In this document: positions 1 through 64,000 of the stretch, one piece after another
Layout of the letters: each line of letters starts with the position of its first letter
Numbering within the stretch: the first letter of the stretch is position 1
NCBI GenBank assembly: GCA_019096065.1
Contig: JAGUCH010000001.1
Span: 11,966,001 to 12,030,000, forward strand
Length of the DNA stretch: 64,000 nt
Direction: 5' to 3'
DNA from: Paracyclopina nana
Lineage: Eukaryota; Arthropoda; Copepoda; Cyclopoida; Cyclopettidae
Program-made: the position numbers and the translations under genes
The notes under the pieces: generated by a model
The model's input: the letters and a program-made list of their open reading frames with translations, nothing else
The model's database searches: none
What the model was told of the DNA's origin: nothing

Positions 1-1209
1 TGACATTGAATTTTCCAGCCCAGGCTTTAAAAACAGGAAGTGCTACTATCAGCATCTTTGCTACTTTTCTCATCTACTCCTTTAAATCCAATGTGGCTAA
101 TTTTTGCTGAAACTATTTTGTTTTGAAGTCTGTGTTGCCAGATTTTTTTTACTTCTCAAAAGCTCTCTATTTTGGCGTTTTCTGTGAAACTCTGGCAAAA
201 AATGAAATTGTTAATATTGATAAAATTCACAGTGTTCAATTTTTTTCGTCAGACGGGGTACCACAGTATAGTCCGACAGCTCATAGAAGTTAAGCTCAGC
301 TAGTATGTCACCTTATATTATAGATCATCTTGGACTTTTAGTTAATTGAATGTGTTGCTGATCAGTCCTCGACCTCAACAAGCTGAGCTTGAGGCAGAGC
401 AGCGTTTGCATGGGCAAATTTGGCATTTTTCCTCACTAGTATCTTATCATTTTCTAAGCCATTGTTGCGTGAGTTGGCTAGACACTCTTTACATGATTTG
501 TAGCGTTACATACATATGTCGGCCCATTTGTGTAGCTAGAGTATTTTGCAAAAGCTGAGATTCTTTATAGTTTAAGTTAACGTTGACTTTCTGTCTCATT
601 TACATCACCCGAAGACTTGAGATGTCAGAGGGCCTTGAAAGTTTTCGTAGGGTGCGTGATCCGTTCATGAACTGGGGAATTAAGTGTTTTTGATTCTTTG
701 TCTCTCGTGGAGATTACAATATATTCTGCCAATGATGATGACGATTTTCAGATGGCAGTTAACTGTCATGAGTGAATGCATAGTTGTTTCACATGTGTGG
801 CAAATGCTAGTTATCACGTATACATGCCTATTTAGAATGGACATGATACAACAATAATGGCAAGTTGGCTAGAACGAACGTAATAATGGTTCAAATGCTA
901 TTTTTGAAAATACCACAACAGCAAAAATTCCCACTCATAGCCTTTATCATCATCCTATTTGACAACTTCTTATTGGATAATTGCGGTTTTATCGTGATTG
1001 TCATAAACAATTGTGCTTTGACCTCATGTACTAGAGATCCGCATTTACATTTTAATTGGCCACCACCACTGTGAGAGTAATTCAAGCCTCAATATCTCAT
1101 TACAACACCAGATGTCTATTGTTGAAAGCGAAGTTAAGCTGCTGAGACGGAAACAAGTGTTGTAGAAAAGGATTTTACTCAGTGCAGAGGAAAATGCGTT
1201 GGTATCATT
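1..1209. other. Gene-free 5' flank of SNX16
   Basis: No exon is recognisable here; the short open frames lack family resemblance and splice context. Positions of about 240-345 hold a copy of a dispersed repeat that recurs near 33.30-33.39 kb and, in part, near 60.0 kb. The segment just before 1210 probably contains the SNX16 promoter and 5' UTR, but I see no TATA box that I would defend. Confidence 0.5.
240..345 (+). repeat. Dispersed repeat copy (a)
   Basis: This stretch resembles 33298-33390 in the core of the giant foldback element. The clearest shared part is TAGATCATCTTGG at about 321 and 33370, preceded in both by a TCACCTTA block and CAGCT. The upstream part (TTTTTTCGTCAGA, then ATAGTCC) also matches the reverse complement of 60005-60045. 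Identity is perhaps 75-85 percent by eye. Its class is unknown. Confidence 0.5.
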
Positions 1210-3078
1210 ATGTTATCCTCTGAAAATGGTTCCAACGAATCTATTTATACTTCTGCGCCATCCAGCGATCACGAGGATGATAATGACATCATCAAGAGAC
1301 CGAATTATTTGACCGGATCCAGCCAATCAAGCTTGATAGGGGAAAATTACTCCTACAGCTTATCCACTTTGCATAGCTGGACGGAGAAAATCAGTGCGAA
1401 TTTCTTGCTTCATCTATGGCATAGAAGGAGAACTTCCAAGGTTACTTTAGAAGAAGTAACCTCGGAGATTCCGAATGTTCTCGTCAGGATTCTTGGCTAT
1501 GAAACCATCGAGAGAGAGAAAAAGTTTACTGTGAGTGGGAAAAATTGAAAAATGATAAAGTATCCTGCACAATTATCTGAAATATTGAAAGTATTGCTCT
1601 TAATATTGGCCATTTCATTGAGTTGACGTAGCAAGTTAATCTACTTTCATTTGATGCTTTTTTTAGGTGTACAAAATCAAAGTTGAGCGTCGAAATGGCT
1701 ACTGGGGCGTGGAGTTGATCCCAAACTGGTTCATTTACCGTCGCTACAACGACTTTTGCAAGCTACACAAAGAATTAAGGGCCCATTTTCCTGATTCCAT
1801 TCCAGAGTTGCCATCAAAGAAGTGGGTGGGGAGTAATTTTGATCCAATTTTCATAGGGAAAAGGATATTTGGGCTTTCCAAATACCTCGAAGCGCTCATG
1901 AAAAACCCTGTAATCCAGAACTGTGAGGCAACCCGGAAATTTTTGTGCCTCGATAAGCCTCCTAATCGAGCCTCAAGTGCCTCTTCGAATAGAGTAAGTG
2001 CTTTAAATCAGCGTTGTAAAATTATCTACAGTGGCATTATTAAATTATCCGATTTTGTTGTACTATTAATGCTTTATTTATCGAAAAAATTGTGTAGTTA
2101 ATAGATAAAGCAGAGTGGCGCAGTGGAAGCGTGCTGGGCCCATAACCCAGAGGTCCGTAGATCGAAACTACGCTCTGCTATACTTTTTTATTGCTCTTTC
2201 CACTTCATTTTCTTGCACTTCAACTTTTCCTGATGGTAGTAATTGCCAAAATAGAATAAGTGTACATGTACATGAGCAGTAATGATGCCTCTTTTGTGCA
2301 ATGTCCTCAAGGAGATGATTTCCTGGCCAATTAATGAAATGACTAATGTCGGAGAAAGCTTTTCTGTTGCTATACTTTTTTATTGCTCTTTCCACTTCAT
2401 TTTCTTGCACTTCAACTTTTTCTGATGGTAGTAGTTGCCAAAATAGAATAAGTGTACATGTACATGAGCAGTAATGATGCCTCTTATTGTGCAATGTCCT
2501 CAAGGAGATGATTTCCTGGCCAATTAATGAAATGACTGATGTCGGAGAAAGCTTTTCTGTTGGGCGGTACTCACATTTTGATCAGGAATTTTTTTTGTGA
2601 CGTACTAAAAATATCGTTTGATCTTATCTTTAAGTATGTTATTGCTCGTAAATTATTCATTAAAGCATGACTGTACCATTGCTAGGCTCTTTATGATTGC
2701 TTCGAGGAGACCGTTAAGGAATTGCGGATTCAGCTAAGGAGAAAAGAAGCTTTAGAGGATATCAATGATCATCTTAAAGAGGCTTTGAGCCAACGGGACG
2801 TGGAAAATGATGCGTTTAGGTCAGAAAACGAGCACTTGCGAAAGCAAAAGGATGCACTCATCAGAGCTTTTGGGTAATTCACTTAAAATACTTTACGTAA
2901 AATGCGAATCAAAATGAGGAAAATTCGGTTTTATTGGAAAAACTACAGCATCATTGATATATTGACCATTTTCCTGTGCTAACGATGTTTTTGCAGGCAC
3001 GAGGATCCAGGTGGTGCTATTTTCCCCCTGATGTCTTCAAGTTCAAACTTATCTGATAGTCAGTCAAATCAAGCCTAG
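1210..3078 (+). CDS. SNX16: Sorting nexin-16 (PX domain plus coiled coil)
   Basis: Four exons, 1210-1530, 1667-1993, 2686-2873 and 2997-3078, give 305 aa with GT-AG introns and consistent phases. SNX16 is a phosphoinositide-binding endosomal sorting nexin. The PX domain covers about residues 92-205. It starts with the ILGYETIEREKKFTVYKI block and holds the RRY motif (132-134) that contacts PI3P in the family. PSKKW and FLCLDKPP blocks follow, as in vertebrate SNX16. Exon 3 (about 217-277) is an E/K/R/L-rich heptad-like segment matching the SNX16 coiled coil. Human SNX16 is 344 aa; the difference is in the tails. The start is the first ATG in frame and is followed by an acidic, Ser-rich N-terminus. 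Intron 2 carries a tRNA gene on the same strand. The 3' end converges on tan, with 105 bp between the stops. Confidence 0.9.
2109..2180 (+). tRNA. tRNA-iMet(CAT): Initiator tRNA-Met (CAT)
   Basis: A 72-nt cloverleaf. The acceptor stem AGCAGAG/CTCTGCT has the A1:U72 pair of eukaryotic initiators. The anticodon arm is GGGCCCATAACCC, with the three G:C pairs typical of initiators. The T-loop is ATCGAAA, with A instead of the usual T at position 54. No intron and no encoded CCA. It lies inside SNX16 intron 2 on the same strand. Pol III boxes A and B are intact, so it should be functional. Confidence 0.96.
2176..2560 (+). repeat. 192-bp tandem duplication starting in the tRNA 3' end
   Basis: Two nearly identical copies (2176-2367 and 2368 to about 2560) differ by a few substitutions and one extra T. 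The first base of each unit lies in the TGCTA at the tRNA 3' end, so each copy carries the Pol III terminator. It lies wholly inside SNX16 intron 2. A 111-residue open frame across it on the minus strand is a by-product of the repeat. Confidence 0.93.
2184..2189 (+). terminator. Pol III T6 terminator of tRNA-iMet
   Basis: Six T residues start four bases after the tRNA 3' end, the normal Pol III stop signal. The signal is repeated 192 bp downstream because the tandem duplication begins in the last bases of the tRNA. Confidence 0.85.
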
Positions 3079-3183
3079 GCTCATACATTTCAGCTACAAA
3101 TGACCCAGGCCTAACTACGTCCACTTAATGTACAGGATAGAATGAATTACACCGCCCTGCATGAAAAAGTATTTGATGAACAT

Positions 3184-6100
3184 TTATTTGAATGTCATGG
3201 GCAAGACCACAACTGGCATAGAAGTTTTGGGGTTTTGCGTATAGATGGACCATGTTTTCCGATTGAAGTTAAATATACCTGATTGAAAAAAAGTAATTAC
3301 TGCCTATAGAGCGCGTGGAAAGCTTGCTTTACCAACTAAAATTGTCCTCGATTGGTCTTTGCCTCCTCCGTCTCTAAAGAACGAGTACATCAGATCAGTT
3401 TGATCTCCCAAAACTGCTACCACACTCGACACAGATTCGCAACGTGGCAACGCCCTCAAAACTGCATGTCTGTGGTTCGAGCTCCATAGAGGCATCTGAT
3501 CACTCAATTCCACTTTTAGCCTCAGGAATCTGAAATTGGTGAATTGGGATTACCAGCATTCAATTTGTGGCAATAATTAGGAAACTTCAAGCTTTTGTAA
3601 GCTGGGATTTCAGCTCTAAGCTAAAGATGGGCCATGCCTGCAAGTGCTTAATCGAAAATCAGCAATCTCGTTTTAACCAGAAAATATGAGATTTTTAAAA
3701 GTTGATCGGCAAAGCTTAGGAAAAATACGGCTTTCATCTCGTACTTGTTGCACACAGTCAAACTTTCCCCAGGGCTGAGAGTCAGCACGCTCAATTGAGA
3801 CTCGTCCAAATTCGGCCCCACAGGTGGCGCCACTTCTGCGTTATGAAACAAAGGCACGCCTTCTTGTCGGCAAAAATTCATATTTATGGTAACTCCATTA
3901 GATATTCCACGGCCTTCATCTTGGAGAATTTCGTTGGCATCAAACATGTTGTTGGCCGAGAGCAAGGCACGACAGATGAAGTGGCGAGCTGAGTACAGTG
4001 CAAAAATTAGCATACCGTTCATTGGATAATCAGCTAACTTTGTTACGCGTGAGAAGCTCAGCTTCTGGATGCTTCGTGCCAGTAGAAATGGCGTTGACAG
4101 TAAAAGCGAATCCGTGGTGGTTGTAAGCCATGTAAAACCCAGGTAACATTCCAGGCAAGCAAAGTGCAGTGAATTTTTCTTCAGCGGTTCCCCAACGCCC
4201 TCTAGGGGCCACCTCTTGAATATGAGCACACACAATGTAAGCCTGATTTACCAGTCCAGGCGCAGCATCCAGAGAGTAGCCAAGTACTACCTAGAATTGT
4301 ACACAAAAATAGCGCATAGGGAAAATCATCGCTCTAACAAAGTTTGGTAACTTTAAGTTTTTGATGCAGACCTCAATACCAAACTCGACAAGGTATTGGG
4401 TGTATTCTCGGCATTGGACAAAAGGATCTCCCCCAAATATTCATGGGTTACCCTGACGACATATACGTAAGGCAATGAAAGAACTAACGTGCTAGTACAA
4501 AGAGTACAAAAAGACCAATTTATTCAAAGCATGGCATCATCATCGAACTGGTTGACGGGAATGACATCCAAATCATCAATTTCCCTTTTCATGGCATCCA
4601 GGAAGTAATTGAGCTCTAGGACCCGAGTTCGATTCCGCTCTCGCTCCTTTTGCCTGAACTCTTGCAAATACTCACTAGCCCAGTTGTGCACGGAAAATTG
4701 CAGTTTTTGCTCTTCTTCCAGCAGCAAAGTTTGGTGCCCATCATGACACTGAGCCACGAGTGAAAGCAACGAGTCAGACACCTGGCTTTGCGCCACGTTT
4801 GACTCGTAGTTGTCCACTTCCATCTTTTCGCCGATTTCGGTGAGGCTTTTGAAGTAGCGAATGTCAATGTTGCGGCCATGTTGGAACAGAGCCCGAACCT
4901 CACTCAAAAACGACTCGATTAACCGGTTGAGTGAGGCCTCGAATAGGTTTAATACCTGAAATAACCGCCTTCCAATTATATCGTAAGGCTAAAAAGTCGT
5001 GCTATTTTGAGACCAAATGAGCCGTTAGGATTTTGGTAAGTTGATCCAATCTCCATTTGATATGGTGCTCTAATTGAGAGTTACCCGATTAATTAGTTAG
5101 AGGCTTTTCTGGGAGAACAAAGTTTCCGTACTTGCTCAGTTTGGGTGACTAAGGTTAACTCTTGAGCCATCACAGTGTTCCAGGTGGTTTTGGTCTTTTG
5201 CCTGAATAAATCCCGAATTTTTTCCACTTCTTCTCTCTGCAATTCAGTCACTTCTTCAGCGCCATCCTTTTCTTCGAAATCAGCTGCCAAATCGTATAGC
5301 CTGTCAAAAATGTCTTCCTTTTCCTTCAGAAACAATTCGATCTGCAACAGAAGCCCACCATTGAGAGGCAGTTTGATTTTTCCATATCAGTTTCTGCAGG
5401 GTGACCAGTGATGACTTACAGTTTTCACGCCTTTGGTTTGGCCTTCGGTTTGAGCCACCTCAACAGACTCTTCAAAAAGTTTTACTTCATTCTCGCGAAC
5501 TGCCAACTCCTGTAATCCCAGCTGGTGGATTTTGTCCCCAAGCAGAGCGATATCTTGCTCGTACTTTTCTTTCAAGCTCTGTGCCCCCGATTGTGGTGTC
5601 AAAATGAGAGCCTCAATCTCAGCCTCCATGTGGGCATTTCTCAGCTTCAGATTTTTCAATAAAACTTCACCTTTGATGGTGTCCACGAATGCATCTCTAT
5701 GCCTCTTCTCTGCAGCCAATTGCTGCCTTTGCTTCTCCAAAGCAATTGCCTCTTGCTCCTCGCGACCTTCTGCCCTCAAAATGTCACCCTATATGTATGG
5801 TACAGCAAAGCAATAAAAAAGCTAATAGCTAATAGCCCGGTTCCAATAAGGAAAATCAGCATAGTCAGGAGACGTAACTTGATTTTTTAGCACAGTCAGG
5901 TCACAGCTAGCGCGCCCGCTCAGCTCAACCTGACTTAACTGGTTTACTGTACTATACTATGCTGATATCCCGTGTTGGAACCGGGCTACTATGCTGATAT
6001 CCCGTGTTGGAACCGGGCTAATATGTGACAGCTGGTACATTGGCTGTTAAACCCATAAGGCATATTCTTCTTGAGAACCTTCCATATATTTATTTATGTT

Positions 6101-9100
6101 ATTTATGCTTAGCCGATTAAACTCGCTATCACTGCTCTTTTGTCAAAGGATCTAGTCCTGTGAGTTCTGATTTCAAATTACGTTGCTTAAGGTGGTGAAA
6201 CTGGATGCATTTTATGGTTTTTCGTCGCCTCTTTTAAATAGCTTTTGTGTCCATGAGGAAATTCATTTTGTATGCACCTACTATATATATACCGAGCTCA
6301 GATACCTGGCGATAAAGCTATACTAAAACGAAAAAAAGTAAACCAATTATGGGAGTTTGGCACTACTTTTTGAGGTCGATCTCTTAAAAGTTGGAATATG
6401 GCCAAAACTTGTCCTCCATGTTGTAGGCAAACAAAAAAGGCTTCTCTCTCTTAACTTAATTTTTTGGCATTCTTTTGATCAGAAGATTGAAGATGCTTTT
6501 TTCATGGTAGCCAGTGCTGCAAAAGAGAATGATTTCAAACAAAAGGAATCAGCCTTCATGCATGATTGTGAATTGTATAGTTCATGCAGCTGCAAATTAA
6601 TCGTTTTTGCGACTCACAAATGGCAGCAAGTTTACAGAAGCGGTGCATCAATTATAACTTGGGGCAAACAATGCTACCTTTAACATTTTCTGCTATTTTA
6701 AGCGATCTTTTTTAGCTTTTACTATTCAGTTCTTTAGGCACAGCAATATAAAGCTTATTGAGTTAATTTCAAGGCATTGGTTTACCTGGTACCTTAAAGC
6801 TGATGCTTCTCTCTCTCTCTGAGATATTGGATGTATCTCCAAGTAAGCCAAATTCGGCACCAAAGCGATAGTGTAGGACTTCCAATCTTCAGTGATGCAA
6901 ATTGGATTTCCCTTGATGCTAAGGGTTCGCAATCCCTTCAACTTTCTCAGGTATAAAATGTCATCTCTGCTCTTCAGCTGATTGTTGCCGATTCTCAGCA
7001 CGCTCAGGCCGGTCAAATGGTCCAGATTTTCAAGCTTACTGATCTCGTTTTGATACAACGCCAATACTTGGAGGTTCTTGAGGCTACTCAGCCCACTGAT
7101 TTTCCTGATTTTGTTGAAACTCAAATCCAGCCACTCCAGATTAACCAGGAAATCTAGACCTGATATTTTTTCCAGGAAATTGTTATCCAGAAAGAGTCGA
7201 GTGAGGCTAGTTAGGTCCTGTAGGTTGTCGATCTTCAGGATCTGCTTGAATTCTAGCCTCAGTGTTCTTGCTGTTTTCAGCAGGTATTCTTTATCAATCT
7301 CATCTTCGACGTAATCGTCTGGTTTTAGTGCATTCCAGATTGTCGACCTGTCAAGCACGCTAGGCTTTCTGTTGTCTGGCAATTTAAGTTTTTCTGAGCT
7401 TTTCAACATGATGATTTTCTATTGCCAATCAAACAACACATCACTTTTCTGGACTTAAAGCAGCCAGGTATTAGATCAGAAAGCAGTTTATTTTTGGTGG
7501 TAGAAAGCAGCTGACTTTCCGATGCATTGAAGGTACGTTTGATATGATATGCGTAGAAAAAATTCCGTACTTTTAGACTTTTTTTGTTTTTTACACTTCA
7601 AATCGTTCCCCAGACTTCAGTTTACGCGACATCCTTGAATTTAGCCAAAAGGGTAAAAGAGGCCGGTATAGGAGCTGATTTTGAAATTTATCATGGTAGA
7701 TGGCGCCACAGTAAGGTAGTACAGCTGTTTACGCATGACGCTTTGACGGAAAAGTGAAAAAAAATCATTTTTGGACTACATGCTAAGAGCTTTTATAAAT
7801 TGCCAGTTTTTGCATAAAACAGCCCGAATCACTCATTACGTGTTGACAAAAGTTTTTATCTGGTAGCACCATAAAAGCCAACATTTTTTTAACTCTGCTC
7901 TGATTGGTCTAAAAAAAGGCGGAAATTTTCAAATTAGATTGCAATTCAAGAACCAGCATTTCCCCGGGTTTTTTTAGCTGATTGGCCTGATTTTTTGTTC
8001 ACATAGTAGCATGAAATATCATAAGAATTCATTATTATTCTATGAATTTTTGATAAATCAGAAGGGAAGGCCAATTTTTTGGCAAATTACGAATCGCTAT
8101 GTAGCTGCCTCTGTAGTGAGCATACTACACGGCTTTTCACACTAGGGTGCGCTGACTGTACTACGTAACAGAAGCCATCGTTCCTTATTGGCTTTTCCCA
8201 TAGACTGAATCATTATAGCTTTCTTGCGATCGATAAAATAGCTCTGCCTTCCTTTTGCATTTTCTATTATAGCCTATTTTAATATTTTTAAAGACAACTG
8301 CGTCAGATTCGGGAAATTATTTATCGTAATGTACATGGCTAGGCATGAAAGCAAAAACCTTCCTTAGATTCATCAGCAGGATATTAAAGCTGTGGATATT
8401 GTGAGGAACGTGAGACAGTTTTCCTACTCGATCATCATCGAGCTCAATAAAATATCGAAACAAATTTTAGCAAAACTAAGAATAGGGCTCATTATCTTCC
8501 GCGTCTTTGATTGTAGCATGGTTGCGGTTGTTATCGGTTTTTATTTACTGACATCGCAACCTCGTCAGTAAATAAGAACCGATAACAACCGCAACCATGC
8601 TACGATCAAAGACGCGGAAGATAATGAGCCTAGAGCTAGCATTTACCTTCAACATTCGTGAAAAAAACCAACAGTATTGTAAGTACTCGAAGTTTTCCTT
8701 ACTTTGTTTTCCTCGTCGCACACAATCGAAGTGGACCCCAAAAGGCCACCATGGGGCTCTTTTCCACTCAATCCTGATATGATTTCGTCAATATGCAGTA
8801 GAAACAGCTGAAATGAAAGTACGCCTTTTTCTGAAAGCTTTTAAAAGATGGCGTCTAATAAGTCATGTACCTTAAAAAAGGGAATTTTCGAGCCAGCTGC
8901 CATGCCCCTCAACTCATCCACATATTGTGGGAAGTTTTTCTCCACGTTTTTCAAGACATTCTCATAAATTCTTCTTACTCTATGGGACGTGTATTTTTGA
9001 AGAAGGACCGAGTTCAAATGATCATTTGTCGAGATTTGGGCCTCAATTAAGCCCTGAAAAGTTCTGCCCTGAAATAATAATTGCCAATCAGAAAACTTTT

Positions 9101-9527
9101 AGGCACTTTTTGTTGGCCAAAAAATAGTTTTGGTACTTTTTGGCTTTCTTAATATCGACTTGTCCCACTTTCACAAGTTTCTCTTATCGCTTTTATTTTT
9201 GAAATGGTTTCACCGTTCACCCAATTTTACTGTTACAAATTGTATAGCATCTCGATTAAGATCCTTCTTTTATAGAATAAAGTACTCTGGCAAGTAAGCA
9301 ATATCCTGATATTAATTGGCATAAAGTTTCACGAGTGTCTCCAGCAGTTTTTAGCTTCATGAAAGCCAAACGGTATGACGAGAGAACGCTGGATAAAACC
9401 GGCTCAATTTGGCCTTTGCACTCATTGAGTAGCACTATTACTTCATGCTCACCACATCGTATCCCACTTCGTAATGAGTTCCTCTAGTATAAATTATAGG
9501 CACTGAAGGTCGTCTTGGCTCAGCCAT
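3184..9527 (-). CDS. tan: Tan-like N-beta-alanyl-dopamine hydrolase (peptidase C45)
   Basis: Seven exons on the minus strand: 9527-9453, 9068-8871, 8807-8703, 4290-4047, 3988-3745, 3529-3333 and 3278-3184. They total 385 aa with all phases matching; Drosophila Tan is 387 aa. Tan is an Ntn-hydrolase that frees dopamine or histamine from beta-alanyl conjugates in cuticle and photoreceptors. Recognisable blocks are YTRGTHYEVGYDVGRTFQG at the N-terminus, LFLLHIDEII, YNHHGFAFTVN, PRHFICRALL, DEGRG, EGVPLFHNAEV, CNKFLRLKVE and the tail KTWSIYTQNPKTS. At the predicted autocleavage site (residues 115-116) I read Gly-Ser, where Drosophila Tan has Gly121-Cys122. The motif read as GHTEDA in relatives is GYSLDA here. 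Intron 3 (8702-4291, 4.4 kb) contains the whole DRC3 gene and a 67-bp-arm hairpin. AATAAA overlaps the stop codon on the minus strand. Confidence 0.9.
4524..7409 (-). CDS. DRC3: Dynein regulatory complex subunit 3 (LRRC48), nested in tan intron 3
   Basis: Four exons on the minus strand: 7409-6786, 5788-5420, 5341-5132 and 4955-4524. They give 544 aa; human DRC3 is 523 aa. DRC3 is a subunit of the nexin-dynein regulatory complex of motile cilia and sperm flagella. Residues of about 45-190 hold leucine-rich repeats of the SDS22 type (LTSLTRLFLDNNFLEKISG, LEWLDLSFNKIRKISG) and an LRR cap with NPICITEDWKSY, as in DRC3. The rest is a long charged coiled coil. The last exon carries the family block around EVRALF and ends with LNYFLDAMKREIDDLDV. 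The gene is complete, on the same strand as tan and entirely inside its third intron. Its own first intron (6785-5789) contains a MITE. I see no broken codon. Confidence 0.91.
5834..6019. mobile_element. MITE with TAGCCCGGTTCC ends, AAT target duplication
   Basis: Inverted ends AGCCCGGTTCCAA / TTGGAACCGGGCT are flanked by AAT on both sides (5831-5833 and 6020-6022). The last 32 bp, including the whole 3' inverted end, are tandemly duplicated (5956-5987 and 5988-6019). A second copy of this MITE makes up 11617-11764. The 3-bp AAT duplication suggests a PIF/Harbinger-like mover, but no transposase is present. It sits in DRC3 intron 1, which lies inside tan intron 3. Confidence 0.85.
7410..8485. 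other. Rest of tan intron 3 upstream of DRC3
   Basis: AT-rich sequence between the DRC3 start and the intronic hairpin. It must contain the DRC3 promoter and 5' UTR. I see no exon, repeat or motif that I can name. Confidence 0.4.
8486..8630. repeat. Near-perfect 67-bp hairpin in tan intron 3
   Basis: Arms 8486-8552 and 8564-8630 are reverse complements except for two positions, with an 11-nt loop. Both mismatches would be G:U pairs in a plus-strand transcript. The sequence is flanked by TAG on both sides (8483-8485 and 8631-8633), compatible with a 3-bp target duplication, so it may be a very young foldback MITE. It begins 73 bases past the tan exon 3 donor. It could equally be a source of hairpin siRNA. 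Confidence 0.85.
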
Positions 9528-10154
9528 GTTCCTCACAAAAGTGCAATAATGAAGCCCTAAAATGTTTTTTTTTTGATATCTCCTCCAATATGGCTTCTTG
9601 GATCTGCATGCAGCCTCCACTCCGAGGTAAATTGGAACGAAAAGGAGCACGTCAGAAAAGCATGTATAATTTATCTATTGGCCCCTCTGAAGCAGAAGAT
9701 GCAAGTCTAAACGAGATGCTATCACAGCTGGTTCACTCTTATTTCACTAATGGTCTTTTCGGGATACATTTGTCTGAATTATAACGAAATAAAAAACTTT
9801 TTAAGAATGTAGCAGCATTTGGGCGCATGTAGTAGCAACTTATCATTACAGATCATGCTCCGCTCAAGTAGTACTTAGAAAGTTAAAACCGAGGGGAAAG
9901 TCAAAAGAAAAACGATAACTATATATTTAAGAAACGGTAACAAGTAAATACTTATTACACCTATCGGGCAATGTGAATGTTAGGGGCCAAAGAAACTTTT
10001 GAGGTAAATTGTGCTGCACTTTTAAAAGAGCTGTTGAATGACTTATGGGGGTTTGAAAAATCTCCGTTTCCCTCTGTGACACATGAGAAATAATAAATAA
10101 CTGCACGTGTAAGCTTTGTCACTTTGCTTGAAGTCACCTAGCCCTCGGATCAGC
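9528..10154. other. Divergent spacer upstream of tan
   Basis: This stretch lies between the tan start codon (minus) and the small plus-strand ORF at 10155. It should contain the tan promoter. An 89-codon open frame near its left end is only the antisense of tan exon 1 plus upstream sequence. No repeat recognised. Confidence 0.4.
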
Positions 10155-10445
10155 ATGAACTATCAAGGCATTGGCAGCCGTCGTGATTTGGCAGGATCTT
10201 TGGTCGTATTTTGGCTTTTGGTCCGCTACTATCCCTACCTGTCATTGGCCTTGATTTTGGGCCTCTTCATCTCAAGCTTCTGGGAGAAGAGTGTCAAAGG
10301 TGCTGGCGTTCTAGTGCGCCTTTTTTCGGGTAAAGTCAAACACTCCGACTCCAGCAAGACCACCAAAGGCAAAAATATGGAGCAAAACCTGCGGCTGGCC
10401 TCCACTGCCATAACCATCGAGGAGCCGAGTGATAAGGAAACCTAA
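10155..10445 (+). CDS. Hypothetical small single-TM protein
   Basis: A 96-aa open frame from ATG 10155 to TAA, followed by AATAAA near 10475. It has a short basic N-terminus and one strong hydrophobic stretch (about residues 14-41, LAGSLVVFWLLVRYYPYLSL and LALILGLFISSFW). A hydrophilic, Ser/Thr/Lys-rich tail ends in EEPSDKET. Codon use looks like that of neighbouring real exons, and the poly(A) signal is well placed. I do not recognise the family. The GGATCAG just before the ATG could be a splice acceptor, so this might be the last exon of a longer gene. No upstream exon was identified. Confidence 0.4.
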   Translation: MNYQGIGSRRDLAGSLVVFWLLVRYYPYLSLALILGLFISSFWEKSVKGAGVLVRLFSGKVKHSDSSKTTKGKNMEQNLRLASTAITIEEPSDKET

Positions 10446-10713
10446 GCTGTGAAGAACTTCATGCTAAGCTGTGATAATAAATAACTCTCTCAATTTATTT
10501 CTGATTTCGTTTTACATTTTGACAGTACTGCGTAGAAGATTTGTGACAAAGAAAGCTCTTCAGTGCTACCAACCGATTTATATTATCAAACAAAACAATT
10601 TTTCATGGGGTTCCACAGAATCACAGTGCCCAAGAGCACTAGCTTTTATTAACAAGAGCTAGATCTCTTCTCGTTATGGTAGCTATAATCTGCTTTGTTG
10701 TGCATGATTACAA

Positions 10714-11289
10714 TAGCCCGCTCACATATTTTTCTAGCAAGGCTCCTATAATGTTAAGCAAGGCTCTTTGGAGGCGCATATCTCAACAACTACTGAGCCG
10801 ATCGGCACCAAACTTGGTAGGATTCGTCAGTAGACCCTAATAATTGTTCATGCCAAAATTCATCCGGATACAAGGCTGATTAGTGGAGGCCATTTTTTCC
10901 CGCTATAAATGTGAAGCAAAGCTGCCTTGCTTCTCATTTTAAACGGCCTCCAGTTGGGGGCCTCGGATCTCAACCAAATTTGGTACACAGCTGTGGATAG
11001 CCTCACTGAAGAATCCTACCGAGTTTGGTTCCAATCGCCTCAGCAATTGCTGAGTTATTCGCTTCCAAAGAGCCTTGCTTTACATCATAGAGCATTGCTT
11101 AACTAATATGAGAACGGGCTAAAAGCTAAGCTAAGGTAAAAATAGCTAAGCAAACGCTCAACATTTCAAGCAAAGTAGCTGCTTTTTGTGAATGTTGAGC
11201 GAAACAACCGGTTTTCGTTGCATAATTTTTGCCCTAGCTTAGCTAATTTTACCTTAGCTTAGCTTTTTCCGGCAATATGAGAACGGCCA
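10714..11289. mobile_element. Composite MITE insertion in the UNC119 last exon
   Basis: Two elements sit end to end. The first, 10714-11121, has inverted ends TAGCCCGCTCACATAT / AATATGAGAACGGGCTA. It also has long imperfect inner arms (CAAGGCTCTTTGGAGGCG near 10740 against its inverse near 11080). The second, about 11121-11289, ends in AATATGAGAACGGCCA and contains the CGCTCAACATTTCAAGC motif shared with 21927-22090. Removing 576 bp, assuming an AA duplication, joins FYFVE to LVIMHNKADYSY in frame, which supports these boundaries. No coding capacity. Confidence 0.75.
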
Positions 11290-11616
11290 AAGCTCTACAA
11301 AGTAGAAAGAGTCTGACTTCGTGTCAGATGGGTTGGCAATCATTTGCTTAACAGTCTCATGGTCCAAGCAGGGAAAGAAAAATCAACCGTGGCTCCAACT
11401 TTCTAAAGCCTAGAATGAGAGAAAAGACAAAATTGAAGAGCCACTCCACCTATGCTCATTTCAACGAAAGAAATCAACCTAATCTTACTCTAGAAATTCA
11501 GGTGTAAAATGGAAGTGAACAAATCTTCCAGCATTGGGATCATTCAATTCATGAATGACATTCGTATCCATGATTGGTGGTTTAGAAATCTCAAAAAGAA
11601 CAGCATTGCTCTCAAT

Positions 11617-13015
11617 AGCCCGGTTCCAACAAGGAAAATCAGCATAGTCAGGAGACGTAACTTGACTTTTTAGCATAGTCAGGTCACAGCTAGCTCGCGC
11701 GCTCAGCTCAACCTGACTTAACTGGTTTACCGTACTATACTATGCTGATATCCCGTGTTGGAACGAATGTACTGTTCAAATCCGTGTCCGCAAAAATCCG
11801 TACCGTTATACTCCGTTTCGTAAAAATCCGTGCCGTTATATTCCGTTCCGTAAAAATCCGTTCCGTGATAATCAGCTCCGCAAATCTCTGGTAATCCTCA
11901 AATACATATGGATAGTCTTTTTCTTTAGAAGGTTTGGTGAGTTCAATTTTAAAAGTTGCTACAGTGATTGCGCATCAGCAATCATCAAAAGATGCGCGCA
12001 CAACAGCATAACTCTTGTTGTCATGCTACTGGAAAAAAGGCTGGACTAACAAGATGGCTGGTCTCTTTAGAGGTTCCCACATACACTTACAGCGAGTCTA
12101 GGTTTTTAAGCCCCCATAACCAGGCAATTGGGCTTTGCTCACGGTGTAGTTACATTTTTCCCAATAAGGTAAAAAAGATGGCATTAGGAGTAACCTCCGA
12201 TTCTTTTTCAAGGTCGCTTCAACTAGTTCGTCGCATAATCGTTATCATTTGGCTTTTTGACTTTTAAAAACGAAATATTTTGGCGTTCTTGTCAAGAAAC
12301 GAGAGATTTTCTGCCTTTTCCAGAAAGCTCCACCGTGTATCAAGCTTGCTTTTCTTGGGCAAATTGTCCTGCAAAGCACACAATTATTACTCACTGTGCC
12401 TATAAAATGGCAACAAAACTGGATTAAATCTTACTTTTAAAAAGTTAGAAGACTAAAATATTTGTAAATTAGTTGAAATATACCAAATCTGTTGACTTTA
12501 AAAATTGATCGGAGGTTCAATTTTTTTAGATCAGGAGCTTGTAGCGGAGCAGGTGCAAACAGAAACAGATCGAAATTCAATTTTCAGCCCGCTTAGCCTA
12601 CGCTGCTATTAGCTGGGCTATCATTAGCTCCTCCTAGCGGCAAAAATCATTACTAACAGAGCCTCCGTAAGCAAAGCCCAATTCGACCACTTCAGGTACA
12701 AAAGGCCATGCATTGATTCATTGCCAGAAAGCGCTACTGATTTTATCCCTGCTCTTCATAGTAGCTAAGTTCCATCCAAAAAATCTGGTAAAAAACGGAG
12801 AAATCGAGATTTGACATACATGGATGAAACAAATATTATTTGTATTAAAAGGAAAGTTGATTAAAATATATTGAATGGTTTTTAATTGAGATGATTTTGA
12901 CTGAACGGATTTTCACGGAACGGATTTTTACGGAACGGAATAAAACGGAACGGAATATAACGGCACGGATTTTTGCGGACACGGATTTCAACAGATATAC
13001 CGTTGGAACCGGGCT
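11617..13015. mobile_element. 1.4-kb nonautonomous DNA transposon in an UNC119 exon
   Basis: The outer ends AGCCCGGTTCCAA / TTGGAACCGGGCT are flanked by AAT (11614-11616 and 13016-13018). The first 148 bp (11617-11764) are a copy of the MITE at 5834-6019 lacking its 3' end. From about 11764 a second pair of long inverted arms begins. It is built from tandem TCCGTTCCGTAAAAA-like units (about 11775-11880) and answered by ACGGAACGGATTTTT units at about 12890-13000. The interior (11880-12890) is AT-rich without a credible ORF. Deleting the element and one AAT restores RDIESNAVLFE exactly as in UNC119 relatives. A 3-bp duplication is typical of PIF/Harbinger. Confidence 0.85.
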
Positions 13016-13165
13016 AATGTCTCTGATCTTGAACCGAGTGAAATCAATACAATAGGTGTTGGCATCTTGGGGGCACAAGTAGTTATCGGTGATGCAAGTG
13101 AGCGCAAGCACATCGTCAGGCGTAACAATACCTTTAGCAATCAAGTCCTTTTCACTTAAAGCACC

Positions 13166-13863
13166 TTTGGGCTTTCATTGGAGTAGTCGCTGTTTTCAGG
13201 CTCATTTTGCTCATGCACTTTTGGTTTAACGCAATTGCCTTCGTATCACAGTCATAGAAAAAGTGAATTAAGCTGCTATGAGACCAAGCCTAAGAAAAAT
13301 GCTAAGATACTACTATCTTCTATGGTTTACTCTATGAATAATTGAAAAGTAAAGAGCTCGATTATTTTCTGTAACTCTCATTCAAAAAAGAACTTCGGTA
13401 TGAAGCCTTAAAATGTCAGTTTAAAGAGGATCACACTGTGGCCAGTGGCCTCAAAGTAAATGTTCGTAGTACATAACTTTGACAAGCGCGCTCCCAATCA
13501 ATGATGGCCACAGGTCCAGGTATCCTTGATACTCTTTAGCTAAGGCTTTCCAATTTTGAGATAAACCTCCACACACCAAATAATCGCATTTGTATACATG
13601 ACCTTATCATCATTTCAAAATAATATATATTGTTAACGGAGTTTCAAAACTTTCAGCTACAATCATTCTGCCGGGCTCATTAAATTGAGGCCTTTCTGAA
13701 GCAATACAGTACATATTAAACCTTGGGCAAGTTATGTCGATTTTTCTGCAGAAAAAATAAATAGCTATGTACGAATTGCTTGTAAACAGTTGATTTGCCT
13801 TCGACACACATTTATACTATGCATTGAGTCATGCATTCCCATGAATTGGGGCAAGAAAAAGAT
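13166..13863. other. Gene-free spacer
   Basis: Spacer between the UNC119 pseudogene 5' end and tRNA-Gly. The first about 110 bases probably contain the degraded UNC119 N-terminus; an ATG near 13225 opens a short Lys/Thr-rich frame that runs to a stop. Beyond that I see nothing. Confidence 0.4.
13855..13859 (-). terminator. Pol III T5 terminator of tRNA-Gly
   Basis: Five A residues on the plus strand, so TTTTT on the minus strand four bases after the tRNA 3' end. Confidence 0.8.
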
Positions 13864-13934
13864 TGCATCGTCCGGGAATCGAACCCGGGCCGCCCGCGTG
13901 GCAGGCGAGCATTCTACCACTGAACCAACGATGC
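13864..13934 (-). tRNA. tRNA-Gly(GCC): tRNA-Gly (GCC)
   Basis: A 71-nt cloverleaf on the minus strand. The acceptor GCATCGT pairs with ACGATGC, and the discriminator is A. The D-arm is TGGTTCAGTGGTAGAATGC, the anticodon loop is CTGCCAC with GCC, and the T-arm is CCCGGGTTCGATTCCCGG. It is near-identical in its conserved parts to animal tRNA-Gly(GCC), with intact A and B boxes. Confidence 0.96.
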
Positions 13935-14798
13935 ATTTCAACTAACAACAGTACAAATCCTAACCAGGCTTTAGTTTAATGTGGAATAATGGAAGAATTG
14001 GTTTTTTTTATTTATTATTGCAGTTAATTACATGACAATTTAATGCTATAGTCACTTATAGCGGTTTGGTACTCTACAAAACTTTTCTTGCCACGCAATA
14101 ATCAATCTATAATAGATTACATTGAATCTAACGAAATCAAATTCAACACAAACACTTCTCATGAAAAAAGCCATATTGCTGACGTTACTAAAACGTATAG
14201 TTTGCAACACAGCTTTTCATCCGATCGCCCATTTTATTGGGCACTGTCGAATTTAGGTGATTTGATGGCTTTTGAGGTGTTTTTACAAACACATAGAAAA
14301 ATTAAAATACGTATGTGCGGTAAAATTACTCAGAAATTTGTCCACATATTAGCTAAGTACATTAAAAAATTTCGTAGCTAAGCTACTATATTTTCTGCTT
14401 CTTGAAATCATGGCTGGCAAAATGGTAGGAAAATAGTATGTCATGTCACAAAATAATGTAGGCTCTGAACCAGAGGAATCCATTGATCAAACAGATGTTC
14501 ACTGCTGGAAAGAAAGTAGGTTTAGCGAAATAGAAAGTCTCACCCTTGGGACTTTTCTCGACTTTTCCTACCACAGTGTAGATTGTGGGCCACTCAGGGG
14601 CCTGATTTTTGCAGAAATTTGATAGTGTTTATCTTAGACTTTACATAGGATATTCGTTAGCTCTAACTACAATGTGGATTGACTGTTTATAGTTTTTTGT
14701 GCCATTTGCCCCATAGTGACACAATATAGCATGAGATTAGTGGCTTGCACTGCAGTTTTGCAAGTCCTTCAGTTACTTTCAACAACGCAAGATTTGAG
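13935..14798. other. Gene-free spacer upstream of TEKT2
   Basis: AT-rich spacer. A 97-codon open frame at 14088-14381 has no recognisable domain and AT-biased codons, so I do not call it. The TEKT2 promoter should lie near the right end. Confidence 0.4.
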
Positions 14799-16501
14799 AT
14801 GTCTGGATCCAAGTGTGAGAGGCCGGTCAACCGCTACCAACCACCGGATTGGCACGCGCGCAACGCCAAATTAACCAGCCAAGCTGTGTCAACCCGAGAT
14901 GAGTCATTCCACCTCAGAAAAGAGGCTCAATTGCTCAAAATTGCCACCGATACGAAGACAAAATGGCATAACTATGAGAATAATATGAGACTGTCAGAAA
15001 GGTATGCATTTTCTCCTGCACAATTGTCTACCATTTTTTTGCATTTCAAATGCCTTTATTGGCAAGAAAACAGCTTTTATCAGTGTCCAATGGAGCTTGT
15101 CGCTCCTACAACCGACCTTCCTACCTATTCTCTCCCATCCAAATCCCTGGAAACGAGAGAAAGTTTTTCTTTGATGAAAAGCTAAATTGCTTTTATCAAG
15201 AAATGCCAATACTAATGCGGTTGTCATGAATTTACAAAAAATAAAGGCTCGCGACCAATTTAAAGTGATTTCCTTTTTCTTCGTAGGGCTGCAGATGTCG
15301 AACGGTGGAGAAAGCAGCTGGAGAAAACCTTGGCTGAAGTGAATTCGGAAATTGGAGTTTTACACGATGCCAAGGAGTCTTGCGAGAGGGCTTTGGAGGC
15401 CAAAGCACTGCCCCATGATGTTGTGACTGAATGCCTTTCAATTAGGGAGACTCGCAGGCAGTACGAGGTCGTGAGGGACCCTGTGGAACACTCGCTCAAC
15501 GATGAGAACATTCTCATTGACAAAATCAGGGCCAATCTCAAGATGAAATGTGAGGATGCCTGGGACAAGTTGAGAGTCCTTGAGGACATCAGGCAAAAGC
15601 TCGAGATTGATCTGCAGGACAAAACTGAGGCCCTGAGGATTGACATTGACCAACTGGAGCTGACTGAGCGGTCCGGCGGGCTGAGCCACAAGCCTGACCC
15701 ATTGAAGGTGCCCAGCGGAAGCGTTCAACCCGAGGCCTGGCACGACCACTCGGCCCAAAACAAAGCGGAAGCCGAGATGGAAATGGCCAAAAGTCAGCGG
15801 CTTCGCGAGAATATCTTCCACACCATTGAGCAGACGACCAATGATCTCAAGGTTCAAACTGACGCCACCAACTTTGAGTTTAGGAAACGCATCTACGAGC
15901 TCAGAAGAGCCAAGGAAGAGCTGGAATATCAGCTGAGAAAGGTTTTTCTCCGTTTTGCCCAAACTTTTAAAAGCTTACTTTAATGCAATTGTTTGCAGAC
16001 CGAGGAAGAAATGGATGAACAGGAAAACAACATTAGAGATTTGGAGAGGGCTTTGAATGCAAAAATCAACCCACTCAAGCTGGCAGAGACGAGGCTGGAG
16101 AACAGGAAGATGAGGCCGCATATGGACCTGTGCGCTGATGTTCCAATGGAGGGATTGATTGCTGAGGTTCAAGCCATCAGGGAGTCGATGCAGATGCTCT
16201 CTGATAAGCTGGATCACGCTAGGTAGTGCACATTTATTTGCTACTATATGTGGGAATGCTTCTGCACTTTTGGGTTTTCAGGGAATTGCTGTCGGAATTA
16301 CAAGTACGGCATAATGAGCTGAAAGAAGACCATCAAAGGAAAAGTCAGGCTTTATCCTTGGATACCAAGTGCGTGGGCGTTCGCGAACAATTGCCCTCGC
16401 ACGATTACCAAGTTAAAAACCAAACGGAGAGAAACATGAAGTTGACTGGCACGCTGAGAAACTCGGCAAGGTATCTGGAAAACTCCACCGTAGTTAAATG
16501 A
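14799..16501 (+). CDS. TEKT2: Tektin-2
   Basis: Four exons, 14799-15001, 15287-15941, 15999-16222 and 16282-16501, give 433 aa; human TEKT2 is 430 aa. Tektins are coiled-coil filament proteins inside doublet microtubules of cilia and sperm flagella. The N-terminus RYQPPDWH and the blocks SERAADVERWRKQLEKTL, AKALPHDVV, ECLSIRE and DPVEHSLNDE match tektin-2 rather than tektins 1, 3 or 4. The tektin nonapeptide (RPNVELCRD in relatives) reads RPHMDLCAD at residues 325-333, with Arg8 changed to Ala. LDTKCVGVREQL near the C-terminus is also tektin-2-like. The chosen ATG lies just before the conserved N-terminus; there is no upstream in-frame ATG. AATAAA at 16566-16571 is the likely poly(A) signal. 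Confidence 0.93.
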
Positions 16502-17116
16502 AGAACAAGTTGCTCAGCTACTGTACATAGCATAATGAAGGCCCTTTCAAAGGTTGAGTGAGCTCAAATAAACACTTTGCGCACTAGACTCCAGATTATT
16601 TCCTTTTAGATGCAATTATAGCATGCCTTTTCATAAAAAACAACTCTCTTATCATAAAACAGTTTTTTGTTCTTAAAAAAACTGCAGGGAGGAAAGCTAA
16701 ATAAACAGCAGCCTTCTGATAAGATTACAAAGAATTTGGGGTCTCAGCATTGCCTTATTAGCCTATGTAGGTTTCGCGACTTCAACCATTTGAAATAGCG
16801 TTAAATTGCGTATTAAAATTCTGTATTATCAGCCCAACTTTGATTGCGGCATTATGTTTTTCAATAAGACTGAAAACTGTTCAAAGGACATTCTCCAAGA
16901 CAAATAGTGATTGCTTGCACGCAATAATTCGAAAAATATGCTGCGCACACTCTAGTATTTTGAGTCTCAGGCTAATATTGTCAGCTGTTTTATGAAATCA
17001 GTCAAAAGTCAAACAAGCAATAGAAGGTGCTGATTGGATTGAAAAAAAGTGATCTTTGGCCCTACTCAAATATAGACCTTTGGCATTTCAGCTACTTAAA
17101 TCCTTATGAAGTGAAG
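16502..17116. other. Spacer between TEKT2 and FAXDC2-like gene
   Basis: AT-rich, with no repeat or exon that I recognise apart from the TEKT2 poly(A) signal. It presumably holds the promoter of the next gene. Confidence 0.4.
16566..16571 (+). promoter_or_regulatory. TEKT2 poly(A) signal
   Basis: Canonical AATAAA, 65 bases after the TEKT2 stop codon on the same strand. Confidence 0.7.
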
Positions 17117-18970
17117 ATGAAGCAAGAAAATGTATTTAAGACTACGGCCATTTTTTTGGGATCAGCGGCAGCTCTCTTTTTTGCTGTGTACCACTCATCA
17201 AGTTTTTTGCTGACACTTGTCCTGGGCCTTCAGACCAGTCCATGGCAATACTTGTGGGATTTGTTGGTTTTTCACTGTGGCTCCGATTTCTTCTTTCATC
17301 ATGTCATCATGAATAATGTGGTGTTGAATGCGCTTTTCTTCGGATTTGGGGCACTCTACATGATCATGGACCTTACTAACTATCCTAAATTCCTGAGAAA
17401 ATACAAGGTAAGATCGAGATATTTAAATAGAATGTTGAGATGGCCTTTTGTAAGCTTGCAAGAAATCCAGATTCAACCAGGAACGAATGAACCCCTTCCG
17501 TGGTCTCGCTTTGTTGAGCTCATGTCACAAATTCTATTCAATCAAATCTTTGTTGGGATTCCATTCACTATTGCCACTTACTACCTATTCAAAGCAAGGT
17601 TCAATTGGAACGAAGCCGAGCTGGAGGCCGCCACAACCGGTCCATTGCCATCTTTGCCCCAACTCTTGATTGAAGTGGGCATTTTTTTGCTCATTGAAGA
17701 GCTACTCTTTTTCTACTCCCATTACGCCCTGCATAAATTCAGGTAACTCACACTAATCTCCAAATCGCAAAACTTTGCCCCTATTCCATGCACGTGACGA
17801 AAAGTAGTCCAAATTACATGAAAAATAGTAGCCCAGGATAAATCTAACGCTAGGGAAAGCCAACATCTATTTCTCATAGAACCGTGTGTATATATAGTAC
17901 ATTCCAAACTCATTTAGTCTCGTGAATAAGTAAGGCAAGAATACAAATACCATGTATATTTATAGGCCACTTTACGTGAACATACATAAAAGGCACCACG
18001 AATGGCAAGCCACTGTGGCCTATGCCGCCATTTATGCCCATCCAGTTGAGCATATTCTGTCCAATTTACTTCCACCAGCTATTGGGCCCATTATTTGTGG
18101 ATCCCACGTGGCTACTTCGTGGCTTTGGCACGCTCTTGTCGTAACCAATACGCTTAATTCACATTCAGGTACCAAACTGCGGAACCAACCTCCTTATGCT
18201 AAAAGGCTTCTGTGCATAATCGTGCAAAATTACCTTCTTAGAAAGCGCATATAAAGGATTTGTATTTTTGTGCAAACTGCAATCTTGCAAATTAAACTGT
18301 CACGCTCTTAAAAGGCCTTGATGGCTAAAAAAGTGCGTGCTAGCAAGTGTCTATTATACTATCTTAGTAGAAGTACTAAGACCATATCGTTTTTGGCGAA
18401 TCTGAGCCCTTTGTTATTTTTGTGAAGACGCGAGCACCTGCCTAATGTCTACTACACTTTAAGAGCCTTTTGTAAATCATCTCATGTATCTCGATGATTT
18501 TACGTTTTGCTTGTACTTTCATTTGATACTTTTGAGGCTGCTCCAAGCAATGCGAAGCCATATTTGGCTGCTTTATGAAGGGAGCTGTTCTATTGTAATT
18601 GTGTGTTTGCTCAAAAGATTTTGCATCACTGCATGCTGCTGTTTGCTCAGTAGAATTGAAATTGAAAACTCTCCAACTTTATTAATTAGCACAGCCGACT
18701 TCGTTAGTGAAACCAGGCCAACGTCGTGGCTTCATAATTGCAAGAGGGACGTGATTAAAACTAATTTTAGGATACCACTTGCCTTGGATGCCTTCACCGG
18801 AAGCACACGATTTTCACCATTTGAGGTTCAATCAGTGCTTTGGAACTCTGGGTATTCTGGATTATTTGCACGGAACTGATGTCCTTTTCCGGAGCAATAA
18901 AGCTTACAAGAGGCACATTACACTCACTTCCTCCAAATCAGCCAGAGAACTATTTCCCGATACTGAATAA
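17117..18970 (+). CDS. FAXDC2: Fatty acid hydroxylase domain protein (FAXDC2-like)
   Basis: Four exons, 17117-17407, 17471-17742, 17966-18168 and 18771-18970, give 321 aa; human FAXDC2 is 333 aa. It is a membrane-bound di-iron oxygenase of the sterol desaturase/C4-methyl oxidase superfamily in the ER, probably acting on sterols or other lipids; the substrate is not determinable here. The histidine boxes are complete: HYALH (181-185), HKRHH (195-199) and HDFHH (268-272). FNQCFGTLGILDYLHGTD follows, as in FAXDC2. Three to four hydrophobic stretches precede the boxes. Intron 1 is 63 nt, a multiple of three without a stop, so retaining it would add 21 residues in frame. The acceptor CCAG at 17467-17470 was chosen because it gives KYKIQPGTNEP. 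AATAAA overlaps the stop codon. Confidence 0.92.
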
Positions 18971-19865
18971 AAATCCTCAAACAATTAAACGTTCTTTGAC
19001 GATCGAACTACTATTTTCAATCAAGCGGAGAACAAAGGTTGGAGTAAGAGTGTAAAAGTTTCCCTCTGAGTGGAGAGTAAAGTCCAACTCGGCCAACTTT
19101 TGTGATTGAAAGCATACAAGTTGTTCAAGTACTGTACCGCGATACATCACTATTGTACTATTTTGTGAGTTTATGATGTGACGCAGAAGCAGTGTACTGA
19201 GCCAACATTACAACAAATTGGTCTTCATAATGCTGCATGATGTACAACATGGGAAGCCAGAGAAGCCGATCTTTATTTATTGGAATTATCATTTCGATGT
19301 ATCTCGTAAAGCGATGCGTGAAATACGTTTATTTGGCCTTCCAACGCTGTTATCGATAGTTGATATTACCAAGGCAATAACACTTTTCTTTAAAAAGTAT
19401 TTTTGATGGAAAAAATCGCCGAATCACAAAAAACAGGGGAAAGGAAGTCAGGATTTTCAACAAGACTCGCAGGGAATTAAACCAAAGATGGCTCTTATCC
19501 TAAATGCCTCAAAGCCAATAGCACTGCTTACTATGAAAGCCTCTGAAATAATTGGATTGAAATAGGTAGGTAGGAGGCAATTCATTGATGCAAAATCAAA
19601 CACCATGCATGAATTTTGCCGATTTTCTTACTTGCAGTGCGCTATATGCAAAATAAGAATGAATTCGAAATCCTCAAAAATTCAATCTCAGCCTTACATC
19701 TGGTCTTCAAAGGCCAACATGAAATTTGAAAAAAAGTTGAATCACATGGCATCAAACATAAGGAAGACGAGCTCTCTGCAATGTAGCATCGCGCGCCACG
19801 GCTTCGGTGGATACAGCCTCGCTGTGAAATAGTACGCTTAGCTAGTTGTTCTTCAAACAGCAGAG
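18971..19865. other. Gene-free spacer
   Basis: AT-rich DNA between FAXDC2 and the next gene. No exon, tRNA or repeat recognised; open frames here are short and lack domain signal. Confidence 0.4.
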
Positions 19866-21348
19866 ATGAAGGCTGCCTCCATATTTGTGCTGGAGGCTGT
19901 CAGTGTATTCGCAACTGGGATTCTCGCATGCGGTTGCTTAGTGACGAATTTGGCTTCGGTTCCAAGGCTGCGAGGTCACAGAATTTACTTGGCCGTTTTA
20001 TCCTTAGGATTATGTATCCGAGCATGTATTTCAGGTAAATACAGCCACTGGCTTAGTCTCTTCTGGCGATTTCATAGTGACCAAGCCACGGTCATGATCG
20101 TTTCTTATGTACTGAGTAGGTTGCAATGGAACTACATAAGAATCGATAATGACCGTGGTTTGGTCACTATGATATTTCCAGAAGAGACTGAGCCTCAGTC
20201 TTAATTGTAAATGCAGGCAACACAAGAGCATGGGCCCTGAGCTGGCATTGGCCGCGACTATTTTCTATCTTTACAGAAGCATTTTTCCTTTTTCACTTTC
20301 AGCTTTCTTTTCCAACGAGGATGAGAACACAATTAGTGACTTCTGCCTCAACGTCCTCATTGGCCCCAGCTTGGCCAACCTGTCGTTGTTGAGGCTCCTG
20401 CTTTTGATCAACATCGTCACAGCCTCGAAATTGGCCTTCTTTTTGACCTCGGGCGTGTCCTTTTTGCTGCACATCGGTCTCATCCCCACTTTGGCCATGG
20501 CGAGATTTTTCCTTATAGACACAATAACAGAACGGCCTCTAGTGGCTTCCATTATGTGCGATGGCGTCGAGGCCTTCTGGGACTTGGGCTGTTGCTTGCT
20601 CTACTTTTGCCTTTGGATTCAAATCAGGCTGATGTACAACAAAGGATCAGTCTCAACAAAAAGGCCAAGAAGACCTAAAATGGCCTCCACTGCAACGACT
20701 GCCAAATGGAGGCTGGTCTCAAATGATGGACATTTACTAGGATGCCTCTCTTCAGTGCTCGCTCGCTGTTTGCTTATGGCCCACGAGGGCTTAGTAACCT
20801 CCTCGGAAACCTCGAAATCCACGGCCTCCACGGCCTCAGTGCTCATTTTTGGCCTTTGCATCCCTTTGATTGTTGTGGTCGACCTCAGGGCCAAAGTTTT
20901 CGCAGTTTGCAACAAAAAAAGACCTGAAGTGCTCACCGTCTACTCAACGACGGCCTCGAGGCTGCCACCGACCTCTGGCATAACCGTTTTAGGTTCAGAA
21001 GCTTGCATCTCGCCTCCAAGGTATACCATCATAAAGATAAGCAAAATATATCTTTAGCAATTTTTTAAGGCTTCATCGTCAGCAAAAAAGAGCTATTTAC
21101 TGCTAAATTAGATTTTGTTTTGTAATCCTTTAATGCCTAATTAAGTGGGTGTTTTTCCCAGGCGTGGCATTCAGCGATCCGTGACATTCTCGGGCAGATG
21201 TGCCTTATCGAGCTTGATGGCCTCAACTGCAGCCTCAAAAACGGGCTCGAAAGTAGCAAGAACTAAAACTTGGTGCGGGCCTCTTGATGAAGCTATGCTT
21301 TCCCTCGTGGGAGAGAAGCACCTGATGATGGAAGCAAGCAATTATTAA
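19866..21348 (+). CDS. Unrecognised multi-pass membrane protein, first exon interrupted by a hairpin insert
   Basis: Coding segments are 19866-20044, 20217-21020 and 21162-21348. If the hairpin at 20045-20216 is left out they form one 389-aa frame; the last intron is GT-AG with matching phase. I do not recognise the family. There are about six or seven hydrophobic segments: LEAVSVFATGILACGCLV, IYLAVLSLGLCIRACIS, LALAATIFYLYRSIF, then LRLLLLINIV, LTSGVSFLLHIGLIPTLAM, LGCCLLYFCLWIQIRLM and SVLIFGLCIPLIVVVDLRA. A Ser/Thr/Lys-rich loop and tail lie towards the C-terminus. The topology would suit a divergent GPCR-like or TMEM protein. As sequenced, the insert shifts the frame. Splicing from GT 20035 to AG 20216 also gives the wrong phase. 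An alternative product could start at ATG 20230. It may therefore be a fresh pseudogene or an insertion allele. Confidence 0.5.
20035..20216. repeat. Hairpin insert with 10-bp flanking direct repeats
   Basis: GTAAATACAG (20035-20044) and GTAAATGCAG (20207-20216) flank a foldback. The arm beginning ACTGGCTTAGTCTCTTCTGG near 20047 pairs with the arm ending near 20198. Arms are about 65 bp with a spacer of about 30 nt, and there are several mismatches. The direct repeats suggest a target duplication of 9-10 bp. By chance or by design they also contain a GT donor and an AG acceptor. Confidence 0.75.
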
Positions 21349-23348
21349 GATGTAACATACTTGCTTGCTCATGTCAGAATACAAACAAAAAATGTGGCCT
21401 CTATAGAAAGCCTTAACTTGCGTTTCTCTCAAGCCCAGTTTCATGTCAGGGCGTTCTAAAATTGCAAGAAATAGGATCACGTAAACAAGTCCCATATCTA
21501 TTCTACCGGCGAATTATGTAACATTTTGGAGGTCCGATCGCTGCCTTCATCAGACCTCAATATTTTTTTTCATAAGGAGCGATTTTGTCTTGTCAAGCGT
21601 AACTTGTGCTTAGGGGAAGAAAGTACATATTTTATTGTAATTTGACCATATTTTGAGCCATATTTTGCTTGTAAATTCAATTTTTCTGCTAATTTTGGGC
21701 TAGCTTTTTGGCAAGCCAATGCGTCAATCAAAGTTGTTCCCAGAATGGCATTGCTTATTAAAAGAGGCTAAATAGTTTAAAAAGTTGGCTCTTTTTGGCC
21801 TGATTCTATTAACAACAATTTGAAAAACTTTTGAGGCACGGGTCAACTACGCTCACGCGATCATGACGTCACGTTCACTGAGCGGACCTCCAAAAAACAG
21901 TGAAAATCGGCGATTCGTTTCCCTATAGCTAAGCAAAAGCTAAACTAACGTAAGACAGCTAAGCAAACGCTCAACATTTCAAGCACAGCGAATGCTTTTT
22001 GTGAATGTTGAGCGAATTTCGGCAACGCAAACCAGTTATTTCGCTCAACATTTTAAAGGCGCAACTGCTTTGCTTGAAATGTTGAGCGTACTTAGGAAAC
22101 TCATTTACTCGTGTCCATGCAAATCATCCGGATCTGAGGTCTCTGAGTTGGAGGCTGATTTTTCTCCTTTGCCTTACTTATTATGTTCTAATGATTTCCG
22201 CCTTTTATTTTGAGTTTTTTTGGAATGTGTAAATCATCATGTTATGGCCTGGTCGACCCTAGCTCCGTATATAAGTTTGGTCTACCCTAGCCTCTCAATT
22301 CTGAAACTTCGGCTCAGCCTGGCCACATCACCCGATTTTCTAGTCAGTGACTCAGTGTACCCTGAGATTTACAATGAACTAAACACGCGTTTCTTTACCA
22401 ACGAGTACTAAGTTTGAAAAAAGTAGAGTAGATGAACAGGGCATGACCACAATTCGTAAGTCAAATTATTATTTCCGTAATTTTATTGAAGACAAAAGTG
22501 TTCAGTATTCAGATAATTGTTCTTTGATAATTTCATCTTCAAATAGCCAATTTTTTTAAATAATGGGAAGCTTCCAATTTTGATTTAGGGAGCATCTGTA
22601 GTAGTTTTCCCGTTTTCAGCAGAATGGTAGTGAACATTTCAGGCATCTTCAACTTTTCCCAAACTTTGCTGAAGGAATGCATAATGTATTAAGCTCAATA
22701 TTCAACTACTTTGTTTTCCTGGCTGTTTTATTTTTCGGAAGATAAAAAAAGAGTGGAACTAGGCGTTGTCAGTTAGACGCAAAATGCTCGAAGAACCAAA
22801 GGAATTTGGGGGAATGACTGCTATGCTTAAAAATGCATGAATGCAGCCTCCTTGCATGTCAACATGGTACTTTAAATAAATTACTCTTCTACCCTATTTA
22901 ATTAACATTGTGCTTATTAATGTTGTCGTTCTCATCTACGACATCTTTATACATTTCATTGAGAAGTTACAAGACTCAAGTTATGATTCTTTGAGATATG
23001 ATTTGACAATGAAGCGTGAAGGCTATAATCATCTTTCGCTCCCGTAAAAGAGACCAACTCAAAAAACAATTCACATTGATAAATAGTATTTTCGTTTCCA
23101 CATAAATGACTCGAAATTGCAATTGAGCGGCTGCGTTGCACAATGCGCCAGTTAAAAAATAATGCCGAGGATAATTACTTCTTTCGTGTTTCATTTCCAC
23201 GGGATTATTTATGCGGGTTGTCATGCAAGCAGAGCTTTAAGAGTACAATTCTTATGGTGTATTTATTTTAAAGTGATTGTAGGCAATGTCCAATCAAATA
23301 ATTAAATAGAGCTAGATCTTTCAGTTTCTTTCGGAGTCAGTAGATCAA
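21349..23348. other. Gene-free spacer with one MITE-like repeat
   Basis: Two kilobases between the membrane-protein gene and the 3' end of the ionotropic receptor. Apart from the repeat at 21927-22090 I see no exon, RNA gene or ordered repeat. Open frames are short and without family signal. Confidence 0.4.
21927..22090. mobile_element. MITE of the CGCTCAACATTTCAAGC family
   Basis: Contains CGCTCAACATTTCAAGC near 21970 and its inverse GCTTGAAATGTTGAGCG at about 22072-22088, plus further internal copies of TGTTGAGCG. The left part is rich in AGCTAAGC motifs. The same motifs occur at 11110-11290. A foldback MITE; the exact ends are uncertain. Confidence 0.6.
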
Positions 23349-26174
23349 TTACTTAGAAGTTGAAATTGGGCTCCTTTTCTTCAACTTTGCAATGAAGACC
23401 TCAATCAGGAGCAAAAGAAGAGCAAATCCAGCTAAAGTGGCCAATGCAGCAAAAGCCGATAGAACGTTTGTCAAGCTCAAGCCTTCGGCTACCGCGTTAG
23501 CACATCCCTTCTCAGTGAAAGGCTGCCACTTCAGCCACATGCGGTCCATTTGCCCACTTTCCTTCATCCTCTTCAAGCTAATTAAATATATGTCACTGTT
23601 AAATTGATTCAATTAATTTCATGTCATTTACTGTGGGGACGCTTATGAGAATTGAGGGACAATCCGATTATATACTGCTGTCTACAGGTTATTACTTACA
23701 AAAAGTTGAACAAGCCTGTATAGGGCGAATTCTTTTTAAGAAGTATGACAAGAATTCCTTCGTAGACGACTTCATCCACAACCGTGAAATCGCACGAATG
23801 TCCAGTGTACAAGTTCATGGTATCAGTAGCCCAAATGAAGGCGTACTTGTCATCAGCGTACATTCTTTCGATGCCATCTGCTACGGTGGCGAGTGGCTCG
23901 TATCGTTCTTCCCATATTTTCCTATACAGAGAGCTGCCGTTCTGAAGAGCTATATTTAATCAGAGCACAAGCTGAGAGGCGTACAATTTGCTGCACTACC
24001 TGGAAAAAGTTGTCAAAAATGGTTGCAGACAAACTTCCCACCTTGAAGTCCGAGCTGAAGTAGAGCCCTCTCATGTCCTGAAATGGCATCCTGGATTTGA
24101 CAACAGCCAGAAATGAAGTTAAAGAAGCAGAGTAGGAAGCAAAAATGACAAGGCCAGACGAAAACATGGCGAAGAAAACGATTCGCATTGAAAAGCTCTC
24201 AGGTTCCAATGGAGCTCCTGGAAAAAAACAAACATTTTGAAGCATCGTAATACACAAAGATGTACTAGGATCAGCTAGTGCATGGAAGTGTATTACAGAT
24301 AAATTGGCACCTTGCTGAAAAAGGCTGGTTATTGAAACAAAGAGTGAAGCTGGCAAGTCAAAATCCTCCTTCTCTCTAACATAGCTAATGAAGGCCAAAA
24401 ATAAAGCTGAGAGCAGAATTGAGGCAGTTGTGGCCACCCACATGTCCAAAGCAAAGGGATTAACAAATGTTGACCAACCAGTATCGCCAGTCGAGGGAGT
24501 CTTGATGTACATCTGATTCCTAATAGGGAAAAAAAGCACAATAAGCAGAATTGGAGGCACATCGGTGTTACATATTCATGAGATGGCACTTTTTGAGGGT
24601 GTACTTGTCCACTTTTGAGTGGAAAGTGTCTGAAAAGAAATTAATAAATAAGTGACGTCTAGGCTTACGGTACCAGGCCCAGACTCTCAGTGAAGTCAGT
24701 CACTTTGGCTCGCTCATCATTGAGGAATAAGTCTGAGACTGCAAAATCAACCTCATCCCGTAAAATCATTCCAACCATTCCATTCCAATTGCCGTCGCTT
24801 CCTAAAGCGCCCCAGGCGCCATCTACCGATGGAATCATCCAATAAGTGAAATTCAATTCGGCTTGCAGAGCCTTCCAAATGTCGCCATAAAAACCATCGA
24901 TTTCCACATAAGTTGAGTTTGGTATAGCTTTGTTAATGACATATGGTTCATTCTGTAAGAAAAGCAAATTATCTGTATTGCTATTGAAACTTTTTTTTTT
25001 AAAAAAAGGTAGCTAATCACTGGGGCAGTTGCGCAGGCAAATCCGATTCCCGTTAAATCTTTCCGTCTCTCCCAAATGTTGACACTGTTGACAATCAGAG
25101 ACCATTCTGGCCTCCATAGCCCCCAAGGTTGATGGACAATTGGAAAATTGGGGCTTGACCTCCAAGCTTCACTGATTGTGAAATGGCTTTCATTCAATTG
25201 CTGTTTCCACAGGTACAAATTACTGTCTATCTGAAGGCTGAGGTTGGCCCCCAAAAGTTTGTCATCATGCCTCACAAACAAAGGTGGTCTATTCGCAAGC
25301 CCATTGTAAGAAACCAGTAGCTAAGAATATTATTTATTCTCAGAATTATCATTATATAGTGGTCAGAAAGAAAGAAAGGGCTAAAATACCTCTGAAAATG
25401 TCTCGATAAGTAACTCATCCAGGATGAAGTAGGCACTGTTTGATTCATCGTATGGAAAAAAGCACTTCTCATTCTGCATTCCCTTTGCTGAAGTTACCAG
25501 TTGAAATGCAATTCTGACATGAGATTTCATCAAGCCTTTGTACATTTTAAGCTTTTGCTTATTCCACCCTTAAAACGAAAAGTCAGGCATATATTGTTAT
25601 TCGATACAGCACTTTATTTGGAGTAGATTTGGATACAAAAAGAGCATTATTCTTTGCTGCTGAAGTGGAAAGCTTCCATTTTCAAGAGCTCTCACAGAGG
25701 TGAAAGGAGCATGCGAGTTCAGCCTTTAGATTTTTTGTGGTCTTCACCATGTGAAAGGATAAATGAAACGAGTAAGCAATATGAAGAGTTGCTATTACCT
25801 TCAACAGAAGAGGAATGGTGGCGTAAAAAGACCGCTGTGGAAATTGAAAAATGTTCGCACAAGTCAATCACAAAATCAATCAAATGAGCTGATTGATTTA
25901 ATGGCATCATTTTCTCATTCTTCTGGAGTTCACTGCTGGTCTCATTCATCTGAGCAAATGGTAACAAGTATTTTTCTAGGACATCTCTCCTTTGGCCGTA
26001 TCCTATTTCAGCCAAAAATAGATGGCAAAGTCCATCATCTGCCTTTTGGTTATTTCGGCACTTTTCCTCGTAATAGCGGTAAATATCACCACCATTACAT
26101 AAATATGTAAAAAGTGACAGCATTAAGTAGCCTGCCCACATTCTGACCAAGCAAAGCCAACTAACTTGTGGCAT
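23349..26174 (-). CDS. Ionotropic receptor (variant iGluR family)
   Basis: Nine minus-strand exons: 26174-25799, 25568-25390, 25320-25021, 24952-24669, 24629-24572, 24512-24311, 24217-24000, 23941-23700 and 23577-23349. They total 695 aa, and every phase fits. IRs are chemosensory ligand-gated cation channels of protostomes, derived from ionotropic glutamate receptors. A hydrophobic N-terminus (VRMWAGYLMLSLFTYLC) suits a signal peptide. WERRKDLTG and NEPYVINK begin the S1 ligand-binding half. M1 is about 423-445 (VATTASILLSALFLAFISYV), the pore loop 450-467, and M2 about 476-505 ending in the signature SYSASLTSFL (SYTANLAAFL in iGluRs). The S2 half holds YRKIWEERYEPLATV and CDFTVVDEVVYEG. M3 is about 653-683 (SAFAALATLAGFALLLLLIE). 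There is a short tail. I cannot assign the subtype. Exon 5 (58 nt) and the choice of acceptor before MYIKTPS are the least certain joins. Confidence 0.88.
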
Positions 26175-26579
26175 TTTTTCGATATTGGGCTAAATTGTTA
26201 ATGCAGAGCGTAGCGGAGCCGCGGCCAAGCAGAGTGACGTAAATAAAATCTACCCATTCGCATTCGTTCTCTCATATCAACCAATCATAAAATCATTTTC
26301 GTATATTTTCTCCCTCTGTGCATCGCCAGCTCCGCTCAAATAATCCTGGGGGGCGTAGAGTCGCTTCCCGACTTGGACACTTAACCTGGTCAATCAATGG
26401 ATAATAGCATAAAAGCATGCATAAATTGGGAAAATGTGGCGCTTTCGAGCCTTTTTTAAGGTTTTGGGCCACAAATCTGGTGCTGCTCTCAAACTTACAA
26501 GAGCTTACAATATGGAATATTTGTAACTTGTGCATTGAAAATGAAATTAACGTCAACTCATTCTCTCCATAAACTGACC
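26175..26579. other. Upstream region of the ionotropic receptor
   Basis: Should contain the IR promoter on the minus strand. It has a GC-richer patch near 26205-26230. No motif that I would name. Confidence 0.35.
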
Positions 26580-26587
26580 CTTACAGT

Positions 26588-27218
26588 GGGAAACCGTACT
26601 TTGATATACGTTTTAAGATCTACAGGCTGTTTATGTTTAACGATCAACGACCATATTTTTAAAATCTAAGTAGACGGAGACAATTTTGTACCTGTGTTTT
26701 TAAGTTTATTAGCGTCTGTTTTAAGATCTATAATGATCTGTTTTATTGATCAGTTTATCTCCATCGACTATTTCAGCCATAACTTTTAAAAGCAGTCTTA
26801 CATAAAAGGGCTAACCTCCAAACCTTACTTTGGTTTAGACTGTCCTTCCAGATTATTGAATTGGGTCTCAGAAACCTTAACCCAATTTTCTCAATTTTGT
26901 TTGTAAGACACTCTATTAGCAAAAGTTATTATTGAAAAAAAATCATATAATGTTTAGAAATATCTGAGACTTTGCCAAGAGGCCTTTTTAATGCATATTT
27001 TCTTGCTTGCTCATAATCAGCTGAAGCTAGATTAAAATCAAGCTATAACAAGTAATACACAGGTGTGTAGATCAAAATACTCAGGTAAATATATATTACC
27101 AAAAAATCCAACATAGACCTTAAAACGACGCCAGTAGATCATAAAACAGACGCCATTAGACCTTAACATGTAGATTTTTTAAAAACGGACCCCTTTTTAG
27201 ATCAAAGTACTGGCACCC
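26588..27218. mobile_element. 631-bp DNA transposon with 8-bp target duplication
   Basis: CTTACAGT occurs at 26580-26587 and 27219-27226 as a perfect 8-bp direct repeat. The element between has imperfect inverted ends: GGGAAACCGTACTTTGAT on the left, and the inverse of GGGGTGCCAGTACTTTGAT on the right. Near each end are repeated motifs such as TTTTAAGATCTA or TAGACCTTAAAA. No ORF. An 8-bp duplication fits hAT or P-like movers, but the ends do not settle the class. A related inverted fragment lies at about 63207-63433. Confidence 0.82.
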
Positions 27219-27226
27219 CTTACAGT

Positions 27227-28082
27227 TGGTAGGCCAATATGTACAATTCGCTGTTTTTCATCAATCTTTTCTTTAGCTTACTCGAGATTAGGATGATCTG
27301 TGCCCAGAAGAGAAGGTTCACCATAGCAATTTAGCTACCCGACTACTTATCAAAGTACAGCTTTTACCATGTAGCAGAATTGATGAGGGCTCGTGAGATT
27401 AGGCGTAATCTCTTGATGTCGAGGAAAAGCAATAGTGAGCAATTTATGACGAGGATTAGAAAGCTGATGCGCCTTGAAATTAACATCTCGCCATCTTTTT
27501 GTCTCACGCTTACAAAATAAGGCCTCGTTTGGCCTTCGTTAGATAAGTGCTCTTAAAGTTAAGCATGTGGGATTTTAACAAGCTGCGCGCATTTTAAGTA
27601 GCATTACCATTTTGTAAAACTAGCTGCTAGAGTACATTTGTAGTTACTTTTTTAAATTTGAAATGAGCCTCTCGCACGCATCGATGAATGGCCCAATAAA
27701 AAGTTAAAAACAATCATCTAGTGCAATCGTGCAATGTTTGCTCAACGCAAAGATCCGAACTCGTAGCACTCAACCTTGCCAAAAAATAAGTATGCAAAGC
27801 ATGCATCGCATCAATAAATCGTTCTGCACTTTTTGGAAGTTCGCAAGATTGCAGTGATAACCGGAAAAAAGCCAACCGTGCAACCACGCGGCGAAAGTGT
27901 GAGCGCAGGTAAAAAAGGCGCGGACATATTAAAATGGCCGCTCTCCGAGAATGCATTTAGAGTTACTTCTTTTTTATTTACGCGCGTTTGACATCATCTT
28001 TTTGTGCTTTCCTCGAATAAGCATCCATGGCCAAGTAGGGCGACGAGCAAAGGAAGCGAGCTCAATCAGGTGAAAAAATCCG
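27227..28082. other. Gene-free spacer left of the giant foldback element
   Basis: No exon or RNA gene recognised. A minus-strand open frame at 27714-27956 is Arg/Cys-rich and has no family signal. Confidence 0.4.
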
Positions 28083-28091
28083 GATTTTCCC
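28083..28091. repeat. Left 9-bp target-site duplication
   Basis: GATTTTCCC directly abuts the first base of the inverted terminus (GGGAGTGACT at 28092). It is identical to 48618-48626. Confidence 0.93.
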
Positions 28092-28225
28092 GGGAGTGAC
28101 TAAATACCACAAACCAGCACAAACCAGCACAAACCTACATAATAAACCACAAACCTCTAATAACTTCACCATTTATGATCAGAACCAAACCAAATTTGAA
28201 TTGCAAGCTCCTGAGGCCAAACTGA
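28092..28225 (+). repeat. Left inverted terminus and subterminal region
   Basis: GGGAGTGACTAAATACCACA is followed by short CACAAACCAGCA repeats. ATAATAAACCACAAACC, CACCATTTATGATCAGAACC and GAATTGCAAGCTCCTGAGGC then lead into the first satellite unit. The reverse complement of 48485-48617 matches it almost base for base. Confidence 0.92.
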
Positions 28226-31200
28226 ATGGATAGCCTGCACAGTTTTTTGATCAGCTGACCTTCAGCTGTTAACTTGGCTTTTTTGACGTTTTTATAGTAA
28301 AGCAGTATTGCACTAACCACAAACCTGCCGCATTTTTCTCAGTTTTCAGCCAAAATCAGCCAAATTTGAATTGGAAGCACCTGGGGCCAAACTGAATGGA
28401 TAGCCAGCTCAGTTTTTTGATCAGCTGACTTTCAGCTGACAACTTGGCTTTTTTCACGTTTTTATAGTAAAGCAGTATAGCACTAACCACAAACCTGCCG
28501 CATTTTTCTCAGTTTTCAGCCAAAATCAGCCAAATTTGAATTGGAAGCACCTGGGGCCAAACTGAATGGATAGCCAGTTCAGTTTTTTGATCAGCTGACT
28601 TTCAGCTGACAACTTGGCTTTTTTCACGTTTTTATAGTAAAGCAGTATAGCACTAACCACAAACCTGCCGCATTTTTCTCAGTTTTCAGCCAAAATCAGC
28701 CAAAGTTGAATGGGAAGCACCTGGGGCCAAACTGAATGGATAGCCAGTTCAGTTTTTTCATCAGCTGACTTTCAGCTGACAACTTGGCTTTTTTTACGTT
28801 TTTATAGTAAAGCAGTATAGCACTAACCACAAACCTGCCGCATTTTTCTCAGTTTTCAGCCAAAATCAGCCAAATTTGAATTGGAAGCACCTGGGGCCAA
28901 ACTGAATGGATAGCCAGTTCAGTTTTTTCATCAGCTGACTTTCAGCTGACAACTTGGCTTTTTTCACGTTTTTATAGTAAAGCAGTATTGCACTAACCAC
29001 AAACCTGCCGCATTTTTCTCAGTTTTCAGCCAAAATCAGCCAAATTTGAATTGGAAGCACCTGGGGCCAAACTGAATGGATAGCCAGTTCAGTTTTTTCA
29101 TCAGCTGACTTTCAGCTGACAACTTGGCTTTTTTTACGTTTTTATAGTAAAGCAGTATTGCACTAACCACAAACCTGCCACATTTTTCTCAGTTTTCAGC
29201 CAAAATCAGCCAAATTTGAATTGGAAGCACCTGGGGCCAAACTGAATGGATAGCCAGTTCAGTTTTTTGATCAGCTGACTTTCAGCTGACAACTTGGCTT
29301 TTTTCACGTTTTTATAGTAAAGCAGTATAGCACTAACCACAAACCTGCCGCATTTTTCTCAGTTTTCAGCCAAAATCAGCCAAATTTGAATTGGAAGCAC
29401 CTGGGGCCAAACTGAATGGATAGCCAGCTCAGTTTTTTCATCAGCTGACTTTCAGCTGACAACTTGGCTTTTTTCACGTTTTTATAGTAAAGCAGTATAG
29501 CACTAACCACAAACCTGCCACATTTTTCTCAGTTTTCAGCCAAAATCAGCCAAATTTGAATTGGAAGCACCTGGGGCCAAACTGAATTGATAGCCAGCTC
29601 ATTTTTTTCATCAGCTGACTTTCAGCTGACAACTTGGCTTTTTTCACGTTTTTATAGTAATTTAGTATTGCACTAACCACAAACCTGCCGCATTTTTCTC
29701 AGTTTTCAGCCAAAATCAGCCAAATTTGAATTGGAAGCACCTGGGGCCAAACTGAATGGATAGCCAGCTCAGTTTTTTGATCAGCTGACTTTCAGCTGAC
29801 AACTTGGCTTTTTTCACGTTTTTATAGTAATTTAGTATTGCACTAACCACAAACCTGCCGCATTTTTCTCAGTTTTCAGCCAAAATCAGCCAAATTTGAA
29901 TTGGAAGCACCTGGGGCCAAACTGAATGGATAGCCAGCTCAGTTTTTTCATCAGCTGACTTTCAGCTGACAACTTGGCTTTTTTCACGTTTTTATAGTAA
30001 AGCAGTATAGCACTAACCACAAACCTGCCGCATTTTTCTCAGTTTTCAGCCAAAATCAGCCAAAGTTAAATTGGAAGCACCTGGGGCCAAACTGAATGGA
30101 CAGCCAGCTCAGTTTTTTCATCAGCTGACTTTCAGCTGACAACTTGGCTTTTTTGACGTTTTTATAGTAAAGCAGTATAGCACTAACCACAAACCTGCCG
30201 CATTTTTCTCAGTTTTCAGCCAAAATCAGCCAAATTTGAATTGGAAGCACCTGGGGCCAAACTGAATGGATAGCCAGCTCAGTTTTTTCATCAGCTGACT
30301 TTCAGCTGACAACTTGGCTTTTTTCACGTTTTTATAGTAAAGCAGTATAGCACTAACCACAAACCTGCCGCATTTTTCTCAGTTTTCAGCCAAAATCAGC
30401 CAAATTTGAATTGGAAGCACCTGGGGCCAAACTGAATGGATAGCCAGTTCAGTTTTTTGATCAGCTGACTTTCAGCTGACAACTTGGCTTTTTTTACGTT
30501 TTTATAGTAAAGCAGTATAGCACTAACCACAAACCTGCCACATTTTTCTCAGTTTTCAGCCAAAATCAGCCAAATTTGAATTGGAAGCACCCGGGGCCAA
30601 ACTGAATGGATAGCCAGTTCAGTTTTTTCATCAGCTGACTTTCAGCTGACAACTTGGCTTTTTTCACGTTTTTATAGTAAAGCAGTATTGCACTAACCAC
30701 AAACCTGCCGCATTTTTCTCAGTTTTCAGCCAAAATCAGCCAAATTTGAATTGGAAGCACCTGGGGCCAAACTGAATGGATAGCCAGCTCAGTTTTTTGA
30801 TCAGCTGACTTTCAGCTGACAACTTGGCTTTTTTCACGTTTTTATAGTAAAGCAGTATTGCACTAACCACAAACCTGCCGCATTTTTCTCAGTTTTCAGC
30901 CAAAATCAGCCAAATTTGAATTGGAAGCACCTGGGGCCAAACTGAATGGATAGCCAGTTCAGTTTTTTGATCAGCTGACTTTCAGCTGACAACTTGGCTT
31001 TTTTCACGTTTTTATAGTAAAGCAGTATAGCACTAACCACAAACCTGCCGCATTTTTCTCAGTTTTCAGCCAAAATCAGCCAAAGTTGAATTGGAAGCAC
31101 CTGGGGCCAAACTGAATGGATAGCCAGCTCAGTTTTTTCATCAGCTGACTTTCAGCTGACAACTTGGCTTTTTTGACGTTTTTATAGTAAAGCAGTATTG

Positions 31201-31860
31201 CACTAACCACAAACCTGCCGCATTTTTCTCAGTTTTCAGCCAAAATCAGCCAAAGTTGAATTGGAAGCACCTGGGGCCAAACTGAATGGATAGCCAGCTC
31301 AGTTTTTTCATCAGCTGACTTTCAGCTGACAACTTGGCTTTTTTGACGTTTTTATAGTAAAGCAGTATTGCACTAACCACAAACCTGCCGCATTTTTCTC
31401 AGTTTTCAGCCAAAATCAGCCAAAGTTGAATTGGAAGCACCTGGGGCCAAACTGAATGGATAGCCAGCTCAGTTTTTTCATCAGCTGACTTTCAGCTGAC
31501 AACTTGGCTTTTTTCACGTTTTTATAGTAATTTAGTATTGCACTAACCACAAACCTGCCGCATTTTTCTCAGTTTTCAGCCAAAATCAGCCAAATTTGAA
31601 TTGGAAGCACCTGGGGCCAAACTGAATGGATAGCCAGCTCAGTTTTTTGATCAGCTGACTTTCAGCTGACAACTTGGCTTTTTTCACGTTTTTATAGTAA
31701 AGCAGTATAGCACTAACCACAAACCTGCCGCATTTTTCTCAGTTTTCAGCCAAAATCAGCCAAACTTGATTTGGAAGCACCTGGGGCCAAACTGAATGGA
31801 TAGCCAGCTCAGTTTTTTCATCAGCTGACCTTCAGCTGTTAACTTGGCATTTTTGACGTT
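28226..31860 (+). repeat. Left 170-bp satellite block (about 21-22 units)
   Basis: The unit boundary marker CTGGGGCCAA recurs at 28381, 28551 and 28721, a period of 170 bp, up to about 31790. Units are highly similar, differing at a few recurrent positions: TTGATC/TTCATC, AGTATAG/AGTATTG, and a TTTAGTATT variant. Each unit has two CAGCTG palindromes about 10 bp apart. No open frame of note. The first and last units are diverged. Confidence 0.93.
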
Positions 31861-31882
31861 AGTAAAGCAGTATAGCACTAAC

Positions 31883-32795
31883 CACAAACCTCTGGCATTT
31901 GCTCAGTTTTCAGCCAATTTCAGCCAAAATGATATCACAGCTACCCGAATGAAAACTCATTTCGACTAATCATCATTTTTCAAAATCAGCTGACTCTCAG
32001 CAGATTTTTGAGCCAAACTTGGTCGTAAGTACTATCACTGCAGTAGTAAAAATGTCCAGCACAAACCTCTGGCATTTGCTCAGTTTTCAGCCAATTTCCG
32101 CCAAAATGATATCACAGCTACCCGAATGAAAACTCAGTTTGGCTAAGCATCATTTTTCAAAATCAGCTGACTCTCAGCAGATTTTTGAGCCAAACTTGGT
32201 CGTATGTACTGCTACTGTAGCAATAAAACAGTTCAGCACAAACCTCTGGCATTTGCTCAGTTTTCAGCCAATTTCCGCCAAAATGATATCACAGCTACCC
32301 AAATGAAAACTCAGTTTGGCTAAGCATCATTTTTCAAAATCAGCTGACTCTCAGCAGATTTTTGAGCCAAACTTGGTTGTATGAACTGCTACTACTGTAA
32401 CAATAAAAATGTCCAGCACAAACCTCTGGCATTTGCTCAGTTTTCAGCCAATTTCAGCCAAAATGATATCACAGCTACCCGAATGAAAACTCAGTTTGGC
32501 TAAGCATCATTTTCCAAAATCAGCTGACTCTCAGCATATTTTTGAGCCAAACTAGGTCGTATGTACTGCTACTACTATAACAATAAAACAGTTCAGCACA
32601 AACCTCTGGCATTTGCTCAGTTTTCAGCCAATTTCAGCCAAAATGATATCACAGCTACCCGAATGAAAACTCAGTTTGGCTAAGCATCATTTTCCAAAAT
32701 CAGCTGACTCTCAGCAGATTTTTGAGCCAAACTAGGTCGTATGTACTGCTACTGTAACAATAAAAATGTCCAGCACAAACCTCTGACATTTGCTC
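31883..32795 (+). repeat. Left 177-180-bp satellite block (5 units)
   Basis: CACAAACCTCTGGCATTTGC starts at 31883, 32060, 32237, 32417 and 32597, and a diverged copy starts at 32774. The periods are 177, 177, 180, 180 and 177 bp. It is related to the 170-bp unit (shared CTCAGTTTTCAGCCAA), but contains its own ATGATATCACAGCTACCC block. Confidence 0.9.
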
Positions 32796-33118
32796 AGTTT
32801 TTTCATCAGCTGACTTTCAGCTGACAACTTGGCTTTTTTCACGTTTTTATAGTAATTTAGTATTGCACTAACCACAAACCTGCCGCATTTTTCTCAGTTT
32901 TCAGCCAAAATCAGCCAAATTTGAATTGGAAGCACCTGGGGCCAAACTGAATGGATAGCCAGTTCAGTTTTTTGATCAGCTGACTTTCAGCTGACAACTT
33001 GGCTTTTTTCACGTTTTTATAGTAAAGCAGTATAGCACTAACCACAAACCTGCCACATTTTTCTCAGTTTTCAGCCAAAATCAGCCAAATTTGAATTGGA
33101 AGCACCTGGGGCCAAACT
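32796..33118 (+). repeat. Two inner 170-bp units of the left arm
   Basis: After the 177-180-bp block the array switches back to about two units of the 170-bp family, then stops abruptly at GGCCAAACTT. The right arm has no counterpart at this position, so the mirror symmetry is broken here. Confidence 0.88.
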
Positions 33119-34480
33119 TGCGTGAAGTTGAGCGTATGCTAGAGAATGATGCGAGTGGCGTATTAGTTTGAGCTACCAGATTTGGCTTTTTTCCCAACAA
33201 ATTTGCCCTCATTTGAATCTTTCTATAAGTGACAGATTTTTTTCTAATCAAAAAGAGTAGCTCTGCCCGGTTATTACCACAGAATTATATTTATTATGTC
33301 AGAAGCCCTTCCATAGCATAGTTAGACTCCGTATTTAGAGAATTTCAGCTGGTATTTCACCTTACATTCTAGATCATCTTGGGCTTTCTATCTTTTTCAG
33401 CAAGAGATATTGGCTGAGGTTGATGAATTCATTGATGAAGATGACAAATGAACACCATTGACAATTATGACAACACAAGAGCAGTAGATTTTCATGAGGG
33501 GAAAACGTTCTTTATCCTCAGTGCTAAAAAACAGACTAAAATTTTCACTGCCCTAAAGAAGTAGAACATCTTTTCATTTTTATTGGGTGTACTGGTAAAA
33601 GGCACTTTTTGGGAAAGGCACCTACATAAATTGGCACTAATATAAAAGGCACCATACAATATAAGCACTTAAATAAAAGGCGCTATGTAATATTATTGGC
33701 ACCCCTTGAATAAGGCACCCATCTGAAAATTATTTGATCGCTTTGGATAAAAAAAATCAGTGTTCGCAACTTTGGACAACTTTTGAAAGTGCAAGTATGA
33801 AACCTCATTTTTGCACATTCATTGCAGCTAAAAATAGCTTGCCATATACTTTTTTGCATCCGTTTTCATTTTGACATTTTGCCAAAATGAAACGATTAAA
33901 GCAAACTGATGCTCAAGAAACAGAAAATGCCCCTTTTTCGGGCTAAAAATCATGTGATATTGGTCACTTACCTTGACACAGAGCGAACACCTCAGCAAGC
34001 TATTTGCCCTCCTCCTAAAATACCATGTCACCACCTTGCGGAAATTTGAGTCTCTAATAAAGCTCATTTGTCTTGCTTGCTATTAGTTGTTGCAGTGCCT
34101 TTTATGAATGGTGCCTTTTATTGCAGTGCCAATTTATATAGGTGCCTTTCCCAAAAAGTGCCTTTTACCAGCAGAGCCTTTTTATTCCAACAATAGTTAG
34201 GTTATTTAATACATTATTTAATTTGATTTTGGAAATTTTTACTATCTGATAATTAACTCCACAAAATTTAATTCCAGTTGAAGCAATAATCCCCTTACTA
34301 ACACAAAATTTTCCAAAAAAGTTTAGCTGTTATTGAGAGCAAGATACTCTTATCAAAATCTACTGCTCTCAACACAACAATTAGCATTTAATAAATATGA
34401 GAATATGAAAGAATTACAGTGAGAATAAAGGAACATAACAATAAATATACAGTCTGGGCAGTGGGCAGATATCCAGTGCA
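33119..34480. other. Core of the giant foldback element
   Basis: Unique-looking sequence between the two arms. It begins with a coding-like stretch (LREVERMLENDASGVL, then a stop) and has a second at 33401-33451. The latter is a polypyrimidine-AG acceptor followed by QEILAEVDEFIDEDDK and a stop. Between them, 33298-33390 is a copy of the dispersed repeat also found at 240-345. A separate foldback insert occupies 33591-34172. No frame long enough for a transposase exists. The scraps resemble captured exon ends, but I cannot name the source gene. Confidence 0.6.
33591..34172. mobile_element. Foldback MITE inside the core
   Basis: Inverted ends of about 62 bp: CTGGTAAAAGGCACTTTTTG at 33591 and its complement ending at 34172. 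Both continue through GGGAAAGGCACCTA-AATTGGCAC with few differences. The ends are made of repeated AAAAGGCAC motifs. Interior about 450 bp, with no credible ORF. No clear target duplication. It was inserted into, or carried with, the core of the larger element. Confidence 0.82.
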
Positions 34481-35530
34481 CAGTACTTACGACCAAGTTT
34501 GGCTCAAAAATCTGCTGAGAGTCAGCTGATTTTGAAAAATGATGTTCAGCCGAACTGAGTTTTCATTCAGGTAGCTGTGATATTATTTTGGCTGAAAATG
34601 GCTGAAAACTGAGCAAATGCCAGAGGTTTGTGCTGGACATTTTTATTGTTACAGTAGTAGCAGTACATACGACCAAGTATAACTCATAAATCAGCTGAAA
34701 GTCAGCTGATTTTGGAAATTGATGCTTAGTCAAACTGAGTAGTCATTCGGGTAGCTTTGATATCATTTTGGCTGAAATTGGCTGAAAACTGAGCAAATGC
34801 CAGAGGTTTGTGCTGAACTGTTTTATTGCTACAGTAGCAGTACATACGACCAAGTTTGGCTCAAAAATCACCTGAGAGTCAGCTGATTTTGAAAAATGAT
34901 GCTTAGCCAAACTGAGTTTTCATTTGGGTAGCTGTGATATCATTTTGGCTGAAATTGGCTGAAAACTGAGCAAATGCCAGAGGTTTGTGCTGGACATTTT
35001 TATTGTTACAGTAGTAGCAGTACATACGATCAAGTTTGGCTCAAAAATCTGCTGAGAGTCAGCTGATTTTGGAAAATGATGTTTAGCCGAACTGGGTTTT
35101 CATTTGGGTAGCTGTGATATCATTTTGGCTGAAATTGGCTGAAAACTGAGCAAATGCCAGAGGTTTGTGCTGAACTGTTTTATTGTTATAGTAGTAGCAG
35201 TACATACGACCTAGTTTGGCTCAAAAATATGCTGAGAGTCAGCTGATTTTGGAAAATGATATTTAGCCGAACTGGGTTTTCATTCGGGTAGCTGTGATAT
35301 CATTTTGGCTGAAATTGGCTGAAAACTGAGCAAATGCCAGAGGTTTGTGCTGGACATTTATATTACTGCAGTGCTAATACATACGACCAATTATAACTCA
35401 TAAATCATCTGAAAGTCAGCTGATTTTGGAAAATGATGTTCAGCCGAACTGGGTTTTCATTCAGGTAGCTGTGATATTATTTTGGCTGAAAATGGCTGAA
35501 AACTGAGCAAATGCCAGAGGTTTGTGGTTA
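34481..35530 (-). repeat. Right 177-180-bp satellite block, inverted
   Basis: The inverse of the left 177-180-bp family. CAGAGGTTTGTGCTG recurs at about 34621, 34801, 34978, 35158 and 35338, and ends at about 35515 with a switch into the 170-bp family. About six units, some diverged (near 34680 and 35390). Confidence 0.88.
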
Positions 35531-38500
35531 GTGCTATACTGCTTTACTAACGTCAAAAATGCCAAGTTAACAGCTGAAGGTCAGCTGATGAAAAAACTGA
35601 GCTGGCTATCCATTCAGTTTGGCCCCAGGTGCTTCCAAATCAAGTTTGGCTGATTTTGGCTGAAAACTGAGAAAAATGCGGCAGGTTTGTGGTTAGTGCT
35701 ATACTGCTTTACTATAAAAACGTGAAAAAAGCCAAGTTGTCAGCTGAAAGTCAGCTGATCAAAAAACTGAACTGGCTATCCATTCAGTTTGGCCCCAGGT
35801 GCTTCCAATTCAAATTTGGCTGATTTTGGCTGAAAACTGAGAAAAATGCGGCAGGTTTGTGGTTAGTGCAATACTAAATTACTATAAAAACGTGAAAAAA
35901 GCCAAGTTGTCAGCTGAAAGTCAGCTGATGAAAAAACTGAGCTGGCTATCCATTCAGTTTGGCCCAAGGTGCTTCCAATTCAACTTTGGCTGATTTTGGC
36001 TGAAAACTGAGAAAAATGCGGCAGGTTTGTGGTTAGTGCAATACTGCTTTACTATAAAAACGTAAAAAAAGCCAAGTTGTCAGCTGAAAGTCAGCTGATG
36101 AAAAAACTGAGCTGGCTATCCATTCAGTTTGGCCCCAGGTGCTTCCAATTCAACTTTGGCTGATTTTGGCTGAAAACTGAGAAAAATGCGGCAGGTTTGT
36201 GGTTAGTGCAATACTGCTTTACTATAAAAACGTGAAAAAAGCCAAGTTGTCAGCTGAAAGTCAGCTGATGAAAAAACTGAGCTGGCTATCCATTCAGTTT
36301 GGCCCCAGGTGCTTCCAATTCAACTTTGGCTGATTTTGGCTGAAAACTGAGAAAAATGCGGCAGGTTTGTGGTTAGTGCTATACTGCTTTACTATAAAAA
36401 CGTAAAAAAAGCCAAGTTGTCAGCTGAAAGTCAGCTGATCAAAAAACTGAGCTGGCTATCCATTCAGTTTGGCCCCAGGTGCTTCCAATTCAAATTTGGC
36501 TGATTTTGGCTGAAAACTGAGAAAAATGCGGCAGGTTTGTGGTTAGTGCAATACTGCTTTACTATAAAAACGTGAAAAAAGCCAAGTTGTCAGCTGAAAG
36601 TCAGCTGATGAAAAAACTGAACTGGCTATCCATTCAGTTTGGCCCCAGGTGCTTCCAATTCAAATTTGGCTGATTTTGGCTGAAAACTGAGAAAAATGCG
36701 GCAGGTTTGTGGTTAGTGCAATACTGCTTTACTATAAAAACGTGAAAAAAGCCAAGTTGTCAGCTGAAAGTCAGCTGATGAAAAAACTGAACTGGCTATC
36801 CATTCAGTTTGGCCCCAGGTGCTTCCAATTCAAATTTGGCTGATTTTGGCTGAAAACTGAGAAAAATGCGGCAGGTTTGTGGTTAGTGCTATACTGCTTT
36901 ACTATAAAAACGTAAAAAAAGCCAAGTTGTCAGCTGAAAGTCAGCTGATCAAAAAACTGAGCTGGCTATCCATTCAGTTTGGCCCCAGGTGCTTCCAATT
37001 CAAATTTGGCTGATTTTGGCTGAAAACTGAGAAAAATGCGGCAGGTTTGTGGTTAGTGCAATACTGCTTTACTATAAAAACGTCAAAAAAGCCAAGTTGT
37101 CAGCTGAAAGTCAGCTGATGAAAAAACTGAGCTGGCTATCCATTCAGTTTGGCCCCAGGTGCTTCCAATTTAACTTTGGCTGATTTTGGCTGAAAACTGA
37201 GAAAAATGCGGCAGGTTTGTGGTTAGTGCTATACTGCTTTACTATAAAAACGTCAAAAGCTGTTGTCAGCTGAAAGTCAGCTGATGAAAAACTGAGCTGG
37301 CTGTCCATTCAGTTTGGCCTCAGGTGCTTCCAATTCAACTTTGGCTGATTTTGGCTGAAAACTGAGAAAAATGCGGCAGGTTTGTGGTTAGTGCTATACT
37401 GCTTTACTATAAAAACGTCAAAAAAGCCAAGTTGACAGCTGAAAGTCAGCTGATGAAAAAACTGAACTGGCTATCCATTCAGTTTGGCCTCAGGTGCTTC
37501 CAATTCAACTTTGGCTGATTTTGGCTGAAAACTGAGAAAAATGCGGCAGGTTTGTGGTTAGTGCTATACTGCTCTAATATATAAACATTGTAAAGCCAAG
37601 TTGACCGCTGAAAGTCAGCTGATCAAAAAACTGAGCTAGCTATCCATTCAGTTTGGCCTCAGGTGCTTTAAATTCAAATTTGGCTGATTTTGGCTGAAAA
37701 CTGAGAAAAATGCGAGAGGTTTGTGGTTTGTGTTATACTACATTAGTATAAAAACAATGAAAATGCCAAGTTGACAGCTGAAAGTCAGCTGATCAAAAAA
37801 CTGAGCTAGCTATCCATTCAGTTTGGCCCCAGGTGCTTCCAATTCAAATTTGGCTGATTTTGGCTGAAAACTGAGAAAAATGCGGCAGGTTTGTGGTTAG
37901 TGCTATACTGCTTTACTATAAAAACGTGAAAAAAGCCAAGTTGTCAGCTGAAAGTCAGCTGATGAAAAAACTGAGCTGGCTATCCATTCAGTTTGGTCCC
38001 AGGTGCTTCCAATTCAACTTTGGCTGATTTTGGCTGAAAACTGAGAAAAATGCGGCAGGTTTGTGGTTATTGCTATACTGCTCTAGTATAAAAACCTGGA
38101 AAATGCCAAGTTAACAGCTGAAGGTCAGCTGATGAAAAAACTGAGCTGGCTATCCATTCAGTTTGGCCCCAGGTGCTTCCAATTCAAGTTTGGCTGATTT
38201 TGGCTGAAAACTGAGAAAAATGCGGCAGGTTTGTGGTTAGTGCTATACTGCTTTACTATAAAAACGTCAAAAAAGCCAAGTTGACAGCTGAAAGTCAGCT
38301 GATGAAAAAACTGAACTGGCTATCCATTCAGTTTGGCCTCAGGTGCTTCCAATTCAAATTTGGCTGATTTTGGCTGAAAACTGAGAAAAATGCGGCAGGT
38401 TTGTGGTTAGTGCTATACTGCTTTACTATAAAAACGTCAAAAAAGCCAAGTTGACAGCTGAAAGTCAGCTGATGAAAAAACTGAACTGGCTATCCATTCA

Positions 38501-41500
38501 GTTTGGCCTCAGGTGCTTCCAATTCAAATTTGGCTGATTTTGGCTGAAAACTGAGAAAAATGTGGCAGGTTTGTGGTTAGTGCTATACTGCTTTACTATA
38601 AAAACGTCAAAAAAGCCAAGTTGTCAGCTGAAAGTCAGCTGATGAAAAAACTGAGCTGGCTATCCATTCAGTTTGGCCCCAGGTGCTTCCAATTCAACTT
38701 TGGCTGATTTTGGCTGAAAACTGAGAAAAATGCGGCAGGTTTGTGGTTAGTGCTATACTGCTTTACTATAAAAACGTCAAAAAAGCCAAGTTGACAGCTG
38801 AAAGTCAGCTGATGAAAAAACTGAACTGGCTATCCATTCAGTTTGGCCCCAGGTGCTTCCAATTCAACTTTGGCTGATTTTGGCTGAAAACTGAGAAAAA
38901 TGCGGCAGGTTTGTGGTTAGTGCTATACTGCTTTACTATAAAAACGTCAAAAAAGCCAAGTTGACAGCTGAAAGTCAGCTGATGAAAAAACTGAACTGGC
39001 TATCCATTCAGTTTGGCCTCAGGTGCTTCCAATTCAAATTTGGCTGATTTTGGCTGAAAACTGAGAAAAATGTGGCAGGTTTGTGGTTAGTGCTATACTG
39101 CTTTACTATAAAAACGTCAAAAAAGCCAAGTTGACAGCTGAAAGTCAGCTGATGAAAAAACTGAACTGGCTATCCATTCAGTTTGGCCCCAGGTGCTTCC
39201 AATTCAACTTTGGCTGATTTTGGCTGAAAACTGAGAAAAATGCGGCAGGTTTGTGGTTAGTGCTATACTGCTTTACTATAAAAACGTCAAAAAAGCCAAG
39301 TTGACAGCTGAAAGTCAGCTGATGAAAAAACTGAACTGGCTATCCATTCAGTTTGGCCTCAGGTGCTTCCAATTCAAATTTGGCTGATTTTGGCTGAAAA
39401 CTGAGAAAAATGCGGCAGGTTTGTGGTTAGTGCTATACTGCTTTACTATAAAAACGTCAAAAAAGCCAAGTTGTCAGCTGAAAGTCAGCTGATGAAAAAA
39501 CTGAGCTGGCTATCCATTCAGTTTGGCCCCAGGTGCTTCCAATTCAAATTTGGCTGATTTTGGCTGAAAACTGAGAAAAATGCGGCAGGTTTGTGGTTAG
39601 TGCTATACTGCTTTACTATAAAAACGTCAAAAAAGCCAAGTTGTCAGCTGAAAGTCAGCTGATGAAAAAACTGAGCTGGCTATCCATTCAGTTTGGCCCC
39701 AGGTGCTTCCAATTCAACTTTGGCTGATTTTGGCTGAAAACTGAGAAAAATGCGGCAGGTTTGTGGTTAGTGCTATACTGCTTTACTATAAAAACGTCAA
39801 AAAAGCCAAGTTGTCAGCTGAAAGTCAGCTGATGAAAAAACTGAACTGGCTATCCATTCAGTTTGGCCCCAGGTGCTTCCAATTCAACTTTGGCTGATTT
39901 TGGCTGAAAACTGAGAAAAATGCGGCAGGTTTGTGGTTATTGCTATACTGCTCTAGTATAAAAACCTGGAAAATGCCAAGTTAACAGCTGAAGGTCAGCT
40001 GATGAAAAAACTGAACTGGCTATCCATTCAGTTTGGCCTCAGGTGCTTCCAATTCAAATTTGGCTGATTTTGGCTGAAAACTGAGAAAAATGCGGCAGGT
40101 TTGTGGTTAGTGCTATACTGCTTTACTATAAAAACGTCAAAAAAGCCAAGTTGACAGCTGAAAGTCAGCTGATGAAATAACTGAGCTGGCTATCCATTCA
40201 GTTTGGCCCCAGGTGCTTCCAATTCAACTTTGGCTGATTTTGGCTGAAAACTGAGAAAAATGCGGCAGGTTTGTGGTTATTGCTATACTGCTCTAGTATA
40301 AAAACCTGGAAAATGCCAAGTTGTCAGCTGAAAGTCAGCTGATGAAAAAACTGAGCTGGCTATCCATTCAGTTTGGCCCCAGGTGCTTCCAATTCAACTT
40401 TGGCTGATTTTGGCTGAAAACTGAGAAAAATGCGGCAGGTTTGTGGTTAGTGCTATACTGCTTTACTATAAAAACGTCAAAAAAGCCAAGTTGTCAGCTG
40501 AAAGTCAGCTGATCAAAAAACTGAGCAGGCTATCCATTCAGTTTGGCCTCAGGAGCTTCAATACAACTTTGGCTGATTTTGGCTGAAAACTGAGAAAAAT
40601 GCGAGAGGTTTGTGGTTTGTGTTATACTACATTAGTATAAAAACAATGAAAATGCCAAGTTGACAGCTGAAAGTCAGCTGATCAAAAAACTGAGCTAGCT
40701 ATCCATTCAGTTTGGCCTCAGGTGCTTCCAATTCAACTTTGGCTGATTTTGGCTGAAAACTGAGAAAAATGCGGCAGGTTTGTGGTTTGTGTTATACTAC
40801 ATTAGTATAAAAACAATGAAAATGCCAAGTTGACAGCTGAAAGTCAGCTGATGAAAAAACTGAACTGGCTATCCATTCAGTTTGGCCCCAGGTGCTTCCA
40901 ATTCAACTTTGGCTGATTTTGGCTGAAAACTGAGAAAAATGCAGCAGGTTTGTGGTTAGTGCTATACTGCTTTACTATAAAAACGTAAAAAAAGCCAAGT
41001 TGACAGCTGAAAGTCAGCTGATCAAAAAACTGAGCTAGCTATCCATTCAGTTTGGCCTCAGGTGCTTCCAATTCAACTTTGGCTGATTTTGGCTGAAAAC
41101 TGAGAAAAATGCGGCAGGTTTGTGGTTAGTGCTATACTGCTTTACTATAAAAACGTAAAAAAAGCCAAGTTGTCAGCTGAAAGTCAGCTGATCAAAAAAC
41201 TGAACTGGCTATCCATTCAGTTTGGTCCCAGGTGCTTCCAATTCAAATTTGGCTGATTTTGGCTGAAAACTGAGAAAAATGTGGCAGGTTTGTGGTTAGT
41301 GCAATACTGCTTTACTATAAAAACGTAAAAAAGCCAAGTTGTCAGCTGAAAGTCAGCTGATCAAAAAACTGAACTGGCTATCCATTCAGTTTGGCCCCAG
41401 GTGCTTCCAATTCAAATTTGGCTGATTTTGGCTGAAAACTGAGAAAAATGCGGCAGGTTTGTGGTTAGTGCAATACTGCTTTACTATAAAAACGTGAAAA

Positions 41501-44500
41501 AAGCCAAGTTGTCAGCTGAAAGTCAGCTGATGAAAAAACTGAACTGGCTATCCATTCAGTTTGGCCCCGGGTGCTTCCAATTCAAATTTGGCTGATTTTG
41601 GCTGAAAACTGAGAAAAATGTGGCAGGTTTGTGGTTAGTGCTATACTGCTTTACTATAAAAACGTAAAAAAAGCCAAGTTGTCAGCTGAAAGTCAGCTGA
41701 TCAAAAAACTGAACTGGCTATCCATTCAGTTTGGCCCCAGGTGCTTCCAATTCAAATTTGGCTGATTTTGGCTGAAAACTGAGAAAAATGCGGCAGGTTT
41801 GTGGTTAGTGCTATACTGCTTTACTATAAAAACAATGAAAATGCCAAGTTGACAGCTGAAAGTCAGCTGATCAAAAAACTGAGCTAGCTATCCATTCAGT
41901 TTGGCCTCAGGTGCTTCCAATTCAACTTTGGCTGATTTTGGCTGAAAACTGAGAAAAATGCGAGAGGTTTGTGGTTTGTGTTATACTACATTAGTATAAA
42001 AACAATGAAAATGCCAAGTTGACAGCTGAAAGTCAGCTGATCAAAAAACTGAGCTAGCTATCCATTCAGTTTGGCCTCAGGTGCTTCCAATTCAACTTTG
42101 GCTGATTTTGGCTGAAAACTGAGAAAAATGCGAGAGGTTTGTGGTTTGTGTTATACTACATTAGTATAAAAACAATGAAAATGCCAAGTTGACAGCTGAA
42201 AGTCAGCTGATCAAAAAACTGAGCTAGCTATCCATTCAGTTTGGCCTCAGGTGCGTCAAATTCAAATTTGGCTGATTTTGGCTGAAAACTGAGAAAAATG
42301 CGAGAGGTTTGTGGTTTGTGTTATACTACATTAGTATAAAAACAATGAAAATGCCAAGTTGACAGCTGAAAGTCAGCTGATCAAAAAACTGAGCTAGCTA
42401 TCCATTCAGTTTGGCCTCAGGTGCTTCCAATTCAACTTTGGCTGATTTTGGCTGAAAACTGAGAAAAATGCGGCAGGTTTGTGGTTAGTGCTATACTGCT
42501 TTACTATAAAAACGTCAAAAAAGCCAAGTTGACCGCTGAAGGTCAGCTGATGAAAAAACTGAGCTGGCTATCCATTCAGTTTGGCCCCAGGTGCTTCCAA
42601 TTCAAATTTGGCTGATTTTGGCTGAAAACTGAGAAAAATGCGGCAGGTTTGTGGTTAGTGCTATACTGCTTTACTATAAAAACGTGAAAAAAGCCAAGTT
42701 GTCAGCTGAAAGTCAGCTGATGAAAAAACTGAGCTGGCTATCCATTCAGTTTGGCCCCAGGTGCTTCCAATTCAACTTTGGCTGATTTTGGCTGAAAACT
42801 GAGAAAAATGCGGCAGGTTTGTGGTTATTGCTATACTGCTCTAGTATAAAAACCTGGAAAATGCCAAGTTAACAGCTGAAGGTCAGCTGATGAAAAAACT
42901 GAGCTGGCTATCCATTCAGTTTGGCCCCAGGTGCTTCCAATTCAAATTTGGCTGATTTTGGCTGAAAACTGAGAAAAATGCGGCAGGTTTGTGGTTAGTG
43001 CTATACTGCTTTACTATAAAAACGTCAAAAAAGCCAAGTTGTCAGCTGAAAGTCAGCTGATGAAAAAACTGAACTGGCTATCCATTCAGTTTGGCCCCAG
43101 GTGCTTCCAATTCAAATTTGGCTGATTTTGGCTGAAAACTGAGAAAAATGCGGCAGGTTTGTGGTTAGTGCTATACTGCTTTACTATAAAAACGTCAAAA
43201 GCCAAGTTGACAGCTGAAAGTCAGCTGATGAAAAACTGAACTGGCTATCCATTCAGTTTGGCCTCAGGTGCTTCAATTCAAATTTGGCTGATTTTGGCTG
43301 AAAACTGAGAAAAATGTGGCAGGTTTGTGGTTAGTGCTATACTGCTTTACTATAAAAACGTCAAAGCCAAGTTGTCAGCTGAAAGTCAGCTGATGAAAAA
43401 ACTGAGCTGGCTATCCATTCAGTTTGGCCCCAGGTGCTTCCAATTCAACTTTGGCTGATTTTGGCTGAAAACTGAGAAAAATGCGGCAGGTTTGTGGTTA
43501 GTGCTATACTGCTTTACTATAAAAACGTCAAAAAAGCCAAGTTGTCAGCTGAAAGTCAGCTGATGAAAAAACTGAACTGGCTATCCATTCAGTTTGGCCC
43601 CAGGTGCTTCCAATTCAACTTTGGCTGATTTTGGCTGAAAACTGAGAAAAATGCGGCAGGTTTGTGGTTAGTGCAATACTACTTTACTATAAAAACAATG
43701 AAAATGCCAAGTTGACAGCTGAAAGTCAGCTGATCAAAAAACTGAGCTAGCTATCCATTCAGTTTGGCCTCAGGTGCGTCAAATTCAAATTTGGCTGATT
43801 TTGGCTGAAAACTGAGAAAAATGCGGCAGGTTTGTGGTTAGTGCAATACTGCTTTACTATAAAAACGTGAAAAAAGCCAAGTTGTCAGCTGAAAGTCAGC
43901 TGATGAAAAAACTGAACTGGCTATCCATTCAGTTTGGCCCCAGGTGCTTCCAATTCAACTTTGGCTGATTTTGGCTGAAAACTGAGAAAAATGCGGCAGG
44001 TTTGTGGTTTGTGCTATACTGCTTTACTATAAAAACGTCAAAAAAGCCAAGTTGTCAGCTGAAAGTCAGCTGATGAAAAAACTGAACTGGCTATCCATTC
44101 AGTTTGGCCCCAGGTGCTTCCAATTCAAATTTGGCTGATTTTGGCTGAAAAACTAGAAAAATGCGGCAGGTTTGTGGTTAGTGCTATACTGCTTTACTAT
44201 AAAAACGTCAAAAAAAGTTGACAGCTGAAAGTCAGCTGATGAAAAAACTGAGCTGGCTATCCATTCAGTTTGGCCCCAGGTGCTTCCAATTCAAATTTGG
44301 CTGATTTTGGCTGAAAACTGAGAAAAATGCGGCAGGTTTGTGGTTAGTGCTATACTGCTTTACTATAAAAACGTCAAAAAAGCCAAGTTGTCAGCTGAAA
44401 GTCAGCTGATGAAAAAACTGAGCTGGCTATCCATTCAGTTTGGCCCCAGGTGCTTCCAATTCAACTTTGGCTGATTTTGGCTGAAAACTGAGAAAAATGC

Positions 44501-47500
44501 GACAGGTTTGTGGTTAGTGCAATACTGCTTTACTATAAAAACGTCAAAAAAGCCAAGTTGTCAGCTGAAAGTCAGCTGATGAAAAAACTGAACTGGCTAT
44601 CCATTCAGTTTGGCCCCAGGTGCTTCCAATTCAACTTTGGCTGATTTTGGCTGAAAACTGAGAAAAATGCGGCAGGTTTGTGGTTATTGCTATACTGCTC
44701 TAGTATAAAAACCTGGAAAATGCCAAGTTAACAGCTGAAGGTCAGCTGATGAAAAAACTGAACTGGCTATCCATTCAGTTTGGCCTCAGGTGCTTCCAAT
44801 TCAAATTTGGCTGATTTTGGCTGAAAACTGAGAAAAATGCGGCAGGTTTGTGGTTAGTGCTATACTGCTTTACTATAAAAACGTCAAAAAAGCCAAGTTG
44901 ACAGCTGAAAGTCAGCTGATGAAAAAACTGAGCTGGCTATCCATTCAGTTTGGCCCCAGGTGCTTCCAATTCAACTTTGGCTGATTTTGGCTGAAAACTG
45001 AGAAAAATGCGACAGGTTTGTGGTTATTGTTATACTACATTAGTATAAAAACAATGAAAATGCCAAGTTGTCAGCTGAAAGTCAGCTGATGAAAAAACTG
45101 AGCTGGCTGTCCATTCAGTTTGGCCCCAGGTGCTTCCAATTTAACTTTGGCTGATTTTGGCTGAAAACTGAGAAAAATGCGGCAGGTTTGTGGTTAGTGC
45201 AATACTGCTTAACTATAAAAACGTGAAAAAAGCCAAGTTGACAGCTGAAAGTCAGCTGATCAAAAAACTGAGCTAGCTATCCATTCAGTTTGGCCTCAGG
45301 TGCTTCCAATTCAACTTTGGCTGATTTTGGCTGAAAACTGAGAAAAATGCGAGAGGTTTGTGGTTAGTGCTATACTGCTCTAATATATAAACATTGTAAA
45401 GCCAAGTTGACCGCTGAAAGTCAGCTGATCAAAAAACTGAGCTAGCTATCCATTCAGTTTGGCCTCAGGTGCTTTAAATTCAAATTTGGCTGATTTTGGC
45501 TGAAAACTGAGAAAAATGCGAGAGGTTTGTGGTTTGTGTTATACTACATTAGTATAAAAACGTCAAAAGCTAAGTTGACAGCTGAAAGTCAGCTGATGAA
45601 AAAACTGAACTGGCTATCCATTCAGTTTGGCCCCAGGTGCTTCAATTCAACTTTGGCTGATTTTGGCTGAAAACTGAGAAAATGCAGCAGGTTTGTGGTT
45701 AGTGCTATACTGCTATAATATATAAACATGGTAAAGCCAAGTTGACCGCTGAAAGTCAGCTGATCAAAAAACTGAGCTAGCTATCCATTCAGTTTGGCCT
45801 CAGGTGCTTTAAATTCAAATTTGGCTGATTTTGGCTGAAAACTGAGAAAAATGCGGCAGGTTTGTGGTTAGTGCTATACTGCTTTACTATAAAAACGTCA
45901 AAAAAGCCAAGTTGACAGCTGAAAGTCAGCTGATGAAATAACTGAGCTGGCTATCCATTCAGTTTGGCCCCAGGTGCTTCCAATTCAAATTTGGCTGATT
46001 TTGGCTGAAAACTGAGAAAAATGCGGCAGGTTTGTGGTTAGTGCTATACTGCTTTACTATAAAAACGTGAAAAAAGCCAAGTTGTCAGCTGAAAGTCAGC
46101 TGATGAAAAAACTGAGCTGGCTATCCATTCAGTTTGGCCCCAGGTGCTTCCAATTCAACTTTGGCTGATTTTGGCTGAAAACTGAGAAAAATGCGGCAGG
46201 TTTGTGGTTAGTGCTATACTGCTTTACTATAAAAACGTCAAAAGCCAAAGTTGACAGCTGAAAGTCAGCTGATGAAAAACTGAACTGGCTATCCATTCAG
46301 TTTGGCCCCAGGTGCTTCCAATTCAACTTTGGCTGATTTTGGCTGGAAAACTGAGAAAATGCGGCAGGTTTGTGGTTATTGCTATACTGCTCTAGTATAA
46401 AAACCTGGAAAATGCCAAGTTAACAGCTGAAGGTCAGCTGATGAAAAAACTGAGCTGGCTATCCATTCAGTTTGGCCCCAGGTGCTTCCAATTCAAATTT
46501 GGCTGATTTTGGCTGAAAACTGAGAAAAATGCGGCAGGTTTGTGGTTTGTGTTATACTACATTAGTATAAAAACGTCAAAAAAGTTGCTGACAGCTGAAA
46601 GTCAGCTGATGAAATAACTGAGCTGGCTATCCATTCAGTTTGGCCCCAGGTGCTTCAATTCAACTTTGGCTGATTTTGGCTGAAAACTGAGAAAAATGCG
46701 GCAGGTTTGTGGTTATTGCTATACTGCTCTAGTATAAAAACCTGGAAAATGCCAAGTTGTCAGCTGAAAGTCAGCTGATGAAAAAACTGAAGCTGGCTAT
46801 CCATTCAGTTTTGGCCCCAGGTGCTTCCAATTTAACTTTGGCTGATTTTGGCTGAAAACTGAGAAAAATGCGGCAGGTTTGTGGTTTGTGTTATACTACA
46901 TTAGTATAAAAACAATGAAAATGCCAAGTTGACAGCTGAAAGTCAGCTGATCAAAAAACTGAGCTAGCTATCCATTCAGTTTGGCCTCAGGTGCTTCCAA
47001 TTCAACTTTGGCTGATTTTGGCTGAAAACTGAGAAAAATGCGGAAGGTTTGTGGTTAGTGCTATACTGCTTTACTATAAAAACGTCAAAAAAGCCAAGTG
47101 GTCAGCTGAAAGTCAGCTGGATGAAAAACTGAGCTGGCTATCCATTCAGTTTGGCCCCAGGTGCTTCCAATTCAACTTTGGCTGATTTTGGCTGAAAACT
47201 GAGAAAAATGCGGCAGGTTTGTGGTTATTGCTATACTGCTCTAGTATAAAAACGTGGAAAATGCCAAGTTAACAGCTGAAGGTCAGCTGATCAAAAAACT
47301 GAGCTGGCTGTCCATTCAGTTTGGCCTCAGGTGCTTCCAATTCAAATTTGGCTGATTTTGGCTGAAAACTGAGAAAAATGCGGCAGGTTTGTGGTTAGTG
47401 CTATACTGCTTTACTATAAAAACGTCAAAAAAGCCAAGTTGACAGCTGAAAGTCAGCTGATCAAAAAACTGAGCTGGCTATCCATTCAGTTTGGCCCCAG

Positions 47501-48484
47501 GTGCTTCCAATTCAAATTTGGCTGATTTTGGCTGAAAACTGAGAAAAATGCGGCAGGTTTGTGGTTAGTGCTATACTGCTTTACTATAAAAACGTCAAAA
47601 AAACCAAGTTGTCAGCTGATGAAAAAACTGAGCTGGCTATCCATTCAGTTTGGCCCCAGGTGCTTCCAATTCAACTTTGGCTGATTTTGGCTGAAAACTG
47701 AGAAAAATGCGACAGGTTTGTGGTTAGTGCAATACTGTTTTACTATAAAAACGTGAAAAAAGCCAAGTTGTCAGCTGATGAAAAAACTGAGCTGGCTATC
47801 CATTCAGTTTGGCCCCAGGTACTTCCAATTCAAATTTGGCTGATTTTGGCTGAAAACTGAGAAAAATGCGGCAGGTTTGTGGTTAGTGCTATACTGCTTT
47901 ACTATAAAAACGTCAAAAAAGCCAAGTTGTCAGCTGAAAGTCAGCTGATGAAAAAACTGAGCTGGCTATCCATTCAGTTTGGCCCCAGGTGCTTCCAATT
48001 CAAATTTGGCTGATTTTGGCTGAAAACTGAGAAAAATGCGGCAGGTTTGTGGTTAGTGCTATACTGCTTTACTATAAAAACGTGAAAAAAGCCAAGTTGT
48101 CAGCTGAAAGTCAGCTGATGAAAAAACTGAGCTGGCTATCCATTCAGTTTGGCCCCAGGTGCTTCCAATTCAACTTTGGCTGATTTTGGCTGAAAACTGA
48201 GAAAAATGCGGCAGGTTTGTGGTTAGTGCTATACTGCTTTACTATAAAAACGTGAAAAAAGCCAAGTTGTCAGCTGAAAGTCAGCTGATGAAAAAACTGA
48301 GCTGGCTATCCATTCAGTTTGGCCCCAGGTGCTTCCAATTCAACTTTGGCTGATTTTGGCTGAAAACTGAGAAAAATGCGGCAGGTTTGTGGTTATTGCT
48401 ATACTGCTCTAGTATAAAAACCTGGAAAATGCCAAGTTAACAGCTGAAGGTCAGCTGATGAAAAAACTGAGCTGGCTATCCATT
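35531..48484 (-). repeat. Right 170-bp satellite block (about 76 units), inverted
   Basis: GCAGGTTTGT recurs every 170 bp (35681, 35851 and so on to 48381), in the opposite polarity to the left block. Small indels appear in places. Several unit variants alternate in runs: ACGTCAAAAAAGCC, ACGTGAAAAAAGCC, AACCTGGAAAATGCC, and a CATTAGTATAAAAACAATG type clustered near 40.6-42.4 and 45.0-46.9 kb. This implies amplification of multi-unit blocks. No gene inside. Confidence 0.93.
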
Positions 48485-48617
48485 CAGTTTGGCCTCAGGA
48501 GCTTGCAAATCAAATTTGGTTTGATTCTGATCATAAATGGTGAAGTTATTAGAGGTTTGTGGTTTATTATGTAGGTTTGTGCTGGTTTGTGCTGGTTTGT
48601 GGTATTTAGTCACTCCC
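48485..48617 (-). repeat. Right inverted terminus and subterminal region
   Basis: Mirror of 28092-28225, ending GGTATTTAGTCACTCCC at 48617. Confidence 0.92.
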
Positions 48618-48626
48618 GATTTTCCC
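48618..48626. repeat. Right 9-bp target-site duplication
   Basis: GATTTTCCC immediately after the right terminus, identical to 28083-28091. Loss of the element and one copy would give a continuous empty site. Confidence 0.93.
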
Positions 48627-51177
48627 CACAAATTAGCTGGCGATTTTCGGATCAACGAAGGTACGTAAGAAGCTTGTAAGGAGGATCGCGTCTGGGTGCA
48701 CGTGCACCCAAGAAAAATCCGTTGGTATGGCTTGGAGGGTACAGGTGCACCTAACATGTGACAACAAGTGGAAGGAATTTCGCCTGAAGCGCGCGCGCGC
48801 GCGGATTTTAAGGCGCGTTCAAGGCAAGCTGGCGCCTGCCGATCGGCACTGCAAATTCCGTCAAACCAGCTGACTACTTATTTATTTTTTAGTTCAACTC
48901 TTTCTTCACCCGGACAAGGATCGTTCGCTGCCTCTCATCAGTCAAGCAAGGGTAAGCTTTCGCTATTTGACTTATTAAATCGATACCGAGTCGTGGGTGC
49001 ACAGGGTGGACGCCAAAAAGGGATACTCGGCGACGCTCGCGCGAAAACAGGTTAGGTCTGGTTCGGGGAAAAAACCAGGCCAGGTATTATTTATGGCAGG
49101 ACAACAAAATCATGGCAAACCTTGAATTATTCTGGAGAAAGCAAACATACCATACATACTCAATGATTGGATCCTTATCTTACCATATGGCCTTTTCATG
49201 CGCATATTGATTCGGAGAGTTGTGATCACTCTAGCCGTAAGTTTTTTAAATGTTGGCAGTTCTCTAATTCATGCTGCATAATTTGTCCATGGTTAAGGAA
49301 ATTGTCACAATTAACGCATTATCTTGATGACTCAGGGCGGAGACTTTGAGCATGTTTATTGCTTGTTGATTCAAAATTCTCAACTTTTATTGATTTAATA
49401 TTGCTTTGGGAAACTTGGCCACTTCGGCTTTTAATATTTTACTGCTGCCTTACAAGTTGTGGCGTGTAAAGTCATAAAATGAGTTTAAGCATCAATTTAA
49501 GGGGGAAATGTGTTCCATTGTTTCACCTGACTAATTGTATGCCACTGTGCAATCTAGTTTTATCTGCATATTGCCATCGGTGAGAGGAAAAAGCCAATAA
49601 GGTTTATTGATTGACATGCACGTGTAGTTTATAGTTGAGAATCAAGCCAAAATTGTTCACCCCATCTCCCTCTTTTTTACATTTGTATGTGTCATGTTAA
49701 CTTATGTATCACTCTTAATTTTAAACACTAGTCATGCGAAGACGATTCATTAGAAAAAACTGACTCAGCCATGATTGATTCATGAGTTCACCTATTTTTA
49801 GTTCGTTTTTTATCAAGTTGGCTTTGGATCAATTTTGCTTGGAACTGAATTGACCTGAATGCTGCTCTTTCGACAATGATAATCTAGATCCTGGCTTAAT
49901 CCACCATCAATTCTGGATTAAAAACTCGATTTTATTTTTCTAAAACTCTCACCTCATGTTGCATGCAACATCAATTGAAAAAGTGTTTACCATTTTTGCT
50001 TTGCAGGGCATGCTTTGCTTCATATTATGTAGTATGTAATGTCAAAAGCTCTACCACATATCGTGCCAATTTGCAAAATATTGCCGCCACTTGAAAAAAG
50101 AGTTTCGTACCATTTTAGAAAGCCGGTGCTGTGCACCCTGGGAAAACCTGCCTTGGAAAGTCTTGAATTATTGATCTATAAGACATGTGCATTCACCCCT
50201 GTGTGCTAGAGTCCTAGCAACACACAGTACTGATATATCTATAGCGTTCCAGAACAAAGTAGATTGCACTCTGAGTTGGGTCAATTTTTAAAGGAACTAG
50301 GACCAGTGAAGTTGGAATTGTTAGGTAAATGAGTAAAAATCTATGATAATTACGTTCCGACTGCATTACCTAAATTGCCGAATGTTCAATATTATTTTTG
50401 TCAATAGTACTAAAAAAATTTACATGGCATTTTGCGGCAAGATTTGAGGATAATTTGAGGTCTGCTTGGCCAACCTTTGGCGAGGAAGTAGCAAGTTGTC
50501 ATCATTAAGATTGATTTGAGTCACAATAATCGAATCATAGCTTGTCTTTCTCTATGTCCATGCTACTTTCTGCGAGAATGCTTTAGGCAGTATATTGTGG
50601 GACCTTTAACAAGAAAGTCACGCAATCATGGAATAACTAGTAGTGGACCTAGTTTTGCCTTCGAAAAGGTTGCACACAGTCGTTCACGTCTGGAATTATC
50701 GGAAAGAGAGAGAGCATACATTTTTCATATAATAGCTGAAAAGGTAGGACTTTTAATGGTGTGTTAGTATAAGTAAGTATTACTTGCATGTAATACTAAC
50801 ATTCCATATAGAGTGCTTGACACTTTCCCGCGTCACCCATTCAAAAGTGATGAGTCATATTCCAACCACGTGGTGACCACACGTTAGAAAGCCATTTAGT
50901 TCTTTGCGTCAAGTTTCCCGCTAAAATGGCTATCTGTACATGTTCAGCAGCTGAAGCACAATAAATCTCTAGCGTCCTTGATGAGAACATATTTCCACTT
51001 TCTTATCAAAAAACTCACATGTTGTCTTTTTTGCTGTTGACTATCGCCACACTGGCCAAGGGGAGCTGAAATGCTTATCGTCGCTCATGTAGTCATGAGT
51101 AGTAACGAATGATTCCCAGTGTGGCACGCTTATCCTGATAACGTATAATTGACTCTCCAGTCTTGACTTTTTTCAGC
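48627..51177 (+). promoter_or_regulatory. Putative 5' region of the ABCH transporter
   Basis: A GC-rich patch (48640-48880) contains a (GC)n run near 48789-48804 and two palindromes with GTGCAC or CACGTG cores. AAGCAAGG followed by GTAAGC at about 48951 looks like the donor of a non-coding first exon. A matching acceptor (TTTTTTTCAG) stands three bases before the start codon at 51178. The intervening 2.2 kb would be a 5' UTR intron and shows no exon or repeat that I recognise. The short open frames here have no family signal. Confidence 0.4.
48693..48710. promoter_or_regulatory. 18-bp palindrome with CACGTG E-box
   Basis: TGGGTGCACGTGCACCCA is a perfect palindrome centred on CACGTG, the site of bHLH factors of the Myc/USF/ARNT type. 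A second, shorter palindrome AGGTGCACCT lies at 48743-48752. It is only 67 bp from the end of the giant element, in the putative ABCH promoter. Confidence 0.5.
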
Positions 51178-54166
51178 ATGGAGGCCGACAGCAACACAGT
51201 GGTGGTCGATGCTGACAGCAAAAGCAACGCTGTGATTGTTCCGATGGAAAAGGCAGTGTCGACTGTTGAAGTTGGTGAAGCAGCAATCAAATTCGAGGCG
51301 GCCGTGAAAAACTATGGAAGTGGCAAATCAAGGCTGCCTGTCCTCATCGGCCTCAATATGGAGGTCGGCAGAGGTCAAATATACGGACTTTTAGGTGAGC
51401 TGCTGACTCATAGGATTCTTTTGCGTTCAGAATTGTGCAATTGCTAATTGTTAGGATTGCTCGGTTGCCACAGCGAAAAACTACTTGTCATTGAAAAATA
51501 CCCAAATTCCTATCGATCATGATCCAGTTTTCTCTAGTCTTTGAAAGCTAAAGTTTTTCAGTTTCAAAAGTGATGCATGTTTCTCATGAGGTAACGCCTT
51601 TGACGTTTCAAGGCTACGAGACAGATTTGCTACTTTTCATAAACGTTGATTTTGCCCTGTTGTTGATTCAGCGATTATTTAGCGAGCAAATAGTCATTAA
51701 ATATGGCCAGATTTCCCTTGAGAGAGACGCGAGCACTAAACTCTTTTCATTGATTAATTGTGATAATTACTAGCTTGATTGCTTGCCGTTATTGTCTTAA
51801 TTGAAATCTTTTATAGGTCCCTCGGGCTGTGGAAAGACTACCTTACTAAAATGTACCGTAGGGAAGCTCAAGCTCGACTCGGGCTCCGTCAGGGTCTTCG
51901 GAGAGCCCCCTGGCCCCAGGGCCAAGACTGGGGTGCCTGGATCCAGGGTTGGTTACATGCCTCAAGAAATTGCCCTTTTCCTCGAGTTCTCGATAACAGA
52001 GACTCTTACCTACTTTGCCCGCCTGTACGGGATGAGTAAAGCAAAGTTCGAAGAACGCCTGGATTTCTTGATGGAGTTCCTGGATTTGCCCAGCAGAACC
52101 AGGCAGCTCGAGAATATGAGCGGAGGCCAGCAACGGCGTGCCTCATTGGCTGTAGCTCTTTTGCACGAGCCTGAATTGCTCATTCTGGATGAGCCTACTG
52201 TGAGCTTGTTTATTGCAATGCATTTTTCCTTCTTGAAACTTATTATGATACTAGGTTGGCGTGGATCCTCTGTTAAGAACCTCAATCTGGGAGCATTTAA
52301 TGGAAATTTCGCGGCCGAATGCTGTAGGCAAGGCCACAACAATTGTCATAACTACCCATTACATCGAGGAAGCGAGGCAAGCCAGCAGGGTTGGTATGAT
52401 GCGTTTCGGCAAACTTTTGGCTGAAGGGGCTCCTGAAGACTTGCTCGCCACCTATGACAAGCCCACCCTAGAGGACGTTTTTCTCGACTTGTGCCTTCAA
52501 GACGGAGACATGGAGACGGCCAGGACCAGGGAGCAGACTAAGAAGAGGCCAGCCATAGTGAAGAATAGCCCAACTGAGGAGAAACACGATATTCCTTTAA
52601 TCAAAGTGGACAAAGTGCAAAGTAATGGCAATGCAAAGCACAACAACAACCATGACAACAAAAAGTAACACATGACTTGCTAATTTTTTAAATCGGTGCG
52701 TGGCTTAATTTAGCGGCTTTCGTTGCAGGCTGACGACTCAAAAGTATGTACCCCCCAAGTCTAGTCTGGGCTGGACCAAGGTGCAAGCCTGCATGAACAA
52801 GACTTTCAATCGCATGAAGAAGAGGATCGGATTCCTCATCTATCAGTTCGTCCTGCCGGCTCTACAGGTGTCCCTGTTTTGCCTGGCGATTGGCCAAGAT
52901 CCAAAAGATATCCCAATTGCTATCGTGAATGCGGAAAATGAAGGCTCAGCTTGCTACTTCGATGGGCTGAGCCATCGAGAATGCCCCATAAGTTTCGATG
53001 GAACTTTTGGCCTTCCCCAGCCCAACGAATATTTGGCCAACTTTACGTGTCGATATTTGAGTTTTTTGGACTCCAATGTGGCTCACCCAGTGTATTTTGA
53101 CAACGAGTCCGCAGCTTTGCAATCCGTGTACGATGGTGACACGTGGGGCATAGTGTCAATGGATGCAAACTTTTCGCAAAATCTCTACAAAAGGATCTTA
53201 GATTCGATAGGAAACACTGACCTCAAAAATGTCAATACGGAGTTGTTGCAGAAATCCTCAATCAAAATCCGGATGGACGTGACGAACCAGCACATAGCAT
53301 TTTCACTGCAACTCAAAATGGTTGAAGCATTTGAATCTTTCACTAAGCAACTGTTTAAAAGTTGTGACTTGTCAGAAGAACTCGCGAGCATTCCGCTCGT
53401 GTTTGAAGAACCCATCTACGGAACTCATGATTTGACCTTCACGGATTTCATGGCACCTGGAATCATTCTGACTATCGTCCACTCCATGGCTTTGGGATAT
53501 TCTGCCATGATCATCATCATGGAGCGGAACGAAGGGCTCCTCGATAGAACTTGGGTGGCTGGTGTCACCCCAGGAGAATTTGCTCTGGCTCATTTCTTGG
53601 TGTCACTTGTGGTCAACCTGCTGCAAGTCATTGTCACCCTGGTCTTCATGATCCTCGTATTTCAAGTAAGTCCTTTCTTTTAAACGTGCGAGCTACATGT
53701 CATCAGTGGAATATGACCATTTGCTCTAGGTTCCGACAGAGGGCTCAATTGTATGGATATTTCTGCTCACTATGCTACAAGGCATTTGTGGCACAACGAT
53801 TGGTCTCATCATCTCAGCAGTGTGCAAAACTCAGCAAGATGCCACTCAAATTGCTCTGGGCATCTTCTATCCCAATCTGATACTCAGTGGAATCATTTGG
53901 CCTATCGAGTCCATGCCTACTGCACTGAGGTAAGTCAAGCTTGAAATGATGGAACTTGCATCATTGATTTTCAATCAAACTTTTTGTTGTGCAGGTACAT
54001 TGCCTACGTGCTGCCTCAGACCTTTGCTTGTGAGGCCATGCGTGGAATTCTGCTTCGAGGCTGGGGCATTTCCTACATGCCTGTGTGGAGGGGATTTGCT
54101 GTGACCATTGCATGGATTGTGGCCACTTATGGCATTTTCAAAAGAATAGTCATGAAAGAGTCATGA
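51178..54166 (+). CDS. ABC half transporter, probable ABCH subfamily
   Basis: Six exons, 51178-51394, 51817-52199, 52255-52664, 52729-53665, 53730-53929 and 53995-54166, give 772 aa with NBD-TMD order. ABCH-type half transporters are plasma-membrane exporters known mainly in arthropods; some move cuticular lipids. Walker A GPSGCGKT (73-80) is split by intron 1. The Q-loop is in GYMPQE (about 118-123), the signature is SGGQQRR (174-180), and Walker B is LLILDEPT (193-200), followed by VGVDP across intron 2 and the H-loop ITTHYIEEA. A charged Lys/Asn-rich linker (about 300-335) leads to FLIYQFVLPALQVSLFCLAI, the first TM. A large extracellular loop with N-glycosylation sites follows, then five more TMs, ending in KRIVMKES. 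The NBD and TMD resemble the insect proteins often annotated ABCG20/23-like. The poly(A) signal is at 54299. Confidence 0.9.
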
Positions 54167-54298
54167 ATAACTTCATCCAAACATAATTCTCATTCCATTG
54201 TTTTTATCATTCAACGTCGTGCACATAATCAAGAATTGTAATAATTGTTAGGTGCCAATACTATGTTTTATATATAGCTGTTTTTTAATTGTAATTGC

Positions 54299-54304
54299 AA
54301 TAAA
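54299..54304 (+). promoter_or_regulatory. ABCH poly(A) signal
   Basis: AATAAA 133 bases after the stop codon. It lies in the 223-bp gap between two convergent genes. Confidence 0.65.
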
Positions 54305-54389
54305 GCACAACAACGCAGATATGGCTCGTATATAGGGATTTATTTTCATCACATTAAATTCTGGACTACGCTCACATGCTTAAATTAAG

Positions 54390-57267
54390 TCAGCCTATGC
54401 TGAGGAGGAGCAACTCCCTGGATATTTGGTTCTGCCTCAGCTGCTCAATGAGGTGGGACGGGGTGCAGTAGCCCCACAATGTGGAAGCCTTATGGCACCA
54501 AAAGTAGTCTTGACCTCTCTTAGCACACTCGTCCAAACAATCTTCTCCAAAGGGAGTCTTATTGCTGGCATTGGTGCAATAGTCAGCCATTTTCCAAGTG
54601 CCAACATAGGACTCCTTAAACTTGTGGCACCACGAGTACCCGTAGCCATCCCGGATTTCGCAAGTGTCATAGCATGACTCCCCAAAAACTGTGAAACCCA
54701 TGGCCCTGCGATAGTATTTTGGGTACAGTTCAGCATTGAGGTCTGAGGCTGCGTTGATTTCATCGTTGATGCCACCTGAGGGGGAGCTTTCAAAATCATC
54801 GTAATCCCTGATGAAGTCATCAATTGATGGCTCTGGAGATATCTCCAGAGTGGTACTCAGAGTGGTTGAAGTGGTTGTGATTGTGGTGGAGGAACTTGGT
54901 AAATCTATTGCATCTGCTTCTTCAACTGATAGCCTATTGCTGTCCAAGTTACTGAATGACACATTAGATAGTAGCACAGAAGAAGCGGAGGGTCCATTGC
55001 TGTGCAGTCTTGAAAGAAACTCCAGAAAGGAAGCTGGCGTGCAGTAGCCCCAAGAGTCGAAGGTGTTGCACCAAGCATACGAATATCCTCTAAAGGCACA
55101 CTCATCCACGCATTCCACTCCACCAGAAGTCAAGTCTGAAAAATCAGTTAAAAGGGATGGTGCCAAATAAAAAATGAGCAAATAAAGAAATCCTACTTGG
55201 TTCATTAGTGCAGTAGTCGGAGCCCCTCCAATTACCAAGGTTGCTAGGGACGTTTTTGTGACACCAAGTGTAGTCATACCCATAGAAGTCACACTTGTCT
55301 TGGCAAGCTTCCCCCCTAATTGTGTAAGCCTTGGGAGGTTCAACTTTGGTCTCGTTGACCACTCCAACAAATCTGGTGGTTCTCTTGATGAGGAAGTCTG
55401 GTGTGCAGTAACCCCAGAGGGTGGTTTCCTTGTGGCACCAATAGTACTGTCGGTTTCTTCTTGCACACTCATCCACGCAGTTTTCTCCAGATGACGTGAC
55501 ATTGGCCCTGGGGGTGCAGTAGTCACTATCTGACCAAGTTCCCAACTTGCTGAGCCTCCTTTTGGTGCACCATGTATAGGGGTATCCTCTTGAAACGCAA
55601 GCGTCCTTACAAGCCTCGCCATAGACTGTAAAAGCAGGAGCGAGCTCAACCCCCTTGGGTATTTCAGTAGTCGTCTCTATGATATAGTTGACACTCACTG
55701 TGGCTTGAACTTCTGAGTCGGCATCAATTTGAATGACATCTGATTTGGTAAATATGTCTGAGGGTGTAATTTTTGTCACTTCTATGGATCTGTCATTGCT
55801 CTGCCTATTTCCAGTTGTCTCAGTTTCAGGGGTGGATTGGAGGGGCTCAGCTACAATTAATTGTGACTCAGTAGCTGCTGCTAGCTGCTTTGTGGAAAAC
55901 TCAGTTGACAAATTAAGCTGCGGTTCTGGGGTAGCTGTCTGAGTAGAAGTAGAAGCTTGAGTAAATGTTTTCAAAAGACTATTTGTGGTTGTCTGAGTAG
56001 TTGTTGTTGACTGAGTAGTTGTAGTTGACTGAGTAGTTGTTGTTGACTGAGTAGTAGTAGTTGACTGAGTAGTTGTTGTTGCTTGTGTAGTTTTCCTAGT
56101 AGTAGTGCTTGAAGTAGTTGACTGAGTTGTTGTAGTTGGTTGAGTTGACTTAGTTGAAGTGATTGAAGTTGTAGAAGAATAAGCAGTTGTAGTGGGCTCT
56201 GTGGTTGCTGCATTTGATGATGTATCCAATGAGTTGAGCTCTGATACATCACTGGGACTGAAAATATTGGCTGATGTCCTTAAAATGATAGATTCTGTTG
56301 AAATGTCCAAGAGACCTCTTGTCTTGGGCTGATCTGGAGATAAGGTTGAGCTTCTGATGATCCTCTCAGTTGATTTACTAACGCCAGTGTCAGCAATAGT
56401 CACAGCTGATCTTTCAGTAACAGGAACCTTTTCAGGAGTCGTAGATTCAGGCTTTTCCGTTGTAGTTGGTGGTCCTACAACAGTAGAAACCACAGATGGA
56501 CTTCCAGGCCAAAAATTGATATCTGACGGCCAAGATATGACTCTTGGCTCCTTCTTAGAGTCATCATCAGGGACTACCCCATTTGATTCTTCACAATCCT
56601 GGCAGAACTTGTCGTTGAATCTGTCTTCTTTCTTCAGGAACTTATCATTGTTTCTATTCCCTGTGGTGGATCCCGTGGGCCCAAATTTGTCATTTGGCCT
56701 AGCAGTGGTGGTTTCTGCAAATCTGGTGGTCCTTCTTGTGGCAACCATGGAGGCTTCAGTGCTTGTGCTAGTCTGAAATCCATTGGGACCACTGAAGAAA
56801 CTGTACATATCTGTTGTATCAGGAGTAGTATATACAACAGGAGCTTCTGTAGAGCCTTGCAGGAACTGGCCTCTGTTGGAGATCTTCACACCTTGAGTGC
56901 TACCAAAACTTCCCTTGGTGTTGGGCTCAACAATGGTCACTGGTGGCTTGGTAGTTGTGGACCTAGCCTTATTGGCATTGAATCCCAGTGGTTTTCTGGT
57001 GGTCCTCCACTTGGCTGGGAGTTGGAATAATGGCCTGCAGTGTGTTTGCCTGTATGTGTAGCAAAACCAGGGTAAACCACCGCCATCAATGACTGTGGTG
57101 TTGACTTTGCCATAGGCCCAATACTTGATATCAGGTGGAATAAAAACCCTCTCAGTTGATGGACTGGGGGGATCCAAGTCATCCAGTGATCCAAAAGGCC
57201 CTGGGACAAAGCTAGGCTTTGCTTGCGTCGAGCTGACATAAATCAGAACCACTGTAACAATGAACAT
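54390..57267 (-). CDS. Secreted mucin-like protein with six four-Cys modules
   Basis: Two coding exons on the minus strand, 57267-55197 and 55135-54390, give 938 aa. The start is ATG 57267, giving the signal peptide MFIVTVVLIYVSSTQA. A frame extending to 57278 has no ATG and sits behind a splice acceptor, so a 5' UTR intron is likely. Residues of about 50-90 form a small domain with WFCYTYRQTHC. A Thr/Ser-rich linker follows, with a tandem TTTTQS run at about 392-428, probably O-glycosylated. Six modules follow at about 549, 595, 650, 698, 842 and 885. Three longer ones (C-x3-C-x9/10-C-x16-C, WC and DYC) alternate with three shorter ones (C-x3-C-x9-C-x8/9-C, WC and WGYC). Two modules are separated by a second Ser/Thr linker. 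I do not recognise a named domain. An extracellular-matrix, cuticle or gut-lining role is inference. Confidence 0.82.
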
Positions 57268-57279
57268 GTTTGGCGCCAC

Positions 57280-60200
57280 TGAAAGATAGAGTTATTTTTT
57301 ACAACGCTGAGAATCAAAATAGGTAAAATTTCTATGAAAGTGACTCAATGTGCCTTAAAGCTGATTCACAAGTTTACTAGTATCTGTGTGCTTGGAATTC
57401 TGGGAACGTTTTATTACACTTAATAGTTACTTGTTCATAATGATGTCTAAGGTGTGTCTGAGTGGTTCGAGAGCAACAAAGAGACTGAAGTGGAAAAAAG
57501 ATGGACTTTTTGTATTGTGACACATAGCAACTCCTTTAATAATGATTGTTCTTGATTTTCCCACGACCTAAGCAACAATAATTGTCGCAAAATCGTAACT
57601 GGACACGATGAAAACAATGGCCAGAAGCTCCTTTGGCGCCAATTTTTGGTGAACACAAATTGGCCAATTATGAAATGCAAATTCGTTGCTAGTTTGAATT
57701 ACCATGACTCAAAAACGTATCATATTGGCCATGTTTGCTTAACCTGGCATGGGAAAAATACGGCCATACCTTTTTTGAAAATTGATCAATCAATCAACGC
57801 TTCAATTTTTCTAATAGATGGCTTGCGTAAAAAGGAAACAAGAATGACTGCTTTTGCTTTCTCAGTTTTTACATTTGTTTCAATATTGTTGCAATTGAGA
57901 TTGCTGCTTTGCTTCAACTTACTAGCTGTTGTAATTTTTTTGGCAGATCGTTTTCGTCAATGAGGCTTCAAAAAACTTTTTCCTGTCAAAAATGGGAGCA
58001 ATTTTTGTTTTACGCTAGCGTGTCCAATTAGAAATGTATTGTGCCAGCAAATTTTGAAGAATTTGCAGCTCACGACGATGACGTCCACTGTGCACGACCA
58101 GAGTGCAACTACTGAAATTGCGTACGTGCAACGAGGAATCACACTGAGCAAGGCAAAAAATTCAGCATATTTTCAGAACATTTTGCTTCTAGGAAAATAT
58201 TTATAGCTAGCCACTTACACCACTGTTTGATTAGTGTTTTAATCACAAATGAATAATTGCTTTTTGTTTCGGTTTTCGAGGTTGATCGCACACTGTGCAG
58301 CATTTTATAATGAATGCTACAATTTGGTACCCCCAACAAAATTGTTTATTTTTTCCCAGACCCATTATACAGCAGCTAAAAAGTCACAATTGGCATAATT
58401 TATGCTATTCCTTGACAAAAACGGTTTTCGCTTTATTCTTTTGTTAGTATTAGATTACTACACTCAGACGACCAACGTTAAAAATGCCCCAATTCTGGAA
58501 CGTGTTAGCTCGCCTTCAACTTCCATGAATTTTAATAAAAGTTGAAAAATGATTGATAAACATAGGTCCGCAACGTTAAGCTAAGTAGGGCTTGGTTCAG
58601 TGAGAAAAACGCCTTTGTGCACCATTATCCATGTGGGAATTTCATTGGGATCAAAGTTCACGAAGACACAAAAAATGACATCAAAACACACAACATATTG
58701 GCTCAAGCCTGAGATCCACATATTTTTGCTATAGGACCTATACAAAAATTGCAAAGAAAAACCACCAGTTAGGTTGATTTCCACTGTAGGAAGCGACGAT
58801 ATGAGGCTTGAAAAGCTCGAATCCTAAGCCCTAGATTTTTATCATAATCTACTGCTCTGCTCGACTCGAAAACAAAACGTAACCAAGAACGACAATTTTC
58901 AGCCTATAAACGATCGCATTAACTATATGGTTTTCAGTAAGCTTATGCGATTTGAGTATCATAACAATAGCTCATCTATTTACTGTAATACGATTTCCTC
59001 GTGTTATAATTCAGTTTACCAATCCGACTCAGCTCTTTTGCATCACAGTTCTTTCTAAGCATTTTTGGGGATAAAATACTTGAACAAGTACACCCTCACA
59101 AGCTCGGGCTATTAAAGCTGTACTCGTGTTTTCCCATTTTAAAATCCTCTCTCAGCTCTTTAACGGCCACACTTTATGATCCCCAGCTCGACATAAATAT
59201 CTTTTTTTGATCAGATGGAAGAGGAATTAGACAAATAACGTTTCAAGAATGATGTGATGGCATCATCAATGGACAGGACAGGCATATGGACAGGCATATT
59301 TTTGCTCTACTTTCATAATAGTCCCTGTCGTCGAAAGTAAGAAAATATAGAGGGAGCTCATCTACAGCGTTTCAGAAAATCCCTCCGCTGATCTTAGACA
59401 CTTGTACGCAACACATTTTTTGCTTTTTAAGAAAAACTGAAGATGTTGTGGCATAAAACCTAAATATGAGCTGTCTTTTGAAGGCATTTGCAAAATGTTC
59501 AAGATTTCAGAGAATTTTCTTTTTTCTAGAAACACAGTTCGAATGGATATTGAGTTCTTAGGTGAATATGAATATTGTTTGAGACTTTCTTCGCTTATTT
59601 AAATATTCCCGCCCTGCTGCTTGCTTGTACCTTTTTCCGATCTCTCATCATTAGTCAAACAGCTGAATAAATCTTCAGTTATATTCCAGCATTCATCGAT
59701 TATTACACGTATTTATTGAAAACTTCTCCAAGTTTCATTAAAACCTCAAAACATACTTCTTAGTCATCCGTAGTTTTCTCAAGGACTTAGTATTCTTGCA
59801 GCGATACTGCGCACAAATATGCCATGCATAAAAGGTAATTTTTTCACCAAAATTGCTGATTAGAAAAATACTTATGATTTTATTTTCATCATTTTCGAAA
59901 ATACTGTGTAGGTTTCAAGAAAAAGTCATTAAACGAGATTTCCCATAGCTTCTCCGCTGCGGATACTAGCTTTATTTTCACAATAGGGGGCGTTATTTAC
60001 TGTCGACTACAGGGACTATGCTATGAAAGGGCTTCTGACGAAAAAAGTAGAGTTCTATGAATCATGAGTTTCGTGAAAAAGCTGTGAGATGACAACAAAG
60101 GCCATATTTGAGTAATTTTTGAAGTTAAATTTCTAAGTCTGGTACAGCTGATTAACAGTCTCCTCCTACTTGAGCACTTAAAAATTGGCGCAAAAATGTA

Positions 60201-60420
60201 AAGTTGAATGTCCTGTTTTTTCAATGATGTGAGCAGCATAAGTGCTATCGCACAAATGAGTGAAATGACGAAAGAACTAAAATAAGTTTGGTTAATCAAT
60301 TTGCATACTTCCGTCTAGAATTGCCATAATTGATGGCCCTGTCCTAGACAATTTTTCCAAATAGTTCTCAGTTTATTTCTCTACCAAGACTAGCATATAA
60401 TAGGGAAAAGCGAAATGTAA
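57280..60420. other. Gene-free region
   Basis: Three kilobases of AT-rich DNA upstream of the mucin-like gene. It should contain that gene's promoter and 5' UTR exon, which I could not place. An open frame at 57646-57963 has hydrophobic stretches but no family signal. Near 60005-60045 there is an inverted partial copy of the dispersed repeat found at 240-345 and 33298-33390. Confidence 0.45.
60005..60045 (-). repeat. Dispersed repeat fragment (c)
   Basis: The reverse complement contains CGTCAGAAGCCCTTTCATAG, matching GTCAGAAGCCCTTCCATAG at about 33299. It continues with CATAGTC, also seen at 33315-33325. Confidence 0.55.
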
Positions 60421-60514
60421 ACAACAATATTGGGAAAAAAATATACCAGGGGAATTTTTTCACAGAACTTATTTGGTAGCTCGATGTTGAGACCAGGGGT
60501 TTGCCTGCGCGGTA

Positions 60515-60915
60515 GAGGCTTCAATTTGCAGTCTAAAGCAGCCTCGATTTGTATTCTTGAGCAGCCTCAATTTAGTCTAGAGAAACCTCAATGCATAGTC
60601 TTGAGCTGTCTCATTTCGTATTCTTGAGCAGCAGCCTCAATTATCAGTCTTGAGCAGCCTCAATTATCAGTCTTGAGCTGCCACAATTTGCACTCTTGAG
60701 CGGCCACATTTCATAGTCTTGAGCAGCCTCAATTTGTAGTTGTGAGCAGCCACAATTTGTAGGCTTGAACAGCCTCAATTTCAGTCTTGAGCGGCCTCAA
60801 TTTCAGTCTTGAGCGGCCTCATTTTGTAGGTCTTGAGCGGCTTCAATTTTGGTCAAGAGGGCCGGGCTTCAATATGTAGCCTTGAGAAGCAGCTGCCTCA
60901 ATTCGTAGTCTTGTT
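60515..60915. repeat. Degenerate minisatellite, GAGCAGCCTCAATTT family
   Basis: About sixteen imperfect units of roughly 22-26 bp, each with the motif TCTTGAGC(A/G)GCCTCAATTT and variants (CCACAATTT, GGCTTCAATTT). Unit length varies, so it is an old array. Short open frames cross it but vary with the unit length. Confidence 0.8.
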
Positions 60916-61134
60916 CTTGTGCAGCTTTTCACAGCAATTCACATGCAAAAATGCGCTTTGGCGTTAATCACAATCAGCCGCCTCAGTTACTCAGCTGAGA
61001 GTTAGCATTTAGCTGGAAGCCACATAGCTGACGGCTAGCAAGTCAACTTGGGTCAATTTATGATGTATCGAAATAGTAGGTCGAGCGTGTATTGGAATTA
61101 CAACTAACCTGGGCTAGGATTTTCGGTAGGTCGA

Positions 61135-61335
61135 CTGGATATAAATAGAGAGCGGAAGTTTTAGTAAGCTGAGACCATAGCGAACGCTCGAAAAATTGCA
61201 AAGGTCAAACTTATGTACTTGAGGTTGTGTGACGTGTATATTTTTAAATTTGCGTTAACTTAGATTTTGACCTTCGCGATTTGCTCAGTAGCGTGCGCTG
61301 GAAATCTTCCGCTCTCTATGATATCCAGGCGAACT
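61135..61335. repeat. Inverted-repeat element (probable MITE)
   Basis: The left end CGACTGGATATAAATAGAGAG with GCGGAAG is answered on the right by CTTCCGCTCTCTATGATATC with CAGGCG. The inner parts GCTGAGACCATAGCG and its inverse-like CAGTAGCGTGCGC continue the arms. About 200 bp in total; no ORF. Confidence 0.65.
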
Positions 61336-61699
61336 AATTTTCGGCCACTACACTGCTAGAGAAAAATGAATCCCTACCTCCCTCAGCAAAAGTTAGGCCC
61401 CCAAAAAAATCGGGAAAGCTACTATTTTTCACCCGAGAGTAGCGTGCTTTTTGCCTTCTATTGTAGCATTTAATTTTTCCGTCACTGACAATTAGCTGCT
61501 GGGTTTGCTATACTCAATTCTGAATAGCTCTGCTTTATGACTTAATTATTGCCAGCAGGGCCGGTTGCTTTTAAGATGGCGCTGCACTCGCATACTCGGG
61601 CCTCGGGCACTTCTTACTTAAAGGGCGTCTTGATGACATTATTTATTCAATGATAATAACCAATTTTATATTTTAGCAGAGATGCAATTTACCTGAGTA

Positions 61700-61843
61700 A
61701 TGGACCTCAGAATGTGTGTACTTCTAATTGTGGCTCTTTCTGTATTTTGCACTTTGATCGGGTCATCGCCTTACCATCATCGGGGAACGCTGGATTCGCC
61801 ACTGCCTACGCCTTACGGCAGTAACGGGCTGGTTACCGGTTAA
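61700..61843 (+). CDS. Possible small secreted peptide
   Basis: A 47-aa frame from ATG to TAA. MDLRMCVLLIVALSVFCTLIG is a clean signal peptide (n-region with Arg, hydrophobic core), followed by about 25 residues containing SPYHHRGTLD and ending PYGSNGLVTG. The final Gly could be an amidation donor, as in neuropeptides. A polypyrimidine-AG acceptor (ATATTTTAG, about 61677) lies just upstream, so a 5' UTR intron is plausible. I do not recognise the peptide. A chance frame is possible. Confidence 0.35.
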   Translation: MDLRMCVLLIVALSVFCTLIGSSPYHHRGTLDSPLPTPYGSNGLVTG

Positions 61844-61902
61844 CGAAAAAGCAAAAACTGAGATGCATGAAAACATCTAAGGAAAAACAAAAGGAGACAA
61901 GT

Positions 61903-61973
61903 GTTCTAGAAATTCCTCCGCGACTTCATTTCACTACGTTAGTGCTACGAAGTCGCGGAGGAATTTCTAGAAC
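61903..61973. repeat. Perfect 25-bp-arm hairpin
   Basis: GTTCTAGAAATTCCTCCGCG with ACTTC (61903-61927) is mirrored exactly at 61949-61973. The loop of 21 nt has an inner stem CACTA/TAGTG. About 70 nt overall, the size of a microRNA precursor, though such perfection suits a recent inverted duplication or siRNA hairpin better. Confidence 0.85.
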
Positions 61974-62072
61974 CCTAAGCCTAAAGGAGACGAGAAGTTA
62001 ATAACTGAGCTGGGGTCAAGAATTGGTGATACTGTGTCACGACTGACCATAGTTGGTTGAAAACGCAAGAAC

Positions 62073-62330
62073 TTCAAAATTCACTCCTGGCTTTTCTGAC
62101 CGAAATCTTGGACTGGATTACTTGGATTCAAAATTCACTCTTGGCTGGTTTTAACGCCATCTTAAACAGCAACACTTGCATTCAAAATTCACTCCTGGCC
62201 TTTCTGACCGAAATCTTGGAATGCATTACTTGCATTCAAAATTCACTCTTGGCTGGATTTAGTGCCTTTTTGAATAGCAATACTTGCATTCAAAATTCAC
62301 TCCTGGCCTTTCTGACGTTGAGCGCCTTAC
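62073..62330 (+). repeat. 54-bp minisatellite with alternating units
   Basis: TTCAAAATTCACTC starts at 62073, 62127, 62181, 62235 and 62289, a strict 54-bp period. Two unit types alternate (CCTGGC-TTTCTGACCGAAATC and TTGGCTGG-TTTTAA/TAGTGCC), making a 108-bp higher-order unit. The period is a multiple of three, and one plus-strand frame stays open throughout, giving 18-residue repeats that begin IQNSLLAFLTEIL or IQNSLLAGF. Confidence 0.88.
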
Positions 62331-63120
62331 ATGGTCCCAACCAAACTTTTTCAACAGCTTCTTCATCGTAAATTGGGTAAGGTATCTTAAAAAACCAATA
62401 TGTTTTCATGATTCAGATTTTCCGTTTTTAGACCAACACCTAAATTAGGATGAGGCGTCGATTTTGTTTTTTTAGCTCTTCCATGATTCCAAGTTGATCG
62501 GGGAAAAAATTCTGTCGTTCAACAGCAAGTCATTTCTTGCAACCCGAGTTGGTGAATCCACAGAGAAAGGAAGTGGAGTGGAAACAGTCGATGCGATCAC
62601 GGTGACAAGTCCTGGTCATCGTCAGCGAGAATCATCGATCGTTGGCCATGGTCAAGTGTAGGGACTCCTACCCATGGATCGACATAAGATCGTCCGTGGA
62701 TAGACTAAGACGAACCGGACTTGGATTGACAAAACGAATCATCCTTGGATCGACTATGAGAACACTCAGTCCTTAGATAGACCAGGACTGACTGTATTTG
62801 GTTAGACAAGAAAAACGCACTATACCTGGATAGACAAGACGAACCACCATCCTTGGATCGACAACGGATCGTTCTTGGATCGACTGGTGAACTCCAGTCA
62901 CCCAAGTTTAACAAAAAAAGTCTTGCTTGTCAGCCGAGACTTGCTGTGCAATTTTGCTTGAAATCTTTTATTTTGCAATTCTCACTTAGTAATTTTTCTT
63001 AAAATTCTTACTTTGTAACCTAAACAAGTCTTTGCTTAAGAAAAAATTCTCAGCTGGACTAGGTTAGTTCTAGTCTATCCAGGGACTGTTTGTTATTTCA
63101 GTCGACCCAAGGATGATCCG

Positions 63121-63164
63121 TTTTTCGATGCAGCGTTTTTCGATGCAGCGTTTTTCGATGCAGG
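63121..63164 (+). repeat. 15-bp tandem repeat x3
   Basis: Three copies of TTTTTCGATGCAGCG, the last diverging after GCAG. Confidence 0.9.
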
Positions 63165-63206
63165 TACAGTGCGTTCTGCTAGTCTATCCAAGTACAGTTT
63201 TGTACC

Positions 63207-63433
63207 TTTTCATGAAGGACAGCTTTTAAAAGTTATGACTGAAATAGTCGTTGTAGATAACCAGGGCATTAAAACAGATCCTTGTAGATATTAAAACAGA
63301 CGCCAATAGACTTTAAAACACAGGTACAAAACTGTCTCCAGCTACTCAGCCTTAGATCTTAAAAATATGGTTGTAGATCGTAAAACATAAACACCCTGTA
63401 GATCTTAAAACGTAGATCAAAGTACGGTTTCCC
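63207..63433 (-). mobile_element. Fragment related to the 26588-27218 transposon
   Basis: The reverse complement begins GGGAAACCGTACTTTGATCT and follows the left end of the 26588 element for about 225 bp, through GTTTTAAGATCTACAGG, GACAGTTTTGTACCTGTG and ATTTCAGTCATAACTTTTAA, with many small differences. The other end is missing. It shows that the family has at least two copies in the window. Confidence 0.82.
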
Positions 63434-63903
63434 ACAGTGAGTTCTCATAGTCTATCCAGGGATGATCTGTCGTAGCCTGTCCAGGGACAGGGGCAGTATG
63501 TTCTAGTCGATCCAAGTACGGCCGACCAACGGGAGCTAAATTATAAACGCATCCAATCATTTGAAGCTAAAAAATCCGGAACCTTGAAAAAGTAAGTTTT
63601 TTTAAAAAAATTATCATTTTGAGAACAGATAGGATTACCCAAACACGTTGACGTTTAGAGACATCGAGCAGTTTTGTTTCCTTTCTAGACTGAGTTTATG
63701 ATGGAAAGCAATTTTCGCATGTATAATTTAGTTTATCAATTCATCTCAGTTCATATAACTACACATACATAAAAGCTCTGACATTTTACTTTATCAAGTG
63801 ACACACATTATAAAGTATTTTATAATGTGTTGCTCCTCTGTTTGACCAGAGACCATGATATTGTCCAAGAAGTAAATCCCATTGCAGAAAAAAGGAGAAA
63901 AAA

Positions 63904-63975
63904 TGCCTTGTATGGGGATTGAACCCTGATCATCTAGATCTGGAATCCGACGCTCTACTGACTGAACTACTGATT
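63904..63975 (-). tRNA. tRNA-like sequence, probably a pseudogene or SINE head
   Basis: The minus strand carries an A-box-like TAGTTCAGTCAGTAGAGCG and a B-box GGGTTCAATCC at normal spacing, with GATTCCAGATC where an anticodon loop (CCA, Trp) would be. A T6 run follows. The acceptor ends do not pair and the anticodon and T stems are mispaired, so I do not think it makes a working tRNA. The window ends 25 bp upstream. Confidence 0.45.
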
Positions 63976-64000
63976 TACTAAGAATTTTGTTGGTAAAATT

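Follow-up and report, generated by a model that had tools for sequence, protein, structure and literature searches.

Tetris, a non-autonomous foldback element of Drosophila virilis and D. americana, is a published case of a foldback giving rise to a satellite (PMC4079207). It carries a terminal domain and ~220-bp tandem repeats within its inverted ends, has 8-10-bp duplications and shares its ends with DAIBAM, a MITE; its repeats also form kilobase-size arrays of up to 66 copies (PMC4079207). For the following systems, statements refer to excerpts of the cited papers. The Tm1 Mutator/Foldback family of Meloidogyne has 9-bp duplications, a MULE transposase and MITE-like members, and its ends consist of 7-bp outer motifs followed by tandem repeats (PMC3169594). 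Galileo, of the P superfamily, has foldback-like ends, with ~210-bp tandem units in its F group (PMC3573991), and extra binding sites for the transposase domain have been measured in the Galileo of D. buzzatii (PMC3688188, PMC3573991). Among the MULE groups, Rehavkus shows 9-bp and Phantom 8-10-bp duplications, and a minisatellite is present in some members (PMC6446971). The units of Tetris and Galileo F, as excerpted, contradict the first-pass annotation of the present locus, which had credited known foldback elements with short units only (PMC4079207, PMC3573991).

Here a 20,526-bp block was analyzed within a stretch of 64,000 nucleotides, probably of arthropod origin (the window, meaning the whole stretch). 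The block is probably a non-autonomous Foldback-type transposon with a MULE-like 9-bp cutter and satellite-scale arms that lengthened unequally, the right arm mostly after insertion. It is a large, clean example, and the earlier proposal that a foldback of satellite scale links mobile DNA to the birth of satellites fits the locus, but the principle is not new: foldback ends seeding satellites were already published for Tetris. The element is unusual in its scale, its intact boundaries and a repeat that is almost restricted to one insertion. Compared by description alone, the element resembles Tetris in having a terminal domain and large tandem units in its inverted ends. Unlike Tetris, it has two unit classes (170 bp and 177-180 bp), and its arms measure 5.0 and 14.1 kb with the duplication intact, whereas the inverted ends of complete Tetris copies reach at most 1,735 bp. 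Tm1 units, at 13-15 bp in the excerpt, differ from the 170-180 bp found here (PMC3169594).

Boundaries and Terminal Domains

As the first-pass annotation had reported, perfect 9-bp direct repeats lie outside inverted termini; the two copies of GATTTTCCC directly abut both ends of the block (Table 1). GGGAGTGACTAAATACC starts at 28092 and its reverse complement ends at 48617, this 17-mer occurring once per strand within the window. The two ends are identical and inverted over their outermost 93 bp and differ at 2 positions within 120 bp. Further copies of GATTTTCCC are present in the window, one per strand (57554, +; 4319, -). Because the inverted ends fix the boundaries, an exact 9-mer match at these positions would nevertheless arise by chance with a probability of ~4^-9, or ~4e-6 by arithmetic. 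The 9-bp length lies within the 8-11 bp expected of the MULE superfamily (range from an excerpt of PMC6446971) and agrees with the ~9 bp expected of a foldback element.

Table 1. Features of the element, in window positions
Feature	Position	Strand	Remarks
Left target-site duplication GATTTTCCC	28083..28091	+	Exact match to right copy
Left terminal domain, 93 bp equal to right end	28092..28184	+	ACTAAATACC at nt 8-17, several CACAAACC
Left array, ~22 units of 170 bp	28190..31928	+	Tandem Repeats Finder, anchors
Left inner array, ~5 units of 177-180 bp	31883..32801	+	Tandem Repeats Finder, anchors
~2 more 170-bp units adjoining the core, left arm only	32794..33118	+	Tandem Repeats Finder
264-bp end piece of a dispersed repeat	33119..33382	+	86-95% identity to other listed copies
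Inserted MITE, inverted ends AGAGCAGTAGATTTT	33478..34369	.	CAACACA (7 bp) on each side
Second MITE within the first, 594 bp	33585..34178	.	92-bp imperfect inverted ends
Right inner array, ~6 units of 177-180 bp	34481..35526	-	Inverted relative to left arm
Right array, ~75-77 units of 170 bp	35481..48519	-	Tandem Repeats Finder, anchors
Right terminal domain, 93 bp	48525..48617	-	Identical to left end
Right target-site duplication GATTTTCCC	48618..48626	+	Exact match to left copy

Organization of the Arms

As in foldback elements, the long inverted ends are built from tandem repeats, whose units and array limits were taken from Tandem Repeats Finder. The arms differ greatly in length (5,027 bp on the left, 14,137 bp on the right). 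With ≤3 mismatches, and counted in one orientation per arm, the 16-nt unit anchor was detected 28 times on the left and 81 times on the right; with ≤1 mismatch, it gave 0 matches on both strands of the window's flanks. Read from the outer end inward, the left arm contains 33 copies of CACAAACC and the right arm 96; neither arm has a copy in reverse orientation, and the rest of the window has none. Within the window, the 23 forward matches to a 31-nt pattern of the 170-bp unit are confined to the left arm and the 74 reverse matches to the right arm. Both markers agree on the opposite polarity of the 170-bp and 177-180-bp units around the core that had been proposed. The proposed layout was right in its two unit lengths and requires correction in that the left arm reverts to 170-bp units near the core and the arms are unequal in length.

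Distribution in the Genome

Array counts rest on pattern matching; a DNA search was unreliable, as a right-arm query missed its own position. Genome-wide, the 31-nt pattern gave 100 matches, 97 in the element and 3 on another contig (C4). Because 97 of the 100 lie in one block, the repeat is best described as a single transposon insertion and not as a dispersed satellite. The 170-bp unit is thus found at two loci, compared with 69 contigs and 610 copies for the Tetris repeat. The terminal 24-mer (≤3 mismatches) occurs three times in the genome, twice in the element and once on C4. The C4 copy is a one-ended fragment, a solo arm of ~780 bp with four unit anchors, in which the terminal 93 bp are identical. 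In 15.7 kb of this contig (134300-150000, reaching ~9.4 kb inward of the solo arm) neither a second end nor a second ATTATAAGC was present. The assembly thus holds one complete copy and one solo arm; the 31-nt pattern detected no other long copy. The flanking duplications of other copies had been suggested as a check; as the sole further copy has a single end, this check is uninformative at the present locus, and the fragment weighs neither for nor against transposition. No paralogous empty site was found in the assembly: a 281-nt query joining the flanks recovered nothing beyond these two flanks.

The ends, the 24-mer and the polarity agree with the earlier view that the block is one transposition unit, built like a foldback element and flanked by a 9-bp duplication. 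The alternative of a plain satellite array that was inverted internally, next to which the 9-bp repeat is a coincidence, would account for the unit length, 170-180 bp being typical of satellites, and for the homogeneity of the arrays (mean identity of 170-bp units 0.968 on the left and 0.936 on the right). This reading is barely credible given the exact 9-mer at both boundaries, the identical terminal domains outside the arrays and the absence of a second array of the 170-bp unit from the assembly.

Nested Insertions in the Core

The core (33119-34480) had been put at 1.36 kb, and its size of 1,362 bp bears this out; the description is to be amended in that the core is largely nested mobile DNA. 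The outer MITE measures ~290 bp once the inner insertion is removed. The inner MITE has an 8-bp duplication, TTTTTATT, and 96-99% identity to three other near-full copies. Among reading frames of at least 120 codons, one overlaps the element, across its right end, and the core has no long frame. A captured gene at 33383-33478, suggested by eye from a splice acceptor and last exon, was rejected when a genome search found only the segment itself.

The structure was read from the assembly alone, and long near-identical arrays are prone to copy-number misassembly, so falsely joined arms or an inflated array were considered. Such an artefact is very unlikely. Matching ends and a target duplication are not what a false join should produce; moreover, many array units differ from each other and the nested make-up of the core is unique.

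Growth of the Arrays

Nine units beside the core are mirrored between the arms, left units 13-21 corresponding to right units 67-75 with a score above all 300 permutations. The mean identity of the left-right diagonal was mildly unusual (reached in 25 of 500 permutations). With rare-variant weighting, block duplications inside either arm were non-significant (reached in 130 and 273 permutations out of 300), so the sequence does not reveal how the arrays expanded. One candidate, a right-arm block duplication at lag 28, looked good by raw identity and was non-significant under the same weighting. The arms may have lengthened unequally as units recombined or slipped during replication. The 14-kb right arm probably gained most of its length after insertion, which is the least certain step of the proposed mechanism.

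Alternatively, the element landed near its present 20.5-kb size with arrays grown at an earlier site. Intact ends and an intact target duplication are consistent with this, as is the C4 fragment, which shows that arms of four or more unit anchors occur at another site. We consider it the less likely of the two, as the assembly holds no other long copy, the arms are very unequal and, according to an excerpt of PMC3688188, transposition efficiency usually drops with length. With almost every assembled copy of this nucleosome-length repeat lying in one insertion with intact edges, the locus would perhaps be a satellite birth resolved at the sequence level, with growth traceable inside one transposition event and the mirrored units recording the founding arms; we put this forward tentatively, at somewhat less than even confidence. 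With an intact insertion at one locus, array growth would be measurable between individuals against one fixed event, and the subject bears on how satellites start.

A MITE Family with a Similar End and the Candidate Transposase

The genome also contains an abundant MITE family, with 212 end matches. Of nine copies that were read, seven (6/7 and 1/2) are flanked by exact 9-bp duplications; one of the other two has a single mismatch. ACTAAATACC lies 7 nt from the end in both this family and the element. The end comparison, made after the motif had been noticed, gave 13 matches in 17 positions (reached in 8 of 20,000 shuffles), and similarity fades further inward. In local alignment, 3 and 12 of 1000 shuffles reached the observed scores. 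The outer 7 bp differ between the two MITE ends, as in the Tm1 excerpt, whereas those of the element are the same. The five papers listed by a literature search for ACTAAATACC were all unrelated. A MITE family with exact 9-bp duplications and this motif near its end is new here, and it offers a concrete handle on the transposase.

The MULE domain was found at six loci in the genome, five above the cut-off, and inverted short-unit repeats adjoin three MULE genes (clear on C6, weaker on C2 and C5). When the C5 MULE frame was used as a protein query, 24 matches were obtained, 9 of them with internal stops; the first six loci among these were covered in the partner-end comparison. Against ~20 kb around each of the six, the left end (28092-28300) and inner units (34481-34900) reached best E values of 0.019 and 0.14. 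At C3 the core did have a match (E 1e-14), solely via the ends of its outer MITE. Within 6 kb of the six loci no exact 11-bp inverted repeats with 8-10-bp duplications were found, 9-bp duplications with one mismatch also being allowed. Neither the element nor a same-ended relative in these ~20-kb regions thus supplied a MULE transposase. The element has no transposase-sized frame and no PHD-finger transposase such as that of Rehavkus; in the excerpted account Rehavkus and Phantom are defined by their transposase gene.

Our best guess from these sequences is that the element is non-autonomous and was moved by a Mutator/Foldback-type transposase, which is favored because of the 9-bp duplications of the MITEs, their ACTAAATACC end and the presence of MULE genes. 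Mutator-type mobilization, as proposed earlier, thus fits indirectly, but its same-ended MULE partner was not found; the element would, again as a best guess, work like the MULE superfamily and is not a proven member. The Foldback-type DNA would have been inserted by a transposase, most likely of the Mutator-like (MULE) type, that cuts with a 9-bp stagger and may also have moved the MITE family. CACAAACC, repeated in the terminal domain and present about once per unit, may be an extra transposase-binding site by analogy with Galileo. Foldback structure is known in different superfamilies (excerpts of PMC4079207 and PMC3688188), and a P-superfamily (Galileo-like) or other non-MULE transposase could have been the mover. 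This is improbable, as Galileo has 7-bp duplications (PMC3573991), whereas those of the element and of most MITE copies that were read measure 9 bp; Galileo, as excerpted, further differs in its ≤3 units and P-type transposase (PMC3573991, PMC3688188).

As a lead only, C2 at 10.68 Mb carries sequences that are 74% and 87% similar to portions of the 177-180-bp unit and flank a member of the ACTAAATACC MITE family on both sides.

Boundaries and polarity of the element

The foldback-type candidate is real, well bounded, and unusually large, spanning 20,526 bp (28092-48617). The first-pass annotation had claimed a 9-bp direct repeat outside inverted termini, and the repeat was found: GATTTTCCC is present on both sides, and the inverted ends are identical over the first 93 bp, with 2 differences in 120 bp. 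This 9-bp duplication was made by the insertion. The features are collected in the table.

Features of the element and its flanks
Feature	Position	Strand	Description
Lig_chan frame	23922-24575	minus	one side of the element
Target-site duplication GATTTTCCC, left copy	28083-28091		directly outside the inverted end
Left arm	28092-33118		terminal domain, then ~22 x 170 bp, 5 x 177-180 bp, ~2 x 170 bp
End of dispersed repeat	33119-33382		part of the core
Outer MITE	33478-34369		flanked by CAACACA; split by inner MITE
Inner MITE	within outer MITE		594 bp; duplication TTTTTATT
Right arm	34481-48617		inward: ~75-77 units of 170 bp, then 6 units of 177-180 bp
Target-site duplication GATTTTCCC, right copy	48618-48626		directly outside the inverted end
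ABC transporter frames	51801-53683	plus	other side of the element

A 16-nt anchor allowing ≤3 mismatches marked 28 units in the left arm and 81 in the right, with one orientation per arm (28 and 79 at ≤2 mismatches). At ≤1 mismatch it was absent from the window flanks on both strands. CACAAACC was counted 33 times in the left arm and 96 times in the right arm; read the opposite way, neither arm had a copy. A 31-nt unit pattern had 23 matches in forward orientation and 74 in reverse; the forward ones were confined to the left arm and the reverse ones to the right. Because of these orientation counts and the strand split of the pattern, the arms are opposite and uniform in polarity, which bears out the earlier proposal. 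Protein domains (Lig_chan, ABC transporter, tektin, LRR, PX) were matched by six of nine window frames. Two more local tandem arrays were noted in the window, at 60521-60849 (23-bp units) and 62073-62316 (54/108-bp units).

Unit classes and history of the arms

The anchors gave 110 intervals: 27 came from the left arm, 80 from the right, and 3 from contig C4, which carries a one-ended fragment of the element. Of these, 108 were aligned; two composite intervals of 277 and 338 bp were left out. The 170-bp units had a mean identity of 0.968 among those of the left arm and 0.936 among those of the right, against 0.947 between arms. The 177-180-bp units had a mean identity of 0.903 among themselves, and 170-bp versus 180-bp units of 0.54. 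Despite this low identity, the two classes are related: their local alignment score of 62 exceeded the maximum of 37 in 200 shuffles.

A rare-variant test took in the first 21 units of the left arm and the first 75 of the right. In it, left units 13-21 aligned with right units 67-75 in the same sequence, and their score of 68.0 exceeded all 300 permutations (maximum 65.0). The next-best left-right run reached 14.8, far below this value. A simpler mean-identity test gave a weaker result on the same diagonal, reached by 25 of 500 permutations. We conclude that beside the core the arms either were mirror images or are kept so by exchange, and that farther out each arm underwent its own turnover. 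Neither arm had significant block duplications (matched by 130 of 300 permutations in the right arm and 273 of 300 in the left).

Composition of the core

Similarity to the dispersed repeat stops at one common base in five of six aligned copies, the sixth being unaligned there. Three near-full copies share 96-99% identity with the inner MITE. The window has 30 stop-to-stop frames, listed from 120 codons upward; of these, one reaches into the element, spanning its right boundary. By eye, 33387-33477 resembles a splice acceptor with a short last exon; a genome search with it returned itself alone.

Confinement within the assembly

Pattern counts were relied on because the genome DNA search undercounts tandem arrays of this unit. 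In the 92-Mb assembly, the 31-nt pattern (≤3 mismatches) had 100 matches, 97 in the block and 3 on C4, a figure that covers assembled arrays and units within that mismatch limit over the 31-nt stretch; the reversed control had none. The terminal 24-mer (≤3 mismatches) had three matches. What C4 carries is a solo arm, ~780 bp long, that has one of the ends intact. The 177-180-bp class, followed by DNA search only, was found in the block and, weakly, on contig C2. There, at C2:10681895-10683499 (L030/L031), a MITE of the ACTAAATACC family is flanked on both sides by stretches with 74% and 87% similarity to the 177-180-bp unit, which may represent an ancient relative of the element.

A MITE family with a similar end and candidate MULE enzymes

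An abundant MITE family has an end similar to that of the element. Its outer 7 bp differ between the two ends (CGTATAT and GGTACAT), and ACTAAATACCGCACACAAACGC then adjoins. The family end had 212 genomic matches (≤3 mismatches), and the family occurs on contigs C1-C9 (for example L050-L065). Nine copies of ~700-1,750 bp, picked among listed plus/minus pairs, were read. An exact 9-bp duplication was present in seven of nine (6/7 + 1/2); of the others, one had a single mismatch in the duplication and one had no duplication. The ends of the two longer, fully read copies include 2-3 tandem 17-bp units repeating the terminal motif. In a post hoc comparison, 13 of 17 positions agreed between the element end and the MITE end, a level that 8 of 20,000 dinucleotide shuffles reached; ACTAAATACC lies 7 nt in from the end in both. 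For the element-MITE local alignments, 3 and 12 of 1000 shuffles scored as high.

The MULE domain was detected at six genomic loci, five over the Pfam cut-off, and all five translated frames matched it. The protein on C6 has a C-terminal RING finger over the cut-off; the RING match on C5 fell just below. Inverted repeats of short tandem units adjoin three of the genes, clearly at C6 (~2.03 Mb; units of 29/63 bp on one flank and of 25-54 bp on the opposite flank) and more weakly at C2 (~6.67 Mb; ~15-bp units, 77% inverted match) and C5 (~6.36 Mb; ~25-bp units called on a single side, with a 66% inverted match). Because of the MITE duplications, the likeness of the ends, and the MULE genes with inverted repeats, our best guess is that a MULE-type enzyme moved the element.

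Relation to known foldback elements

The CACAAACC-type motif, at about one per unit, may represent a repeated transposase site, and arrays carrying such sites could lengthen by unequal exchange. For Galileo, an excerpt of PMC3688188 describes extra sites in tandem repeats bound by the transposase THAP domain. The terminal domain shares 12-13-bp matches with each unit class, weak alone (10 and 1 of 1000 shuffles).

As described in excerpts of PMC4079207, Tetris is a foldback element with ~220-bp units that gave rise to satellite arrays, showed long arrays with two flanking terminal domains by fibre-FISH, and has ends common to a MITE. Tetris is the direct precedent for a long-unit foldback element leading to satellite arrays, with a MITE sharing its ends. 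Excerpts of other reports give 9-bp duplications and 7-bp outer motifs for Tm1 of the Mutator/Foldback family (PMC3169594) and units of ~210 bp for Galileo F (PMC3573991). Among the listed open-access literature matches, no other such case was recognised by titles and abstract beginnings. The element belongs with the Tetris-like kind and is not a separate novel kind.

Arthropod telomeres usually consist of TTAGG repeats. TTAGG arrays toward the end of contig C3, together with the domain matches in the window, suggest that the host is an arthropod. These long arrays, at ~11.54 Mb (L049), stop short of the contig end by ~28-36 kb; other sequence separates them and also lies beyond them.
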